A stretch of DNA of 64,000 nt from the NCBI RefSeq assembly GCF_034259325.1, contig NZ_JAXIVS010000005.1, positions 186,001-250,000 on the forward strand. Direction: 5' to 3'. The notes below the pieces were generated by a model. The model had not been told where the DNA came from and ran no database searches. It was given only the letters and a program-made list of their open reading frames with translations. The position numbers and the translations under genes were made by a program. This DNA is from Hyalangium ruber (GTDB lineage Bacteria > Myxococcota > Myxococcia > Myxococcales > Myxococcaceae). Positions within the stretch are counted from its first letter, which is position 1, and each line of letters opens with the position of its first letter. This document shows, piece after piece, positions 1 to 64,000 of the stretch.

Positions 1-480
1 GCGCGTGACGATCACGTCCGGCCGGAAGCGTCGGATGGCGAGCACCACATCCGCCAGCACCTCCTCGCGCCCCCAGATGCGCAGCGTCTCGTCCGCGCTC
101 TTCGAGTAGCCGAAGTCCCGCGCGCGCGTGAAGAGCTGCTCGGCGCCATCGACGCGCCGCGCCGCGAGCAGTTCCTGTGTGCGAATGAGCCCCAGCAGCT
201 CGTCCTGCTCCGTCCCGATGAGGTTCTGGCCTCCGTCGCCCCGCGTCATCGACAGGTAGCCGGCGCGCAGGCCCCGCTCACCGACCATCCATGCCAGGAA
301 CCGCGTGTTCTCGTCATCGGGGTGCGCCGCCACGTACAGCACACTCCCCACCACACCGAGGCGCCGGATGCCCGCCGCGAGCTCACCCGCGTGGGGTTGG
401 CGGGGCGTCTGCGCGAGGGCCGTCGACCAGACTCCAAGGCTCATGGCCAGCGTCGTTCCAAGAATGAGCAGGTTCCGCAT
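1..480 (-). CDS. Secreted PIG-L (LmbE) family deacetylase, C-terminus cut by window edge
   Basis: The visible 160 residues begin with a signal peptide ([22 protein letters not shown]) and then a LmbE-type core: [12 protein letters not shown] is the family's metal-binding AHPDDE motif, followed by the [10 protein letters not shown] segment. The family hydrolyses N-acetyl groups of GlcNAc-type substrates using zinc. A signal peptide implies work in the periplasm or outside, unlike the cytoplasmic BshB-like paralogue of the divergent operon. The frame is open to base 1, so the C-terminal half lies outside the window. The start ATG is the only one placing the signal peptide at the N-terminus. Substrate unknown. 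Confidence 0.85.
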
Positions 481-585
481 TCGAGCGAACCTCATAACAA
501 AGGCCTCGGGAGCATGCGGAAATCTTTCGCCCCGCCACGAACACCGGGTCGCCCTGGTACGCCGGACCTGTTATCAGGACGCACC

Positions 586-2214
586 GTGACGTCCTCCTTT
601 TCGGCCGAGTGGCTCCGCGGTGATCCCCGCGCGCTTGCCTTCCTTCCTGATCGCTTCCGCCACAAGTCTGCCCGCGCGGAGGCCGTCGCCGCCGCAGCTT
701 CACGCACCGTGTCACCTGCCCTGCTCGAGGCGCTCGTGGCCCGCAACACGCGCCTCGCTCCCAACCCCGCGCGCGAGCGGAACCTGGAGCTGCTGTCTCG
801 CCCTGGCACCGTCGCCGTGGTGACGGGCCAGCAGGTCGGGCTGTTCCTCGGGCCGCTCTTCACGATCTACAAGGCCGCCTCCGCCATCGTCGCCGCCAGG
901 ACCCTCGCAGAGGAGACGGGTCGCCCCTGCGTGCCTGTCTTCTGGCTGCAGACCGAGGACCACGATCTCCCCGAGATCGATCACTGCTTCGTCCCGCGCG
1001 GCACGGGCACGCCACTGCGCCTGTCCCTCGAGCTCTCCGACGCCGCCACCTCGCGCATCCCGGTCGCCCACCGCCACCTGGACGAGGGCGTCACCCGCGC
1101 GCTCGCGGCACTGAAGGCCGAGCTGGGTACCCAGCCCCACGCGGGCGAACACCTGGAGTTGCTCGAGCGCGCCTACCGCCCCGAGGCGACGCTGGCCGAC
1201 GCCTTCGCCGAGGTCCTCGCCTCCGTCTTCGCCGACGAAGGCCTGGTGTTCCTGGACCCGCGCGATCCGCGCGTCTCTCCGTTCGCCGCGCCCATCCACC
1301 GCCGGGCCCTCGAGGAGGCCGCCGCCATCTCCACCGCGCTCGCCTCGCAAGGCAGCGCCCTCTCCGAGGCGGGCTTCTCCGAGCAGGTCCACATCCGCCC
1401 TGGCTCGCCCCTCGGCTTCTTCTCTCCGGACGGGCTCGAGGGCGCGCGCTACCGCCTCGATCCCGCCGCCTCCCCGGGGACCTGGAGCCTCGTGGGCCAC
1501 CCGGACAACCGCTTCGTCACCACGGCCGAGCTGCTGACGTGGCTGGAGCGGGAGCCGCTGCGCTTCACCACCTCCGCGCTGCTGCGGCCGATCCTCCAGG
1601 ACACCCTGCTGCCCACGGCGGCGTATGTCGGCGGCCCGGGAGAGATCGCCTACTTCGCGCAGCTCGCGCCGCTCTATGCACACGTGGGCCTGCCCATGCC
1701 GCTCATCGTGCCGCGCGCCCGCTTCCGCGTGCTCGATGACCGGACGCGCGGCCTGCTCGAAAAGCTCGGCCTCTCCCCGGACGAGGCGACCGCGCCCCGG
1801 GACGAGCTACTGGCCCGCCTGGCCGCCCAGGCCGCCGGAGAAGGCTTCGACCCCCCCGAAGCGGTCGAGGCCCGCCTCATGGGCACCCTCGCCCCCGAGC
1901 TCGCCCGCCTCGGCCAGTGCATGGCCGCCCTCGACCCGAGCTTCGCCCACGCCATCGAGCGCACCGAGGAGAGCGTCCGCACCGCCCTCTCCCGCCTCGT
2001 GGCCAAGTACGGCCGGGCCCTCGGCCAGCGTGACCAGGTGACCCTGGAACGGCTGGACCGCCTGCGCGCCTACCTCGCTCCCGAGGGCACACCTCAGGAG
2101 CGCTTCTATGGGCTGCCCTACTACGCCTGCCGCTTCGGAGCTCGCGCCTTCACGCGCATGGTCCTCGAAGCCTGTGAGCCCTTCTCCGGAAGCCTCAAGG
2201 ACCTGAGGCCATGA
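586..2214 (+). CDS. bshC: Bacillithiol biosynthesis cysteine-adding enzyme BshC
   Basis: BshC is the enzyme that adds cysteine to glucosaminyl-malate in the last step of bacillithiol synthesis. The 542 residues match the family's usual length (about 540). Recognisable blocks are [19 protein letters not shown] near residue 80, [12 protein letters not shown] near 125, and [12 protein letters not shown] followed by [11 protein letters not shown] near 350-380. The GTG start has an AGGA seven bases upstream. The frame stays open further 5-prime, but that extension runs antisense through the divergent deacetylase and precedes the conserved start, so it was rejected. The gene overlaps the next one by ATGA, forming one operon with bshB and bshA. 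Confidence 0.9.
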
Positions 2215-3017
2215 GCCCGACCGAGCCGGGGTACGGCCTCGACGTCCTCGCGTTCGGTCCGCACCCCGATGACGTCGAGCTGTTCTGCGGCGGGCTCCTG
2301 GCCCGCATGGGGGACCTCGGCTACCGCACCGGCATCATCGATTTGACGCGGGGCGAGAAGAGCTCGCGCGGCACGCCGGAGACCCGCGCCGCCGAGACCG
2401 AGGCCGCCTCCCGCGTGCTGGGGCTCTCACTCCGGGAGAACCTGGGCCTGCCCGATGGCTGGGTCTCCCCATGGTCCGGCTTCGATGCCCCCGAGGAGGA
2501 GCGCACCCGCAACGCGCCCGTGACGCGGGTCGTCGAAGTGCTGCGCCGCCTGCGTCCCGAGCTCGTCCTCGTCCCCTGGGAGCAAGAGCGCCACCCGGAC
2601 CACGAGGCCACCAGCGCGCTGGTGACACGCGCCCTGTTCTTCGCCTCCGTCCGACGCTTCGAGACCGAGCCCCCCAGCGCCCCCTTCACCCCGCGACAGG
2701 TCCTCTACTACCCCCTGCGACACCTCGCCGAGCCGAGCGTCATCGTCGATGTGACGGCGGCCTTCGATCGAAAGATGGCGGCCATCCGCTGCTACGCGAG
2801 CCAGGTGGAGCCGCGCCCAGACGGCCCCCAGACCCTGGTCGGCTCACCCCTCTCGCTCTCCTCCATCGAGGCGCGGGACCGCTTCTATGGCGCCCACATC
2901 GGCGTGGCCCACGGCGAGCCCTACGTGGTGCGAGAGACCCTGGGCCTGGCCGATCCGATCGATCATTTTCGCAGGAATAGCTTCGCGCGGCCCCTGTTCT
3001 TCCCCCACCGCCGATGA
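2211..3017 (+). CDS. bshB1: Bacillithiol biosynthesis deacetylase (BshB1-like, PIG-L family)
   Basis: Cytoplasmic LmbE-family deacetylase of 268 residues. The metal-binding motif [13 protein letters not shown] is at residues 16-28, followed by GIIDLTRGE and a late HPDHEATS metal-ligand block, in the arrangement of BshB1. The reaction is removal of the acetyl group from GlcNAc-malate, the middle step of bacillithiol synthesis. Its position between bshC and bshA, with ATGA overlaps on both sides, supports the assignment more than sequence alone, because PIG-L proteins have many substrates. No signal peptide. Confidence 0.88.
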
Positions 3018-4177
3018 CCGACCGCCTCAACCTGGCCATCACCTGCTTTCCCACCTTTGGCGGCAGCGGTCTGATCGCCACCGAGATCGGCCTGGCGATG
3101 GCGGAGCGCGGCCACCGCGTCCACTTCATCGCCCGGGATCTGCCGGTCCGCCTCCGAGGCAAGGGCCGACAGGTGCTCTTCCACGAGGTGACCGAGAGCG
3201 ACTACCCGGCGCTCCAGAACTCGGGCACCTACCCGCTGGCGCTCGCCTCCAAGATGATCGAGGTGGCCCAGTACGAGAAGCTCGACGTGCTGCACGTCCA
3301 CTACGCGGTGCCCCACGCCACCGCCGCGTGGATGGCGCGCGAGGTGCTCGGCGACAAGGCGCCGCGCATCGTCACCACGCTCCACGGCACCGACACCACA
3401 CTGGTGGGCATCGACCCCAGCTACCTGCCCATCACCCGCTTCTCCATCCTGCGCAGCGACGCGGTGACGACGCCCTCGGCGTTCCTCCGGCGCGCCACCT
3501 GGGAGGGCTTCGGCATCCCGGAGTCCGTCCCCATCGAGGTCATCTTCAACTTCGTGGACACGCGGCACTACGCGCCGAACCGCGATCGCACGGCCCTGCG
3601 CACGCTCTTCCCGGACCTGGGAGACACCGAGCAGGTGCTCATCCACGTGTCGAACTTCCGGCCCGTCAAGCGCATCCAGGACGTGGTGTCCGTCTTCGCC
3701 GAGGTACACCGCCGCTTCCAGTGCCGGTTGGTGATGGTGGGCGATGGGCCGGAGCGCTCCCCGGCCGAGCGCCGGCTCCGGGAGCTCGGCCTGGAGGAGC
3801 GCGTGGCCTTCGTGGGCAAGCAGGAGCAGTTCGTCGAGCTGCTCGCCGCCTCCGACGTCTTCCTGCTCCCCAGCGAGCAGGAGAGCTTCGGCCTCGCCGC
3901 GCTGGAGGCGCTGAGCTGCGGCGTCCCCGTGGTCGCCAGCCACATCGGCGGCGTCCCGGAGCTGGTCGATCATGGAGAGACCGGGTACCTGGCGCCCGTG
4001 GGCGAGGTGGCGACCATGGCCGCCCACGTCCTCACGCTGCTCCGGGACCGGGCCCGCTGGGACAGCTTCTCGCGCCGTGCGCGCGAGCGCGTCCTCGAGC
4101 GGTTCCAGCTCGCGCCGGCCATCGACCGCTACGAGGCGCTCTACCGGCGACTCGTAGCGGGGGCCGACGGCCGCTGA
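3014..4177 (+). CDS. bshA: N-acetyl-alpha-D-glucosaminyl L-malate synthase BshA
   Basis: GT4-family glycosyltransferase of 387 residues, the usual BshA length. It starts ITCFPTFGGSGLIATEIGLA, a BshA-like N-terminus with a Gly-rich donor loop, and carries the C-terminal EQESFGLAALEALSCG motif (E-x7-E type) that binds the nucleotide sugar. The enzyme transfers GlcNAc from UDP-GlcNAc to L-malate, the first step of bacillithiol synthesis. It is last in the bshC-bshB-bshA operon. Its stop codon abuts the stop codon of the convergent downstream gene with no spacer, leaving no room for a separate terminator. Confidence 0.9.
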   Translation: MTDRLNLAITCFPTFGGSGLIATEIGLAMAERGHRVHFIARDLPVRLRGKGRQVLFHEVTESDYPALQNSGTYPLALASKMIEVAQYEKLDVLHVHYAVPHATAAWMAREVLGDKAPRIVTTLHGTDTTLVGIDPSYLPITRFSILRSDAVTTPSAFLRRATWEGFGIPESVPIEVIFNFVDTRHYAPNRDRTALRTLFPDLGDTEQVLIHVSNFRPVKRIQDVVSVFAEVHRRFQCRLVMVGDGPERSPAERRLRELGLEERVAFVGKQEQFVELLAASDVFLLPSEQESFGLAALEALSCGVPVVASHIGGVPELVDHGETGYLAPVGEVATMAAHVLTLLRDRARWDSFSRRARERVLERFQLAPAIDRYEALYRRLVAGADGR

Positions 4178-5023
4178 CTACTTCTTGTCCTTCCAGTCCG
4201 CGAGGGCCTTGGCCACCGCGTCCTTGAAGAAGAAGTTGGGCGCCTTCTGGCCCAGATCCCACGCCACCTGCGCGTGCTTGCGGGCCTCGGCGTAGTTGCC
4301 CTTCTTCGCCAGCAGCTCCGCCTTGATCCAGTTGTTGTACCAGTTGGAGTCGATGGCGATGGAGGTGTCCGCGTACTTCAGCGCCAGGTCGAGGTCCTTC
4401 GAGTTCTCCGCCACGTAGCTGGCCGCGCTGATGTGCGGGCGCCACGCGTTGTCCAGCGCGTTCTTGATGTTGGCCTGGGCGTGCGCCGCCGTGTCGGCCT
4501 TGATCTGCACCGAGACGCGGGTCTTCTCCCACTCCAGATCGAGCGAGGTGTCGTTATCGGTCGTGTTGGAGAAGATGTACGTCAGGCGCTCGCGGTTGGG
4601 GATCTGCGCGGTCGTCGCGGCCACGCGCACCACGTCATTGCTGGCCTCGTACTGCTTGCCCTGCCACAGGCCGAGCTCCTTGTTCAGCGCCACCTGCCAG
4701 CCCTTCTGGCCGGGGAAGGCGACGATGACGTAGGTGCCCGCGGGGACGGGCTTGCCACCGAAGGTCACGTCCTTGCTGAAGGTGATCTTCGTGGAGGCGT
4801 TGGCACCGGCGCGCCAGGGCTTGTCCCAGGGAACCAGGTCGCCGTAGACCTTGCGGCCCTTCACGCCAGGGCTGGAGTAGTCGACGGTGATGTCGGTGAC
4901 GCCCACCGTCTGCGTCACCTTCGCCGCCGGGCTGGGGGCCGGCAGTTGGAGCTGAGCCGAAGCGGGCAGCGAGATCAGCGCCGCGAGCACCGCTACCAGG
5001 CTTCCGAGAGCAACGTTCTTCAT
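4178..5023 (-). CDS. Secreted DUF2911 domain protein
   Basis: 281 residues with a clear signal peptide ending ..SLPASAQ. The N-terminal two thirds match the DUF2911 family of secreted bacterial proteins: VDYSSPGVKGRKVYG, then LVPWDKPWRAGANA, then FGGKPVPAGTYV. The C-terminal part (from about residue 215) is helical and looks like one or two TPR-like repeats (WIKAELLAKKGNYAEARKH). The chosen ATG has an AAGGA six bases upstream and a sigma70-like promoter about 40 bases further up; an earlier in-frame ATG would bury the signal peptide. Function unknown. Confidence 0.85.
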   Translation of the reverse strand: MKNVALGSLVAVLAALISLPASAQLQLPAPSPAAKVTQTVGVTDITVDYSSPGVKGRKVYGDLVPWDKPWRAGANASTKITFSKDVTFGGKPVPAGTYVIVAFPGQKGWQVALNKELGLWQGKQYEASNDVVRVAATTAQIPNRERLTYIFSNTTDNDTSLDLEWEKTRVSVQIKADTAAHAQANIKNALDNAWRPHISAASYVAENSKDLDLALKYADTSIAIDSNWYNNWIKAELLAKKGNYAEARKHAQVAWDLGQKAPNFFFKDAVAKALADWKDKK

Positions 5024-5369
5024 CGTCGTCCTTTCTGTTCGAGGAAATGTGAAAGCGGGCGCCTCTATAGACCGAGCCAACCGACCCACCAAGCGTTTCA
5101 CTCTCGGGAGGAGACCAAGGGAGCAGCTGTCCTAATACCCCATCCAGGCCGCGCGGCTCCGCATCCCAGGTGCTCCCGTTCCCTGGCACTCCCGAGCCCC
5201 GGTTCGGCGCTCCCCGAGCCTTCTCACCCCGTGGAAGCACTCTTCTCTCCTGAGAATGCCCCGCTTCCCCAGGTGTCGCCCCGTGAACCGGCACCCCGGC
5301 TGCAAAGGCTGACAAGTGATGGCGTGTCCCCATTGGGCGGGGCACGTGCGGCATGCATGGGGGTCGGAC
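5024..5369. other. Intergenic region between divergent genes
   Basis: About 350 bases without a gene. It holds the minus-strand promoter described separately. The rest is GC-rich sequence in which I see no RNA gene, repeat or credible small coding region. Confidence 0.5.
5064..5092 (-). promoter_or_regulatory. Sigma70-like promoter for the DUF2911 gene
   Basis: Read on the minus strand, TTGGTG and TATAGA hexamers are separated by exactly 17 bases, with the -10 about 40 bases upstream of the ATG. The -10 matches TATAAT at four of six positions and the -35 keeps the TTG. Confidence 0.45.
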
Positions 5370-7829
5370 GTGGGTAGGTGGAAACGAGGAATGCGGTGGG
5401 CGGCGTGCGTCGCGGCGATAGGTTTTCTGGTGCGCTGCGGCGGAGGGCTCGGGACAACGGAGGGCTACACGGAACAGCGCTGGGGCGTCGAGGAGGTGCG
5501 CACCTTCGCGCCCGTCGCGGACGCGCGAGTCGAGGCGGGAGCCCCAAGCCAGAACTTCGGCGGCTCCAGTGTGCTCAAGGTGGATGGGTCACCGGAGTAC
5601 GCCAGCTACCTCCGCTTCGAGCTGAGCGGACTGAGCGGCACCATCAGCCACGCGAAGCTGAGGCTGTACGCGACGGATGCGACCGCCAACGGGCCCGCCG
5701 TCTATACGACCGGCTCTGGCTGGCAGGAGGGCTCTCTCACCTTCGATTCCAAGCCCGCGCCCCAGAGCCTGCTGTCCAACGCGGGCGCGGTGGCGGCGAA
5801 CGCCTGGGTCGAATGGGATGTGACGGCCGCCGTCCAGGGCAACGGCACGGTGAGCTTCGCGGTGCGGCCCACGGGCGGGGATGGCACGGTGTTCCACTCG
5901 CGTGAGGCCTCCACTGCCTCCCTGCGCCCCCAGCTCGTGGTGACGCTGAACACCGGCTCGGGGAACTGCACGGTGCAGCGGCAGGAGCACACCGTGCTCG
6001 CCACGGACAGCATCAGCGTGGCGGGAGAAACGCCCACGGTGCCGTCGGGCACCACCTCCGTCCTCGAGGTGGATGGCTCGCCGCTGCGGGCCTCCTACCT
6101 GCGCTTCACCGTGCCGGACCTGGGCAAGCCCGTGGTCGGCGCGCGGCTGCGGCTGTTCGCCGTGAACGCCACCTCCGACGGCCCGAAGGTCCACGCGACC
6201 GCCAACGGCTGGTCGGAGTCGACCGGCGTGACGTGGAACACGCGGCCGGCCAACACCAGCGGCGCGCTCGCGGACACGGGGACCGTGGGGAACGAGACCT
6301 GGGTGCAGTACGACGTGGGCAGCGCGATCCAGGGAGCCGGGGTGTACAGCTTCGGGCTCATGGCCGATGTGACGGACGGCGTGGACTTCGTCGCCCGCGC
6401 CAGCACCCGCACGGAGGCCACGCCGCGCCTCATCCTCATCACCGAGCAGCAGGTGTGCTCCGATCCTCCGGATGGGGGCACGGGCACGCCTCCGGACGGA
6501 GGCACGGGCTCTCCCGACGCGGGCACCCCGCCTCCCACCAGCGGCGACTGGACGTTCTACGGCACCGCGCAAGGCGCTCCCCGCTACGTGTACGGCGTGA
6601 GCGCCGACCAGGGAGGCAACATCTGGGTGGCGGGCGGTGAAGAGGGCCTGTTCGTGCTCCAGCAGGGCCAGACCCAGTTCCGCCGCTTCACCATGGCCGA
6701 TGGCCTGCGGCCCTACGGCTACATGATCGACGGCAGCGCCCCGACGGGAACCAAGTACCTGAAGGTCATCTCCGTCGCCGGAGGCCCTCCGGGCGTCGCC
6801 TTCGTGGGCTACGAGGGCAAGAAGCCCGCTTCGGGCATGCCCACCTGCGAGGACGAGTGGGATCAGGCCTACGCCGCTGGCCGCCCTCCGGACGCGAGCA
6901 TCTACAAGAGCGGTGACGCGGACCGCGTGACGCTGACCCCCACCGGCATCCAGGTGGTGCATTACGACTTGTCGACGGGTCCCAACAAGGTCGCCGCCGA
7001 GCCGCGAGGGCGCGAGAAGATCTGCAACATCCTGCGCATCGCCTACGACCCCGTGACGAAGAGCGTCTGGTTCGGCGCCAACCACGGCTTCTCCTGGGGC
7101 AAGTCGGACTTCGCCGGCTACAGCTGCGCCCCAGGGACGTGGGACTACGGCTGCGCCGGAGTGATGGAGCACGTCCACCCCGCCATCAACGCGTGGAACT
7201 CGGACGGGACGCGCGCGGTGCTGCTCACCGACGCGTACTACGGCGTCTCGGTGGCCTCCAACGGAGACGTGTGGTTCGGCGGCGCCAACCGCTCCACCCG
7301 CTTCCGCTATGGCACCAACGGCAGGAACTACTGGCAGGCCCAGGTGGAGACCGAGGGCAGCAACTACATCTGGAACCGCCTCGACATCTGGCCGGACGCC
7401 GTGGGCGAGCCGAACATGCCCACGAAGGCGCAGCGCGTAGACGACCATGTGTCGGGCATGGCGGTGATGAGCGACCAGTCCGTGTGGGTGGGCAGCTTCA
7501 CCCTGGGCCTCGCCCAGCTCAGCTCGAGCGGCCAGCGCCTGCGCACGCTGTCGACCGAGCTCGTCGACGGGCACGGGTACGTGTCGGCGGTGGCCGGAGA
7601 TCCGCTCGATAACAGCGTGTGGGCTGGCGCCAGTTGGGGCGGAGGCTTGAGCCGGGTGCGCGGCAACACGGTGCTGCACTACGGCAGCGGCGTCCTCCCC
7701 AGCCACCTCATCTGGATGCGCATCTCGGACATCCAGGTGGACCGCTCGGGCACGACGCGGCGCATCCTCGTGGGCTTCGAGGGCACCGCCAGCACTCCCG
7801 GGTCCATCGGCGTGTACCACGGGCAGTAG
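5370..7829 (+). CDS. Secreted DNRLRE-repeat / beta-propeller protein, probable lipoprotein
   Basis: 819 residues. A basic N-terminus and hydrophobic stretch end in FLVRCGGG, which resembles a lipobox although Arg at -1 is not classical. Two DNRLRE modules follow at about residues 35-180 and 190-345, each with ADARVEAG or ATDSISVAG openings, (E/A)SYLRF and a LRLFA/YATDAT strand. A Pro/Gly/Thr/Asp linker then leads to about 420 residues of propeller-like repeats (DQGGNIWVAGGEEGL, SNGDVWFGGA, SDQSVWVGS), as in two-component-regulator propeller proteins. The GTG start has GGGGG upstream; an ATG 21 bases later is the alternative. Likely a surface adhesin or sugar-binding protein; no catalytic residues recognised. 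Confidence 0.75.
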   Translation: MGRWKRGMRWAACVAAIGFLVRCGGGLGTTEGYTEQRWGVEEVRTFAPVADARVEAGAPSQNFGGSSVLKVDGSPEYASYLRFELSGLSGTISHAKLRLYATDATANGPAVYTTGSGWQEGSLTFDSKPAPQSLLSNAGAVAANAWVEWDVTAAVQGNGTVSFAVRPTGGDGTVFHSREASTASLRPQLVVTLNTGSGNCTVQRQEHTVLATDSISVAGETPTVPSGTTSVLEVDGSPLRASYLRFTVPDLGKPVVGARLRLFAVNATSDGPKVHATANGWSESTGVTWNTRPANTSGALADTGTVGNETWVQYDVGSAIQGAGVYSFGLMADVTDGVDFVARASTRTEATPRLILITEQQVCSDPPDGGTGTPPDGGTGSPDAGTPPPTSGDWTFYGTAQGAPRYVYGVSADQGGNIWVAGGEEGLFVLQQGQTQFRRFTMADGLRPYGYMIDGSAPTGTKYLKVISVAGGPPGVAFVGYEGKKPASGMPTCEDEWDQAYAAGRPPDASIYKSGDADRVTLTPTGIQVVHYDLSTGPNKVAAEPRGREKICNILRIAYDPVTKSVWFGANHGFSWGKSDFAGYSCAPGTWDYGCAGVMEHVHPAINAWNSDGTRAVLLTDAYYGVSVASNGDVWFGGANRSTRFRYGTNGRNYWQAQVETEGSNYIWNRLDIWPDAVGEPNMPTKAQRVDDHVSGMAVMSDQSVWVGSFTLGLAQLSSSGQRLRTLSTELVDGHGYVSAVAGDPLDNSVWAGASWGGGLSRVRGNTVLHYGSGVLPSHLIWMRISDIQVDRSGTTRRILVGFEGTASTPGSIGVYHGQ

Positions 7830-7843
7830 ACCCCAGCGCGGAA

Positions 7844-7873
7844 GGGGCCGAGGCATCCGCGAGCCTCGGCCCC
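7844..7873 (+). terminator. Strong GC hairpin, terminator-like
   Basis: Perfect 11-bp inverted repeat GGGGCCGAGGC / GCCTCGGCCCC around an 8-base loop, starting 14 bases after the stop of the DNRLRE protein. There is no U-tract, as is common in high-GC genomes. Confidence 0.6.
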
Positions 7874-7920
7874 ACCCTGCCCTCGAAGCGTCACGCGATC
7901 CGGGATAGCTTCCCCAGGAC

Positions 7921-9267
7921 ATGAATCGCCCGACCTGCCTTGGAACCTGCGCGCTGCTCGCGGCGCTGCTTCTGTCCGGACTCGCCTCCGCCGAGGAACC
8001 CGAGGTGCCCGAGTATGCGGAGGGCTGGAAGCAGACCTGGCTGGAGGCCAAGAAGAACGGCTCGCTCCAGCTGACCGGCAAGCTCTCCACTCCCTCCATC
8101 AGCCCCGGCACCCAGGAACTGTTCGCCGTCCTGGAGCTGCGCACGGTCGACTTTCCTCCGGGGGAGCGCGCCCCGGCGAGCGTGGCGCTGGTCATCGATC
8201 GCTCCGCCTCCACCGCGGGCCGTCGCCTGCTCATCGCCAAGAAGACCGCGCTGGCGCTGATCTCCGGCCTGAGCGAGCGGGATCAGCTCGCCATCGTCCT
8301 GGTGGGCAACGCACCCGAGGTCTTCCCGCTCCAGCCCGTGACGGCCGAGAACCGCGAGAAGATGAAGGCCTTCGTGGAGGAGGCCCAGGCGCTGGGCCGC
8401 AGCGATCTCTCCGGAGGCCTCGACGAGGCCATCGCGACGCTCAACAAGAACAAGGAAGGGGACTTCTTCCGTCAGGTGATCCTCTTCAGTGACGGCCAGG
8501 CCACCGAGGGCATGGTGGACGCGGTGGGCCTGGCGCAGATCGCCCGGGATATCCGAGAGGACCACAGCATCCACGTGAACACCGTGGCCATCGGCGAGGA
8601 CGCCAACCTGGAGCTGATGGCGGGGATGGCCAAGGAGGGCTGGGGCTTCGCCGCCAGCATGAACGACTCGTCCGAGGTGGAGCGGGTGGCCAAGCGGCAG
8701 CGGTGGCAGCTCATGCAGCGCGCGGCGGACAAGGTGGTGCTGCGCGTGAAGCTGCCCTCCACGGTGAGCATCGTGGACGTCCTCGGACATGAGTCCTCGC
8801 GGCAGGGAGACACCCTGCTGATCCCCGTCGGCGAGCTGGGCCCCGGAGAGGTGCTGCGCACGATCCTCCAGCTGTCCACGACCAACACCGGCAAGCAGGC
8901 GCGCCCGCTCGAGATCGCCCAGGTGGAGCTGCAGTACGAGAACGCGCTCACCGAGCGGACCAAGTCGCAAGAGCTCGCGCTGAAAGCCGAGTTCAAGCCC
9001 CAGAAGAGCAAGGCGCCGCCGGAGCTGGACACCGAGGCCCTCCAGCAGGTGACCCGATCGCTCCTGACGCGACAGCTGGCACGCGCCACGGAGACGGCCG
9101 CGGAGGGCGACGTCCCAGGCGCCACGAAGCTCCTGGAGGAGACGCGCGGCACCCTGAAGCGCCTGAGCACCCAGGGGAAGTTCGACGTGGGCGAGGAGCT
9201 GGCCATGCTCGAGGCGAAGAGCCACGAGATCGCCCCGAAGCCCGCCGCCAAGAAGAAGAAGCGCTAA
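7921..9267 (+). CDS. Secreted von Willebrand factor A (VWA) domain protein
   Basis: 448 residues with signal peptide (..LLLSGLASAEE). The VWA domain covers about residues 80-260: VALVIDRSASTAG gives the DxSxS metal-ion-dependent adhesion motif, and ILFSDGQATEG supplies the later Asp. A beta-rich segment follows (VVLRVKLPSTVSIVDVLG), as in YfbK/inter-alpha-trypsin-like VWA proteins, then a helical C-terminus ending in a Lys-rich tail KPAAKKKKR. Likely a periplasmic or surface binding protein. The next gene starts 26 bases downstream on the same strand. Confidence 0.82.
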   Translation: MNRPTCLGTCALLAALLLSGLASAEEPEVPEYAEGWKQTWLEAKKNGSLQLTGKLSTPSISPGTQELFAVLELRTVDFPPGERAPASVALVIDRSASTAGRRLLIAKKTALALISGLSERDQLAIVLVGNAPEVFPLQPVTAENREKMKAFVEEAQALGRSDLSGGLDEAIATLNKNKEGDFFRQVILFSDGQATEGMVDAVGLAQIARDIREDHSIHVNTVAIGEDANLELMAGMAKEGWGFAASMNDSSEVERVAKRQRWQLMQRAADKVVLRVKLPSTVSIVDVLGHESSRQGDTLLIPVGELGPGEVLRTILQLSTTNTGKQARPLEIAQVELQYENALTERTKSQELALKAEFKPQKSKAPPELDTEALQQVTRSLLTRQLARATETAAEGDVPGATKLLEETRGTLKRLSTQGKFDVGEELAMLEAKSHEIAPKPAAKKKKR

Positions 9268-9293
9268 CGCAGCCCCATCGCGAGGAGAGGTCC

Positions 9294-10124
9294 GTGAGCG
9301 TCACGACATTCGAGAAGCCGGGGGCGAAGGTCCGGCTCGATGACATTTCCGAGAAGCCCCCGAAGAAGCTGACCGAGGAGGAGGCCCGAAAGGAGTTCGA
9401 CAAGCTCGGAGAGGAGCTGTTCGACCTCCAGGACCTGCTCTGGGGCGCGCGCCAGCACTCCGTGCTCGTCATCCTCCAGGGCCGGGACAGCGCCGGCAAG
9501 GACGGCGCCGTCAAGCACGTGGCGGGCTTCCTCAACCCGCGCGGCGTCCATGTGACGTCCTTCGGCGCGCCCACGCCCGAGGAGCTGGAGCACGACTTCC
9601 TCTGGCGCATCCACCGCCACGCCCCACGCAAGGGCGAGTTCGGCATCTTCAACCGCTCCCACTACGAGGACGTGCTCGTCGTGCGCGTCCACGATCTCGT
9701 GCCGAAGTCCCTCTGGAAGGAGCGCTACGATCACATCCGCGACTTCGAGGAGCTGCTCGCCGAGCACGGGACGATCATCCTCAAGTTCTTCCTCCACATC
9801 AGCCACGACGAGCAGAAGAAGCGCCTGCTCAAGCGCGAGGAGGATGCGCGCAAGTCCTGGAAGCTCAACGCCGGCGACTGGGAGGACCGCGAGCACTGGG
9901 ACGACTACACGGAGGCCTACGAGGAGGCCATCTCCCGCACCGCGTCCAAGCACGCGCCGTGGATCATCGTGCCCTCGGACACCAAGTGGTACCGCAACCT
10001 CGTGGTGGCGCGCTCCATCGCCGAGGCACTGCGGCCTCACCGTCGGGACTGGCAGAAGCACCTGGACGCCGTCGGTGAGGCCAAGAAGGCGGAGCTCGCG
10101 AGCTACCGCAAGAAGAAGAAGTGA
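9294..10124 (+). CDS. Polyphosphate kinase 2 family protein (PPK2)
   Basis: 276 residues matching the PPK2 polyphosphate:nucleotide phosphotransferase family. Walker A is LQGRDSAGKDG (about residues 63-73), and FNRSHYEDVLVVRV gives the family's Arg/His/Tyr/Glu block with a Walker B-like strand. The W-KLNAGDWEDREHWDDYTEAYEEA region and the VPSDTKWYRN motif are typical of the compact one-domain class. These enzymes phosphorylate nucleotides from polyphosphate; whether this one acts on AMP, ADP or GDP cannot be read from sequence. The GTG start follows GAGGAGAGG at good spacing. Confidence 0.88.
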   Translation: MSVTTFEKPGAKVRLDDISEKPPKKLTEEEARKEFDKLGEELFDLQDLLWGARQHSVLVILQGRDSAGKDGAVKHVAGFLNPRGVHVTSFGAPTPEELEHDFLWRIHRHAPRKGEFGIFNRSHYEDVLVVRVHDLVPKSLWKERYDHIRDFEELLAEHGTIILKFFLHISHDEQKKRLLKREEDARKSWKLNAGDWEDREHWDDYTEAYEEAISRTASKHAPWIIVPSDTKWYRNLVVARSIAEALRPHRRDWQKHLDAVGEAKKAELASYRKKKK

Positions 10125-10134
10125 GCCCTGTCGA

Positions 10135-10749
10135 CTACTGGGGCGGCAGGGACTTGCGTACGCTCTCGCGGGCCTCCATGCGCGCCACCCAGGCCTTCAC
10201 GTTCGGGTAGGCCTCGAAGTCGAAGCCCATGGGGGTGCGCAGCTGCAGGCTGGACACGAGCGAGAAGTCGGCGATGGAGAGCTTGCCGCAGAGGTACTCT
10301 TTGCCGGCCAGGGCGTTCTCCAGGACGGCGAGATCGCGGCGAACCTTCTCCATGCCCGCGGCGTACTGCTCGTCGTTCTTCTCGCGGCCGATCATCTTGA
10401 CGTACACGGTCTGCATCATCACATCCGTGGTGGAGGGCGACAGGGTCGTCGCATGCCACTGCAGCCACTGGTGCATCTGCGCCAGGCCCTTGGGATCGGT
10501 GGGCATCAGCCCGCTCTCGGGCTTCTTGGCGGCCAGGTAACAGAGGATGGCGTTCGATTCCCAGAGGTGAAGTCCGTCGTCCTCGAGCACGGGCACCTTG
10601 CCGTTGGGGTTCTTCGCGATGAAGTCGGGCATCTTGTGCTCGCCCTTGGACATGTCGATGGTGACCATCTCGCAGGGCAGGCCCAGCTCGTGGATGAGCG
10701 CGCGGACCTTGAAGGCGGCAGAGGAGAACGGGTGGTGGTAGAGCTTCAT
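10135..10749 (-). CDS. Glutathione S-transferase family protein
   Basis: 204 residues. The thioredoxin-fold half starts MKLYHHPFSSAAFKVRALI, a GST N-terminus with Ser at the position that activates the thiol in many bacterial GSTs. It continues with NPNGKVPVLEDDG (cis-Pro) and ESNAILCYLA, the glutathione-binding Glu-Ser. The helical C-terminal domain has the N-capping box LCGKLSIADFSL. GGAGG sits eight bases upstream of the ATG. The cell also has bacillithiol genes, so the thiol used in vivo is uncertain. Divergent from the MDR reductase gene. Confidence 0.88.
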   Translation of the reverse strand: MKLYHHPFSSAAFKVRALIHELGLPCEMVTIDMSKGEHKMPDFIAKNPNGKVPVLEDDGLHLWESNAILCYLAAKKPESGLMPTDPKGLAQMHQWLQWHATTLSPSTTDVMMQTVYVKMIGREKNDEQYAAGMEKVRRDLAVLENALAGKEYLCGKLSIADFSLVSSLQLRTPMGFDFEAYPNVKAWVARMEARESVRKSLPPQ

Positions 10750-10798
10750 GGGACCTCCAAAGGGTTGATGCCTGAAAAGGCGGCCTACCATACGCGGA

Positions 10799-10835
10799 GG
10801 AGCCTGCTTTCGGCCATGGACCGGCTGTAGGCTCC
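10799..10835. promoter_or_regulatory. Inverted repeat in the divergent GST / reductase promoter region
   Basis: GGAGCCT and AGGCTCC face each other across 23 bases, with a smaller CGG..CCG pair centred inside. Position between two divergent redox genes fits an operator; this is inference from symmetry only. Confidence 0.3.
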
Positions 10836-10864
10836 CCGGCCTTTTCACGGGCAGAGGGGTACAC

Positions 10865-11848
10865 ATGAAAGCAGCACGCTTCGCGGCCTTTGGCGCACCC
10901 TTGGAGGTCATCCAGGTGGTGGATGAGGATCCTGGTTCCCTGGCGCCCGGAGAGGCGCTCGTGGAGGTGCTGGCCACGCCCATCCACCCCTCGGACATCG
11001 CGACGATCGGTGGACTGTACGGCGTGCTGCCGAAGCTGCCGGCGGTGCCCGGCAACGAGGGCGTGGGCCGCGTGGTGAAGGTCGAGGGCGAGGCGGCGGT
11101 GAAGCCGGGAGACACCGTCTTCCTGCCCCTGGGCGCGGGCACGTGGCGCACGCACATCAAGACCAAGGCCCAGCGCCTGCTGCCCGTTCCTCCCGGAGCG
11201 AACCTGCACCAGATGGCGATGCTCTCCATCAACCCGCCCACCGCGGAGCTGATGCTGCGGGAATTCGTCAAGCTGGAGCGCGGTGAGTGGCTCATCCAGA
11301 ACGCGGCCAACTCGGCGGTGGGTCGCAACCTCATCTCGCTGGCGAAGCTCGAGGGCATCAAGACGATCAACGTGGTGCGACGCTCGGACGTGGCGCAGGA
11401 GCTGAAGGCGCTGGGCGCCGACGTGGTGTTGGAGGACGGGGAGGACCTGCCCAAGCGCGTGCGCGAGGCGACGGGAGGGGCTCCGCTGAAGCTGGCGATC
11501 GACGCGGTGGCGGGCTCGGCGACCTTGCGACTGGGCGAGGCGGTGTCGCCTGGGGCCACGGTGGTGAACTACGGCTCGATGAGCCTCAAGGCGCCGAGCC
11601 TCTCGCCGGCGGCGCTCATCTTCAAGAACGTGACGCTGCGCGGCTTCTGGCTGGTGCATTGGATGAACACGACGCCGCGCGAGGCCCAGATGGCGCTCAT
11701 GTCTCGGATGGCGAAGCTGGTGATGGACGGCACGCTGAGCGTGCCGGTGGATGCCACCTTCCCGCTGGAGAACATCCACGAGGCGCTGGCGCGGGCCATC
11801 TCGGGTGGGCGCCAGGGCAAGGTGCTGCTGACTCCGGTGAAGGCCTGA
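10865..11848 (+). CDS. MDR-type NADPH-dependent oxidoreductase (enoyl/quinone reductase-like)
   Basis: 327 residues of the zinc-free medium-chain dehydrogenase/reductase superfamily. NPSD-like motif HPSDIATIGG, PAVPGNEGVGRV and AANSAVGRNLISLAK (the Rossmann Gly-rich loop, degenerate) are in the order seen in mitochondrial-type 2-enoyl thioester reductases and quinone reductases. Catalytic zinc ligands are absent. Substrate is not determined by sequence. It is followed 18 bases later by an SDR dehydrogenase, so the two are probably co-transcribed. Confidence 0.82.
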   Translation: MKAARFAAFGAPLEVIQVVDEDPGSLAPGEALVEVLATPIHPSDIATIGGLYGVLPKLPAVPGNEGVGRVVKVEGEAAVKPGDTVFLPLGAGTWRTHIKTKAQRLLPVPPGANLHQMAMLSINPPTAELMLREFVKLERGEWLIQNAANSAVGRNLISLAKLEGIKTINVVRRSDVAQELKALGADVVLEDGEDLPKRVREATGGAPLKLAIDAVAGSATLRLGEAVSPGATVVNYGSMSLKAPSLSPAALIFKNVTLRGFWLVHWMNTTPREAQMALMSRMAKLVMDGTLSVPVDATFPLENIHEALARAISGGRQGKVLLTPVKA

Positions 11849-11866
11849 GAGACGAGGAGAGATTCC

Positions 11867-12634
11867 ATGCCAGGACGAGTCGAAGGCAAGGTGGCGCTGG
11901 TCACGGGAGCGGCGTCGGGGCTGGGGGCCGCGGCGGCGCGGATGCTGGTGCGCGAGGGCGCGCGGGTGGCGCTGACGGATGTGAACGAGGAGGCGGGTCA
12001 GGCGCTGGCGAAAGAGCTGGGCATGACGGCGCGCTTCTGGCGCCTGGACGTCACTCGGGAGGAGGACTGGGTGGCCGTGGTGGATTCGGTGCTCGCGACG
12101 TTCGACCGGCTGGACGTGCTGGTGAACAACGCGGGCATCGGCATCGCCAAGGACGTGGAGGCGCTGAGCCTTCAGGAGTGGCGCCATGTGAACGCGGTGA
12201 ACCTGGATGGGGTCTTCCTGGGGTGCAAGCACGGCATCCGCGCCATGAAGCAGTGCGGCGCGAAGGGCTCCATCATCAACATGAGCTCCGTGGCGGGGCT
12301 GGTGGGGGCACCTTCCCTGCCTGGCTACTGCGCGAGCAAGGGCGGTGTCCGGCTGCTGACCAAGTCGGTGGCGCTGCACTGCGCGAAGCAGGGCTACGGC
12401 ATCCGCTGCAACTCCGTGCATCCGGTGTTCGTGGACACGCCGATGGTGGACTCGCTGGCGAGCCTGAAGGGCGATCCCGCCGTGGGGAAGCAGCACATGG
12501 CCAAGAACATCCCGATCGGCCGACTTGGAGAGCCGGATGAGGTGGCCTACGCCATCATCTACCTGGCCTCGGATGAGTCGCGGCTGATGACGGGCTCGGA
12601 GGTCATCCTGGACGGCGGCGCCACCGCGCAGTGA
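11867..12634 (+). CDS. SDR-family NAD(P)-dependent oxidoreductase
   Basis: 255 residues, a classical short-chain dehydrogenase. Cofactor loop TGAASGLGAAAA is at residues 14-25. Asp in LTDVNEEA suggests NAD preference. NNAGIG, catalytic Ser in IINMSSVAG, and the YxxxK pair in GYCASKGGV complete the active site, and a DGG..TAQ C-terminus is usual. Likely a 3-hydroxyacyl or hydroxysteroid-type alcohol dehydrogenase; substrate unknown. GAGGAGA precedes the ATG. Second gene of a two-gene operon with the MDR reductase. Confidence 0.88.
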   Translation: MPGRVEGKVALVTGAASGLGAAAARMLVREGARVALTDVNEEAGQALAKELGMTARFWRLDVTREEDWVAVVDSVLATFDRLDVLVNNAGIGIAKDVEALSLQEWRHVNAVNLDGVFLGCKHGIRAMKQCGAKGSIINMSSVAGLVGAPSLPGYCASKGGVRLLTKSVALHCAKQGYGIRCNSVHPVFVDTPMVDSLASLKGDPAVGKQHMAKNIPIGRLGEPDEVAYAIIYLASDESRLMTGSEVILDGGATAQ

Positions 12635-12643
12635 GCGGAAGCC

Positions 12644-13395
12644 TCACTCGGCCCGGCACGCTGGGTCGAGCAGCTCCGGCCGGTACTCGAAGTGCATCGT
12701 GTCGTAGTGGTACCAGCGCCCTCCCCAGATGAAGCCCTCGGCCTCGAACGCATCCACGATGACCTGGGGGATCTGGTTCGCCCACTTCACTGGGTGCTTC
12801 GGCTTCGCCCACTCCCAGTAGTGTGAGCGCGTCACGTTCAGATCGATGGACACTCCGTAGGAGTGCGCGCTCTGGCGGTTCGTGTTCGCGATGTTCCGCC
12901 AGTTGAATGTGCCTCCCACCTTCGTCAGGTACGGCCGCAGCGAGGGCTCCTGCTTCAGCACTGCCTCGAGCCGCTTCTCCACCCGCGAGAACACAGGCGC
13001 GACCTTGCGATGCACCTTCAGCTTCTGGCCCAGGAATGTGATGTCCACCACATCCACCTGCTCCTGGGTGGCTCCATAGGCCGCGTGGAACAACGGATCG
13101 AAGCGGATACGCCCTGGGTCCTCGTTCTCCCGCGTCACGGGCGCGATGGGGCCCGTGCGGTAGGGAATGGAGAAGGTGTCCTCCAAGTCAGCAGCTTCGA
13201 GCTTCTCCTCGAAGGACTTCGCGCGCCCGTCATCGAACGGGTACGACTTGCCGTCGGGCAGCCGCGCCATCCATCCCCCCTCCCCTTTCACCGGCTCCAC
13301 CGGGTACCACTTCGCCAAGCAAGCCAGCGCTGCGGGCGGGGCCTCCGCCGAAGCAGCGCCCCCGAGCATCAGGGCACACCCGAGAATCACTCTCC

Positions 13396-13399
<4 letters not shown>
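12644..13399 (-). CDS. Secreted M15-family metallopeptidase (D-Ala-D-Ala carboxypeptidase-like)
   Basis: 251 residues with signal peptide (MRRVILGCALMLGGAASAEA). The C-terminal half carries zinc-site motifs of M15 peptidases: SAHSYGVSIDLN (SxHxxGxxxD) at about residue 188, and WYHYDTMHFEYRPELL (His-Phe-Glu) at about residue 232. These enzymes cut peptidoglycan peptides. The ATG overlaps the stop of the upstream Ser/Thr kinase by four bases (ATGA), so the two are translated together, an unusual pairing that may link kinase signalling to wall remodelling. Confidence 0.83.
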
Positions 13400-15849
<2,450 letters not shown>

Positions 15850-15912
15850 GGGCCGCGCAGTCTAATCCCCGCGACTTTTCCCGCCCAGCAATCCGCGACG
15901 CCGAGCCCCTGT

Positions 15913-15945
15913 CAGGTTGGCAGCCCTTTCAAACCTGGCAGCCCG
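15913..15945. repeat. Short direct repeat between divergent kinase genes
   Basis: TGGCAGCCC occurs twice about 19 bases apart, flanked by AGGTT and AACCT that are also mutually inverted. Lies within the 230-base region separating the two divergent kinases. Possible regulator site; no sigma54 spacing could be made to fit. Confidence 0.3.
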
Positions 15946-16079
15946 CACCCGGAGTCACTCCCCGTTCCAGCCCACCTGGAAAGCCTGCCCTTTCGCCTCT
16001 CTCAGGTCTCCCGGCGCTCGGGGTAGGCTGTGCCCGTGTCACGGGCAGTCGCGCGCCCACCCAGGGGATTTCAAGACGC

Positions 16080-19000
16080 ATGTCACAGAGCGCCGGGTAC
16101 ACCATCCACGAGACCTTGCACGAGAGCCCACGCTCGACGCTGCTCAGGGCCACGCGACTGCGCGACGCATGCCCCGTCATCCTCAAGCTGCCCGGCAGCG
16201 ACTACCTCGATCGGCGCCGCACGCTGGAGATTCAGCGTGAGTACGCCATCGCCCGCCGCGTCGAGGGCGACGGCATCATCCGGGTGTACGGCATCGAGGA
16301 GTTCAGCGACCGGGTGGCGCTGGTGCTCGAGGACATCGGCGGCCGCTCCCTGAAGCACCTGCTCGACGAGAGCGGGCCGGTGAACGTGGAGACGTTCCTC
16401 GACTACGCCATCCGCATCACCGCCGCCCTGGGGCACATCCACCGCAACGGCGTCATCCACAAGGACGTCAAGCCGCAGAACATCATCGTCAACACCGACA
16501 GCGGCGTGCTGAAGATCGCCGACTTCTCCATCTCGGTGGCCATCGCGCTGGAGACCGTCACTCCCGAGAGCCCCACGTACCTGACAGGCACCCTGGCCTA
16601 CATGGCGCCGGAGCAGACGGGGCGCATGAATCGCGCCTTGGACTACCGCGCGGACTTCTATGCGCTGGGGGCCACCTTCTTCGAGCTGCTCACCAACCAC
16701 CGCCCTTTCGACTCCACCACCCCGCTCGAGCTACTGCACGCGCACGTCGCGCAGGTTCCCCCCTCGCCTCGCGAGAAGATCCCCGCCATCCCCCAGCCGC
16801 TCGCGGACATCATCCTCAAGCTGCTCGCCAAGGATCCCGATGCCCGCTACCAGGGCGCCTGGGGCCTCATCGCCGATCTGGAGGAATGCCAGCGCCGGTT
16901 CCGGGCGAAGACGCTGCTGGAGTCCTTCCCCCTGGGCACCGCGGATCGGGCCCACCAGTTCCGGCTGCCCCAGGGCCTGCACGGGCGCGCCGCTGACATC
17001 GAGCGCCTGTCCGACGCGCACGCGCGCACCGTGGCGGGCCGCAACGAGCTGCTCTTCATCACCGGCTCGGCGGGCATCGGCAAGTCCTCGCTCGTCAACG
17101 AGCTGCACCGGGTGACGGCCTCCAGCCGCGGCCGCTTCGCTACCGGCAAGTGCGATCCCCTGCACCGTGGCGTGCCCTTCGATGCCGTCCACCAGGCGCT
17201 CAGGCACCTGATCCACCAGGCCCTCGCCGAGGGCGAGGCCGAGTGTACCGTCGCGCGCAAGCGGCTCGATGAGGCCCTGGGGGTGAACGCCGCCGTGCTC
17301 GTCGAGTCCGTGCCCGAGACGCGCGCGCTGCTCGGCGATCAGCCTCCCTCCGCGGGGCTTCCCGCCGCCGAGTCCAGGAATCGCCTCAACCGCGTGCTGG
17401 TCAAGTCGCTCCAGGCATTCGCCACCTCGGAGCGGCCCCTGGTCCTCTTCCTGGATGATCTCCAGTGGGCCGACGTCGCCACGCTCTCGCTCCTTCAGGA
17501 GCTGGCTCGCGACCCCGACTGCCGCTACCTGATGCTCGTGGGCGCCTGGCGCGACACCGAGGTCTCCGACGCCCATCCGCTCGCGCTCACGCTCGAGGAA
17601 CTGCGCGCCACCGGCACGCCGATGCAGGTCCTCCAACTCACGCCGCTCGGCCCCGAGGAGGTGGCGCGCATGGTGCGCGAGGCCACCGGCGCCGACACCG
17701 GCCGCGCGCTGGAGCTCGGCCACCTCATCCACGCCCGAACCGGCGGCAACCCGTTCTCCATCCGCGAGTTCCTCCGCTTCCTGCACGACCAGGGGCTGCT
17801 GCGCTTCGAGACGCGCAGCGGCCGGTGGGAGTGGGACCTCGGCCAGATCGAGGCGCGGGAGGTCCCCAGCGACGTGGCCGCCCTGATGGCGGACGAACTC
17901 CGGCGCCTGCCCCGGGAGACGGGAGCGCTGCTGCAGCTGGCCGCCAGCCTCGGCATGATGTTCAGCTTCCGGGACCTGACGGTGGTGCGGGACTCGCCCG
18001 CCGTGGAGACGGCGCGGACGCTGTGGAGCGCCGTCGAGCGGGGCTTCGTGGTGCCGCTCAGCAAGGACTACGTGCTGCTCGATCCCCAGGGCGGCGTCGC
18101 CCTCCCCTCGGATCTGGAGGTGCCCTTCCGCTTCCTCCACGACAGGGTCCGTCATGCCGCCTACTCCCTGCTGGAGGAGAAGGAGCGCGCGGCGCTTCAC
18201 ACGCGCATCGGCCTGAGGCTGCTCGAAGAGGCCCGCGCCGCGGGGACGATCGAGGAGCGCGCCTTCGCCATCCTTCCGCACCTGGCCTACGCCCCGGAGA
18301 GCATTGGCCCCGCGGAGCTGCGGCTGGAGCTGGCCGATCTCCACCTGCGGACGGGGCGCCGGGCGAAGGCCTCGGGCGCGTACCGCGCGGCCTGTGAGCA
18401 GTTCCGCGGCGGCTTCGAGCTGCTGCCTGCCTCCCCGTGGGAGAACGAGTACGAGCGGGCCTTCACGCTCCAGACGGAGCTGGCCGAGTCCAGCTACCTG
18501 GCCGGCGAGTTCGACGCGGCCACGGTCGGCTTCGCCATGCTGACGGCCCATGCACACACCCCCGCGCAGAAGGCCGGGGTGCTCGCGATGCAGGCGACGA
18601 TGGCCTCGCTCAACAGCCAGCACATCGAGGCAATGCGGCTGGGCATCGAGGGGCTGCGCGTGCTCGGCGTGGAGGTGCCCGACTCGAAGGATCCATCGGC
18701 GCTCATCGCGGAGCTCGGCGCGGTGGCCGAGAAGCTCGCCGGCCGCAATCCGGAGGAGCTGCTGGGGCTGCCCCGGATGAAGGATCCGAACCTGGAGCTC
18801 GCCCTGGGCCTGCTGGCCAGCATCTCGGCCTCGGCCTACATGGCAGACCAGGCCCTGTTCGCGCTGGTGGTACTGCGCATCGTCCGGCTCTCGCTGGAGC
18901 ACGGCAACAGCCGCCTGTCGGCCTTCGGCTACGTCGTCTACGGCGTCCTCCTGGCCTCGGCGCTGGACAACCCGGAGACCGGCCGGCAGTTCGGCCAGCT

Positions 19001-21491
19001 CGCCGTGGAGCTGTCGGCGCGCTTCCGCGATCCGATGCTGCATGCCCGCGTGCGCTACCTGCGCGCGGGGCTCATCGACCACTGGACGCGCAGCGCGCGT
19101 TCCGGCGTGGCCGAGCTCACCGAGGCGTACAAGGGGCTGATGGAGAGCGGTGACTGGATCTACGCCGGTCACTGCCTGATCGTCCGGCTCTGGCGGCGGA
19201 TCGCTGTGGGCGAGCCCCTGGCGGAGATCGTCACGGAGAACCGCCGCTTCATCGAGTTCCTGGAGACGCGCAAGGACCCGGACTCGCTGCACATGTTCCT
19301 GGGCGCGCACCACACGCTGCTGGCGCTGACGGGCTCCGAGGAGACTCCGGCGCCGACGCCCAGCGGAGCGGGCCACACGGCGCAGGCCTACCTGGTGCTC
19401 TCCTCGGTCGAGCGGCACTACCTGATGCGCCAACCGGCGGAGGCCCTGGCCAAGGCGGAAGAAGTGGTGCCGTTGCTGCCCTTCATCTCCGGCCTCTTCC
19501 ACGTGGCCACGCACGCCTACTACCACGCGCTGAGCGCGGCCGCGGTCTGGCCCGAGGTGAGCGAGGCGCGGCGGGAGGAGCTGCTCAAGGTGATGCAGCA
19601 GCACCGGGCCCTGCTGGAGAAGTTCGCCCAGCGCGCCCCGGAGAACTTCGCGGCCTACCACCTGCTGGTCAGCGCGGAGCTGTCCCGGGTGAAGGGCCAC
19701 GGGCACCAGGCGATCGCGGAGTATGAGCAGGCCATCGCCGCGGCCCAGAAGAGCGGCTTCCTGGGAGTGGAGGCCCTCGCCCGCGAGCTGGCCTTCCGCT
19801 TCTTCGGAGCGCAGGATCGCCCGCAGATCGCCACCGCCTACCTGCTCGAGGCGCTCTACGCCTACGAGCGCTGGGGGGCCGCTGGCAAGGCCCGCCAACT
19901 GGCGGCCGAGCAGGCCAACCTCCTGCTCTCTCACGGCAGTGCCCTGCGGCGCTGGGACAAGCCTCGCACGGTGCCTTCCACCAACCCCACCCTCCAGACG
20001 GGCCCCACCGGCTCCAACCACCCCACCTCGCCCACCAGCTCCGAGTCCCTGGGCGAGTCGCTGGACATGGCCTCGGCGATGAAGGCCTCGCAGGCCATCT
20101 CCAGCGAGATCCTCTTCCCGCAGCTCGTGGCCAACCTCATCCACGTCGTCATGGAGAGCGCGGGCGCCCAGCGCGGCGTGCTGGTGCTGAAGCGAGGCAA
20201 GGACTTCGTCGTCGAGGCCTCGGGCGAGGTGAGCAACCGCGCCGCCCCGTCGGAGTCGTCGGTGCCCCTGGCGCAGAGTGAGGCGCTCTGCCAGGCCATC
20301 GTCGAGCAGGTGATGCGCACGAACACCCACGTGCTGCTGGACGACGCCTCCACCTCGGAGGCCTACCGCAACAACGCCTACGTCTCGAAGCACACGGTCC
20401 GCTCGGTGCTCTGCGCGCCCATCCGGCACCGCGGGCACGTGCTCGGGCTGTTCTACCTGGAGAACAACCTCACCGCGGGCGCCTTCAACGCCAGCCGCCT
20501 CAAGGTGCTGGGCATGCTGTCGACGCAGGCCTCCATCTCCATCGAGAACGCGGAGCTGTACCGGCGGCTCGAGGACTACAGCCACACCCTGGAGGATCGG
20601 GTCGCCGACCGCACCGCGGAGCTGCACAACAAGAACGCGGAGCTGCAACGCGCCCTGGAGACGCTCAAGGCCATGCAGACGCAGATCATCACCCAGGAGA
20701 AGCTCGCCTCCCTGGGTGCGCTCACCGCCGGCATCGCCCACGAGCTGAAGAACCCGCTGAACTTCGTGAACAACTTCGCCGCGCTCTCGGTGGATCGACT
20801 GAAGGAGCTGCGCGAGGGCCTGCAGGGCGCCACCTCCCTGATTCCGGCGCAGCAGGAGGACTTCGAGGATCTGCTGGGCCAGCTGGACATGAACACCCGG
20901 AAGATCCGCGAGCATGGGCAGCGCGCCACGGGGATCATCGACGGAATGCTGCGACACGCGCGCGGCAACCGGGGCGAGCGGCGCACCACCAACGTCAACC
21001 AATTGGTGGAGGAGGCCGTGCGCCTGGTGCACCACGGGTTGAACGCCAAGAGCGCCCGGCGCAACGTGGTCATCGAGACGGCCTTCGACGCCAAGGTGCC
21101 GGACGTCAGCCTGATCTCCGAGGACATCCGGCGGGTGGTGCTCAACCTGGTGGAGAACGCCTGCTACGCGGCGAGTGAGCGGGCCCGGCTGCCCGGGAGC
21201 CAGGAGCAGGCCAAGGTGAAGGTCTCTACGCGCTGGACGGGCAACAACGTGGAGATCCGGGTGCGCGACAACGGCAAGGGCATCGCCCCCGAGGCCCGCG
21301 AGAAGCTCTTCATACCGTTCTTCACCACCAAGCCCGCCGGAGAGGGCACCGGCCTGGGCCTGTCGATCAGCCACGAGATCGTCGTCGGCTCGCTGGGCGG
21401 CAAGCTGATGGTGGAGTCCGAGGAAGGCCGCTACGCGGAGTTCATCGTGGTGCTGCCGGGCGCGGGCCAGCGGGCGGGGGCGCCCGCCTGA
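16080..21491 (+). CDS. Trifunctional Ser/Thr kinase - AAA ATPase - GAF - histidine kinase
   Basis: 1803 residues, a multidomain sensor of the kind known from cyanobacteria and myxobacteria. Kinase-like domain 1-275: ILKL lysine, IHKDVKPQN, YMAPEQTGRMNR are present, but the N-lobe lacks a recognisable GxGxxG and the DFG is DFS (IADFSISVAI). A large STAND-type ATPase follows: Walker A GSAGIGKSS at about 329, Walker B LVLFLDDLQWAD at about 454, then a long helical region. GAF domain about 1330-1494, a coiled coil, and the H-box GIAHELKNPLNF (His about 1554). The ATPase domain of the histidine kinase has NLVENACYAA, DNGKGI and GEGTGLGLSI. No membrane segment or receiver domain. Stands alone as a transcription unit. 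Confidence 0.93.
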   Translation: MSQSAGYTIHETLHESPRSTLLRATRLRDACPVILKLPGSDYLDRRRTLEIQREYAIARRVEGDGIIRVYGIEEFSDRVALVLEDIGGRSLKHLLDESGPVNVETFLDYAIRITAALGHIHRNGVIHKDVKPQNIIVNTDSGVLKIADFSISVAIALETVTPESPTYLTGTLAYMAPEQTGRMNRALDYRADFYALGATFFELLTNHRPFDSTTPLELLHAHVAQVPPSPREKIPAIPQPLADIILKLLAKDPDARYQGAWGLIADLEECQRRFRAKTLLESFPLGTADRAHQFRLPQGLHGRAADIERLSDAHARTVAGRNELLFITGSAGIGKSSLVNELHRVTASSRGRFATGKCDPLHRGVPFDAVHQALRHLIHQALAEGEAECTVARKRLDEALGVNAAVLVESVPETRALLGDQPPSAGLPAAESRNRLNRVLVKSLQAFATSERPLVLFLDDLQWADVATLSLLQELARDPDCRYLMLVGAWRDTEVSDAHPLALTLEELRATGTPMQVLQLTPLGPEEVARMVREATGADTGRALELGHLIHARTGGNPFSIREFLRFLHDQGLLRFETRSGRWEWDLGQIEAREVPSDVAALMADELRRLPRETGALLQLAASLGMMFSFRDLTVVRDSPAVETARTLWSAVERGFVVPLSKDYVLLDPQGGVALPSDLEVPFRFLHDRVRHAAYSLLEEKERAALHTRIGLRLLEEARAAGTIEERAFAILPHLAYAPESIGPAELRLELADLHLRTGRRAKASGAYRAACEQFRGGFELLPASPWENEYERAFTLQTELAESSYLAGEFDAATVGFAMLTAHAHTPAQKAGVLAMQATMASLNSQHIEAMRLGIEGLRVLGVEVPDSKDPSALIAELGAVAEKLAGRNPEELLGLPRMKDPNLELALGLLASISASAYMADQALFALVVLRIVRLSLEHGNSRLSAFGYVVYGVLLASALDNPETGRQFGQLAVELSARFRDPMLHARVRYLRAGLIDHWTRSARSGVAELTEAYKGLMESGDWIYAGHCLIVRLWRRIAVGEPLAEIVTENRRFIEFLETRKDPDSLHMFLGAHHTLLALTGSEETPAPTPSGAGHTAQAYLVLSSVERHYLMRQPAEALAKAEEVVPLLPFISGLFHVATHAYYHALSAAAVWPEVSEARREELLKVMQQHRALLEKFAQRAPENFAAYHLLVSAELSRVKGHGHQAIAEYEQAIAAAQKSGFLGVEALARELAFRFFGAQDRPQIATAYLLEALYAYERWGAAGKARQLAAEQANLLLSHGSALRRWDKPRTVPSTNPTLQTGPTGSNHPTSPTSSESLGESLDMASAMKASQAISSEILFPQLVANLIHVVMESAGAQRGVLVLKRGKDFVVEASGEVSNRAAPSESSVPLAQSEALCQAIVEQVMRTNTHVLLDDASTSEAYRNNAYVSKHTVRSVLCAPIRHRGHVLGLFYLENNLTAGAFNASRLKVLGMLSTQASISIENAELYRRLEDYSHTLEDRVADRTAELHNKNAELQRALETLKAMQTQIITQEKLASLGALTAGIAHELKNPLNFVNNFAALSVDRLKELREGLQGATSLIPAQQEDFEDLLGQLDMNTRKIREHGQRATGIIDGMLRHARGNRGERRTTNVNQLVEEAVRLVHHGLNAKSARRNVVIETAFDAKVPDVSLISEDIRRVVLNLVENACYAASERARLPGSQEQAKVKVSTRWTGNNVEIRVRDNGKGIAPEAREKLFIPFFTTKPAGEGTGLGLSISHEIVVGSLGGKLMVESEEGRYAEFIVVLPGAGQRAGAPA

Positions 21492-21501
21492 CCCGGGCCG
21501 C

Positions 21502-23658
21502 TCAGAAGTCGCTCTCGCCGGAGATGTTCTCCGGGTAGCCGGAGATGGCCTGCGAGGCCTGGAGGCCGGACATGACGGCGGCCTCCACGCACCCGCAGTT
21601 GAGGCCGGTGAGGGTCCAGTCTCCCGCGAGGTACAGGTTGGGGTAGTCGGAGTCGTGCGAGCCGAGCCGGGCCTCCGTCGAGCCCGGCAGCGAGAGCACG
21701 TAGCGCTCGGGCGGGTCGATGTTGGCGCGCCAGAACTGGCTGTCGAAGCGGGCCACCCCCTCCTGCTTGCCCTGAAGCGTCGCGAGCTGCGCCCAGTCCA
21801 GGCCCGTCGGGTTGTAGCGCGGCGCCTTCGGCCACAGCGGTCCGATGCACTCCTTCAGCCAACGGAGGGACAGTTCCTTCAGTCGCTCGTGCTCTCGCCG
21901 GGGGAAGTCGTGATCGGTGAACGGCGGGATGACCGGCGCGTCCATCAGCGGCGCGGTGAAGTAGGCGATGTTCTTGACCGTCCCCGGGGGCCAGGTCTCC
22001 CGAGGCAGTAGGTGCGCCATGTCCGCATAGGTATTGAGCGGCTCGGCATAGCCCGTCATCACCGTGGGCGCCTGCGTCCAGCCCAGCTCCTCCAAGGAGC
22101 GGGACAGCCAGACCTGCACGCCCAGCGTCTGGTTGGTCTGGAGCGCCTCGACCATCCGCCGCCAGCGCGCGCTGTGCTCGAGCAGCTCTCCGCAGAGGTA
22201 GGGGAACGTCCCGAGCGAGATCCCCATCACCAAGACGTCGTAGTCCTTGCCGCGCTCCAGGGTGACGGGCTTCGCCCCCTTCCACTTCGGAGCCCAGTAC
22301 GACTCCAAATTGATGCCGGAGGCCTCGAGCTCGTGGCCATCGACGATCTGCTCGTAGCTCGGCCGGTCGGGCCAGCACGGCAGCCCGAGCACATCCACGA
22401 GGGGCTGATACCCCGCCACCGAGTCCTTCAGCGCCACCTGCCGCGTCATCTCGATGCGGTTGATGTTGCGCGTCAGCGGGTGGACGCGGAGCTTCTCCAC
22501 CTTGTGGAAGAAGTGGAACCGCACACCCCGCCGCTTGAGCACCTCGTACATGGGAGCGAAGACCACGTCACCCATGCCCGCGCGCATCTTGTAGAAGACC
22601 GCGCCCTTGTAGGTGAGGGCCATGCGAATCATGAAGCGCGTCGCCACGCCCGCCGCGAGCTGCTGCCGGTTCGGATCGCCCTGGATGTACGCGAAGAGCA
22701 GCTGGTACATGCCCCGAACGATGGGGGCCTGGTACAGCGTGAAGTCGCTGGCGCCGTGCCGCGCCAGCCACGCGCGGAAGTCCTCGCCGTCGATGGCGTT
22801 GAAGCCCTTACTCAGCAGCCCATCCCGCAGGATGCCCCGGGCGATGACGAGCCCCAGCTCCAGAACGCCCCAGAGCTTGCGAACGGCACTGTTCTCCAGG
22901 TTGCGGATGAAGCGCGCCGACAGCCGGGCGAAGACCTCCTCGACGAGATAGAGGATGACCTCCAGGTGGTTCGGGTCCTGCGCCCCCTGAGCCTTGGGCA
23001 GCCGAGCCGCGGCGAGCTGCGCGAGCTGGAGCGTGCGCCCGATGCCCGGCACGCTGCCCCTCGGGAAGGCCGGGAGCCCCAGCGAGCGGAGCGTGCTCTC
23101 GATTTTCGCGGGCAGCGTCTCGGGAGCAGGCGTCGCCGCGGCGAGGCCCGCCCCTGGCAGCTCGTACAGCATGTCCAGCAGCGCCTGCAGCCCGCGCTCC
23201 AGGTAGGTGGCGAGCGAAGGGAATGCCCCCTCCCCTTCCATCCCCGGCTCGAGCGGGTTCTCCGGAAAGGGGAACGGCCAGTCCACCCACCCATTCGGCG
23301 TGCGCTCGAACAGATTGACGAGCGACTGCTTCTTGAAGGCATCTTCGAGCGTGGCCAGGGGGGCGCTCTTGGGGCGACCCAGCTCCTGGTACACCTGCCG
23401 CATCATCCGGAAGGCGTTCTCGTAGTGCCCCATCCAGACGTGGAGGCCGTGCTCCTCGATGCGCTGGGCGGCGTCCTTGTTGCGCCCGCTGGCGCCCTTG
23501 CCACCCAGCCGCCAGCCCAGGTTGTAGAGGACGACCTCGTAGTGGTCCTGCCAGCCCGGGTAGTTGGTCAGCCCGTAAGCGGCCGTCATCGCGCCGACGC
23601 CACCCCCGAGGATGACGATCCTGCGCTTTCGACTCCGCGACTCCTCTGCCGTGCTCAT
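21502..23658 (-). CDS. FAD-dependent oxidoreductase, amine-oxidase / phytoene-desaturase-like (copy 2)
   Basis: 718 residues. Dinucleotide-binding fold at the N-terminus: VILGGGVGAMTAAYGL, then an unusual conserved block YNLGWRLGGKGASGRN and EHGLHVWMGHYENAF. The C-terminal FAD contact is LYLAGDWTLTGLNCGCVEAAVMSG. This layout resembles a poorly characterised NAD(P)-binding amine-oxidase-like group rather than a known carotenoid enzyme. It is clearly paralogous to the gene just upstream, with the same motifs in the same order. Separated from it by 13 bases; last gene of a four-gene operon. Substrate unknown. Confidence 0.82.
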   Translation of the reverse strand: MSTAEESRSRKRRIVILGGGVGAMTAAYGLTNYPGWQDHYEVVLYNLGWRLGGKGASGRNKDAAQRIEEHGLHVWMGHYENAFRMMRQVYQELGRPKSAPLATLEDAFKKQSLVNLFERTPNGWVDWPFPFPENPLEPGMEGEGAFPSLATYLERGLQALLDMLYELPGAGLAAATPAPETLPAKIESTLRSLGLPAFPRGSVPGIGRTLQLAQLAAARLPKAQGAQDPNHLEVILYLVEEVFARLSARFIRNLENSAVRKLWGVLELGLVIARGILRDGLLSKGFNAIDGEDFRAWLARHGASDFTLYQAPIVRGMYQLLFAYIQGDPNRQQLAAGVATRFMIRMALTYKGAVFYKMRAGMGDVVFAPMYEVLKRRGVRFHFFHKVEKLRVHPLTRNINRIEMTRQVALKDSVAGYQPLVDVLGLPCWPDRPSYEQIVDGHELEASGINLESYWAPKWKGAKPVTLERGKDYDVLVMGISLGTFPYLCGELLEHSARWRRMVEALQTNQTLGVQVWLSRSLEELGWTQAPTVMTGYAEPLNTYADMAHLLPRETWPPGTVKNIAYFTAPLMDAPVIPPFTDHDFPRREHERLKELSLRWLKECIGPLWPKAPRYNPTGLDWAQLATLQGKQEGVARFDSQFWRANIDPPERYVLSLPGSTEARLGSHDSDYPNLYLAGDWTLTGLNCGCVEAAVMSGLQASQAISGYPENISGESDF

Positions 23659-23671
23659 CGCCCCTCGTTCC

Positions 23672-25771
23672 TCAGCGGTACCAGAACGCCTCTCCAGAGA
23701 TCCGCAGCGGCTGCTTCGTGACGGCGCGGAAGGCCAGCATGCCGGAGATGACGGCGCCCTCGGCCGCCCCGATATAGAAGCCGTTGTCCACCCAGTCCCC
23801 GCAGACGGTCAGGTTCTCGAAGCCCGTCTGGTCCGGCCGGATCCGCGCCTTCTCGGTGCCCGGCAGCGCCAGGGTGTAGCGCTCGCTGGGGTCGACGTTG
23901 GCGCGCCAGTACTGCGTGCCGAAGCGCCCCTCCCCCGCCGCCCCGTTCGAGGGCACCAGCAGCGACCAGTCGAACACAGCCGGGTTGTTGGGCTGCGTCG
24001 AGCGCGGCCAGAGCACGCTGATGTCATTGCGCAGGAAGCTGAGCGCCGCCTGCCGAGCCAGCTCCTTCTGCCGCGCGGGGTAGCCATGGTCTGTCGGAGG
24101 TGGAGGCCGAGACGGACCGGGCATGGGACCGCAGAAATAGGCCGAGGTGCGCGGCGCGTTCGGCTGGGCCCAGCCCTCCCGGGGCAACAGGCTCGTCATG
24201 TCCGCCCACGTGTCGAGCGGCTCGACGTAGCCCGTCAGCATCGGGCTCCCCACCGTCCAGCCCAGCGCGCTCAGATCCTTGGTGGTCCAGATCTGGAAGG
24301 CCTGCGTCTGGATGGTGGCCACCTGATCCACCATCCGCCGCCACGCCGGGTTGAGCTCCATCAGCGTCGGGCACAGGAAGGGCACCGAGGCCACCGGGAT
24401 GCCGAAGACGACCTGATCGAAGTCCTTGCCCACCTCCAGCACACGCTCCTCCACGCTCGGCCAAGGCGTGTAGAAGGACTCCAGATCGATCCCCTCGATG
24501 ATCAGCTTGTCCCCTTGGACGATCTGATCGTAGAGCGGCTTGTCCGGCCAGCACGGCAGGTTCTTCACGTAGATGAAGGGCTCGTAGCTGGCCTTCGGAT
24601 CCTTCAAGTCCACCTGGCGGCCGACGCGCACCCGGGTGACGCGAGGCTTGCCGCCGGGCCCGCCGCGCTCGGCGATGACCTCCTCGACGCGGTGGAAGAA
24701 CTCGAAGCGCACCCCCTGCTTCCGGCAGGCTTCGTACAGCGGCACGAAGATGGTGTCGCCCATGGAGCCCGTGAACTCGTAGGCCACGTGCCCCTGGTAC
24801 GTGAGGCCGATGCGCAAGAGCGCCCGCAGAGCGCTGCCCGCTCCGATCAACTGCCGATCCGGATCGCCGTCGACCATGCTCATGGCCGCGTCGTAGATGG
24901 TGCGCGCCAGCACCGAGCGCAGCGACATGGCGCTGGCGCCGTGCTTCTCCAGCCACTCGCGGTAGTCCTGGCCCTCGATGGAGTTGAAGCCCTTGGACAG
25001 CACGCCATCCGCGAGGATTCCCACGAGGTTGGCGATGAGGAAGTCCAAGCCCACGTACAGCTGATAGAGCAGGAAGTTCGACTCGATCAGGTACTCGATC
25101 CGAGACTTGATCCAGTTCAGGAACGTCCGGAGCAGCTTGAGGACCGTCTCCGTGATGCCGTCCGCGGTGGCAGAGGCCAGCTGCGGCTGCGTGGCCAACA
25201 ACACCTGGGCATAGGCCTGCTCGAGCAGCTCCTCCCCATCCGCAGTGCTCCCCAGCTCCTGCGCGGTGAGGGTGTGGCCCTGCGCCACCGCGAGCGAGAG
25301 CCCGCCCTTGAGCTTGCTGTAGACCTGCCGGGCCACCCCGAGCACCTGCTCGATGATCTGCCAGCTCGTGGACGAGTCATCCCCCTCGCCAGGCTGGCGG
25401 GAGTTGGAGGGGAACGACACCACCCAGCGCTGCCAGCGGCCGTTGACGAAGTCCTCCATCGCGATGAGATCGCGCGGGGCGAAGGCCTGCTCGAAGGTGG
25501 CCAGCGGCATCGACTTCGGCCGGTCCATCACCCGGTAGCACTCGCGCATCAACGAGAACGCGTTCTCGTAGAAGCCCCAGAAGATGTGGAGCCCATGCTC
25601 CTCGATGCGGCCGTGGGGGCCGCGTCCGCTGGCGCCCTTGCCTCCGAGTCGCCAGCCCACCTGGTACACGGTGACTTCGTACTCTTCGCGAAGCTCCGGC
25701 GTGCGAGACAGGTAGTACGCGGTGGTCAGCGCGCCGGCGCCGCCACCGAGTACCGCCACCTTCTTCTTCAT
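23672..25771 (-). CDS. FAD-dependent oxidoreductase, amine-oxidase / phytoene-desaturase-like (copy 1)
   Basis: 699 residues, paralogue of the following gene. VLGGGAGALTTAYYL at residues 6-20 binds the dinucleotide; YQVGWRLGGKGASGRG and EHGLHIFWGFYENAF match its partner almost word for word, and LTVCGDWVDNGFYIGAAEGAV is the C-terminal FAD motif. The ATG overlaps the stop of the upstream decarboxylase-like gene by four bases. Two divergent copies kept side by side suggest two successive oxidations or a heterodimer. This is inference; no reaction can be assigned. Confidence 0.82.
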   Translation of the reverse strand: MKKKVAVLGGGAGALTTAYYLSRTPELREEYEVTVYQVGWRLGGKGASGRGPHGRIEEHGLHIFWGFYENAFSLMRECYRVMDRPKSMPLATFEQAFAPRDLIAMEDFVNGRWQRWVVSFPSNSRQPGEGDDSSTSWQIIEQVLGVARQVYSKLKGGLSLAVAQGHTLTAQELGSTADGEELLEQAYAQVLLATQPQLASATADGITETVLKLLRTFLNWIKSRIEYLIESNFLLYQLYVGLDFLIANLVGILADGVLSKGFNSIEGQDYREWLEKHGASAMSLRSVLARTIYDAAMSMVDGDPDRQLIGAGSALRALLRIGLTYQGHVAYEFTGSMGDTIFVPLYEACRKQGVRFEFFHRVEEVIAERGGPGGKPRVTRVRVGRQVDLKDPKASYEPFIYVKNLPCWPDKPLYDQIVQGDKLIIEGIDLESFYTPWPSVEERVLEVGKDFDQVVFGIPVASVPFLCPTLMELNPAWRRMVDQVATIQTQAFQIWTTKDLSALGWTVGSPMLTGYVEPLDTWADMTSLLPREGWAQPNAPRTSAYFCGPMPGPSRPPPPTDHGYPARQKELARQAALSFLRNDISVLWPRSTQPNNPAVFDWSLLVPSNGAAGEGRFGTQYWRANVDPSERYTLALPGTEKARIRPDQTGFENLTVCGDWVDNGFYIGAAEGAVISGMLAFRAVTKQPLRISGEAFWYR

Positions 25772-26754
25772 GAACCGCTCCAGATGAGGTGACCTTCGTT
25801 GAGGCGGAAGTCGTAGCGGACTTGCAGAGCCCCTGGAATGAAGATCTGCCCCCTCGGATCGAGCTCCAGCCCCAGCTCCTCGACCAGCGGCTGGGTGGCG
25901 AGCGACTCCACCTTCAGGCGGAAGCGGCGCGGCACCAGGCGCAGGCTCTTCAGATCGATCTGATCCGCCGCCGCGCCCACGATGGCCTGGTAGCAGGCAT
26001 CCGTGCGGGTGCCCACGCCGCGAAGCTGCTTGAGGAACACCATGGGCAGCGTCGGCCGGAACAGGAACTCGACGACCCGCGCGCCGATCTCGAAGTCGAA
26101 GCCGAGCAACTGCCCCAGCTCATCCCGGAGGACGCCGAGCCGCTCCAGCAACTCCTCTCCCAGCGAGCGCTCCCGCTCCTCCCGATCGAGGGAGGTGCCA
26201 TCCGCGCGCTCCACGGTGAGCACCCGCGCCAGCTCGGCCCGCGTGTCGGGGCTGAAGGTGCGGTACGCCAGGGTGTGGATCTCGAACGCCCCCGCCCCCT
26301 GCCCCGTGCCCGGCATCTGGATCGTCGCGGCCTGCTTGGGGAAGCCGTAGATCTCCCGGCCTCCAGCCACCGCCCAGGGGTTGTCCGCGTAGATGAAGGG
26401 AATGAACATCTCCACGCGCTTGCAGAGCTCGTCCGGGCCGTGCTTCTTGTAGTCGCTGGCGGCGATCCAGAAGGTGGCCTCGCGCTCCGAGGTGTACCCC
26501 CAGTCCTGGAAGCCCTCGGCTCCCGAGGAGAGCCGGGCGATGTGCTGGAACGTCAGCATCACGAAGGGCAGCCGCGGGCGATAGTCCACCGCGCCACCCG
26601 AGGGCTCATTGAGGTACTTGTCGCAGACGGCCTGGAGGCTCGACTGCCGACCCTTGATGAAGAAGATGTACTGGGTGACGTCCTGGCACAGGCTCGGCGG
26701 GGGGTAGACCTGGAGCGAGGCGTTGTTGAGGTACTTCGTCCCCGGAGGGCTCAT
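25768..26754 (-). CDS. Acetoacetate decarboxylase-like protein (second copy)
   Basis: 328 residues of the acetoacetate decarboxylase fold. The key block GGREIYGFPKQAATIQM near residue 135 contains the family's E-x-G-x-P-K sequence, whose Lys forms the Schiff base in true decarboxylases. It is longer than classical ADC (about 245 residues), with extra N-terminal sequence. The chosen ATG shares its first base with the stop of the upstream gene (TAATG), indicating coupled translation; an earlier in-frame start was rejected. ADC-fold proteins can also catalyse aldol or dehydration reactions, so decarboxylation is not certain. Confidence 0.78.
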   Translation of the reverse strand: MSPPGTKYLNNASLQVYPPPSLCQDVTQYIFFIKGRQSSLQAVCDKYLNEPSGGAVDYRPRLPFVMLTFQHIARLSSGAEGFQDWGYTSEREATFWIAASDYKKHGPDELCKRVEMFIPFIYADNPWAVAGGREIYGFPKQAATIQMPGTGQGAGAFEIHTLAYRTFSPDTRAELARVLTVERADGTSLDREERERSLGEELLERLGVLRDELGQLLGFDFEIGARVVEFLFRPTLPMVFLKQLRGVGTRTDACYQAIVGAAADQIDLKSLRLVPRRFRLKVESLATQPLVEELGLELDPRGQIFIPGALQVRYDFRLNEGHLIWSGS

Positions 26755-27560
26755 TACTTCTCCTTGGAACCTCGCCAATTGAGCGGCTTGGGCATCACGA
26801 AGCGGATCCGCGGCAGGTGCTGAACCACCTGGGGCGTGAAGCGCATGTCCACCAACTCCCGACCCAGCGTGCTGTCGCTGGAGAGGGAGAACTCATCCCC
26901 TTCTCCGAACAGACGGTAACGCGCCTCCAGGTCGAAGTGCATGATGTTGCGCGTCTGGAAGACTTCCTTCGGGGTGACGAACCCGATGGAGAGTCGCTGC
27001 ACGCCCGTGGGCTCCTCGGGGAAGCGGACCCGACCGAAGGCGACGCGCTTGCCCTCGCACGTCACGTCGAAGCGGCACCACGGCGCCGAGAAGGCGATGT
27101 CCACCGGCTGCGGCGTGGGGTGCTTGGCGTGCCCATGCACCTCGCGGCCATAGTCGATGGGCACCTGCTGATCGAGGATCAGCTTGTAGCAGAGCACCGT
27201 GGCATCCGGGTGCGCCCCCGCCTGGAGCAGCTCGAGTGGACCGCTGGCCGGTATCTCCAGGGGCTTCGTGGAGACGGCGAAGGAGACGATGAGCTCCTTG
27301 TAGGGCCCGCACGTGGTGTCGTGGTAGTCGGCCAGCCAGAGGGCGGCGGTGCAGCGGTTGGCGCCGATCGACACCGGCTGGTAGCGCTGCCCCGCGAGCA
27401 GGCGACGGACCACCTCGAGGTCCGCCGTCCCATGCAGCACCGCCATGTCCGCATCGCGGCACGCGTAGGGGACCTGGCACACGACGCCTGACGAGAGCTC
27501 GTAGTCCTCGGTGGGCGGATAGGCTTCGAACAGCGAGGGAGCGGGCCGGGTCGTCTGCAT
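26754..27560 (-). CDS. Acetoacetate decarboxylase-like protein (first copy)
   Basis: 268 residues, close to classical ADC length. YGREVHGHAKHPT near residue 140 aligns with the REIYGFPK block of the next gene. The probable Schiff-base Lys is kept, but the Phe-Pro before it is His-Ala, which would change the pocket. Conserved surroundings include KELIVSFAVS and PEEPTGVQRLSIG. First gene of the operon ADC-like / ADC-like / FAD oxidoreductase / FAD oxidoreductase. The 68 bases upstream should hold the promoter. Substrate unknown. Confidence 0.75.
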   Translation of the reverse strand: MQTTRPAPSLFEAYPPTEDYELSSGVVCQVPYACRDADMAVLHGTADLEVVRRLLAGQRYQPVSIGANRCTAALWLADYHDTTCGPYKELIVSFAVSTKPLEIPASGPLELLQAGAHPDATVLCYKLILDQQVPIDYGREVHGHAKHPTPQPVDIAFSAPWCRFDVTCEGKRVAFGRVRFPEEPTGVQRLSIGFVTPKEVFQTRNIMHFDLEARYRLFGEGDEFSLSSDSTLGRELVDMRFTPQVVQHLPRIRFVMPKPLNWRGSKEK

Positions 27561-27628
27561 GATGGAATCCTCTTCAGCGCGTGAGGGGGGGCGCGCCGAG
27601 CAGTCTACCGTCCTGGACTCCCAGCCGC

Positions 27629-29626
27629 CTACCGGCCCGTCAGGGCAGCCAGGGCCGAGTCCTGAGGCTGAGTGGTCGGCTCACGCGGCTGCGGGGAAGG
27701 CGTCGTGTCCCCCGTTATGACCACCTGGCCGCGGCGGCCGAGGACGTCGTGGACGGTCACCGAAGCGCCCGGGCCGAGCAGATAGGCCCCTGCCTCCCGA
27801 CACTCGAACTCCTCCGCGATGCGCTGGCGCAGGCGCTCGCTGATGAGCACCTGCTCCCGCGCGGCCAGCGCGGCGAGCTGCGCCGCGGTGTTCACCACGT
27901 CTCCGACCACCGTGTAGTCCAGCCGACCCAGCTCCAGCCCGCCGAGGCCGCCCGCCACCACGTCTCCGGCATCCAGCCCGATGGAGACGCCATGCGCGTA
28001 CGGCGACTGATCACCCGTGCGGAAGGCCATGTCGCGGATCTGCGCCCGCACCGCCACGCACGCATCCAGCGCCCGCGTGAGGTGCTCGGGGCCGCGGAAC
28101 ACCGCCATCACCGACTCGCCCAGGAACTTGTCCACCGTGCCGCCGCGCGAGGCCAGCTCGGGGACGATGACCTGGAAGTTCTCGTTCAGCTTGCGGATGA
28201 CGGCCTCCGGCGGCGCCTGGCGCGTCACCGGCGTGAAGTCCTTGATGGAGACGAAGGCCACCGTGGCCTCCACGCGCTCACCGGCCAGCGCCTCCGGCCC
28301 CTGCAAGAGCGAGCGCAGGCGGTCGCGCACGGAGCTCTGCACGGCCACGCGCAGCAGTGCGTTCTCCTCGATGGAGCGCACCATCTGGCGCACCTCGGCC
28401 GCGTGCTTGAGCGTCTTGACCAGCGTGGCCTCGAGATCCTGGAAGTCGAGCGGCTTGACCAGGAAGTCGTGCGCACCGCGGTTCATCGCCGTGCGGATGT
28501 TGGCCATGTCGCTGTAGGCCGAGACGATGATGACCTTCACCAGCGGGTTCACCTCGCCGACCTTGCCCAGGAAGGTGAGCCCGTCCATGCGCGGCATGTT
28601 GATGTCGGTGAGGATGGCGTCCACGTCCGGGTTCTGGCGCAGCTTCTCCAGGCCGTCCTCGCCATCCGAGGCGAAGATCATCTCGTAGAGGCCGTCGCGG
28701 AGCTGGCGGCGGAATGCCTGCCGCATCAGCGTCTCCACGTCTGGCTCGTCGTCCACCACCAGAATCTTGGCCGTCTCGATGCGGGCCGACTGGACGATCG
28801 CCGAGAAGGCCGCCGCCAGCTCATTGGCGGACTGGAAGCGCTGCGCGGGATCGGGATCCAGCGCGCGCGAGAAGAAGGGATCCAGCTCCGCGCCCAGCTC
28901 GGGCACCAGCGTGGAGGGAGCCACCTCGGGCGGACGGAAGCTGCCGTTGAGCAGCGAGCCGACGGACTCCAGCGAGAACGGGAAGCGCCCGGTGAGGGCG
29001 CGGAAGAACACCACCGCGATGGACCAGAGATCGCTGCGGTGGTCGAGGCTCGTGTCCCCGCGGATCTGCTCGGGGCTCATGTAGCGCAGCGTCCCCACCA
29101 TGCCATCGGCGACAGGATCGGTGGGCAGATCCTCGGTGCGCGACTTCTGCCGGACCAGACCGAAGTCGAGGATCTTCACCTCCTCGCGGCCGGCGACCCG
29201 GGCCAGGAAGAGGTTGGCCGGCTTGAGGTCGCGGTGGACGATGCCGGCGGTGTGCGCGTCCGTCAGGGCACGGGCCACCTGGGTCATCAGCGCGGCGACG
29301 GCGGAGGGCGCCAGCCGCTCGCGGCGACGCAGGCGCGTCTCGAGGTCCTCGCCCTCGAGCAGCTCCATGACGATGTACGGGTCATCGCCGTCCACGCCGA
29401 AGTCGTGGATCTGCACCACGTTCGGGTGGTGGAACTGGGCGATCGCCTTGGCTTCCTGCTCGAATTGACGGCGCGCGGCGGCGGAAGAGAGCCGCTGCGA
29501 CGTGGTGAGCTTGATGGCAACGCGCCGCTGGAGCTGGGAATCGGTCGCCATCCAGATGGCACCCATGCCACCGCCAGCGATCTTCTTCTCCAACACGTAC
29601 CTGCCACCGACCTGGCGACCAGACAT
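27629..29626 (-). CDS. Ser/Thr kinase - receiver - degenerate class III cyclase hybrid
   Basis: 665 residues from the ATG giving MSGRQVGG. Kinase 8-275: AGGGMGAIW, K39, HRD 131-133, DFG 154-156, YMSPEQ. Receiver 285-410 is canonical: phospho-acceptor D341 (LTDINMP), S369, K391. Cyclase homology domain 450-630: the first metal Asp is Ser460 (FVSIKDFT), the second is Glu504 (FLGESV), and the transition-state Arg is Gln583 (VNTAAQL), while K500, D576 and N579 remain. The cyclase is therefore probably inactive and may bind nucleotide or dimerise. No membrane segment. Divergent from the MBL lipoprotein gene. Confidence 0.9.
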   Translation of the reverse strand: MSGRQVGGRYVLEKKIAGGGMGAIWMATDSQLQRRVAIKLTTSQRLSSAAARRQFEQEAKAIAQFHHPNVVQIHDFGVDGDDPYIVMELLEGEDLETRLRRRERLAPSAVAALMTQVARALTDAHTAGIVHRDLKPANLFLARVAGREEVKILDFGLVRQKSRTEDLPTDPVADGMVGTLRYMSPEQIRGDTSLDHRSDLWSIAVVFFRALTGRFPFSLESVGSLLNGSFRPPEVAPSTLVPELGAELDPFFSRALDPDPAQRFQSANELAAAFSAIVQSARIETAKILVVDDEPDVETLMRQAFRRQLRDGLYEMIFASDGEDGLEKLRQNPDVDAILTDINMPRMDGLTFLGKVGEVNPLVKVIIVSAYSDMANIRTAMNRGAHDFLVKPLDFQDLEATLVKTLKHAAEVRQMVRSIEENALLRVAVQSSVRDRLRSLLQGPEALAGERVEATVAFVSIKDFTPVTRQAPPEAVIRKLNENFQVIVPELASRGGTVDKFLGESVMAVFRGPEHLTRALDACVAVRAQIRDMAFRTGDQSPYAHGVSIGLDAGDVVAGGLGGLELGRLDYTVVGDVVNTAAQLAALAAREQVLISERLRQRIAEEFECREAGAYLLGPGASVTVHDVLGRRGQVVITGDTTPSPQPREPTTQPQDSALAALTGR

Positions 29627-29700
29627 GGACTTCACCCGTGCATGCAAGAGCCAGAGGCGTGCTCCGGCTGTGGATGTCGAACCGCTGCACGTCCCCTGTT

Positions 29701-29718
29701 CTGATACCTTCATATCAG
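29701..29718. promoter_or_regulatory. Perfect palindrome overlapping the ribosome-binding site of the MBL gene
   Basis: CTGATA - 6 bases - TATCAG; the right arm runs directly into AGGAGGAG, the Shine-Dalgarno of the next gene. It could be an operator or an RNA hairpin that hides the binding site. Confidence 0.4.
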
Positions 29719-29731
29719 GAGGAGCTTTGTG

Positions 29732-30796
29732 ATGGCCATGCCCCGACCCCGCCCTGCCCCGCCGTCCAGGTGGGTCCTCTTGCTCCTACTGGGAGTGACA
29801 GGGATTGGAACGGGTTGCCATGCGTTCGCCGCTCCTGTCTACCAAGGCCCGAGGTCCGAGCACTTCGACGGCGAGCGCTTCGTCAACCAGGAGACGCGCA
29901 CGCGTCGGATGAGCATCCTGGACTGGCAGTTGAACCGGCAGCCCGGCCCCTGGACTGAGTGGACCGACACCCCTCCGGGTCCTCCTCCACCCCGTCGCGT
30001 GGCCTCCGGGGCCCTGCGCGTCACCTTCGTCAACCACGCCACCACGCTGCTCCAGCTGGACGGAGTGAACGTGCTGACGGACCCCATCTGGTCCGAGCGC
30101 TGCAGCCCGGTGTCCTTCGTGGGCCCCAAGCGCGTGCGCCCGCCCGGCCTGCGCTTCGAGGACCTGCCGCCCATCGACGCGGTGATCATCAGCCACAACC
30201 ACTACGACCACATGGACTTGCCGACGCTCAAGCGCCTGGCGAAGCACTTCCCCAACGCGCGCTTCTTCGCCGGGCTGGGCAACAAGGCCTTCCTGGACTC
30301 CAAGGGCCTGCCGAACGTGACGGAGCTGGACTGGTGGCAGGAGGTCCAACTCACACCGGCGGTGAAGCTGGTGAGCGCCCCCGCCCAGCACACCTCCAAC
30401 CGGGGCCTGAGCGACCGCAACGGGACGCTGTGGACGAGCTACGTGCTCCAGGGGCCCTCGGGGGTGACGTACTTCGCGGGGGACACCGGCTACGGCAAGC
30501 ACTTCCGCCAGGTGCGCGAGCGCTTCGGCCCGCCTCGCCTGGCGGTGCTGCCCATCGGCGCCTACAAGCCCGAGGCCTTCATGGAGGTGATGCACATCTC
30601 CCCGAAGGAGGCGGTGCGAGCCCACCTCGACCTCGAGGCCAAGGTGAGCGTGCCCATGCACTTCGGCACCTTCCACCTCGGGGATGACGGGCAGGAGGAG
30701 CCCGTCGCCGATCTGCTCGAGGCCGTGGAGGCCCAACCCTCACCGAAGCCGGAGTTCTGGGTGCTCGGCTTCGGCGAGGGGCGCGACGTCCACTGA
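29732..30796 (+). CDS. MBL-fold metallo-hydrolase lipoprotein (NAPE-PLD / UlaG-like)
   Basis: 354 residues. A hydrophobic leader ends in GIGTGCHAF, a lipobox, so the protein is probably anchored to a membrane. The metallo-beta-lactamase core has SHNHYDHMD (HxHxDH) near residue 153, then YFAGDTGYG for the metal-bridging Asp and PMHFGTFHL for the last His. Upstream sequence (VTFVNHATTLLQLDG..NVLTDPIWS) is typical of the NAPE-PLD-like phosphodiesterase / beta-lactamase L group. An AGGAGG lies at good distance from the ATG; a GTG three bases earlier is also possible. Substrate unknown. Confidence 0.85.
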   Translation: MAMPRPRPAPPSRWVLLLLLGVTGIGTGCHAFAAPVYQGPRSEHFDGERFVNQETRTRRMSILDWQLNRQPGPWTEWTDTPPGPPPPRRVASGALRVTFVNHATTLLQLDGVNVLTDPIWSERCSPVSFVGPKRVRPPGLRFEDLPPIDAVIISHNHYDHMDLPTLKRLAKHFPNARFFAGLGNKAFLDSKGLPNVTELDWWQEVQLTPAVKLVSAPAQHTSNRGLSDRNGTLWTSYVLQGPSGVTYFAGDTGYGKHFRQVRERFGPPRLAVLPIGAYKPEAFMEVMHISPKEAVRAHLDLEAKVSVPMHFGTFHLGDDGQEEPVADLLEAVEAQPSPKPEFWVLGFGEGRDVH

Positions 30797-30799
30797 GGC

Positions 30800-32983
30800 T
30801 CAGGCCTTCACGTCGGTGCGCGGCGGCACTTCACCGCTGGCGGAGTGCTGGCCGCCGCCGTTGCCACCGCCGGGCTTGTCCTCCAGGGCGGACTTCTCCC
30901 CAGCGGGCTTGTCCAGCAGCACCTTGGTGGGCCCCTGCTCGTCGGCGGCGCGACGGGCCTCCCGCTCCTTGTAGCGGCGGATGGCCGGGGCCATGATCTC
31001 GCCAATGAGCGTGCGGTAGTCCATGCCCGCGCCCTGGGCGATGAGCACCAGATCGCTCCAGCCCGGCGTGAGGCCCGGCAGCGGGTTGCACTCGATGAAG
31101 TAGATGCGCCCCTTGTCATCCATGCGGAAGTCGATGCGCGCCACGTCGCGGCACCCCAGCGCCATGAACGAGCCACGCGCCGCCGTGCGCAGCTTCTCCA
31201 GCAGCGCCGGCTCCAGCTTCGCGGGCGCGTCGTACCGGATGCGATCGTTCCAATCGAGCTTGTGCTGGAAGCTGTAGACCGGGTTCTTCTCCTCTTTGTC
31301 GAGGAAGACGATCTCCATGGGCGGCAGCACGCGCGGCCGGCGCTCGCCCAGCAGGCCCACGGTGAACTCGCGCCCGCCAATGTACTCCTCGATGAGCGCC
31401 GGCTGCTTGTACTTGCCCACCAGCTCCTTCACCACCTCGCGCAGCTCCGCCTCGCTCTGGCAGACGCTCTTGCTCACCACGCCCTTGGAGGAGCCCTCCG
31501 CCACCGGCTTCACGATGAGCGGGAAGTTGGTGAACTCCTTGTTGAGCCGCTCCTTGCCCGTGTGCATGAGCTGGAAGGTCGGCGTGTGGATGCCGGCCTG
31601 GCGGACGATCTTCTTGGCCAGCGCCTTGTCCAGCGCGAGCGAGAGCGTCGCCGGATCGCTGCCCGTGTACGGGATGTCCAGGAGCTCCAGCATCGCCGGC
31701 ACCTGGCTCTCGCGGTTACGGCCCTTGAAGCCCTCGGCGATGTTGAAGACGATGTCCACCGGCGTGCTCGCGAGCACACTCGGCAGCTCCGCGGTGGCCT
31801 CGAGGTCGATCACCTCATGGCCCCACGAGGCGATGGCCTCGCGGATGGCCTGGAGCGTGGACGGCGAGTCGTACTCGGCCTCGCTGTCCTCGGAGGCATC
31901 CACGGTCGGCTTCACGCGCTTGACGTTGTAGGAGAAGCCCACCTTCAGCGGGCCGCTCTTGCGCGCCGGCTTGCCCTGGCGCCGCGCCGAGTCCTTGATC
32001 TTGTAGCGCTTGGCGGCGCTCTGGATGATCGAGCCGATCACCCCGTCCAGGTGCAGCCCCTCCAGCGCCGCGGAGGCGTAGATGCCGGCGCCGGGCTCCA
32101 GGCTGGGCAGCGCGTTGATCTCCAGGAAGTACGGCACGCCCGCGTCGCTGAGCCGGAAGTCGATGCGGCCCAGGTCCCGGCAGTCCAGCACTCGGAAGAT
32201 CGTCTGCGCCATCTTGCGCACGTCCTCCGCCGTCTTCGCGGAGATGTTCGCCGGGGCGCGCACGCTCACGGCGCCGTAGTTCTTCACCTTCAGATCGTAG
32301 TCGTAGATCTGGTACTTGCGGCCCGCCGTGGCGTTCGCGTCGACCACGTACTCCACCGGCGTGAGCACGCCGTCGTAGTCATTGTCCACCGCGGCCAGGA
32401 AGGGCACCGTCAGGTCCTTGCCGCCGATGAACTCCTCGACCAGCACGCCGGCGGGGTACTTGGCCAGCGCGTCGGCCACCTTCGCGCGCACCTCGTCCAG
32501 CGTCTCCGCGATGGAGTCCTGGGTGATGCCCTTGGAGGAGCCCTCGAAGTTGGGCTTGACGATCACGGGGAAGCGCAGGTTCTCGGCCGTCAGCTCGCTG
32601 AGCTTCTCCACGTACTGCCAGCCCGGCGTGCGGATGCCGTGCTTGGAGAGGATCAGCTTGGTGAGCTGCTTGTCCAACGTGACGGCCAGGGCGTACGCGT
32701 CGCTGGCGGTGTACGGGAAGCCCAGCTCGTCGAAGAGGGCCGGGTAGAAGGCCTCGCGGAAGCGGCCGCGGCGCCCCTCGGCGGTATTGAAGATGAGATC
32801 CGGGCTGTAGGCCTCCAGCCGGGCGACGGTGCGCGAGGCGGGGCCGCTCACCTCGAAGCGCTCCAGCCGGTGGCCGAGCCGCTCGATGGCGCCCGCCAGC
32901 GTGTTCACCGTCTCCTGGGTATCGAACTCCGCCTCTTCTTCCGAGTCGGAGAGCCTGAGGTTGTACGTCAGCGCGATGCGCAC
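30800..32983 (-). CDS. Tandem ATP-grasp ligase, two D-Ala-D-Ala ligase-like units fused
   Basis: 727 residues made of two homologous ATP-grasp units, about 1-330 and 346-672, then a low-complexity tail. Each unit has an FN(T/I)AEG substrate-side loop (residues 65-70 and 413-418), a P-loop-like EGSSKG (147-152 and 496-501), an EE(F/Y)IGG(K/R) ATP-binding segment, and a metal site RIDFR...E-x-N (FLEINALP at 287-293, FIECNPLP at 630-636). Since both keep Glu and Asn, both halves look active. D-Ala ligases have one unit of about 300-350 residues; a double one is unusual and suggests two sequential peptide-type ligations. Its start overlaps the RDD gene by 16 bases. Confidence 0.85.
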   Translation of the reverse strand: MRIALTYNLRLSDSEEEAEFDTQETVNTLAGAIERLGHRLERFEVSGPASRTVARLEAYSPDLIFNTAEGRRGRFREAFYPALFDELGFPYTASDAYALAVTLDKQLTKLILSKHGIRTPGWQYVEKLSELTAENLRFPVIVKPNFEGSSKGITQDSIAETLDEVRAKVADALAKYPAGVLVEEFIGGKDLTVPFLAAVDNDYDGVLTPVEYVVDANATAGRKYQIYDYDLKVKNYGAVSVRAPANISAKTAEDVRKMAQTIFRVLDCRDLGRIDFRLSDAGVPYFLEINALPSLEPGAGIYASAALEGLHLDGVIGSIIQSAAKRYKIKDSARRQGKPARKSGPLKVGFSYNVKRVKPTVDASEDSEAEYDSPSTLQAIREAIASWGHEVIDLEATAELPSVLASTPVDIVFNIAEGFKGRNRESQVPAMLELLDIPYTGSDPATLSLALDKALAKKIVRQAGIHTPTFQLMHTGKERLNKEFTNFPLIVKPVAEGSSKGVVSKSVCQSEAELREVVKELVGKYKQPALIEEYIGGREFTVGLLGERRPRVLPPMEIVFLDKEEKNPVYSFQHKLDWNDRIRYDAPAKLEPALLEKLRTAARGSFMALGCRDVARIDFRMDDKGRIYFIECNPLPGLTPGWSDLVLIAQGAGMDYRTLIGEIMAPAIRRYKEREARRAADEQGPTKVLLDKPAGEKSALEDKPGGGNGGGQHSASGEVPPRTDVKA

Positions 32984-33612
32984 GGCTTCTCCCTTTTCGC
33001 CTTCTTGAGCGAGCGCCCGCGGCGCACCTTCGCCGCGGACATGAGTCGACCCGGAGCGCGCTCATGCGCCACGGGCGTGCGGGCGGCAACCGTCGCGCCC
33101 GCGACAACCTTCCCATCCACCACCTGCGTCTGGGCCCACATGTCCCCGAGCCGCCAGCCGAGCGGATCCTTGAGGACGCGCCACGCCTCCAGCCCGCCGA
33201 TGACGACGAGGCCCGCGGCGCCGGCCACCAGGCCCAGCGGCTGCGGCATCATCCCCAGCAGGACGATGAGCGCCAGCGGCGCGTTGCGCAGGGTGCTGTC
33301 ACGGTGGCGCGCCGCCGAGCGGGTCGGCAGGTGCATCACCTTCACTCCGAAGATGCGCTTGCCCACGCTCTGGCCCTGGAGCATGCCGTCGGCCAGCAGC
33401 AGGAACAGCAGCGCCACCACGGAGCCGGCGGCGCCGCAGACGACCCACAGGCCCCACGCCACGGCCACGTCCACCAGCCGCGCGCCCACGCGCAGCAGCA
33501 GCGAGGCCTTGGGGTACGGAGAGCCGGCCATGGCATCGCCCTCATGGACGAGGCGCAGCGCGCGCTCGCTCCGAGGTGCCACCATGAAGCTACGTTCGGG
33601 GCCGGGGTTCAC
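32968..33612 (-). CDS. RDD family membrane protein
   Basis: 214 residues. The RDD domain starts at SLLLRVGARLVDVAVAW and has the second signature GQSVGKRIFGVKVMHL. Hydrophobic segments lie at about residues 47-75 and 115-140. A positively charged tail (KVRRGRSLKKAKREK) follows. RDD proteins are of mixed or unknown function; some act in transport of ions or in cell-envelope assembly. The GTG start overlaps the upstream stop (GTGA) and has GGAG eight bases before it; a later ATG at 33531 is the main alternative. Confidence 0.75.
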   Translation of the reverse strand: MNPGPERSFMVAPRSERALRLVHEGDAMAGSPYPKASLLLRVGARLVDVAVAWGLWVVCGAAGSVVALLFLLLADGMLQGQSVGKRIFGVKVMHLPTRSAARHRDSTLRNAPLALIVLLGMMPQPLGLVAGAAGLVVIGGLEAWRVLKDPLGWRLGDMWAQTQVVDGKVVAGATVAARTPVAHERAPGRLMSAAKVRRGRSLKKAKREKPCASR

Positions 33613-34118
33613 TCCTCGGGCTCCAGCGTGAGGCCCTTCTCCAGGGGCTCGGGCTCATCCAGGCCCGCGAGCTGCGCCAGCCGCTCGTAGGCGCTGATCG
33701 GCCGAGGGCCTCCGCCGGCCCGCTTCTCGTGCGTACGGGCGTGGTCCGCCATCAACTCCGCCGTGGGCGAGCCCGTCTCCGACAGCCGCATCAGCCGGCC
33801 ACGGGCCTCCTCGGTGTCGTGCGTGGCGGCCTCGCCCTCGCGGGTGAAGAAGACGAAGGCCATGGCCGGACGCTTGGAGGCCTCGCGCATGGCGAACTGC
33901 ACGCCATCGAGGTTCCAACCCTTGGGGATCCACTCGTTGAGGGTGCGCTCCAGCGAGCCCTCATCCACGGTGGACAGCTCGACGACCTTGTATTGCAGGG
34001 GACCCGGCGCCCGGACGACGGGCGTCTTTCCCGTACCGGGGCGCTTGCCGGCGCGGCGGGGACGTTCGGGCGGAGGCTTGGCGGCCTTGCGCTTGGGACG
34101 CTTCTTCTTCGTGGGCAT
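33609..34118 (-). CDS. DUF4177-like protein with basic N-terminus
   Basis: 169 residues starting with a very basic segment (MPTKKKRPKRKAAK) rich in Lys, Arg and Pro. A compact domain follows in which YKVVEL, then LERTLNEWIPKGWNLDGVQFA, then FVFFTRE fits the short DUF4177 beta-alpha-beta pattern. The rest is acidic and probably disordered. It lies between hemB and the RDD gene; the downstream gene overlaps its stop. Nucleic-acid contact through the basic tail is a guess. The start chosen is the ATG before the Lys-rich stretch. Confidence 0.6.
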   Translation of the reverse strand: MPTKKKRPKRKAAKPPPERPRRAGKRPGTGKTPVVRAPGPLQYKVVELSTVDEGSLERTLNEWIPKGWNLDGVQFAMREASKRPAMAFVFFTREGEAATHDTEEARGRLMRLSETGSPTAELMADHARTHEKRAGGGPRPISAYERLAQLAGLDEPEPLEKGLTLEPEE

Positions 34119-34193
34119 TGCTGTGGAACTCACTTTGCGCGCGTCCCGGGTGCGGATCAAGCCGTCCGAGAGACTTCCCGCGCCGGCTGTCGG

Positions 34194-35162
34194 CTACAGG
34201 AGCTTGGAAGCCTCGAGGGCGTGGTAGGTGATGATGAGGTCGGCCCCGGCGCGCTTGATGGAGGTGAGGATTTCCATCATCACTCGATTGCCATCCACCC
34301 AACCGTTCTGGGCGGCGGCCTTCACCATGGCGTACTCGCCGGACACGTTGTAGGCCACCACCGGCACCTGACAGTGCTCCTTCACCCGGTGGATGATGTC
34401 CAGGTACGAGAGCGCGGGCTTGACCATCACCATGTCGGCGCCCTCGTCGAGGTCGAGCCGCAGCTCCTTGAGGGCCTCGCGGGCATTGGCCGGATCCATC
34501 TGGTAGCCGCGCCGGTCGCCGAACTGGGGCGTGCTCTGAGCGGCCTCGCGGAAGGGCCCGTAGAAGCCCGAGGCGTACTTGACCGCGTAGGAGAGGATGG
34601 GCGTGTCCACCAGGTGCGCCTCGTCCATGGACCTGCGCAGGGCGGCGATGCGCCCGTCCATCATGTCCGAAGGGGCGATGATGTCGGCGCCGGCCTGGGC
34701 GCACGTGACGGCCATCTGCGCCAGCAGCGGCAGGGTGGCGTCATTGGCCACGTGATCGCCTTCGAGGACGCCACAGTGGCCGTGGTCGGTGTACTCGCAC
34801 AGGCACACGTCGGCGATGACCTGCAGCTCGGGCACGGCCTCCTTGATGGCGCGGATGGCGCGCTGGACGATGCCGTCGCGCGCGTAGCCCTGCGTGCCCC
34901 GGCCGTCCTTCTGGTCGGGAATGCCGAAGAGGATGACGGAAGGCACCCCGAGGGCCTTGGCCTGCTTCGCCTCGGCGACGGCGTGCTCGATGGAGAGGTT
35001 GAAGATGCCCGGCATCGAGGCGATGGGGCGGCGCACGTCCCGGCCGTCGACGACGAAGAGGGGGTAGATGAAGTCCGAGGGCTCCAGCGTCGTCTCACGC
35101 ACCATGTCCCGGAGGACGGCGGAGCGACGCAGGCGGCGGGGGCGGTGGATGGGGAAAGCCAT
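34194..35162 (-). CDS. hemB: Porphobilinogen synthase (delta-aminolevulinate dehydratase)
   Basis: 322 residues, full family length. It condenses two 5-aminolevulinate molecules to porphobilinogen in haem and corrin synthesis. Visible sites: the metal-binding Cys cluster [12 protein letters not shown] near residue 122 (zinc type), the first active-site Lys in [15 protein letters not shown] and the second in [11 protein letters not shown], both at expected spacing. The gene starts a same-strand series with the DUF4177, RDD and ATP-grasp genes, although 75 bases separate it from the next gene, so a shared transcript is not certain. Confidence 0.96.
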
Positions 35163-35252
35163 AGCTCGACGGTATAAACCGTTGATGGCCCCGCGCCAGC
35201 CTCAAGTGGACCGAGCTGGGCTCCCGGGCAGCCGGCAAGGCGGGGGGCCCCT

Positions 35253-35543
35253 CTACCGCGCGGTTCCCCCGTCCTGCTCCGGGCAGGTGCGGAGGAGCCT
35301 TCGCTCGAAGATCACCTTCTCCTGGATGGTGCAGCCGTCGACGTCGACACAGTTGAAGCTGTGGTCATCTCCCCGGAAGCTCGTCCCCGGGCGGCAGCGG
35401 AACTCCCGCTCGGACTCGCGGAAGCCCTCGAGCTCCAGAGCCTCCTCGTCGCTGAAGTGGAGATAGAGGCGCAGCACCCCCACGCCACACAAGGCGACCG
35501 TCAGGCCCACGACAGGTATCAGCCAGCGCCATGATTTCGCCAC
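35253..35543 (-). CDS. Small single-pass membrane protein, unknown
   Basis: 96 residues from a GTG that has AGGTG five bases upstream; a TTG seven codons earlier is possible. One hydrophobic helix at about 6-28 (LIPVVGLTVALCGVGVL) is followed by an extracytoplasmic tail with four Cys (CRPG, NCVD, GCTI, TCPE) that could form two disulfides. No family recognised. The GC3 pattern and the pairing of a membrane helix with a Cys-rich tail support a real gene. Confidence 0.55.
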   Translation of the reverse strand: MAKSWRWLIPVVGLTVALCGVGVLRLYLHFSDEEALELEGFRESEREFRCRPGTSFRGDDHSFNCVDVDGCTIQEKVIFERRLLRTCPEQDGGTAR

Positions 35544-35606
35544 GCTGGCACCTATATCAAACAAGCCTTGGAAACCGCGCAGGAGGCGGCGCGGCGGCCC
35601 CCCGAC

Positions 35607-35810
35607 TCAGCTCTGCAGCAGGAGCCCGGCGTTCCAGAAGGAGCGGCGTGAAGCCTGGTTGGCGCGCTGCTCGGCCCGCTCCGCCTCGAAGAGGGCCCGC
35701 GTATAGCGCGCATGGGCCGCTGGAGTGCCTGCCTTGAGGCCTTCTTCCGCCTCGGCCAGCTCACGCCGTGCCTGCGCCAACTCATTCCCCACAATCTCGC
35801 TCCACGTCAT
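35607..35810 (-). CDS. Small helical protein, unknown
   Basis: 67 residues, MTWSEIVGNELAQARRELA..., strongly helical and charged, with Ala/Glu/Arg heptad character over residues 12-55 suggesting a coiled coil. An excellent AGGAGGA lies eight bases before the ATG, which is the main reason to trust this gene and this start over the longer open frame. No family recognised. Confidence 0.6.
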   Translation of the reverse strand: MTWSEIVGNELAQARRELAEAEEGLKAGTPAAHARYTRALFEAERAEQRANQASRRSFWNAGLLLQS

Positions 35811-35876
35811 GGTCCATTCCTCCTGGTAAGCAGAGCCCTTGCACACCTCGGACCAGAGGTAAGCCTGGGTGAAGCA

Positions 35877-35898
35877 TGCGAAAAGCCGTGCTTTCGCA
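35877..35898. promoter_or_regulatory. Inverted repeat upstream of the small helical protein
   Basis: TGCGAAA and TTTCGCA face each other over eight bases. It lies in the region of about 230 bases between this gene and the divergent ABC operon. Candidate operator; no more can be said. Confidence 0.3.
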
Positions 35899-36039
35899 CG
35901 CAAGGGAACGTCGGGAGTGCGCACACTGCTTCCCACCCACGCAAAAGTGACGACGCAAGCAGGCCCACGGCGGGCTTGGACGCCTGGCTGGCCTCCCTGG
36001 AGGCAATCGGTCTCGGGCCGCATCGTCTAGAGTGGCACC

Positions 36040-36951
36040 GTGCCAGCCATCGAAGTCAGCGGGCTCCGAAAGACGTACCGACGCGCCTTCGGGCGTGCGG
36101 GAAATGACGCACTGCGGGGCGTGGACCTCACCGTGCCGGAGGGGAGCGCCTTCGGGCTGATTGGCCCCAACGGTGCCGGGAAGACGACGTTCATCAAGGC
36201 CATCCTCGGCATCGTTCAGCCGACGGCGGGCACCGTGCGGGTGCTGGGCGGCTCACCGGAGGACCCGCGCATCCGCGCGCGCATCGGCTACCTGCCCGAG
36301 CGCCTGCACCTGCCGGGGGCGTGGACGGCCACCGCGTTCCTGAACACCGTGGCGCGGCTCAAGGGGCTGCGACCGGAGGAGGCCGCGCACCTGCGGTTGC
36401 TGGAGCGCGTGGGGCTGGCGTCCGCGGCGGGGCGGCGCATCGGCGGGTACTCCAAGGGCATGCGCCAGCGGCTGGGGCTGGCAGCGGCGCTGCTGGGATC
36501 CCCTTCCCTGCTGGTGCTGGACGAGCCCACCGACGGCATCGATCCCATGGGCCGCGTGGAGGTGCGGAGCATCCTTCAAGAGGAGGTGCGACGCGGCACC
36601 ACGCTCTTCCTCAACTCACACCTGCTGGCGGAGACGGAGCGCGTGTGTGATCGCGTGGCGATCCTCGCGGACGGGCGCGTGCTGCGCGAGGGACGGCTGG
36701 AGGAACTGTCGCGCGGCGGGGCGAGGTGGGCGGTGCGCTTCGCTCCCGGCACGGACGCGGGGGCGCTGGCTTCGGCCGGCTTCCAGGCGACGGGCTCGGA
36801 GGGGCTCTACCATATCGAGGCGGCGGATCCGGCGGCGCTGAACGCGGCGCTGGACCGGGCACGGGCGGCCGGGGCGCTGCTGGTGGAACTCAAGCGCGAC
36901 GGACAGGATCTGGAAGCAGTGCTCACCTCCACGGTGGGGGCAGCGGCATGA
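36040..36951 (+). CDS. ABC transporter ATP-binding protein
   Basis: 303 residues. Walker A GPNGAGKTTF near 45, signature YSKGMRQRLG (a variant of LSGGQ) near 137, Walker B LLVLDEPTDGID near 160 and the switch His in FLNSHLLAE. The extra C-terminal domain of about 75 residues is usual in ABC-2 exporters. It powers export through the permease encoded next, with which it overlaps by ATGA. GTG start. Cargo unknown. Confidence 0.93.
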   Translation: MPAIEVSGLRKTYRRAFGRAGNDALRGVDLTVPEGSAFGLIGPNGAGKTTFIKAILGIVQPTAGTVRVLGGSPEDPRIRARIGYLPERLHLPGAWTATAFLNTVARLKGLRPEEAAHLRLLERVGLASAAGRRIGGYSKGMRQRLGLAAALLGSPSLLVLDEPTDGIDPMGRVEVRSILQEEVRRGTTLFLNSHLLAETERVCDRVAILADGRVLREGRLEELSRGGARWAVRFAPGTDAGALASAGFQATGSEGLYHIEAADPAALNAALDRARAAGALLVELKRDGQDLEAVLTSTVGAAA

Positions 36952-37784
36952 GGCCCGTGTTCGGAATCGCCGGCTACGTGCTGCGCGAGGCGGCGTCGCG
37001 CAAGTTCATCCTGGCCTTCCTGGTGGGAATCACCCTGCTGCTGCTCGTGATCTCGCTGAGCCTGCGGCTGGAGGTGCTGGACGGAGCGCTGGCGGCCACG
37101 CGGCTGTTCGGCAAGGTGGTGGACACCAGCATCCGCTCGGTGGACGTGGCGCTGCGGCCGCTCTACCAGGCGTGCGCCTACGTCGTCTTCTATGGAGGCA
37201 TCCTCTTCGGCATCGTCGCCTGCTCGGACTTCGCGCCGAGCCTGATGTCTCCGGGGCGGATCGAACACCTGCTCGCCCTGCCCCTCCAGCGCTGGCACAT
37301 CCTGGCGGGCACGTTCCTGGGGGTGATGACGCTGGCGCTGTGCGGCGCGATCTATGGCGCGGGCGGGCTGTTGCTGATTCTCGGGGTGAAGACGGGGTAC
37401 TGGACGGCGGGGCCATTGGTGGCGGCGCTCCTGGCATGCGTGAGCTTCGCGGCGGTGTACGCGGTGATGCTCACCACGGCCACGCTGGTGCGCAGCGCGG
37501 CGCTGTGCGCGGCCTCGGGCTTCCTGATGTTCGTGGGCGGCATCATCGCCGGCTACCGCTCCTCGATCGCCCGTGTCTTCGAGGAGGGTCTGAGCCGAGA
37601 GCTCTTCAAGGGCGTGACGTTGGTGCTGCCGCGACTGTCCTCGCTGGCGGATGCCTCCGCGGACCTTGCGGCCTCGCAGCCCCTGGGTGTGAAGTCGCTG
37701 GAGACGCTGCTGGTGGGGGTGCTGGTGTTCGGCCTGGGAGTGCTCGCGGTGGGCTTCTGGCGCTTCGAAGGGAAGGATTACTGA
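36948..37784 (+). CDS. ABC-2 type transporter permease
   Basis: 278 residues with about six hydrophobic segments (for example FILAFLVGITLLLLVISL, YVVFYGGILFGIVA, LAGTFLGVMTLAL). The SPGRIEHLLALPLQRWHILAG segment after the second helix is the conserved ABC-2 coupling region. The start overlaps the ATPase stop, and its own stop shares a base with the next start (TGATG), so three genes are translated as one block. Confidence 0.88.
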   Translation: MRPVFGIAGYVLREAASRKFILAFLVGITLLLLVISLSLRLEVLDGALAATRLFGKVVDTSIRSVDVALRPLYQACAYVVFYGGILFGIVACSDFAPSLMSPGRIEHLLALPLQRWHILAGTFLGVMTLALCGAIYGAGGLLLILGVKTGYWTAGPLVAALLACVSFAAVYAVMLTTATLVRSAALCAASGFLMFVGGIIAGYRSSIARVFEEGLSRELFKGVTLVLPRLSSLADASADLAASQPLGVKSLETLLVGVLVFGLGVLAVGFWRFEGKDY

Positions 37785-38908
37785 TGAACCGACGGCGTGG
37801 CATGTGGCTCGCCCTGGCGGTGGTGCTGCTGGCGGTGGGCGCCGGGCTGATGTTCACCGGCCAGGGCGAAGAGCCGGAGGTCGAGCCACCCAAGGTGGAC
37901 TTCCCTCGGAAGATGCGCCCGGAGGAGCGGAAGCGGGCCGAGCTCCGCCGCACCCAGGTGCTGCCCGCGCGCGGGCCCGAGGACGCGGGGACGGCGGTGG
38001 CGACGCCGCAGCGCCCGAGGGATCCGGTGCTCGCCGCCCTGCCCCGGGGCAAGGGCCGGTCGGCGGTGGTCATCGAAGCCAACGCCCTGAGGCACTCCCC
38101 CATCGGCGAGCTGCTGATGGATTGCATGATGCGCGATGGCGGCAAGCGGATGGACGAGTTCCGGCAGGTCAGCGGCGTGGATCCGTTCCAGGATCTGGAC
38201 CGCATGGTCATCACGGATGACGGCTTCATCCTCTCGGGGGACTTCAGCAAAGCGCGCTTCACGGAGCTGCTCCAGGAGCGGGTGTCCTCGGACTACGGTC
38301 CAGGCGCGCGCGTGTACGAGCCGGGCGAGGTGGTCATCGCGCAGGCGGATGGAGGCACGCGACGAGGCCGTGGAGACTCGGCGGTGGGCACCTGGAACAA
38401 CCAATTGCTGGTGGTCGGCGACACGCCCTCCTCGGTGAAGGACGTCCTCGACCGGGTGGAGGGACGCGGCTCGAACGAGCCTCCCATCATCTCCGAGAAC
38501 AGCACGTACGGAGAGATGTACGGGGTGCTGTCGGTGGAGCAGATCGCGCGGATGCTGCCTCCGGAGCAGGCGGAGCTGGCGCAGCGGCTGAAGCAGGTGG
38601 CCGACAACGTGGAGCTGCACCTGGACGCGCGCTCGGACGTGGCGATGGTGGCGGAGCTGCGGGGCTCGGACGCGGCGGCGGTGACGGACCTCGGCAAGTC
38701 GCTGGGCGCGGCGCTGTCGGTGGGGCGGCTCAAGGCCCAGGCGGACGGCAACAAGGATCTGGCGCAGCTGCTGGACTTCGCGCGCGTGCAGCCAGATGGC
38801 TCGTCGTTCAAGCTGGAGATGGCGGTCCCGCTCGAGGTCATCCAGGAACGGCTCAAGTGGTGCCGGGATGAACGGCAGGCCACCGGGGCCACGGAGACAC
38901 GGCAGTGA
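37784..38908 (+). CDS. Membrane-anchored protein of the ABC exporter operon, unknown
   Basis: 374 residues: one N-terminal membrane helix (WLALAVVLLAVGAGLMF), a basic/proline linker, and an extracytoplasmic domain of about 280 residues containing alternating strands and helices (SAVVIEANALRHSPIG, QLLVVGDTPSSVKDVLDRV). No family recognised. Because it is translationally coupled to the ATPase and permease, it may act as a periplasmic partner or substrate-handling subunit. Confidence 0.7.
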   Translation: MNRRRGMWLALAVVLLAVGAGLMFTGQGEEPEVEPPKVDFPRKMRPEERKRAELRRTQVLPARGPEDAGTAVATPQRPRDPVLAALPRGKGRSAVVIEANALRHSPIGELLMDCMMRDGGKRMDEFRQVSGVDPFQDLDRMVITDDGFILSGDFSKARFTELLQERVSSDYGPGARVYEPGEVVIAQADGGTRRGRGDSAVGTWNNQLLVVGDTPSSVKDVLDRVEGRGSNEPPIISENSTYGEMYGVLSVEQIARMLPPEQAELAQRLKQVADNVELHLDARSDVAMVAELRGSDAAAVTDLGKSLGAALSVGRLKAQADGNKDLAQLLDFARVQPDGSSFKLEMAVPLEVIQERLKWCRDERQATGATETRQ

Positions 38909-38995
38909 ACTGCTCGGAGCGCTGGCTTGCCTGGCCGCAGCCCCCTGCCCTACCCACCGAGGATGGGAGCCCCGTTTCGGAGGGTTGAAGTCGAT

Positions 38996-39487
38996 ATGCC
39001 TTTCTCCACCCTCTGTCAGCGCTGCGGGCTGTGCTGTGACGGCAACCTCTTCGCCTCCGTCCCACTGAGGAAGGCGGAGGTCGCCACGATGCAGCGGCTG
39101 TCCCTGTCCGTGATGGAGACTCCGGAGGGTACGCCGTCGCTCGTGCAGCGGTGTACCGCGCTGGATGGGCGCTGCTGCACGGTCTACGCGGAGCGCCCCG
39201 AGGCCTGCCGCCGGTACCGCTGCTATCTGCTCATGGCCATGGCGGAGGGCGAGGTCTCCTTGGACGAAGCGCTCGCCGTGGTGGACGGGGCACACGCGCG
39301 CATTCAAGCGGTGGAGGCCCTGCTGGCTCCCTCCAGCGAAGAGGCGCCCCAAGCCGTGCTGCAACGGGCGCGGAGGGATGACCTCCCGGAGAACGGAGGG
39401 CCCCTACCCCCCGAGGCCCGCACCGCTTGGGAACAGGCCAATGCGTACCTGGATCGTCACTTCCGGGGGCGCCACGGCCGGGGTTGA
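38996..39487 (+). CDS. YkgJ-type cysteine cluster protein
   Basis: 163 residues. The N-terminal CQRCGLCCDG and the later GRCCTVYAERPEACRRYRC form the eight-cysteine cluster of the UPF0153/YkgJ family, thought to bind zinc or an iron-sulfur centre. The C-terminal half is helical. The ATG before PFSTLCQRC was chosen because homologues begin near the first Cys; two earlier in-frame ATGs exist and GGAGGG lies a little far (12 bases). Function unknown. Confidence 0.75.
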   Translation: MPFSTLCQRCGLCCDGNLFASVPLRKAEVATMQRLSLSVMETPEGTPSLVQRCTALDGRCCTVYAERPEACRRYRCYLLMAMAEGEVSLDEALAVVDGAHARIQAVEALLAPSSEEAPQAVLQRARRDDLPENGGPLPPEARTAWEQANAYLDRHFRGRHGRG

Positions 39488-39499
39488 ACCCCTGCGGGC

Positions 39500-40954
39500 T
39501 CAGTGCTCCACGCTGGAGTCCTTGTCCACGCCGGTCATTTCCTTCCACTGGGAGAAGTCCCGCGTCTCCTTGGGCTCGGCCTTGAACAACCCTCCAGGCG
39601 CATAGCGGTTCGACTCCATGCGCAGCCCGGGGCGCTTCTTCCCCAGCCGGACGAGCTTCTCGGTCCGGACGACGTTGTCCTTCACGGTCAGATCGCTGCT
39701 GGGCGCGCCATTGGCACCAAGCCCGAGCATCATCCCGTACCCATCCGTGTCCTCGATGGTGTTGCCCTCGACCTTCACCTTGCTGGCGTTCTCGACGCGG
39801 ATGCCGGCTCCGTCACTTCCGCCGGAGGAGGTGATCTCCCGGATGGTGTTGCCGCTCACCACCACGTCCGTGGGGTTGGCGCCGTCCGTCACACCGCCGA
39901 CGGCGATGCCCTTGCCGGCCTTGGAGATCTCGTTGTCCTCGATGCGGACGTTCTTGGCGGAGTAGTGGACGACGACGGCCTCCCCCGCCGAGGAGGAGCT
40001 CTTCTTGAAGTCGTGCATGCGGTTGTGGCGGACGACGACGTCCCGGCACGTCTTGATGTCCACCGCGTTCTCACCGGTCGCGTGCAGCTTGTTCCGCTCG
40101 ATGACCACGTCCTGAGCGGGCGCCTGGCTTCCAGAGTCCGGCTTGAGGCACTGCACGGCATCCCCCGAGGTGTCGTGGATGTCGTTGCCCCGGATGACGA
40201 TGTCCCGTGAGGTCGCCTGGATGACGATGCCGTGCGAGTCATCCCCTCCCGGCTTGTGGAAGTCATGGATGTGGTTGCGCTCGATGCGGACGCCGTGCGC
40301 CTGTCCGTAAGTGGTGATCCCGCCTCCGAGCGTCCCTCCGTGCAGATGGGAGCGCTTCAGTGTGGCGCCCTGGGTATCCCCCTCGAAGACGGCGGCGAAA
40401 CGGCTCTGTCCGCGGACATCGATCTCGAAGCCCTCGATGATCCAGTAAGGGCGTCGGACCTGGAGCAATGCTCCCGAGGACTTGCCCGGAACGATCTTCG
40501 GCTCTCCCTCTCCCAATAGGGTGATGGGAGCGTCCTTCGTGCCCTTGCGGGCCTTTCCATCAATGACGACGCTCTCGGCGTACTGCCCCGCCTGGACGCG
40601 GATGACCTCCCCAGGCCCTGCCTTCTCGATCGCTCGGCGGATGGTCCGGAAAGGGTTCTCTCGCGAGCCCGCTGCCTCGTCCGAACCGGACGGGCTCACG
40701 ACCCACTCCCGCGAATAGCTCTGAGCGGGGGTCGCCTCCTCGGCCTCGAGCGGCGCTTCGTCCGTGCCTGCTTCGGCGTGGCGCTCCTCCTCCTCCTTCT
40801 TCTTGGGAGTGGGCCGCTTCGTGTCCTTGTCCTTGGAGTCCTTCGACCCGATGACCTCTTCCACTTCCTTGGAGACCTTGTCGGCGACGGAGCGACACCC
40901 GCCCAGAGAGGTTGCCAGGACCACGACCCCTATCCACCCAAACCTGCTGCGCAT
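39500..40954 (-). CDS. Right-handed parallel beta-helix lipoprotein
   Basis: 484 residues. Signal and lipobox TSLGGCRSV, a highly charged Lys/Glu spacer (about 25-80), then the entry motif WVVSPSGSDEAAGSRENPF and TIRRAIEKAGPGEVIRVQAG seen at the start of pectate-lyase-like beta-helices. Many imperfect turns follow (IVIRGNDIHDT, VVVRHNRMHDF, VRIEDNEISKA, VVVSGNTIREI), typical of NosD/PbH1 repeats. Likely a surface polysaccharide-binding or -cutting protein; catalytic residues cannot be assigned. Confidence 0.83.
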   Translation of the reverse strand: MRSRFGWIGVVVLATSLGGCRSVADKVSKEVEEVIGSKDSKDKDTKRPTPKKKEEEERHAEAGTDEAPLEAEEATPAQSYSREWVVSPSGSDEAAGSRENPFRTIRRAIEKAGPGEVIRVQAGQYAESVVIDGKARKGTKDAPITLLGEGEPKIVPGKSSGALLQVRRPYWIIEGFEIDVRGQSRFAAVFEGDTQGATLKRSHLHGGTLGGGITTYGQAHGVRIERNHIHDFHKPGGDDSHGIVIQATSRDIVIRGNDIHDTSGDAVQCLKPDSGSQAPAQDVVIERNKLHATGENAVDIKTCRDVVVRHNRMHDFKKSSSSAGEAVVVHYSAKNVRIEDNEISKAGKGIAVGGVTDGANPTDVVVSGNTIREITSSGGSDGAGIRVENASKVKVEGNTIEDTDGYGMMLGLGANGAPSSDLTVKDNVVRTEKLVRLGKKRPGLRMESNRYAPGGLFKAEPKETRDFSQWKEMTGVDKDSSVEH

Positions 40955-41076
40955 TGGCTCGCTCCCCCGGACCGCGCGAACACGGCCGTACATATCCCTC
41001 GGGGTAGAGACGCCACGACCGGGGTGTGACCTCCGCAAGCTCCCAGCGGCTCCACGCGAGCAGCTATCGGCGCGGC

Positions 41077-42012
41077 TCAGCTTCGCTGCTCACGGCCTCG
41101 GAGCGCGCGGGTGAGCGTGATGGCCAACTGGCTGCGCACCAGCTCGAGGATGTCCTCGAGTTCCTCGGGCTCCACTTTCAGGAGGGACCGCAGTTCCCGC
41201 TGGGTGGCCAACAGCAGTCGCTCCCGCGCCTGCGTCAGCCAACGCGCGATGGTGACGCGGTGTACGGTGTACAGCTTGCCCAGCTGCTCCTGGCTGGCAC
41301 CTCCCACGAAGTGCAGACGCAGCAGGTTGAGCTCCTGGTCGGTCAGCGTGTCGAGCGCGGTGCGGAAGGCCTGCTGGAAGGCCTCGCGGTACTGGCTCTT
41401 GATGAGCTGAAGCTCCGGGCCCGCGCTGTCCGTCCCGAGCCCCTTGGCCAGCCGCTCATCCAACGGCACCTCGGCCGTGGCTCCACGACGCAGGTTGATG
41501 GCCGCCCGGAGTGTCACGGCACGCACCCAGCCTCCCAGCGGGCCCGTGCCGGAGTAGGAGGCGATCTTCGGGCTGCTCCGCTCCCGGCGGAGGAAGAGCC
41601 GCTCGCGCACGGCCTGCATCGCCTCGTCGATGAAGCCGGGCGAGGGATCCAACCGCCGCAGCGCGGCGCTCATGTCCGCGCCGAAGCGCTGGTCGAACTC
41701 CGCCAGCGCCACCGGGTGGCCCGCGGCGCAGCCCATCGCCAGCGCGAGGTCCTCGGCGTGGAGGGACCGCAGCGTCGCCACCCCCTCCCCCGCTCCGCTC
41801 ACCTGGCGCAGCAGCGCCTGGAGGAAGTCATCCTCCGAGATCTCGAACCGTGCCCGGACCTGGGCGCTCGCCTCGAAGAGCGCGTGGAGCACCGGCCCCA
41901 GCTCCTCCTCGGGCTCCAGCGCCCGCGCGGTCCCGGCGGGCAGCAGCGCGAGGGCGCGGGAACGCAGCCGTGCGGCGGAGAGAGCGCTGTCGGGATGGGA
42001 CGGGGAGGACAT
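41077..42012 (-). CDS. Sigma-70 family sigma factor, kinase-associated
   Basis: 311 residues. A divergent N-terminal half is followed by a region with core-binding character (RRLDPSPGFIDEAMQAVRERLFL) and a helix-turn-helix LRLHFVGGASQEQLGKLYTVHRVTIARWLTQARERL that corresponds to sigma region 4. Longer than standard ECF factors. The GGGAGG before the ATG decides the start. It lies 57 bases after, and in the same orientation as, a kinase with an anti-sigma-like zinc finger, so the two are probably co-transcribed and functionally linked. Confidence 0.78.
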   Translation of the reverse strand: MSSPSHPDSALSAARLRSRALALLPAGTARALEPEEELGPVLHALFEASAQVRARFEISEDDFLQALLRQVSGAGEGVATLRSLHAEDLALAMGCAAGHPVALAEFDQRFGADMSAALRRLDPSPGFIDEAMQAVRERLFLRRERSSPKIASYSGTGPLGGWVRAVTLRAAINLRRGATAEVPLDERLAKGLGTDSAGPELQLIKSQYREAFQQAFRTALDTLTDQELNLLRLHFVGGASQEQLGKLYTVHRVTIARWLTQARERLLLATQRELRSLLKVEPEELEDILELVRSQLAITLTRALRGREQRS

Positions 42013-42069
42013 GGTGCCTCCCAATCTAGCGGGCCGTCCCCGTGCTGGCAGCGAGCTTCGAAGAGGCCG

Positions 42070-45069
42070 CTAGGGCGTACCGGGATGGTCACGGAGCCAC
42101 GCGTCCACCTCGGTGCGCGCGGGCTCCTGGAGTCGTTCTCTCAGCTCGAGAATCTGTTCACGTACACGCGCGCGATCCGGTCCGCCGTTCTTCCACTGAA
42201 GGAGCGCCAGCCGGAATCGTGTCTCCGCCTGCTCCGGGCCCAGGTTCGGATTCCGCGCGAAGATGGCGAGCGCCCGCTCCAGCGAGGCCCGCGCCTGGGC
42301 GTTCCGCTCCAGAGCGGCGAGCGCCAGACCGAGCTGGTAGTGCGCTGTGGCCACGTGGGGATGCTCCGCCGAGAACGTGGCGGAGAAGATCTCCAGCTCG
42401 CGTCGGAAGTGCTCCAGGGCCTCGGTGTAACGGCCCAGCTTCATCAGCGAGAGGCCCACCGCGTCCAGCGTCACTCCCACCAGCACATGGCGAGGGCCGA
42501 ATCGCGTGGTGCGCAGGGAGAGCGCCTCGAGCCCCACCGCCAACGCCTCCTCGAAGCGCCCGAGGCTCCGGTACACCGAGGACATGTTCGTGAGGACGTT
42601 GGCCAGGGAGTCGGAGTCCCGTTCCCTGCTCGTGCGCTCCAGTGTCACGGCGCGTTGGAACGCGGCGAGCGCCTGCGCGTGCTCTCCGAGATCATCGAGC
42701 AGGCTGGCCAGGTTGGCCAGGGCCTGGGCGTACTGGGAGCTCTGCTCCATACCCAGGCTGGAGTAGATGCGCAGCGCGCGCTCATACGCCTCGCGGGCTT
42801 CGGGAAGTTGGTGCCGGTGCTTGGCGATGATGGCCAGCAGGTTGAGCCCCACGGCGAGGTTCTGGGTCTCAGGTCCCCAGTGACGCTCTCGCAACGTCAG
42901 GGCGCGGTGGATGGAGGCAGAAGCCTCGTCCAGCTGCCCGTGCATGTAGAGCGAGGCGGCCAGGCCGTGCAGGGCCGAGGCCAGCGCGGGGGCATCCGGG
43001 CCAAGCTGCTGCTCCAGGGTTTCCACGCGCTCGCGATCGAGCGCGACCGCCTCGGCGAAGTTCCCCTCCCGGTCCGCCAACCCGGAGCGCGCCCCCAGCA
43101 CCTCCGCCTCCAGGAGCCTGTCCCGGCGACCCAGTCGGTCGAGCTTGGCCTGGGCATACTCGAGGCTGCGGCGCGCCTCGGCGAACTCCTTCTGGTCGGT
43201 GCCTTGGATGAGCGCCAGCCTCGCCCAGGCCTGCGTGGCCAGCGTATCCTCGCGCCCGGCCTCCGCCCGGAGTGCCGCCCGGCGGAAGTGCTCGATCGCC
43301 TCGGGCATCTGCTCGCTCATGCGCAGCAGCGTGCCCTCCAGCAGAAGCGCCTCGGCCTGCAGCGGGGGATAGGCCAGCGCCTCGGAAGCCTGGCTCAGCG
43401 CCTCGGCTCGCGGCAGCGCCTCCTTCAGATGGCCCAGCTCCTTCAGCGTCTCCAGCTCCGCGAGCTGCTCGCGCAGCGTGAGCACCTGCCGCTGGGCGGA
43501 GGCGTCCCGGGGCAGCCCCGGCGCCTCCAGCAACACCGCTGCGTTGGCGCACTCGCTCAGCGCGGGCAGCGCATGCACAGCGTCCATCGCCTTGCCCGCA
43601 GTGGCGCGATCGGCGTGCTCCAGCTCCCGCGCCAGCGCCGATACACGTTGCAGCGCATGGTCCAGGCACAGCATGCGGCGATCGAGCAGCTGCTCGGACT
43701 GCTCTCCTCGCACCCGCGTGGCCTCGCAGGACTCGCGGTGCATGGAGGCCCAGTCGAAGGTGTACGCATCCACGCTCCGGGTGAGCAGCTCCCAGGTCCG
43801 CTCCGCGCTGGGTACACCGCTGGCCAGCAGGCCCCGGCGCACGCCCTCCCGAGTCGCCGCGCCCCATGCCGACTGGACACGCGCTGGCCCTCCGGCGCAC
43901 AGCTGCGCCGAGCGGTACGTCCACTGCGCGAGGCCCACGCCCAGCACCCCCATCAGCACCACCCCCGTACCCACCAGCGCCGCCACGCGTCGGCGCCGAC
44001 GCGCCGGATCGACCTCCAGCTGCGCCAGCAGCGCCTCCATGGAGGGGTGGCGGGCCGAGGGCTCGCGCTGGAGCCCGCGCACCAGGGCCGCGTGGAGCCT
44101 CGCGGGGACCTGGCGCTGCGTGGGCATGGGGCGCAGGCGGCCCGCGAGGACCTCTTGGCCCAGCGCGGAGGGCGTGGTGCCCGCGAAAGGAGGCTCACCA
44201 TGAAGCGCCTCCCAGAGCGCCACGCAGAAGCTGAACTGATCCGTCCACGGGCCGGTGGCCTCGCCCTGCCACTGCTCGGGCGCCATATAGCGCGGCGTCC
44301 CGGACAGGGCGCCCGACAGCCGTGAAACCTGGGAGCCCGTGCGCGTGACTCCCTCCGCTCCGGCGGTCGCGACTGGCTCCCTCGGGGCGTGTGTGTCCTC
44401 CGTCACCCGCGCCAGGCCAAAGTCGGTGACGCGCACCCGGCCCTCGTGCCCGATGAGCACGTTGTCGGGCTTGAAGTCGCGGTGAACGAGCCCCACCGCA
44501 TGAGCGGAGGCCAGCCCTCGGCCCGCCTCCGCGAAGCACCGCACCACCTGTCGCCAGTCGTGGGCACCGGACGACAGCCACGCCCCCAGCGTCTGCCCAT
44601 CCACCAGCTCCATGGCCACGAAGACCTGCTCGCCCTCGCTGCCCACGTCGTACACGGTGACGACGTTGGGATGGGACAGGCGGGCCAGCGCGCGGGCCTC
44701 GCGTTGCAACCGGAGCCTCCCCTCGGGAGAGGAGGCCCCGTGCGGGCCCTGGGGCGGCAGCAGCTTGAGCGCAACCTTCCGGTCGAGTCCGGGGTCATAC
44801 GCGGAATACACCACGCCCATGCCACCGACCCCGAGGGGCTCGAGCACCAGGTAGCGTCCCAGGGCCGTGCCCCGTGCCAGCACGGGCGCGGAGGAAGCCG
44901 AGGCGGTGCCCCGGGCCGCGGAGCTGCTCCCCGCGACCAGGGCCGACACCACCTCGAAGCACACACTGCACCGGGCCAGGTGTCCTTCGAGCGCCGAGCG
45001 CTCCGTCTCCAGGAGCGTGCCCGCGGCGAAGCGAGCCAGCACCTCTTCAGGGGGGCATTCTGGGCTCAT
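42070..45069 (-). CDS. Ser/Thr kinase with N-terminal zinc finger, one membrane helix and TPRs
   Basis: 999 residues. Residues 5-40 match the zf-HC2 anti-sigma zinc finger (H30-x3-C34-x2-C37). Kinase 70-345: VGGMGVVY, K102, HRD 196-198 (HRDFKPDN), DFG 216-218, YMAPEQ. A basic stop (RRRRR) precedes a membrane helix at 362-383, and the extracytoplasmic part carries about ten TPR-like repeats (about 500-960). The architecture suggests a sensor whose cytoplasmic face holds kinase and sigma-binding finger. The sigma factor gene is next downstream. Confidence 0.9.
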   Translation of the reverse strand: MSPECPPEEVLARFAAGTLLETERSALEGHLARCSVCFEVVSALVAGSSSAARGTASASSAPVLARGTALGRYLVLEPLGVGGMGVVYSAYDPGLDRKVALKLLPPQGPHGASSPEGRLRLQREARALARLSHPNVVTVYDVGSEGEQVFVAMELVDGQTLGAWLSSGAHDWRQVVRCFAEAGRGLASAHAVGLVHRDFKPDNVLIGHEGRVRVTDFGLARVTEDTHAPREPVATAGAEGVTRTGSQVSRLSGALSGTPRYMAPEQWQGEATGPWTDQFSFCVALWEALHGEPPFAGTTPSALGQEVLAGRLRPMPTQRQVPARLHAALVRGLQREPSARHPSMEALLAQLEVDPARRRRRVAALVGTGVVLMGVLGVGLAQWTYRSAQLCAGGPARVQSAWGAATREGVRRGLLASGVPSAERTWELLTRSVDAYTFDWASMHRESCEATRVRGEQSEQLLDRRMLCLDHALQRVSALARELEHADRATAGKAMDAVHALPALSECANAAVLLEAPGLPRDASAQRQVLTLREQLAELETLKELGHLKEALPRAEALSQASEALAYPPLQAEALLLEGTLLRMSEQMPEAIEHFRRAALRAEAGREDTLATQAWARLALIQGTDQKEFAEARRSLEYAQAKLDRLGRRDRLLEAEVLGARSGLADREGNFAEAVALDRERVETLEQQLGPDAPALASALHGLAASLYMHGQLDEASASIHRALTLRERHWGPETQNLAVGLNLLAIIAKHRHQLPEAREAYERALRIYSSLGMEQSSQYAQALANLASLLDDLGEHAQALAAFQRAVTLERTSRERDSDSLANVLTNMSSVYRSLGRFEEALAVGLEALSLRTTRFGPRHVLVGVTLDAVGLSLMKLGRYTEALEHFRRELEIFSATFSAEHPHVATAHYQLGLALAALERNAQARASLERALAIFARNPNLGPEQAETRFRLALLQWKNGGPDRARVREQILELRERLQEPARTEVDAWLRDHPGTP

Positions 45070-45087
45070 GGAGACGCGGCCGACGGC

Positions 45088-45849
45088 TCAGGGGAACGGG
45101 TACCAGTCTACCGGCGGCAGCTGGGGGCAGTAATACCCTGCCGGACAGGTTCCATTGGCGTTTCGCACCATCTCGTAGCCAGCGAGCCGGCTGGTTCCCG
45201 ATTCCAGGTAGAGCGACCAGAGCATGCAGCCCCCGAACAGGATCGAGTCGAGTTCCTGGCCAGCACACGCGCTCGGAGCGTTGCCGAGCCACAGCATGTG
45301 ATTCTGATCGGAGCCCGGGCCGATGTAGTTGAAGGCACCGAGCCGGGCGGGAGTGCCTCCGGCGGTGTAGAGGTGGCCCTCCAGATTGGTGCCATAGACC
45401 GAGTATAGGTCGTGGTTGCGCCAGATGGCCTTCACCGCGAAGCGCCGCGGACCGGAGGCGGGCGTCGAACCAAACCACCAGCCCTCGAACAGACGGTAGA
45501 TGGCATTGCTGGGGCTGGTCTGGGCATTGGGCGGCACCGGAGCGGTGGCCTCATTCCAGACGAAGAGCATGCTCTTGCAGCTGGCGGCGGGATAGGAGAG
45601 GGAGTTGAGCCCGTTGTTGAGGAACCAGACGTCGTACACGTTGGGCGTACTGGTCTGCCGGGCGCTCACCGCGTAGCGGCCCGCAGGCAGGTTGCACTGC
45701 TGCGGATCCTGCAGCGGCGGGTTGAGGGCCTGCTCCTGCTGGCCCAGCGCCGGGGCCTCGTCCGGGAGGAGCTCGGAGGTCTCGGGCCCGCAGGCGGCGA
45801 GACCGGTCAAGAAGGCCAGAAGTATCCAGGGGTTGCGGAAGGTGTTCAA
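45088..45849 (-). CDS. Lipoprotein, unknown
   Basis: 253 residues. Clear lipoprotein signal (LLAFLTGLAACGPE). The mature part is rich in aromatic residues and has paired Cys (QQCNL, SCKSML, SACAG, GGCML, TCPAGYYC), suggesting a disulfide-stabilised beta fold. No family recognised. Diverges from another small lipoprotein gene and lies just downstream of the zinc-finger kinase on the minus strand. Confidence 0.7.
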   Translation of the reverse strand: MNTFRNPWILLAFLTGLAACGPETSELLPDEAPALGQQEQALNPPLQDPQQCNLPAGRYAVSARQTSTPNVYDVWFLNNGLNSLSYPAASCKSMLFVWNEATAPVPPNAQTSPSNAIYRLFEGWWFGSTPASGPRRFAVKAIWRNHDLYSVYGTNLEGHLYTAGGTPARLGAFNYIGPGSDQNHMLWLGNAPSACAGQELDSILFGGCMLWSLYLESGTSRLAGYEMVRNANGTCPAGYYCPQLPPVDWYPFP

Positions 45850-45941
45850 CGGGGTGTCCTTTCGTGTGCCGGTTCAATGAGACCCGGCATTCGGGTAGAC
45901 ACAACCCGCCGTTGGAATGTCACATCGACTTCGAGGTCCTC

Positions 45942-46478
45942 ATGTCGCGCTCACGCTCCATGACCTGTGCCGTTGCCGCCTGCCTGCTGCTCGGCGCTTG
46001 CGGCCCGGAAGAGAATCCCCAGCCGCTATCGGCCTTCACCGCGTACAAGTTCAGGGTCGGCACCCATACGTGGATCCATGAAGGCGGGGGCGCGGACGCC
46101 GACAACTACCAGGTCGCCCTGATCCTGGGTCGGCCGACGTACGACGCCATGGACCCGGAGCCATGTCTGGCCATCTCGGCCCAGACGACAGCAACCCAGG
46201 ACAACCAGACCATGCGCTCCTACGGAGGGGGCTCGGCCATCGCGCTGGGAGGCTGCACCGAGCCGCTCTTCACCCTCATCATCCCCAAGGACCGATATAG
46301 AGCGGAGGGGGGCAACGCGCGCTTCGTCATCAGCGATGACAGCCACACCATGATCGCCGAGTTCAAGGACTTCTATGTCCCCAAGACTGACACCGATGAC
46401 CTCCTCTTGACGGTGCTGAGCTGCGAGGGCGTGTCGGAGTGCAGGGGCTACAAGGCCCCTCAGCGCCCCTCTCCCTGA
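45942..46478 (+). CDS. Lipoprotein, unknown
   Basis: 178 residues. Lipoprotein signal MTCAVAACLLLGACGPEE; an earlier in-frame start would displace it. The mature region has strands such as YKFRVGTHTWIHEG and LFTLIIPKDRYRA and four further Cys. No family recognised. A GAGGT lies upstream of the ATG. Confidence 0.65.
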   Translation: MSRSRSMTCAVAACLLLGACGPEENPQPLSAFTAYKFRVGTHTWIHEGGGADADNYQVALILGRPTYDAMDPEPCLAISAQTTATQDNQTMRSYGGGSAIALGGCTEPLFTLIIPKDRYRAEGGNARFVISDDSHTMIAEFKDFYVPKTDTDDLLLTVLSCEGVSECRGYKAPQRPSP

Positions 46479-46493
46479 GCGTAGCCGAGGGGC
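46465..46493. terminator. Hairpin between convergent genes
   Basis: GCCCCTC / GAGGGGC, seven perfect pairs with a 15-base loop, spanning the end of the lipoprotein gene. Placed between two convergent genes, so it may serve both. No U-tract. Confidence 0.35.
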
Positions 46494-46528
46494 GGGCCAG
46501 GAAGTTGCCGACCCGCCCAGCTCGTCGC

Positions 46529-47530
46529 TCAGTACAGCTCCGCGCTGCCCGTGTAGCCGCTGTTGAGCTCGCCCCCCACCAGCAGCACCTTGCCGTTGGG
46601 CAGCAACGTCTGCGTGTGGATACGGCGCGCTATCGCCAGTGCGCCCGTGGCGGTCCACGCGCCAGTGGCCGGGTCGTACAGCTCGGCGGTGGCGAAGCTG
46701 GTGCTGGCATTCCTCCCGGCCGCCACGAGCACCTTGCCTTCGGGAAGCAGTGTCGCCGTGTGCCAGTAGCGCGCCTGGCTGAGCGGGGCCGTGAGGGTCC
46801 AGGTGCTGGTGGCCGGGTCATACACCTCGGCGCTGGCGAGAACGGTGGTGGCATTGGTGCCCCCCGTCACCAGCACCTTGCCGTTGGGCAGCAGCGTCGC
46901 CGTATGAAGGTAACGGATCTGACTGAGCGGTCCCGTCGTCGTCCAGGTGCCCGTGGCCGGGTCATACAGCTCGACGCGGTTGACGATCGCGCTGGTCCCC
47001 GTCGCACCGCCCGCCACGAGCACCTTGCCGTTCGGGAGCAGCGTCGCCGTGTGGTAGTAGCGGGCCTGCGAGAGCGAGCCCGTGGTCGTCCACGTGCCGG
47101 TAGCCGGGTCATACAGGTGGGCCGTGGCCAGCGGGCCACTGGCGCCCGAGCCGCCCACCACGAGCACCTTGCCGTTGGGCAGCAGCGTCGCCGTGTGGAC
47201 GTGACGGGCCGTCGGCAGCGCGCCGGTGGTGGACCAGGTGCCGGTCGCCGGATCATAGAGCTGGCAGGTGTTGGTGCGGCCCGCTGCGCCATACCCGGCC
47301 GCCACGAGCACCTTGCCGTTGGGCAGCAGCGTCGCCGTATGGAAGCCGCGCGCCAGCGCCAACGCGCCGGTGGCGGACCAGGTGCCACTGGCCGCGTCGT
47401 ACACGTGGGAGTTCGTCAGGTAGCCGGTGCTGGCATGCCCTCCCGCCACGAGCACCCTGCCGTTGGGCAGCAGCGTCGCCGTATGGGCGCGGCGGGCCGG
47501 GGCCAGCGCGCCGGTGGTGGACCAGGTGCC
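46529..47530 (-). repeat. Seven tandem Kelch-coding repeats of about 145 bp
   Basis: The coding sequence GCAACGTCT..CGTGTGG-type block (for TATLLPNGKVLV) recurs seven times at regular spacing. The repeats differ enough at third positions and in the HTATLL-flanking residues to look old, but the CTGCTGCCCAACGGCAAGGTGCT segments remain nearly identical, so recombination between blades is possible. Confidence 0.7.
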
Positions 47531-49339
47531 CGCGCGCGCCTCATTGGAGACGTAGATGACGATGAGGCCGTGGCCGCCGTCGTTGAAGCGCAGGCCCCCC
47601 ATGCCGATGTCCGCCCCGTAGTCGATATCGACCGGGTTCGCGGCTGAGCGACCGGAGGCCCCCAGGATGATGCCCGCGGGGGCAAGGCTCGAGCCGCCAC
47701 CACCACCACCACCGTTGCCGTTGTTCCCGTCACCTCCGCCACCCCCACCCCCGAAATAGCCACCGCCGCCACCGCCGCCGTCGCCGCAGCCCCAGGCGAG
47801 GTAGCCGTCTCCGCCCGCGAACTGCGTGCCGGGGCTGGCTCCGGTGCTGCAAGTGCCGACTCCCGCCGCACCGCCAGCACTCTGGGTGCCGCCTCGGCCG
47901 CCCATACCGAACGAGCCGTCCGTGTCCGTGCCGTTGGCGCCATCCTGGCCATTGAGGCCCGCGGCGCCCCCGTTGCCGTTGATGCCATCCGCGGACGCCC
48001 CGGCACCACCCCCTCCTCCCGCGGTCGCCAGTTCCGTCGAGCCGAGCCGGATGGCCGAGCGCCCTCCGCCCGCCCCCGAGTACTGCGCGCCACCAGAGCC
48101 CCCTCCGCCATAGGTGCGACCGTTGCCCGTCGGAAGGGAGTAGCTGCCCTGCAGCCCGCCCTGCCCCACGACCAGCGTGTAGACCTGGCCCGGGGTGACG
48201 GGCAGGGTGACCTCACTGTAGGCGCCTCCGCCGCCGAACCCCGCGTAGGGGTAATAGATGCCCCCGCCTCCGGCGCCCCAGAGCTTCACCCGAATGCGCG
48301 TGGCACCCTCGGGCACGGTGAAGAACTGGTCGGCTCCCGTGTACCGGAACATCTGGGAGGGGGGATACTCGGTCCGCTGCTCGGCGGTGATGACCACGAG
48401 CCCATGTCCGCCGGCGTACGTGCCCGCCCCGCCCATGCCCACGCCGCTCACGTAATCGGGATCCGTCGGATTGCCGGCGGTGTAGCCACTGCCGTCCACG
48501 ACGGTGCCGCCCAGAGCGAAGCTCGATCCGCCTCCACCGCCACCCGCCTGTCCGCCGCTCCAATCCTCGCCGCCCGCTCCGCCGCCGTAGTAGCCCCCAC
48601 CGCCCGAGCCCCCGTGGCCGGCCGACCAAATCACCGAGCCGGCGCCTCCATAAAACTGCCTGCCCGGCTGGGCCGTCCGCATCCCGTCCCCCCCCACGCT
48701 CGTGCCCGCCGCACCTCCCGCGGTAGCACTTCCTCCCCGGCCGCCCAGCCCGTAGGTCCCGTCGGTGGGAGCGCCGTCCAGGCCATCGTGCCCAAGCGCG
48801 CCGCCGGGCCCGCCATTTCCCGACGTGCCGTTCGCTTCCGCGCCGGCTCCGCCACCGCCGCCCGCCGTCACCAACTCCGTGGTGTTCAGTCGGATGGCGG
48901 AACGTCCGCCGCCCCCTCCCGCGAACCGGGGGCTGGTCCCGCCACCTCCCCCGTAGGCCGCGGTTCCCATCGGGGAGCCGCCCGGTGCGCCGCCTCCGCC
49001 CACCACCACGGTGAACACGTCTCCAGGAAGCACCCGGAGGGTCGCGTCCGCGAACGCCCCTCCGCCACCATGGCCCCCGTAGGACGCGAACTGCTGGCCA
49101 CCCCCTCCCGCGCCCCACAGCTTCACGCGCAGGCGCGTGACACCTTCGGGAACGGTGAACGTCTGGTCTGCGCCGGTGTGGGTGAAGACGACCGTTTCCC
49201 CAGCCTCCACGGAAGCGGAGGTCCCGCTGAGCGCGGACTCGCTCGTGGTGTCCATCTCGCCACCACAGCCCAGCAGCCCGACTCCCCAGGCAATCCCCAG
49301 GGCTCCGAGGCGCAGAAAGACGCTTCGAATGCTCATCAT
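46529..49339 (-). CDS. Large lipoprotein: two glycine-rich modules plus Kelch-type propeller
   Basis: 936 residues. Lipobox VGLLGCGGE after a short signal. Two homologous Gly-rich modules (about 45-310 and 320-590) each open with a TGADQ-F-FTVPEG-T-R-RVKLWGAGGGG sequence and run into long GGGG-rich stretches, like glycine-rich beta proteins on bacterial surfaces. Seven Kelch-like blades (about 600-936) follow, each containing HTATLLPNG(K/R)VLV-GG, then LYDPATGTW. The chain ends on a strand that would close with the first WSTTGAL, giving a full propeller. Two adjacent ATGs are both usable. Probable surface or adhesion protein. Confidence 0.83.
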   Translation of the reverse strand: MMSIRSVFLRLGALGIAWGVGLLGCGGEMDTTSESALSGTSASVEAGETVVFTHTGADQTFTVPEGVTRLRVKLWGAGGGGQQFASYGGHGGGGAFADATLRVLPGDVFTVVVGGGGAPGGSPMGTAAYGGGGGTSPRFAGGGGGRSAIRLNTTELVTAGGGGGAGAEANGTSGNGGPGGALGHDGLDGAPTDGTYGLGGRGGSATAGGAAGTSVGGDGMRTAQPGRQFYGGAGSVIWSAGHGGSGGGGYYGGGAGGEDWSGGQAGGGGGGSSFALGGTVVDGSGYTAGNPTDPDYVSGVGMGGAGTYAGGHGLVVITAEQRTEYPPSQMFRYTGADQFFTVPEGATRIRVKLWGAGGGGIYYPYAGFGGGGAYSEVTLPVTPGQVYTLVVGQGGLQGSYSLPTGNGRTYGGGGSGGAQYSGAGGGRSAIRLGSTELATAGGGGGAGASADGINGNGGAAGLNGQDGANGTDTDGSFGMGGRGGTQSAGGAAGVGTCSTGASPGTQFAGGDGYLAWGCGDGGGGGGGYFGGGGGGGDGNNGNGGGGGGGSSLAPAGIILGASGRSAANPVDIDYGADIGMGGLRFNDGGHGLIVIYVSNEARAGTWSTTGALAPARRAHTATLLPNGRVLVAGGHASTGYLTNSHVYDAASGTWSATGALALARGFHTATLLPNGKVLVAAGYGAAGRTNTCQLYDPATGTWSTTGALPTARHVHTATLLPNGKVLVVGGSGASGPLATAHLYDPATGTWTTTGSLSQARYYHTATLLPNGKVLVAGGATGTSAIVNRVELYDPATGTWTTTGPLSQIRYLHTATLLPNGKVLVTGGTNATTVLASAEVYDPATSTWTLTAPLSQARYWHTATLLPEGKVLVAAGRNASTSFATAELYDPATGAWTATGALAIARRIHTQTLLPNGKVLLVGGELNSGYTGSAELY

Positions 49340-49444
49340 GATGCGAGAACTCTCCGGTTGAAGTGGCATCATGACGGTGACAGCCGCCGCCGCCGAATGT
49401 CGCAAAAAAAAGTGTGCGTGCCCCTCGCGCGCTCGGCCGCCACT

Positions 49445-50548
49445 CTACTCCTTCGGCATCGTGCCCACGTAGCGGGAGGCGGGCCGGATGAGCTTACCGG
49501 TGGCTCGCTGCTCGGCGACGTGCCCGAGCCAGCCCGCGACGCGGCCACAGGCGAAGGCGGTGGAGAACAGCGTCCGATCCAGTCCCACCGCGTCGAGCAG
49601 CACGGCCGTGTAGAACTCCACGTTGGCGCGCAGCGGGCGATCGGGGTAGCGCTGACGGAGCAGCTCCTCGGCGGCGCGCTCCACCGCCCGCGCCAGCGCG
49701 AGCCGGTCGGTCCGCAGCCCTCCGCGCTCCAGCCGCTCGATGGCGCGCTCCAGCACGGCGGCGCGAGGATCTCGCACGCGGTAGATGCGGTGGCCCATGC
49801 CCATGATGCGGCGGCCGGCCTTCAACTCCCCTTCCAGCCACGACGCCGCGTTCTCCGGTCGAGCGATGGCGTCGAGCATGTCCAGCACGGGCCCCGGCGC
49901 CCCACCATGGAGCGGGCCCTTGAGCGCGCCGATGGCGCCCACCGTGGCGGACACCGCATCCGAGCCCGTCGAGGTGATGACGCGCGCGGTGAACGTGGAG
50001 GCATTCAAGCCATGGTCCGAGACGGTGACCAGGTACGCATCGAGCCCGGCGGCGCGCTCGGGCTGATGCTCTCCGGTGACCATGCGCAGCAGGTCCGCGG
50101 CATGGGACAGCTTGGGATCCGGCCGCACGGGCGCCAGCCCGCGCCTGCGCCGAGCCCACGCGCCCGTGAACACCGCGGCGGCGCCTGTTAGCAAGAGGAA
50201 CGTCTCCTGCTCGCTACCCGGCGGGATGGGAACATGGGCCATCGCGGCTCGGAGCGCGTCCATCCCCTCCTCGGCCGAGAAGGCATTGCCCAGCCCCTCC
50301 AGCAGCCCGAAGGACCGCACGCGCGCCTCCCCGAGGGAGGCCTGGAGCGAGGAGGGCAGCGGCGCCTGGGCGTACGGCGCCCAGAGCCTCGCGCACACCT
50401 CCTCGAAGGAGACGGCCCCCGCGAGTGACTCCACATCACTCCCGGCGATGACCAGCCGTCCGCGCTCGCCATCCACCTCGCTCAACTGGGTCTCCGCGAC
50501 GACGACCCCTTCAAGCCCTGCCTGCAGTGCTGCCTCTGTCGTGCCCAT
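49445..50548 (-). CDS. Citrate synthase family protein, CitA-like
   Basis: 367 residues. Active-site blocks: SDHGLNASTFTAR (first His), GALKGPLHGGAPG (second His), GMGHRIYRVRDPRA (substrate Arg/His) and RANVEFYTAVLLDAVGL, where the catalytic Asp of most citrate synthases is Glu. The same Glu and the ending ATGKLIRPASRYVG occur in the actinobacterial CitA type, so this appears to be a family feature rather than damage. The enzyme would condense oxaloacetate with acetyl- or propionyl-CoA. AGGAGGA lies nine bases before the ATG. Confidence 0.88.
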   Translation of the reverse strand: MGTTEAALQAGLEGVVVAETQLSEVDGERGRLVIAGSDVESLAGAVSFEEVCARLWAPYAQAPLPSSLQASLGEARVRSFGLLEGLGNAFSAEEGMDALRAAMAHVPIPPGSEQETFLLLTGAAAVFTGAWARRRRGLAPVRPDPKLSHAADLLRMVTGEHQPERAAGLDAYLVTVSDHGLNASTFTARVITSTGSDAVSATVGAIGALKGPLHGGAPGPVLDMLDAIARPENAASWLEGELKAGRRIMGMGHRIYRVRDPRAAVLERAIERLERGGLRTDRLALARAVERAAEELLRQRYPDRPLRANVEFYTAVLLDAVGLDRTLFSTAFACGRVAGWLGHVAEQRATGKLIRPASRYVGTMPKE

Positions 50549-50599
50549 GCTCGGTTTCCTCCTGCACGAGGATTAAGCGCTGGCCACGAGCCTGGAAAC

Positions 50600-50726
50600 T
50601 CGATTCGACAATCGACATGAGTGTGCCCCTGTAAGCCAGGGGAGTCCGAAGAGCGTGGGGCCACTTCGCCATTGAGTCACAACGACCATCCGCTGCCTCC
50701 GCCTTGAATGGTGGATCAAATCCACC
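50600..50726. promoter_or_regulatory. Three successive inverted repeats upstream of the secreted-protein cluster
   Basis: TCGATT-CGAC-AATCGA at 50600-50615, CCCCTG-TAAGC-CAGGGG at 50626-50642 and GGTGGAT-CAA-ATCCACC at 50710-50726, all perfect. They fill the 233-base region between the citrate synthase gene and the first secreted protein. The first and third look like protein-binding operators. The middle one could be a small terminator for a transcript in either direction. Confidence 0.4.
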
Positions 50727-50781
50727 GAAGCCAGAAGTGGCAGTTGGTGCCAAAGCAATCATTCCTAGAGGAGGAGCGAAT

Positions 50782-51135
50782 ATGTCTCTATCGATTCTGA
50801 AGGGATTGGTGACCGCGGCAGCAAGCGCAGCACTTCTTGTTGTGAGCGGCACTGCCGAAGCGGCGTCCTCGAGTTGTTTGATCAAGCCGAGACCGTTTAG
50901 CGGAAAGTGCGAGACGGGGACGGTGCGTGCCAACCCGTCCAAGCACGTCGTCTTCTTCGAGGTCAGTCCCTCGGCAAACTACAAGGTCAAGGACGAGCAG
51001 ACCCGAAAGGTTCTGCGTACGGGGACCGCCGGCAAGACGGGGAAGCGAGGGACGATCCCCGGGCTGCATGGCCAGGAGTACAAGCTGTACGTCGACAATC
51101 CATTCGGCGGCTACGGCTACATCAGCAACAATTAA
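50782..51135 (+). CDS. Small secreted protein, first of a tandem paralogous pair
   Basis: 117 residues with signal peptide (..LVVSGTAEA). GAGGAGGAG lies just before the ATG. The mature 90 residues have two Cys (SCLIKPR, KCETGT), a VVFFEVSPSANYKV block and a C-terminal YISNN. They align with the next gene: KC-T, AN(P), (F)EVSP/IDVSP, YKV, TGKRGTI/TGTRKTI, GL(H/Y)G, (S/N)NN. Codons use more A and T than neighbouring genes. No known family. Confidence 0.75.
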   Translation: MSLSILKGLVTAAASAALLVVSGTAEAASSSCLIKPRPFSGKCETGTVRANPSKHVVFFEVSPSANYKVKDEQTRKVLRTGTAGKTGKRGTIPGLHGQEYKLYVDNPFGGYGYISNN

Positions 51136-51170
51136 CTCGGAGCACTCTTCGCGAGAGAAAGGATGAAGAC

Positions 51171-51503
51171 ATGAGTTCCTTTATCAATCGAGGGCTCCTG
51201 ATGGCGACGGTTGCTGCCCTCCTGGCAGCGCCATCGGCCTTCGCGGCCTCGAATACGTGCAAGATGGCGAAAGAGCCCTGGAAATGCACGACCCAGTCAG
51301 TGCCCGCCAATCCCCAGGGGAACTTCGTTCATATCGATGTCTCCCCGCGCGTGAAGTACAAAGTGTATGACAGTAAAAACGGGGCGATGGTGCATTCGGG
51401 CCGAGGCGGCTGGACGGGAACCCGTAAAACGATCACGGGTCTGTACGGCAAATACCATGTCAAGGCAGAGGGCCCGGGTTTCGTGACGATCAACAACAAC
51501 TAG
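51171..51503 (+). CDS. Small secreted protein, second of a tandem paralogous pair
   Basis: 110 residues with signal peptide (..LLAAPSAFAAS). The mature part repeats the pattern of its neighbour: two Cys (TCKMAK, KCTTQS), FVHIDVSPRVKYKVYD, GWTGTRKTITGLYGK and an INNN end. The gene starts 36 bases after its paralogue, with an AAAGGATG upstream, so co-expression is likely. Unknown function; a toxin, antimicrobial or surface polypeptide are all possible. Confidence 0.75.
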   Translation: MSSFINRGLLMATVAALLAAPSAFAASNTCKMAKEPWKCTTQSVPANPQGNFVHIDVSPRVKYKVYDSKNGAMVHSGRGGWTGTRKTITGLYGKYHVKAEGPGFVTINNN

Positions 51504-51547
51504 CGGATAGGGAGGCTGAAGCGCCACCCCTATCACGGAGCAAAATC

Positions 51548-51940
51548 ATGAGAAAAGAACTCACAGCAATCTTCAGTATTGCGGTCGCAGCTCTTTCCTT
51601 CAGTCAACCCGCGTCCGCCGGGATCTCGGAAATCGCTCGCATCGAGCCAGGCGCCGTGCTCGCCGCCGCCAAGGACTGCGATACCCATGGCGACAAAAAC
51701 GACTGGGGTTCCTTCATGGCCAGGGAATGCAAGGCAGGGGGAAAGAAGGTGACCGTCAATGGGTGGGTCAAGGACCATGATGCGGATGGTCAGTGCGTTT
51801 ACGTCCATACCGAGTTCGCGGAGTCCGGCAGTCAGGACAGCGATTGGGCGTGCCCCAAGGGGAAGAAGATCCACTTCACGCTCACCGGCAGAGGTGACGC
51901 GACCGATGTAACGATGCGGAAGATTCACGCGCAGGATTGA
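51548..51940 (+). CDS. Small secreted protein, four cysteines, unknown
   Basis: 130 residues. Signal peptide ends ..SQPASAG. The mature domain has four Cys (KDCD, RECKAG, GQCVY, WACPK), likely two disulfides, and alternating strands (KKVTVNGWVKDHD, KIHFTLTGRG). Not related in sequence to the two genes before it, but in the same block, with GGAG eight bases before the ATG. No family recognised. Confidence 0.7.
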   Translation: MRKELTAIFSIAVAALSFSQPASAGISEIARIEPGAVLAAAKDCDTHGDKNDWGSFMARECKAGGKKVTVNGWVKDHDADGQCVYVHTEFAESGSQDSDWACPKGKKIHFTLTGRGDATDVTMRKIHAQD

Positions 51941-51967
51941 CCAAGCCTGCACGATACCGAGTGAACA

Positions 51968-52013
51968 GGGAGGGGTTGCCCGAGCGAGCACACGCTCCAC
52001 GGGGGCCCCTCCC
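51968..52013. terminator. GC-rich hairpin after the secreted-protein block
   Basis: GGGAGGGG and CCCCTCCC can pair over a 30-base interval containing further short stems, followed by CTTCTTG. It lies between convergent genes and probably ends the plus-strand block. Confidence 0.45.
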
Positions 52014-52079
52014 CTTCTTGAGAGGAGAGCTTGTCGACAGGGTGCAGATGCGCCAGGGCAGTCCGGCGGGCGAATCCGC

Positions 52080-52781
52080 TCAGCTGATCAGCTGCGCCGC
52101 TGCCGGATGCCGCGCGCAGACGGCGGTCCCGGCCAACACGAGCACTCCGGCCAGAATCAGCGGGGCAACCAGCCCAACATGAAGTACCAGCGTGGCGCCA
52201 ATCACCGCGCCCGCGAAGATCGCGGCGACACTGCCCAGCCGGCGCGCCCAATTGGGATTGGTCCCGCCCGCCAGCGTCGAATCCGCCGCAAGGCCCGTCA
52301 GGGTCAGCGTGAGGACGGTAGTGGTGACCTCGGGGATCTTGAGCTGGCGGACCGTGGCATTGCGGAAACCCATGGTGAGCGCTGTCAGCGCGATGATCGC
52401 GTACAGGGAGGGGCCGGGCGACTGCGACGCGATGTCGAACCCGGTGGCGATGATGGCCGCGAGCCAGAGCAACAGGGCCTCCATCATCGCCGCGAGCAGC
52501 AGCCAGCGCCGCAGCGGCCTGCCGCGCTGCGCCCTGGCGATCTGCCCTGCGATCACGGCTCCGGCCAGGAAGAACGACATCGCGGCGAGATAGGGCGCGA
52601 AGTGGAAGCCCGGCGTGCCGGCGACGGCGAAGCCCAGGAACACGACATTGCCGGTCATGTTGGCGGTGAAGACCTTACCGAGCCCGAGCACGCTGATGGC
52701 ATCGACCAGGCCAGTCGTCACCGACAGCAGCAGGGCCAGCCAGATCAGCGGCGGGGCGGAGGTGGGAGCGGGAGGGGTCAT
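52080..52781 (-). CDS. DUF1275 (YoaK-type) membrane protein
   Basis: 233 residues with about six hydrophobic helices. LVDAISVLGLGKVFTANMTGN near residue 25 is the DUF1275 signature; FRNATVRQLKIPEVTTTVLT is the second conserved block. The family is of unknown function. It follows the amidohydrolase gene after three bases, on the same strand. Confidence 0.88.
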   Translation of the reverse strand: MTPPAPTSAPPLIWLALLLSVTTGLVDAISVLGLGKVFTANMTGNVVFLGFAVAGTPGFHFAPYLAAMSFFLAGAVIAGQIARAQRGRPLRRWLLLAAMMEALLLWLAAIIATGFDIASQSPGPSLYAIIALTALTMGFRNATVRQLKIPEVTTTVLTLTLTGLAADSTLAGGTNPNWARRLGSVAAIFAGAVIGATLVLHVGLVAPLILAGVLVLAGTAVCARHPAAAQLIS

Positions 52782-52784
52782 CTC

Positions 52785-54632
52785 TCAGACGGCCCAGCAG
52801 CCACAGCCGAGCACGCCCCAGAAGCGCTGGACCTCGGCGGCCGCGACAGGGGCCCCCAGGGCAGCGGCATGGTCATGTCCATGGAGAGAGCATACGTCAT
52901 GGCAGCCGCAGGCCGAGGCCTGCTTCGTGCGGGCCTCGGGCGGCCGCCAATAGCCGCCGAAGGTCGCGACCGGCGACCAGTCGGGCATCGGCTTGGGCAT
53001 CGGCGGCGCGAGCTTCGCATCATCGCCCTCAGCGAAGACGACCTTGCCGCCGAGCAGGGTCAGCACCGAGCGCAGCGTCGCGATCTTGTCCTCGGGCACC
53101 GAGAAGTAATCGTCGGACAGCAGCGCCAGGTCGGCGAGCTGACCCGCTTTGATCTGGCCCTTCTTTCCCTGCTCGTTCGAGAACCAGGTGTTGGCCTCGG
53201 TCCACAGCCGCAGCGCGGTCTCGCGGTCGAGCCGATTCGCCGCGGGATAGAGGCGCAGGCCGCCGACCGTCTTCGAGGTGACGAGCCAGGAGAGCGATAC
53301 CCAGGGGTTGTAGCTCGCGACACGGGTCGCGTCGGTCCCCGCGCCGACCGGCAGCCCTGCCGCCATCATCCGCTGGACCGGCGGGGTCGCCTCGGCGGCC
53401 CTGGCGCCATAGCGCTCGACGAAATATTCGCCCTGGTAGGCCATACGGTGCTGCACGGCGATGCCACCGCCGAGTGCCGCGATCCGGTCGATGTTGCGCT
53501 CGCTGATCGTCTCGGCATGGTCGAAGAACCAGTGGAGGCCGGTGAGCGGAATGTCGCGGTGGACCTTCTCGAAGACGTCGAGCGCGCGTCCGATCGTCGG
53601 GTCGTAGGTGGCATGGAGCCGCCAGGGCCAGCGCCGCTCGGCCAGCAGGCGGATGACGGGCTCGAGATCGGCCTCCATGTGGGGCGGCATGTCGGGCCGG
53701 GCGACTCGGAAGTCCTCGAAGTCGGCCGCAGAATAGACGAGCATCTCGCCTGCGCCGTTATGGCGATAGGTATCGTCGCCGTCGCCGGGCTTCACCTGGG
53801 TCGACCAGGTCGCGAAGTCCTTGAGCTCTTCCTTCGGCTTCTGCGTGAACAGGTTGTAGGCGATGCGCAGGGTCAGCTCGCCGTCGCGGTGCAGCTTCTC
53901 GATGATCTGATAGTCCTCGGGATAGTTCTGAGAGCCGCCGCCCGCGTCGATCACACTGGTGACGCCAAGGCTGTTCAGCTCGCGCATGAAATGCCGGGTC
54001 GAGTTGAGCTGGTACTCGGGCGGAAGCTTGGGCCCCTTGGCGAGCGTCGCGTAGAGGATCATCGCATTGGGCTGGGCGAGTAGCAGCCCGGTAGGGTTGC
54101 CCGCGGCATCGCGGACGATCTCTCCGCCAGGAGGGCTGGGCGTATCCCGGGTGTAGCCCACGGCGCGCAGCGCCGCGGCGTTGAGCAGGGCGCGATCATA
54201 GAGGTGCAGGATGAACACCGGCGTTTCGGGCGCGACGGCGTTGATCTCCTCGAGCGTTGGCAGGCGCTTCTCGGCGAACTGATGCTCGGTGAAGCCGCCC
54301 ACGACGCGCACCCACTGCGGCGGAGGGGTGTTCTGGGCCTGCTTCCGGAGCATGGCCATCGCGTCGGCCAGCGTCGGCACGCCGTCCCAGCGCAGCTCCA
54401 TGTTGTAGTTGAGCCCGCCGCGGATGACGTGGATGTGGCTGTCGATCAGCCCGGGGATGAGCCGGCGTCCCTTGGCGTCGATCACGGTCGCATTCGGGCT
54501 TGCCGCCGCGCGGACCGTGGCCTCGTCTCCCACCACCAGGAATCTGCCGTCGCGGATCGCGACCGCTTCTGCCGTGGGATTTGCACGATCGAGCGTCGTG
54601 ATCTTCGCATGGAGGATCAGGGTGTCGGCCAT
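52785..54632 (-). CDS. Amidohydrolase (YtcJ-like) with Cys/His-rich tail
   Basis: 615 residues. GLIDSHIHV gives the first metal ligands (HxH), HWFFDHAETI the later His, and GTDATRVA the final Asp of an amidohydrolase barrel of the YtcJ/NfdA group (hydrolysis of formamides or other amides). The last 50 residues are unusual: ACGCHDVCSLHGHDHAA plus GCGCWAV, a potential metal-binding tail. Its codon choice (for example more ATC/GCG with sphingomonad-like phrasing) looks a little different from the surrounding genes, which might indicate transfer. The serine-hydrolase gene upstream ends one base before its start. Confidence 0.82.
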   Translation of the reverse strand: MADTLILHAKITTLDRANPTAEAVAIRDGRFLVVGDEATVRAAASPNATVIDAKGRRLIPGLIDSHIHVIRGGLNYNMELRWDGVPTLADAMAMLRKQAQNTPPPQWVRVVGGFTEHQFAEKRLPTLEEINAVAPETPVFILHLYDRALLNAAALRAVGYTRDTPSPPGGEIVRDAAGNPTGLLLAQPNAMILYATLAKGPKLPPEYQLNSTRHFMRELNSLGVTSVIDAGGGSQNYPEDYQIIEKLHRDGELTLRIAYNLFTQKPKEELKDFATWSTQVKPGDGDDTYRHNGAGEMLVYSAADFEDFRVARPDMPPHMEADLEPVIRLLAERRWPWRLHATYDPTIGRALDVFEKVHRDIPLTGLHWFFDHAETISERNIDRIAALGGGIAVQHRMAYQGEYFVERYGARAAEATPPVQRMMAAGLPVGAGTDATRVASYNPWVSLSWLVTSKTVGGLRLYPAANRLDRETALRLWTEANTWFSNEQGKKGQIKAGQLADLALLSDDYFSVPEDKIATLRSVLTLLGGKVVFAEGDDAKLAPPMPKPMPDWSPVATFGGYWRPPEARTKQASACGCHDVCSLHGHDHAAALGAPVAAAEVQRFWGVLGCGCWAV

Positions 54633-54633
54633 C

Positions 54634-55728
54634 CTATCTACCCAGCACCGCGGGGAGGATGAACTGCTCCATCATCTCGTCCACCTGCTTGTGCATGTAC
54701 CGCCGGTTGTAGGCACTGGACGTCACGACGATGACGAGCGGCTGGTCCTTGAAGACGAAGATCTTATTGCCCCCGTTGCCGCTGCAATAGAACGTCTCGT
54801 GGGCCTGCTCTCCCACCCGGTACACCTTGTTCCACCACAGGTACCCGTAACTATCGCCGGGGAAGGTCGTCGCATGGTGGCGTGACAACGACCGCGCGAC
54901 CCACTCCGGGGAGAGGATCTGCTGCTCACCCCAGCGGCCGTTGTTCTTGTAGAGCTGCCCGAACTTCGCGAAGTCGAGAGGTGCCAGCTGCAGGCCGCCC
55001 GCGAGGCTGGGGGCTCCCTGAGGGGTGTAGACCCACTGATAGCGCTCGATCCCCAGGGGCTTGAAGAGCTTGCTGTCCGCATACCGCTCCAGCCCTCCGG
55101 GGACGCGCAGGTTCAGCACGTCGCCCAGGAGGACGACACCCGCGGTGAAGTAGCTCCACCGTTTGCCGGAGACCGCGTTCGGGTCCATGGGCAGGTTCAA
55201 GGTCCACTCCACCCAGTTGCCCTGCGGGTACATGTTCTCTTCGTTCCCCACCGATTGGGCGTCGTTGTCGTTGCCCTCGAACGCCGAGTTCATGGTCACC
55301 AGGTGCTCGAGGGTGACGCTGGCTTTCGCTGGGCTGAAGTTCTGGTACTTCGTCAGGTCGTAGAACTCCGAGAGCGGCTGTTCGACGCTGCGCAGGTGCC
55401 CCTCCTGGAGGGCAATGCCCATGAGGGCGGACGCGAACGTCTTGCCCACCGAGCGCACATCGTGAAGCTGCTGCGCGGTGGCGCCGTTGAAGTACTCCTC
55501 GACGAGCAGCTTGCCGTCTCGGATGACGATGATGCTGCGGATGTCCTTGTACTCGTTGCGGGCGATCCGGTCCTTGAGCACCTGGAGTCGTTCCCGATCA
55601 GCGTGGGCATCGGAAAGCTCCCAGCCGTTGTGCCGTGAGCTGTGCGCCTCGGCGACAGGCGTGTGCTTGCAACCGCAAGCCAGTGAGACCAGCAACAGGA
55701 GCAGTTTGAGCGAATGGGGCACGTTCAT
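54634..55728 (-). CDS. Beta-lactamase-family serine hydrolase, lipoprotein
   Basis: 364 residues. Lipobox-like LVSLACGCKH. The class C beta-lactamase / DD-peptidase fold is shown by VRSVGKTFAS (SxxK nucleophile, near residue 92) and by a YFTAG segment in place of YxN; later YGYLWWNKVY and FYCSGNGGNKIFVF resemble the esterase/6-aminohexanoate-hydrolase side of the family. Likely an envelope esterase or peptidase. It begins a possible three-gene unit with the amidohydrolase and DUF1275 genes. Confidence 0.83.
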   Translation of the reverse strand: MNVPHSLKLLLLLVSLACGCKHTPVAEAHSSRHNGWELSDAHADRERLQVLKDRIARNEYKDIRSIIVIRDGKLLVEEYFNGATAQQLHDVRSVGKTFASALMGIALQEGHLRSVEQPLSEFYDLTKYQNFSPAKASVTLEHLVTMNSAFEGNDNDAQSVGNEENMYPQGNWVEWTLNLPMDPNAVSGKRWSYFTAGVVLLGDVLNLRVPGGLERYADSKLFKPLGIERYQWVYTPQGAPSLAGGLQLAPLDFAKFGQLYKNNGRWGEQQILSPEWVARSLSRHHATTFPGDSYGYLWWNKVYRVGEQAHETFYCSGNGGNKIFVFKDQPLVIVVTSSAYNRRYMHKQVDEMMEQFILPAVLGR

Positions 55729-55793
55729 GGATGGCGGGTTACCAGAATCGCCCGGACTTCCGCAGGGCATTTCCAGGTCAGGCACCCACCGCA

Positions 55794-55945
55794 CTCAGGA
55801 GAAGCGACTTCCCGCGACGCCTCCTCGCTGTCGCGGAGACGCACAGCTTCACCCGTGCAGCCGAGCGCTGCCGGCCTTCGCCATCAGCGCCTCAGCCACC
55901 TGCTTCGGAGACTTCTCGGTGCTAGCCGCGCCCGGCAATGGATCG
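55794..55945 (+). pseudogene. Probable remnant of a LysR-type regulator N-terminus
   Basis: One frame reads LLAVAETHSFTRAAERC (about 55821-55871), a very typical LysR helix 1-2 sequence. Right after it the match moves to the next frame, QRLSHLLRRLLGASR, which resembles the recognition-helix region (SRQIRRLEARLGA). The rest of the gene is missing. Lies in a 237-base region with no intact gene. Confidence 0.35.
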
Positions 55946-55965
55946 ATAGCCAGCGTCTATGCCAA

Positions 55966-56418
55966 CTACTCGGCGCGGACCCAGTGCTGGGTGCGCCCCA
56001 GCAGCGACATGCCGATGTAGCCGCGGACCTTCAGCTTCTTGCCCCCGTCCTCAACGGCGATCTTGCACTTGTACGTCTTGCCGTTGCTCGGATCGAGGAT
56101 CGTGCCACCCGACCACTCGTCGTCGTCCTTCTTGAGGTCGCGCATGATGACCATGCCGATGATGGGCTGGTTCTTCAGCGCCCCCTCACACTTGTCGCAG
56201 GTCGGGTTCTCAGGCGCGTTGGGGTCGGGGAAGATCTTCTCGATCTTCCCGTACAGCTTGCCGCCCTCCTCGTAGATGGCGATGACGGACTTCGGCTTCT
56301 TCGTCTCGTCATCGATGGTGGTCCAACGCCCCACCGCGCTCGGCGCCTGAGCCAGCGCACTCGTGGACACCAACAGGGTGGTCACCACGGCCAGTCCCAA
56401 CCAACGGCTTGCAGTCAT
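55966..56418 (-). CDS. Secreted DUF2147 protein
   Basis: 150 residues with signal peptide (..STSALAQAP). VGRWTTIDDETKKPKSVIAIYE, GKLYGKIEKIF and WSGGTILDPSNGKTYKCKI are characteristic of DUF2147, a small periplasmic beta-barrel family of unknown function. A CDKC pair may bind metal or form a disulfide. GGAGGA lies seven bases before the ATG. Confidence 0.88.
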   Translation of the reverse strand: MTASRWLGLAVVTTLLVSTSALAQAPSAVGRWTTIDDETKKPKSVIAIYEEGGKLYGKIEKIFPDPNAPENPTCDKCEGALKNQPIIGMVIMRDLKKDDDEWSGGTILDPSNGKTYKCKIAVEDGGKKLKVRGYIGMSLLGRTQHWVRAE

Positions 56419-56464
56419 TCTGGGCTCCTCCCGCGGCAAGGATGCACCAAACATGACGGCCGTG

Positions 56465-56499
56465 CATGGATTCGGCCAGGGATGCTGGCCGAATCCATG
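56465..56499. terminator. Perfect 15-bp inverted repeat with 5-base loop
   Basis: CATGGATTCGGCCAG and CTGGCCGAATCCATG around GGATG. It lies 25 bases after the stop of the minus-strand secreted-protein gene and upstream of the DUF2147 gene. Could end transcription, or act as an RNA hairpin in the shared leader. No U-tract follows. Confidence 0.5.
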
Positions 56500-56524
56500 T
56501 CCCTTCAACATTCAGGGTCCCGGA

Positions 56525-57097
56525 CTACCACCCGATCCGGATGATGATGGTGGTGCCGTTCGGGCAACGAATGATGATGGTGAGCCGGGGCTTGGCGGCC
56601 ATCACCCCCTCGGAGGAGGCAGGCTCGTTGTGCAGCTGGGCCTCCATCAGGGTCCGCTCGTAGGGAAGCGGACGGGGCACCTCCATGGACCACGTCTCCA
56701 GGGTGGCGGGCAGCTGGGCGACCACCTTGCCCGACCGGGAGACGAGGCTGACGGTGCCCTCATGGATGCCCTTCTGCGGAGCCGGGGCCTGGGTGTGGAG
56801 CCGGTAGAAGTCAGCCGGAATGCCGCTCTCAGGGGCATTCAGGTAGATGAAGCCCGCGTCCACGCCTCGGGGGAGCCGGGTGGCGGGAATCTGCTCGAAG
56901 CCCGCGATGCTGGAGCCCGCGAAGGTGATGCTGTCCGAGGAGGCGGTCACCGTCTGCTCGAGGTTGAGCTTCACGCCGGACTCGGCAGCGGCCTTGAACA
57001 ACGCCTCCCGGGTGTCGCACTCCGAAGCCACCGCGGGCTGGGCGACGAAGAGAACGGCCGCGATGAACGCAAACACCTTCAGGAATTGCTTCTTCAT
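56525..57097 (-). CDS. Secreted protein with duplicated TIIIR C-terminus, unknown
   Basis: 190 residues with signal peptide (..VAQPAVAS). A helical segment follows, then beta-rich sequence (TVSLVSRSGKVVAQL). The C-terminus is peculiar: LTIIIRCPNGTTIIIRIGW, two TIIIR strands ten residues apart joined by a turn CPNGT, a likely beta-hairpin at the extreme end. At DNA level ATGATGATGGTG repeats 30 bases apart (56541 and 56571). No family recognised. Confidence 0.65.
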   Translation of the reverse strand: MKKQFLKVFAFIAAVLFVAQPAVASECDTREALFKAAAESGVKLNLEQTVTASSDSITFAGSSIAGFEQIPATRLPRGVDAGFIYLNAPESGIPADFYRLHTQAPAPQKGIHEGTVSLVSRSGKVVAQLPATLETWSMEVPRPLPYERTLMEAQLHNEPASSEGVMAAKPRLTIIIRCPNGTTIIIRIGW

Positions 57098-57270
57098 GAG
57101 GACCTCAGGGGGTGTGTGGCGAGGAGACTTCCAGTCCGTCTGCATGGACCCAGCGGAGCCAGTTTTCGTGGCTCAACGGGCAATCACACGATGTGCAGAC
57201 AGCATGCCAAGACCCTGAAGCCCTGCTCTCCTTGGGAGGCGAGGCAGGCGGGGTTCACCCGCACGAAGAT

Positions 57271-57322
57271 TTGTAGCCTTTCACGTCACACGCGGGCCCT
57301 CGGTTGTAGCCTCCCATGTCAC
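57271..57322 (+). repeat. Two imperfect direct repeats upstream of doxX
   Basis: TTGTAGCCTttCAcGTCAC at 57271-57289 and TTGTAGCCTccCAtGTCAC at 57304-57322, 16 of 19 bases alike, 33 bases apart (about three helical turns), ending 26 bases before the doxX start. Good candidate for a dimer- or tandem-bound regulator. Confidence 0.45.
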
Positions 57323-57348
57323 TATTCAGCGGACTGAGGAGCCCTCCG

Positions 57349-57771
57349 ATGACCCTCTTCCACCTCGATACGCCGGACCGGCTCCTGGTGCGCATCGCCG
57401 CGGCGGCCATGATGGTCATCCACGGCGTGGCGCGTACCTACCTCGGCATCGTCAACGCCTTTGGGGGGTTCCTGGCCTCCCAAGGACTGCCTGCTGGGGA
57501 GGTGATCGCCTGGACCCTCACCGTCGTCGAGATCGCTGGCGGCCTCGCGCTCGCCGCGGGCCACTTCCGGAGACCGTTGGCGCTCTGGTTCGCCGTGGAG
57601 CTCGCCGTGGGGATAGCGCTGGTGCATCGCCACTCCGGCTGGTTCGTGGTCGGCGCTGGCACCGGCGGCATGGAGTTCAGCGTGCTCTTGATCGTGACCT
57701 TCCTCGCGGTGGCCTGGCGAGGTGCTCCAGCGCCCGGGAGTCCTCGCCTCTTCGGGCGAGACGTTAGATGA
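57349..57771 (+). CDS. DoxX-family membrane protein
   Basis: 140 residues with four hydrophobic helices. The DoxX pattern is visible as LLVRIAAAAMMVIHGVAR at the start, NAFGGFLASQGLPAG, and WTLTVVEIAGGLALAAGHF. The ATG has GAGGAG eight bases before it; an ATG 33 bases earlier lies inside the repeat site and was rejected. DoxX proteins act with thiol and oxidative-stress systems in some bacteria; the role here is not shown. Confidence 0.83.
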   Translation: MTLFHLDTPDRLLVRIAAAAMMVIHGVARTYLGIVNAFGGFLASQGLPAGEVIAWTLTVVEIAGGLALAAGHFRRPLALWFAVELAVGIALVHRHSGWFVVGAGTGGMEFSVLLIVTFLAVAWRGAPAPGSPRLFGRDVR

Positions 57772-57808
57772 TCCGTGTCCGCATTCTCTCCAGGACGCTC
57801 CAGCCCGT

Positions 57809-58285
57809 ATGTCGATCCGCCTGCGTATTCGTGGTGCTGCTTCCCTGTTCACCCTCTGGGCGCTGATGGTGGCCTGCGGCGGCGAAGCGCCGGTGGAAGA
57901 TCCCTCGCCCACGCCGCAGCCCGCTCCGCCTCAGCTCCCGGTCATCGAGCCCAAGCTGTCCGTCATCCAGGCCAAGATCTTCGACAAGGGGTGCGGCTTC
58001 AGCCAGTGCCACGGCACCGGCCAGAGTCTGGAGGCACTGGACCTCTCGACCGGCAAGTCCTACGCGGCGCTCATCAATACGCTCTCTCAGAACAGGGCGG
58101 CCCGGAGCGAGGGCCTGAAGCTGGTGGTCCCCGGCAAGCCCGAGGAGAGCTTCCTCGTCCAGAAGCTCCGCCTGCCGCTCGATGAAAAGTACGGCGTTGT
58201 GATGCCCCGAGGCACCGAGGGGGCCAAGCAGAACGAGCTCGACGCCATCGTCGAGTGGATCCGCCTCGGCGCCCTGAATGACTGA
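57809..58285 (+). CDS. Lipoprotein with cytochrome-like CH motif
   Basis: 158 residues. Lipobox LMVACGGEA, a Pro-rich spacer, then IFDKGCGFSQCHGTG, which resembles the haem site of the planctomycete-type cytochrome C domain but has C-x4-C-H instead of C-x2-C-H. LDLSTGKSYAALIN, VPGKPEESFLVQKL and the final MPRGTEGAKQNELDAIVEWI match the distal Met/helix region of that domain. Whether it binds haem is uncertain. Confidence 0.72.
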   Translation: MSIRLRIRGAASLFTLWALMVACGGEAPVEDPSPTPQPAPPQLPVIEPKLSVIQAKIFDKGCGFSQCHGTGQSLEALDLSTGKSYAALINTLSQNRAARSEGLKLVVPGKPEESFLVQKLRLPLDEKYGVVMPRGTEGAKQNELDAIVEWIRLGALND

Positions 58286-58318
58286 AGTCGGACTCACCCA
58301 CCCGATGCCCACGAAGGG

Positions 58319-59215
58319 ATGGAGATGCCCCGCGCCCTGGTCATTGGCGGAGTTTCGTTCGACACCCTGATTCGCCTCAACCGGTTCCCCGAGCCTCGCT
58401 CGCAGACCGTCTTCAGTCAGGGCTACCACGAGACGCTCGGCTCCACCGGGGCCGGCAAGGCGCTGAACCTCCGCAAGCTGGGCTTCGACGTCACCCTGCA
58501 TGCCCTGGTCGGCGCGGACACCTACGGCCAGCGCATCGAGGAGCGCCTTCGCCACGAGGGCATCGACTTCGTCCGGGACATCGATCCGCGCGGCACCGAG
58601 CGCCACGTCAACCTCATGGACTCCGACGGCGGGCGCATCTCCATCTACATGGCGCATGCGACGTTCGAGCCGGAGCTCGACCTGGACCGCATCAAAGCCC
58701 TCATCCCCACGCACGACTACGTGGTGCTCAACATCATCAACTACACACGCCGCGTGATCCACGCGGTGCGAAACGCGGGCAAGGAGCTCTGGTGCGACCT
58801 GCATGACTATGACGGCCGCAACCCGTACCACGCCGACTTCCTCGTGGCGGCCGACTGCATCTTCATGAGCTCCGATGCCATGCCCGAGCCCCGACCTTTC
58901 ATGGAGCACATGGTGCGCAGCGGAAAGAAGCTCGTGGTCTGCACCCACGGCCGGCACGGCTCCTCCGCGCTGACCTCGGACGGTCGCTGGATCGAGACCC
59001 CCATCGTGCCCGGCTACACCGTGCGAGACACCAACGGCGCGGGGGATGCCTTCTTCGCTGGCTTCCTCTTCGGTCACTCCCGGGGCCATCCGATCGAGCA
59101 GTGCCTGCGCCTGGCCAGCATCGTGGGCGCCCTGTGCGTCACCTCCGAGGAGCTGGCCTCCCCTACCCTCTCCCCGGAGTTGCTGGAGGCGGAGTACCGG
59201 CGCCACTTCGGGTGA
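58319..59215 (+). CDS. PfkB-family carbohydrate kinase
   Basis: 298 residues. Ribokinase fold: GGVSFDTLIRLNRFPEP near the start, GSTGAGKALNLRKLGFD for the substrate Gly-Gly-like motif (here Gly-Ala-Gly), and DTNGAGDAFFAGF near residue 240, with the catalytic Asp of PfkB signature 2. It phosphorylates a sugar or nucleoside; which one cannot be told. A further ATG six bases downstream is equally plausible. Stop lies one base from the convergent methyltransferase stop. Confidence 0.88.
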   Translation: MEMPRALVIGGVSFDTLIRLNRFPEPRSQTVFSQGYHETLGSTGAGKALNLRKLGFDVTLHALVGADTYGQRIEERLRHEGIDFVRDIDPRGTERHVNLMDSDGGRISIYMAHATFEPELDLDRIKALIPTHDYVVLNIINYTRRVIHAVRNAGKELWCDLHDYDGRNPYHADFLVAADCIFMSSDAMPEPRPFMEHMVRSGKKLVVCTHGRHGSSALTSDGRWIETPIVPGYTVRDTNGAGDAFFAGFLFGHSRGHPIEQCLRLASIVGALCVTSEELASPTLSPELLEAEYRRHFG

Positions 59216-59216
59216 C

Positions 59217-60014
59217 TCACTCCACCATCGCGCTCACCTCTTCGGTGAACGCGTGCTCGTCCTCCGCGTGCAGCACCAGCGGCGGCAGCACCGTCAGGTC
59301 CGCCCGTCCCCCCTTCACCGCGTGTAGCAGCACCAGCTTCGCCGGGCGGTCGGCTCGCGGATGCACCATGCGCATGGTCCTCGGCTCCAGCCGGTGCTCT
59401 CGCAGCACCGCCGCCAGCTCCGCGAACCGCGCCGACGGGTACACCACGCACAGCCCCCCGCGCTGCGCCAGCAGGTGTCGGGCCGCTCGCACCACATCCG
59501 GCAGCGAGCACGCCACCTCGTGCCGCGCGATGGCCTTCTCCACCGTCAGGCTGCTGCGCCCCGTGGCACACGCCCGATACGGAGGGTTGCACAGCACGTG
59601 GCTGAAGCTCCCCGCCGCGAAGAACTGCTCCACCTGCCGCAGATCCCCCTGCACCAGCGTGACCTGCTGCTCACACCGGTTGAGGTACACGTTGCGCTCG
59701 GCCAGCGAGTACAGCCGCGGCTGCAGCTCCAGCGCCGTGATGTCCTTGCGCCCCAGCCGCTTCGCCAGGATGAGCGGGATGATGCCGCTGCCCGTCCCCA
59801 GATCGATCAACCGCCCCCGGTGCGCGCCCGCCTCGAAGACCGCGAAGTGCGCCAGCAGGATGGGATCCAACGTGAAGCGGTAGCCCGTCCGCCGCTGGAG
59901 CACCTGCACCTCGCCCCCACAGATGGAGTCGAGCGTCTCCCCCAGCCCCGCGTGCAGCGCGAGCCGCACGCTCTGGGGCCACTCCAACACGGATCGCGCC
60001 GACGGGAGCCTCAC
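59217..60014 (-). CDS. TrmN6-like tRNA1(Val) adenine-N6-methyltransferase
   Basis: 265 residues. YRFTLDPILLAHFA is the N-terminal signature, LIDLGTGSGIIPLIL the SAM-binding loop, and VLCNPPYRA the NPPY catalytic motif of N6-adenine methyltransferases. This matches the TrmN6/YfiC group that modifies A37 of tRNA1(Val), although related enzymes methylate other nucleic acids. Nine bases separate it from the upstream DUF1015 gene on the same strand, so it is likely co-transcribed. Confidence 0.82.
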   Translation of the reverse strand: MRLPSARSVLEWPQSVRLALHAGLGETLDSICGGEVQVLQRRTGYRFTLDPILLAHFAVFEAGAHRGRLIDLGTGSGIIPLILAKRLGRKDITALELQPRLYSLAERNVYLNRCEQQVTLVQGDLRQVEQFFAAGSFSHVLCNPPYRACATGRSSLTVEKAIARHEVACSLPDVVRAARHLLAQRGGLCVVYPSARFAELAAVLREHRLEPRTMRMVHPRADRPAKLVLLHAVKGGRADLTVLPPLVLHAEDEHAFTEEVSAMVE

Positions 60015-60023
60015 CTGTAAAAA

Positions 60024-61163
60024 CTATGCCTGGGGGTCCAGGAACAGGAGGCCCGCTGGAGGAAGGGGCTCGACCCGCAGCGTCCACGGCGGGAGCGTGG
60101 CGGCTGCCTCCATCACCGCTCTCACCTCCCAGACCGGCGGAGGGTTCAGGGCGAAGCCCGCCTGGAAGATCCCCGACTGGACGCCCTGCACCAGCGACTC
60201 CAGCTCCCGCACCGGGAAGACATGCGGGTGCGCGGGCGCCTCGGGATCCTTGATGCCCAGCACCGTGCGCAGCACCAGCGAGTTGAGCAGCGCCAGGTCC
60301 AGGCTGCGCAGGGTCGGGTTGCGCGGCGCTCCCTTCAGGTGCGCCAGGTCCAACCCCTGCCGGAACCGGAGGATCTTCCCCCGCCCCTCGGGCAACACGA
60401 GCAGCACCGCGTGCTGCCCGCTGATGAGCGTGGCCAGACGCTCGCGCGCGGCGGCCAGCCCCCGAGGCGTCGTCAGCGGCTCGTCCAGCTCATAGGTCCG
60501 CGCGTACGCGTTGACCAACGTGAGGAACGTCTCCTCCTTGAAGGTCTCCACCCCCTTGAGGGCCCGGTGGATGGGCTCGAGCTGCAGCCCCGGGTCCGAC
60601 AAGGGCACGACCGCCGCCAGCGTCGGGTGCTGCTCATCCAACGCCGCCAGGGGGCGCATGGGCGCCTCATCCAGCACGGACTGGATGCGCTTGGACACCG
60701 CCGAAGGCTCGATGCGGCGCAGCACCACCCGCGCCCCATCGAAGGCCCCCTGCCACACCACGCCGCCGCGCTCGGCGGCCTCGGCCAGCAGGGTGCGCAG
60801 CACGCCGTGGTCATCCGCGGCCAGGGTGATCGCCGGCTCGGCGCACCACGAGCGCGGCCGATACGGGTCATGTTCGAGTGGCGCCGCCGCGTCCGGCCTC
60901 AGCGAGCACAGGAGGAAGCGGACCGGGGGCCCGCTGAGCCTCCCTGCCGGGCCGTGGAGCTCCACGACGTACAGGGCAGGCCGGGGATCCCGGAGGACGG
61001 CGCCCGAGGCGCGCCACCGCTCCAACTCCGCGTCCGGGTTGGGCGCCTCCAGCAGAGGCCGGATATGCGAGGGCTGAGGGACGCCTCGAGCCCCGGGGCG
61101 GTCCGTTTCAAGCTGGGAGCCCAGGGTCGAGAGGAGAGCAGGGAAAGGAAGGACTCGCGCCAT
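60024..61163 (-). CDS. DUF1015 family protein
   Basis: 379 residues. The conserved C-terminal end ALNPPPVWEVRAVMEAAATLPPWT corresponds to the DUF1015 block (LNPT..E-V...A..G..MPpKST), and LLVLPEGRGKILRFRQG, a LR-x-LDLALLNSLVL stretch and YELDEPLTTP-like sequences also match. It is slightly shorter than usual (about 400-430). Function unknown. Upstream of the TrmN6-like gene in a probable two-gene unit. Confidence 0.75.
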   Translation of the reverse strand: MARVLPFPALLSTLGSQLETDRPGARGVPQPSHIRPLLEAPNPDAELERWRASGAVLRDPRPALYVVELHGPAGRLSGPPVRFLLCSLRPDAAAPLEHDPYRPRSWCAEPAITLAADDHGVLRTLLAEAAERGGVVWQGAFDGARVVLRRIEPSAVSKRIQSVLDEAPMRPLAALDEQHPTLAAVVPLSDPGLQLEPIHRALKGVETFKEETFLTLVNAYARTYELDEPLTTPRGLAAARERLATLISGQHAVLLVLPEGRGKILRFRQGLDLAHLKGAPRNPTLRSLDLALLNSLVLRTVLGIKDPEAPAHPHVFPVRELESLVQGVQSGIFQAGFALNPPPVWEVRAVMEAAATLPPWTLRVEPLPPAGLLFLDPQA

Positions 61164-61230
61164 GCAGGGAGAAGGTGGGGTCGCCTCCTTGTCCCTGCCA
61201 TGACGCCCGCTCGTCCGCTCTCCAGGCGGC

Positions 61231-62448
61231 CTACCACCAGACGTTCTTATAGGGTTTTCGTTTGGAGGAGCTGGACGAGATGGCGGTGCGATCCACGCTC
61301 TCCTCCCAGAGCAGGCTCACGGTGGTGATGGCGCCCGCCGAGCCGAGGAAGGACAGCACGTACGGGGTGGGCTCATCGAAGCCTCCCAGCACCAGCCCGG
61401 AGAGGAGCAGCACGATGGCCCCGACCCCTCCTCCGAAGATGTTCGCTCGGAGGATCTGCCCGGACGTCGGGTTGTAGCGCATGGTCGCGATGGCCAGCAC
61501 GCCCGCGCCGACACCGGGGGCGATCAGGAGCGTGTCCGCCCAGGTCTTCCCGGCGATCTTCGTCCCCGAGGAGTGGATGATGGCCAGCAGCAACGCGCTG
61601 TAGGCCAGGCCCCACGCGGCCCCCGAGGACACGAGCAAGCCGTGGTTGAGCGGCAACTGTCCGCCACCGATGGTGGCGGTGAGCCACGCGCCCAGCTCCG
61701 CGCCGACGAAGGAGGACCACGCCAGCACATCCCGGTTGTCCGCGAGCAGATCCATGAAGCCGCCCATGAACATGCCGCCGACGAGGGAGTTGGCGATGCC
61801 GAAGTAGCCCAGGGGCTTGTCCACCCAGTTGTTGAACTGCCACCACGAGGAGGCGCCGAAGCCCAGGCCCGCGCCGATGAGCGTGCCGGCGAGCATCGCC
61901 TCGCGCGAGCCCCGATCGAAGCTGAAGTCCTGCGCGAAGCCCTGGGTGAAGAGGCCTCCCATGGCCCCCAGGACCGCGTGGTGGAGCACGAAGGTAAAGC
62001 TGCCCGGGCCGGACAGGAACGGACCCTGGCGAGGACGGCCATCCAGCAGCACGCCTCCCGCCTCGGGCTGCGGCGGAGGCAGAGCCTCGTTGGGAACGCC
62101 GTTCTCCGTCAGCGGCGCCTGGGGCTCGGTGCGCAGCGAGTTGGGATCAGGCGGCGCCACGGGGGCGTCCGAGGGCACCCCGGGAGGAGGCGTCACGGGC
62201 TGCTGCGGATCGGTCGCCGCGGGGAACGACGTGGTCGGCTGCTGGGTGCCCTGGCTCGTGGCGGGGGCCGCTCCGTTCGGGTCTGCCGGCGAGGGCGAAG
62301 GCGGCGTCGCCTGGGGATCCGTGGGCGGGTAGAACACCTGGGAGGGAGGAGGAGACGGTTGAGGGCCCTGCTGAGCCCGCCCCACTCCCGGAAGGACCAG
62401 CGCGACGATGGTGATGGTGAGACAACTCCAGGTTCTCAGGTGTGACAC
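61231..62448 (-). CDS. Secreted/proline-rich multi-pass membrane protein, unknown
   Basis: 405 residues from a GTG with GAGGAG seven bases upstream (a clean ribosome-binding site that settles the start over longer options). Signal sequence ends ..GVGRAQQ. A Pro/Ser/Thr/Gln-rich linker of about 110 residues is followed by about nine hydrophobic segments rich in Gly (LGAMGGLFTQGFA, AMLAGTLIGAGLGFGASSWW). No family recognised. Possibly an outer- or inner-membrane protein with glycine-zipper packing. Confidence 0.65.
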   Translation of the reverse strand: MSHLRTWSCLTITIVALVLPGVGRAQQGPQPSPPPSQVFYPPTDPQATPPSPSPADPNGAAPATSQGTQQPTTSFPAATDPQQPVTPPPGVPSDAPVAPPDPNSLRTEPQAPLTENGVPNEALPPPQPEAGGVLLDGRPRQGPFLSGPGSFTFVLHHAVLGAMGGLFTQGFAQDFSFDRGSREAMLAGTLIGAGLGFGASSWWQFNNWVDKPLGYFGIANSLVGGMFMGGFMDLLADNRDVLAWSSFVGAELGAWLTATIGGGQLPLNHGLLVSSGAAWGLAYSALLLAIIHSSGTKIAGKTWADTLLIAPGVGAGVLAIATMRYNPTSGQILRANIFGGGVGAIVLLLSGLVLGGFDEPTPYVLSFLGSAGAITTVSLLWEESVDRTAISSSSSKRKPYKNVWW

Positions 62449-62534
62449 GCAAGCACTCCTCAAGCTCCGGCCTCTTGCCGCGCAGCAGAGCGCAACCGAG
62501 GCGGGCATGCACCGGTTTTTCACATCCCCCCGTA

Positions 62535-63740
62535 TCAGGACCGCAGTTCGACGAGATCCACGAAGATGATCTCCTCCGCGCGCGAGCGGATGCGCTCCAG
62601 CATCTCGTCCGGGGGCCGCGAGTCGAGCTGGATCTTGCAGCACGCCGCATGCGCCCCCTCGAAGATGGTGTTCTCGATCTCCTGGGCGTTGATGCCCGCC
62701 TGGCGCACGGCGTCCAGCACGTTGGCCAGCACGCCCACCCGATCGTGGTGCCGGACGATGAGCTGGTAGCGTGCCGGCGTGCGCTCCGCGACGTTCACGC
62801 AGTTGGGCACCACGCCCTCGTTGAGGAACTGATCGACGATGCGCACCGTCTCGCGCGCGATGGCGTCCTGCGCCTGCTCCGTCGAGGCGCCGATGTGGTG
62901 CGTGGCGTAGACATGGGGCAGCTTGCCCAGCTCGCTCTGGAAGGTGGCCTCGCCGCCCTTGGGCTCATCCGGCAGCACGTCCGTGGCCACGAAGAGGCGC
63001 CCTCGGCGGGCCTCCTCCAGCAGCGCCTCGGTGTCCACCACGTCCGCGCGGCTGGTGTTGATGAAGGTGGCCCCATCCGGCAGCGCCGCCAGCACCTGCC
63101 GCGACACCAGCCCCTTCGTGTCCGCGGTGGCCGGCACGTGTACGGTGAGCACCTCGCACTGCCGCGCCAGGGCCAGCAGGCTCTCGGCCCGCTCGATGCC
63201 CAGCGCCTTGGCCCGCTCGGGGGTGAAGGAGCGCGAGTAGCCCACCACCTTCATGCCGAAGGCCTGCGCCCGCTCGGCCACCGCCACGCCGATGGCGCCC
63301 AGGCCAACGATTCCCAGCGTGCGCCCGTAGAGGCCCTTCGCCTGCGAGAAGCGCTTCTTGTTCCACACGCCCTGGCGCAGCGCCGCCACGTTGTCCGGAA
63401 TGTGGCGATCCACCGACAGCATCAGCCCGAACGTCAGCTCCGCCACCGCGATGGCGTTCTGCCCCGGGCAGTTGGCCACGAAGACGCCCCGGGCGCTGGC
63501 GGCCTTCACGTCGATGGTGTTCACCCCGGCGCCCGCGCGGACCACCAGGGACAGGCCCGTGGCCACCTCGAACACCTTCGCGGACACCTCGGTGCTGCGC
63601 ACCACGAGGATGGAGGCCTCCTTCGCCGCCTCCGCCAGCGCGTCTCCCTTGAGGCCCGGCCGGAAGTCCACGGACAGCCCCAGCCCTCGGAGCGAATCGA
63701 GGTGGTGCTTGGGGAACTCGTCAGCGACCAGGATGCGCAT
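62535..63740 (-). CDS. serA: D-3-phosphoglycerate dehydrogenase
   Basis: 401 residues. N-terminal substrate-binding half, then NAD-binding GIVGLGAIGVAVAERA near residue 145. The catalytic Arg lies in FINTSRADVVD, the Glu in LPDEPKGGE and the His in THHIGASTEQAQ. The C-terminal 80 residues (YQLIVRHHDRVGVLANVLD..) form an ACT domain, the usual site of serine feedback. It oxidises 3-phosphoglycerate in serine synthesis. Divergent from the photolyase gene. Confidence 0.93.
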   Translation of the reverse strand: MRILVADEFPKHHLDSLRGLGLSVDFRPGLKGDALAEAAKEASILVVRSTEVSAKVFEVATGLSLVVRAGAGVNTIDVKAASARGVFVANCPGQNAIAVAELTFGLMLSVDRHIPDNVAALRQGVWNKKRFSQAKGLYGRTLGIVGLGAIGVAVAERAQAFGMKVVGYSRSFTPERAKALGIERAESLLALARQCEVLTVHVPATADTKGLVSRQVLAALPDGATFINTSRADVVDTEALLEEARRGRLFVATDVLPDEPKGGEATFQSELGKLPHVYATHHIGASTEQAQDAIARETVRIVDQFLNEGVVPNCVNVAERTPARYQLIVRHHDRVGVLANVLDAVRQAGINAQEIENTIFEGAHAACCKIQLDSRPPDEMLERIRSRAEEIIFVDLVELRS

Positions 63741-63874
63741 GGGGGTAGCCCTCCGGTAGGAATCGTGGGCAACCTAGCCCACTCGCCGGGTTGTCCAGCC
63801 CGGAATTCAGGCCCCATGCGGCGCATGCGTTCAGCGCGCGACGCCCAGGGCCCTCGCGCATCCTCGAGGCCACC

Positions 63875-64000
63875 ATGCCCACCGGCTTCTCCTGGTCCGA
63901 ACTCGACATCGACTCCGCCCGCGTGCAGGTGGTGCGGGACGCGCCCCTGCCCTCCGGCCGCGACTTCGTCCTCTATTGGTGCATGGTCCACCACCGCGTG
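63875..64000 (+). CDS. phrB: Class II deoxyribodipyrimidine photolyase, N-terminus only
   Basis: The first 42 codons are visible. SARVQVVRDAPLPSGRDFVLYWCMVHHRV resembles the entry strand of class II CPD photolyases (..G.YVLYWMQ..QR..), which repair cyclobutane pyrimidine dimers with light and FADH-. The rest, including the FAD-binding domain, lies outside the window, so the assignment is provisional. Confidence 0.55.
   Translation, partial: MPTGFSWSELDIDSARVQVVRDAPLPSGRDFVLYWCMVHHRV

Follow-up and report, generated by a model that had tools for sequence, protein, structure and literature searches.

What does Hyalangium do with a gene that encodes, in one chain, two units resembling D-Ala-D-Ala ligase (Ddl), an enzyme that activates a carboxylate as an acyl phosphate and then passes it to an amine? 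The gene lies in a 64,000-nucleotide stretch of Hyalangium DNA (hereafter, the window; Table 1), and the original prediction was that each unit retains EGSSKG and E-x-N motifs. We found two stretches of the 727-residue protein matched by Dala_Dala_lig_C (PF07478; 4e-69 for the whole protein), two matches to NCBIfam Ddl models, EGSSKG at residues 147-152 and 496-501, and E-x-N as E288-I-N290 in unit 1 and E631-C-N633 in unit 2. Hence, the two Ddl-like units with their motifs are real, and 76 related loci, described below, corroborate them well beyond what chance would give. The scan for promoters and terminators at positions 29600-35600 gave nothing useful at the ligase.

Table 1. Tandem ligase gene, its parts and the adjoining genes (window positions)
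Feature	Position	Strand	Evidence
Tandem Ddl-type ATP-grasp ligase, 727 aa, GTG start	30800..32983	-	ORF, Pfam, NCBIfam, AlphaFold, structure matches
Unit 1, residues 1-329: full ATP/Mg/phosphoryl set; acceptor A-L-P-S...A-G; Glu187 equivalent = Asp190	31997..32983	-	
Unit 2, residues 344-677: full ATP/Mg/phosphoryl set; acceptor P-L-P-G...S-D (S643, D644 invariant)	30953..31954	-	
C-terminal tail, residues 685-727: low-complexity, disordered, fast-evolving	30803..30931	-	pLDDT about 30; pN
Weak RDD-type membrane-domain gene, upstream, 16 bp overlap with ligase start	32968..33612	-	PF06271 22.3 bits, cut-off 24.1
Small conserved gene (cluster c10), no family match, same gene run	33609..34160	-	neighbour clustering
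hemB (delta-aminolevulinate dehydratase), head of hemB-orf-RDD-ligase run	34194..35162	-	domain match, neighbour clustering

The AlphaFold model of the ligase (41 homologues as input) has a mean pLDDT of 84.7 and a pTM of 0.59; hence, the units are well predicted and their placement relative to each other is loose. Taken alone, residues 1-329 and 344-677 each align to Ddl crystal structures with Z scores of 32-34. Pfam and AlphaFold show two Ddl units followed by a tail without order, and nothing further; pN is 0.22-0.29 in the tail (the last ~43 residues) vs 0.03-0.05 in the units.

Foldseek also matches chains of carbamoyl phosphate synthetase (CPSase) across both halves. The large subunit of that enzyme likewise has two fused ATP-grasp units, and with both ATP sites of the tandem intact, the protein might follow CPSase-like logic, with two phosphorylations inside one overall reaction. 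However, the units are of a different type, each half being Ddl-like, and neither CPSase-type halves in the CPSase arrangement nor its oligomerisation and allosteric domains were found. Since the match has only 13-14% identity and an rmsd of about 20 across both halves, CPSase was rejected as the parent fold. Moreover, unit 2 persists alone near a peptidase gene at two loci (L093 and L105, below), which a strictly coupled machine would forbid, so we consider CPSase-like logic quite improbable.

A separate standard ddl, to be sought if the tandem is distinct from the usual enzyme, was found between murC and ftsA (G000:C6:404936) in the Hyalangium genome (listed as 100% complete), which has a second canonical copy at C6:203645. 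Similarly, each of the eight distant tandem carriers tested showed one or more additional Ddl-sized matches. Hence, the tandem protein is not the cell-wall ligase, and it neither lies in a mur/fts cluster nor serves one as the cell's own Ddl.

We aligned 31 unit-1 and 31 unit-2 sequences from a diverse set with both canonical Hyalangium Ddl proteins; residues are numbered by their equivalents in E. coli DdlB, as assigned by motif. Neither unit varies at the equivalents of Lys97, Lys144, Ser151, Lys215, Asp257, Glu270 and Asn272 (31 + 31 sequences), and the E and N of E-x-N, like the second serine of EGSSKG, are present in 31/31 sequences of each unit. The first serine of EGSSKG is found in 31/31 unit-1 sequences and in 23 unit-2 sequences, the other 8 having Thr. 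The Glu180 equivalent is kept in 31/31 and 30/31 sequences of units 1 and 2, respectively, and that of Arg255 in 30/31 and 31/31; at the Glu187 position, unit 1 has Asp and unit 2 has Glu (31/31 each). In BpDdl, the residues corresponding to all of these are assigned to ATP binding and catalysis (PMC6899670). Pairwise dN/dS is about 0.12-0.49 for both units, i.e. purifying selection; hence, both units are maintained. By their residues, both units look catalytically complete, although a conserved set is no proof that both turn over. A unit lacking its substrate pocket would have spoken against the original prediction; neither unit lacks the catalytic set.

The substrate-binding residues tell a different story. 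The His63 equivalent is Glu in 31/31 sequences of both units, the Tyr216 equivalent is replaced in every unit-1 and unit-2 sequence, and AE[FY]D stands in place of the N-terminal E-R-E motif of Ddl that holds Glu15, for which the alignment is uncertain. The Ser281-Leu282 equivalents are mostly Ala-Gly in unit 1 and are Ser-Asp in 31/31 unit-2 sequences, and at the Gly276 position, unit 1 has Ser throughout and unit 2 has Gly. Since the D-Ala pocket residues are replaced, neither unit resembles a D-Ala-D-Ala ligase, and since the acceptor sites differ consistently between the units, we infer two different couplings. Judged from sequence, the tandem likely performs two different ligations, one per unit. 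The two ligations of the original prediction are therefore supported in part: intact residue sets, purifying selection and differing acceptor ends fit two different ligations.

Compared with Ddl (PF07478, PRK01372/TIGR01205), each unit has the same fold, EGSS loop and ATP/Mg/phosphoryl-transfer residues, but the tandem differs in having two units per chain, replaced substrate residues (those at His63, Tyr216, Ser281-Leu282 and the Glu15 motif), a separate ddl in the genome and an S58 peptidase partner. Among solved structures, Ddl and Van ligases come closest, as would be seen for a spare or resistance-type (Van-like) D-Ala-D-X ligase for the cell wall; however, given the replaced pockets of both units, the two canonical ddl genes and the fact that conserved vanH/vanX-like neighbours were not seen in the neighbour clustering, we give this explanation hardly any credence.

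The Hyalangium genome also has two single-unit relatives with EDAS-type loops. One of them (L005) adjoins a Peptidase_Mx gene (L137:3103-5298, G000:C12), a second ligase-peptidase pair, and the same kind of pair, an ATP-grasp paralogue with Peptidase_Mx, occurs in Bdellovibrionota (L106, L107 and L109). These pairs resemble the tandem locus in that an ATP-grasp gene adjoins a peptidase gene, but they have one unit, mostly another loop and a zinc peptidase instead of S58.

A genome-wide scan yielded 76 loci with 49-91% identity to the ligase, most of them matched over the full length. They come mostly from Myxococcota, with Bdellovibrionales MAGs, one Elusimicrobia MAG and a few MAGs with broad labels. 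Ligase matches were found in 92 of 146 Myxococcota genomes and family members in 19 of 78 Bdellovibrionota genomes; almost every larger Myxococcia genome sampled has a single copy of the tandem, which also occurs in some other Myxococcota. In a tree of the units, built by a quick method with SH-aLRT support only, the unit-1 sequences all fall in a single clade (100), and the unit-2 sequences all fall in a second one (97). Hence, the fusion most simply has a single origin, and the divergence of the two units is, as the tree reads, a single ancient event. In five Elusimicrobia loci (L111, L113, L116, L117 and L118), a single unit-2-like ATP-grasp gene is followed by a small helix-turn-helix protein, and also by a lysine-2,3-aminomutase-like gene and a basic repeat protein of 73-76 aa.

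Three single-unit genes (L093, L105 and L092) nest among the unit-2 sequences, which makes three or more losses of unit 1 probable. Unit 1 also evolves somewhat faster, with 85% identity to M. xanthus vs 92% for unit 2 and a higher dN/dS in most pairs, and its Ser281 equivalent is gone from most members. These features would suit a protein in which only unit 2 ligates in practice and unit 1 has become a regulatory or substrate-binding copy. Yet 30-31 of 31 unit-1 sequences keep each ATP/Mg/phosphoryl residue across phyla, which is unusual for a non-catalytic copy, so we think it unlikely that unit 1 is inactive and prefer one ligation per unit.

Neighbour clustering around 24 diverse ligase loci revealed a DmpA-type S58 peptidase nearby in 17, in many cases as a gene that overlaps the stop codon of the ligase. 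Among solved structures, it is most closely related to P. horikoshii D-aminopeptidase, DmpA and BapA; the homologues at L078 (9.5e-111) and L132 match PF03576, which places them in family S58, and the Hyalangium partner matches DmpA (1b65) at 5e-74. The partner keeps the Gly-Ser autocleavage site (GSII) and the active-site Asn, Ser and Glu (NFG, SGE, GECDD) of this family (PMC9570944). It thus belongs with the DmpA/BapA enzymes ('P1 family peptidase') but forms a distinct subfamily of its own that goes with the ligase; in the Hyalangium genome, the partner scores 707 bits vs 251 bits for a second S58.

Among the 146 Myxococcota genomes, 89 have both genes, 3 the ligase only, 2 the S58 only and 52 neither (Fisher p 2.6e-33, to be read with the phylogenetic non-independence of the genomes in mind). 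The 19 Bdellovibrionota genomes with the ligase and the 19 with the S58 (of 78) are identical. In several genera that are nested among carriers (e.g. g4, g21, g30 and g35), genomes without either gene recur, which suggests that no single shared event lies behind the co-occurrence. The few pair-breaking genomes comprise G095 (ligase without S58), G014 (unit 2 only, no S58), and G139 and G059 (S58 without the tandem); G055, scored as ligase only, has an S58 fragment at a contig edge (L121). Where unit 1 is missing, the S58 gene directly follows the unit-2-only gene at L105 and lies about 1.5 kb beyond it at L093.

In 51 of the 89 Myxococcota genomes with both genes, the S58 gene lies within 500 bp downstream of the ligase, and it is upstream in none of these; in the others, it is 0.5-5 kb away (17), 5-20 kb away (6), more than 20 kb away on the same strand (9) or on another contig (6). 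The Hyalangium S58 gene (C5:172545-173660) is on the same strand as the ligase at a distance of 43.3 kb; hence, the two do not form one operon there. Relatives with a split pair have gaps of 23-91 kb, as though inserted DNA had pushed the two genes apart. Among related genomes, the spacing ranges from near zero to 91 kb with strand and order constant (G000:C5:172545-218983 in Hyalangium). The wide conservation, the near-obligate S58 partner and the loss of unit 1 while unit 2 stays all go beyond the original prediction.

Other neighbours are less constant. In the hemB-orf-RDD-ligase run, gene ends overlap or nearly touch, and hemB and RDD were rejected as general partners because they are neighbours in the order Myxococcales only. 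ABC transporters were likewise rejected as general partners: the neighbouring ATPases are of differing kinds (ABC-2, Pot-like and Mal-like) and were therefore treated as assorted. A sugar ABC transporter adjoins two loci only (L104 and L121). A MATCAP/QEGLA peptidase-like gene neighbours L098 and L101.

One Bdellovibrionota clade has an arginase/agmatinase-family gene directly upstream of the ligase (8 loci) and a potABCD-type polyamine importer adjoining the ligase/S58 pair. Together with the invariant Asp644 at the unit-2 acceptor end and the lysine-2,3-aminomutase-like genes beside one tandem (L069) and the five Elusimicrobia single-unit genes, this might indicate that an amino acid is joined to a cationic amine or amino acid (polyamine, agmatine or beta-lysine), with S58 reversing the reaction. 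However, the arginase and potABCD genes accompany the ligase in one clade only, and distant relatives of the arginase-like gene are widespread in genomes that have no ligase, so neither was accepted as a partner. The aminomutase was rejected as a required partner as well: it is present in 140/146 Myxococcota regardless of the ligase, and carriers G175 and G204 have none at threshold. A cationic acceptor is therefore doubtful, and we treat the arginase-like, potABCD and MATCAP/QEGLA neighbours as leads, not as established partners.

Elsewhere in the window, bshC, bshB1 and bshA lie in a row (322-4177, + strand), a complete bacillithiol set in a myxobacterium with all three above NCBIfam cut-offs. 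At 21502-27560 (- strand), two adjacent large FAD/NAD-type oxidoreductases with weak resemblance to hydroxysqualene dehydroxylase/phytoene desaturase are followed by two acetoacetate-decarboxylase-like proteins.

We propose, with a probability of roughly 0.55, that the protein is a two-unit ATP-dependent amide ligase that carries out two different ligations on a small peptide or amide, which the DmpA-type S58 enzyme acts on as well. With ATP and two Mg bound, each unit would phosphorylate the carboxylate of one substrate (Lys97, Lys144, Glu270 and Asn272 equivalents), and the amine of a second substrate would attack the acyl phosphate (Lys215 and Arg255 equivalents). Since unit 2 is retained when unit 1 is lost, with S58 kept in 2/3 cases, S58 probably targets a bond formed by unit 2. 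In this model, unit 2 would form the core bond recognised by S58, unit 1 would then add a further residue, and S58, self-cleaved at Gly-Ser, would remove or transfer the N-terminal residue, leading to turnover or maturation. The two ligations, the order of the steps and the substrate shared with S58 are the inferred parts of the model.

Cyanophycin synthetase is a further comparison: it has two ligation sites in one chain, makes a non-ribosomal peptide, and its pathway has a dedicated peptidase. The tandem is similar in these two sites and in its putative pathway peptidase; however, the second site of cyanophycin synthetase is a Mur-ligase domain, not a Ddl unit, and its peptidase is not S58. 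A known family of defined function might have accounted for the tandem; none with this architecture was found in Pfam, NCBIfam or PDB, and open-access full texts yielded no description of the architecture or the S58 pairing, a search that does not establish absence from the wider literature. New here are a variant form of a familiar kind of enzyme and a partnership unreported in the databases and open-access papers searched.

The ligase is kept by almost all of the larger Myxococcia sampled, yet the models that it matches carry the name of a cell-wall ligase which is already present. Its near-constant co-inheritance with S58 across two phyla suggests that the ligase builds, and the peptidase cuts, a small peptide that is as yet undescribed. 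Tentatively, at somewhat less than even odds, we envisage an undescribed small-molecule pathway shared by Myxococcota and Bdellovibrionota: a two-site ligase derived from Ddl would assemble a short peptide or amide in two different couplings, and a DmpA-type enzyme dedicated to the product would trim, transfer or recycle its N-terminal residue. A compact two-site peptide ligase would be of interest as a biocatalyst. To our knowledge, the physiological substrates of DmpA-type enzymes are unclear, and the tight link to the ligase gives these enzymes a natural setting.
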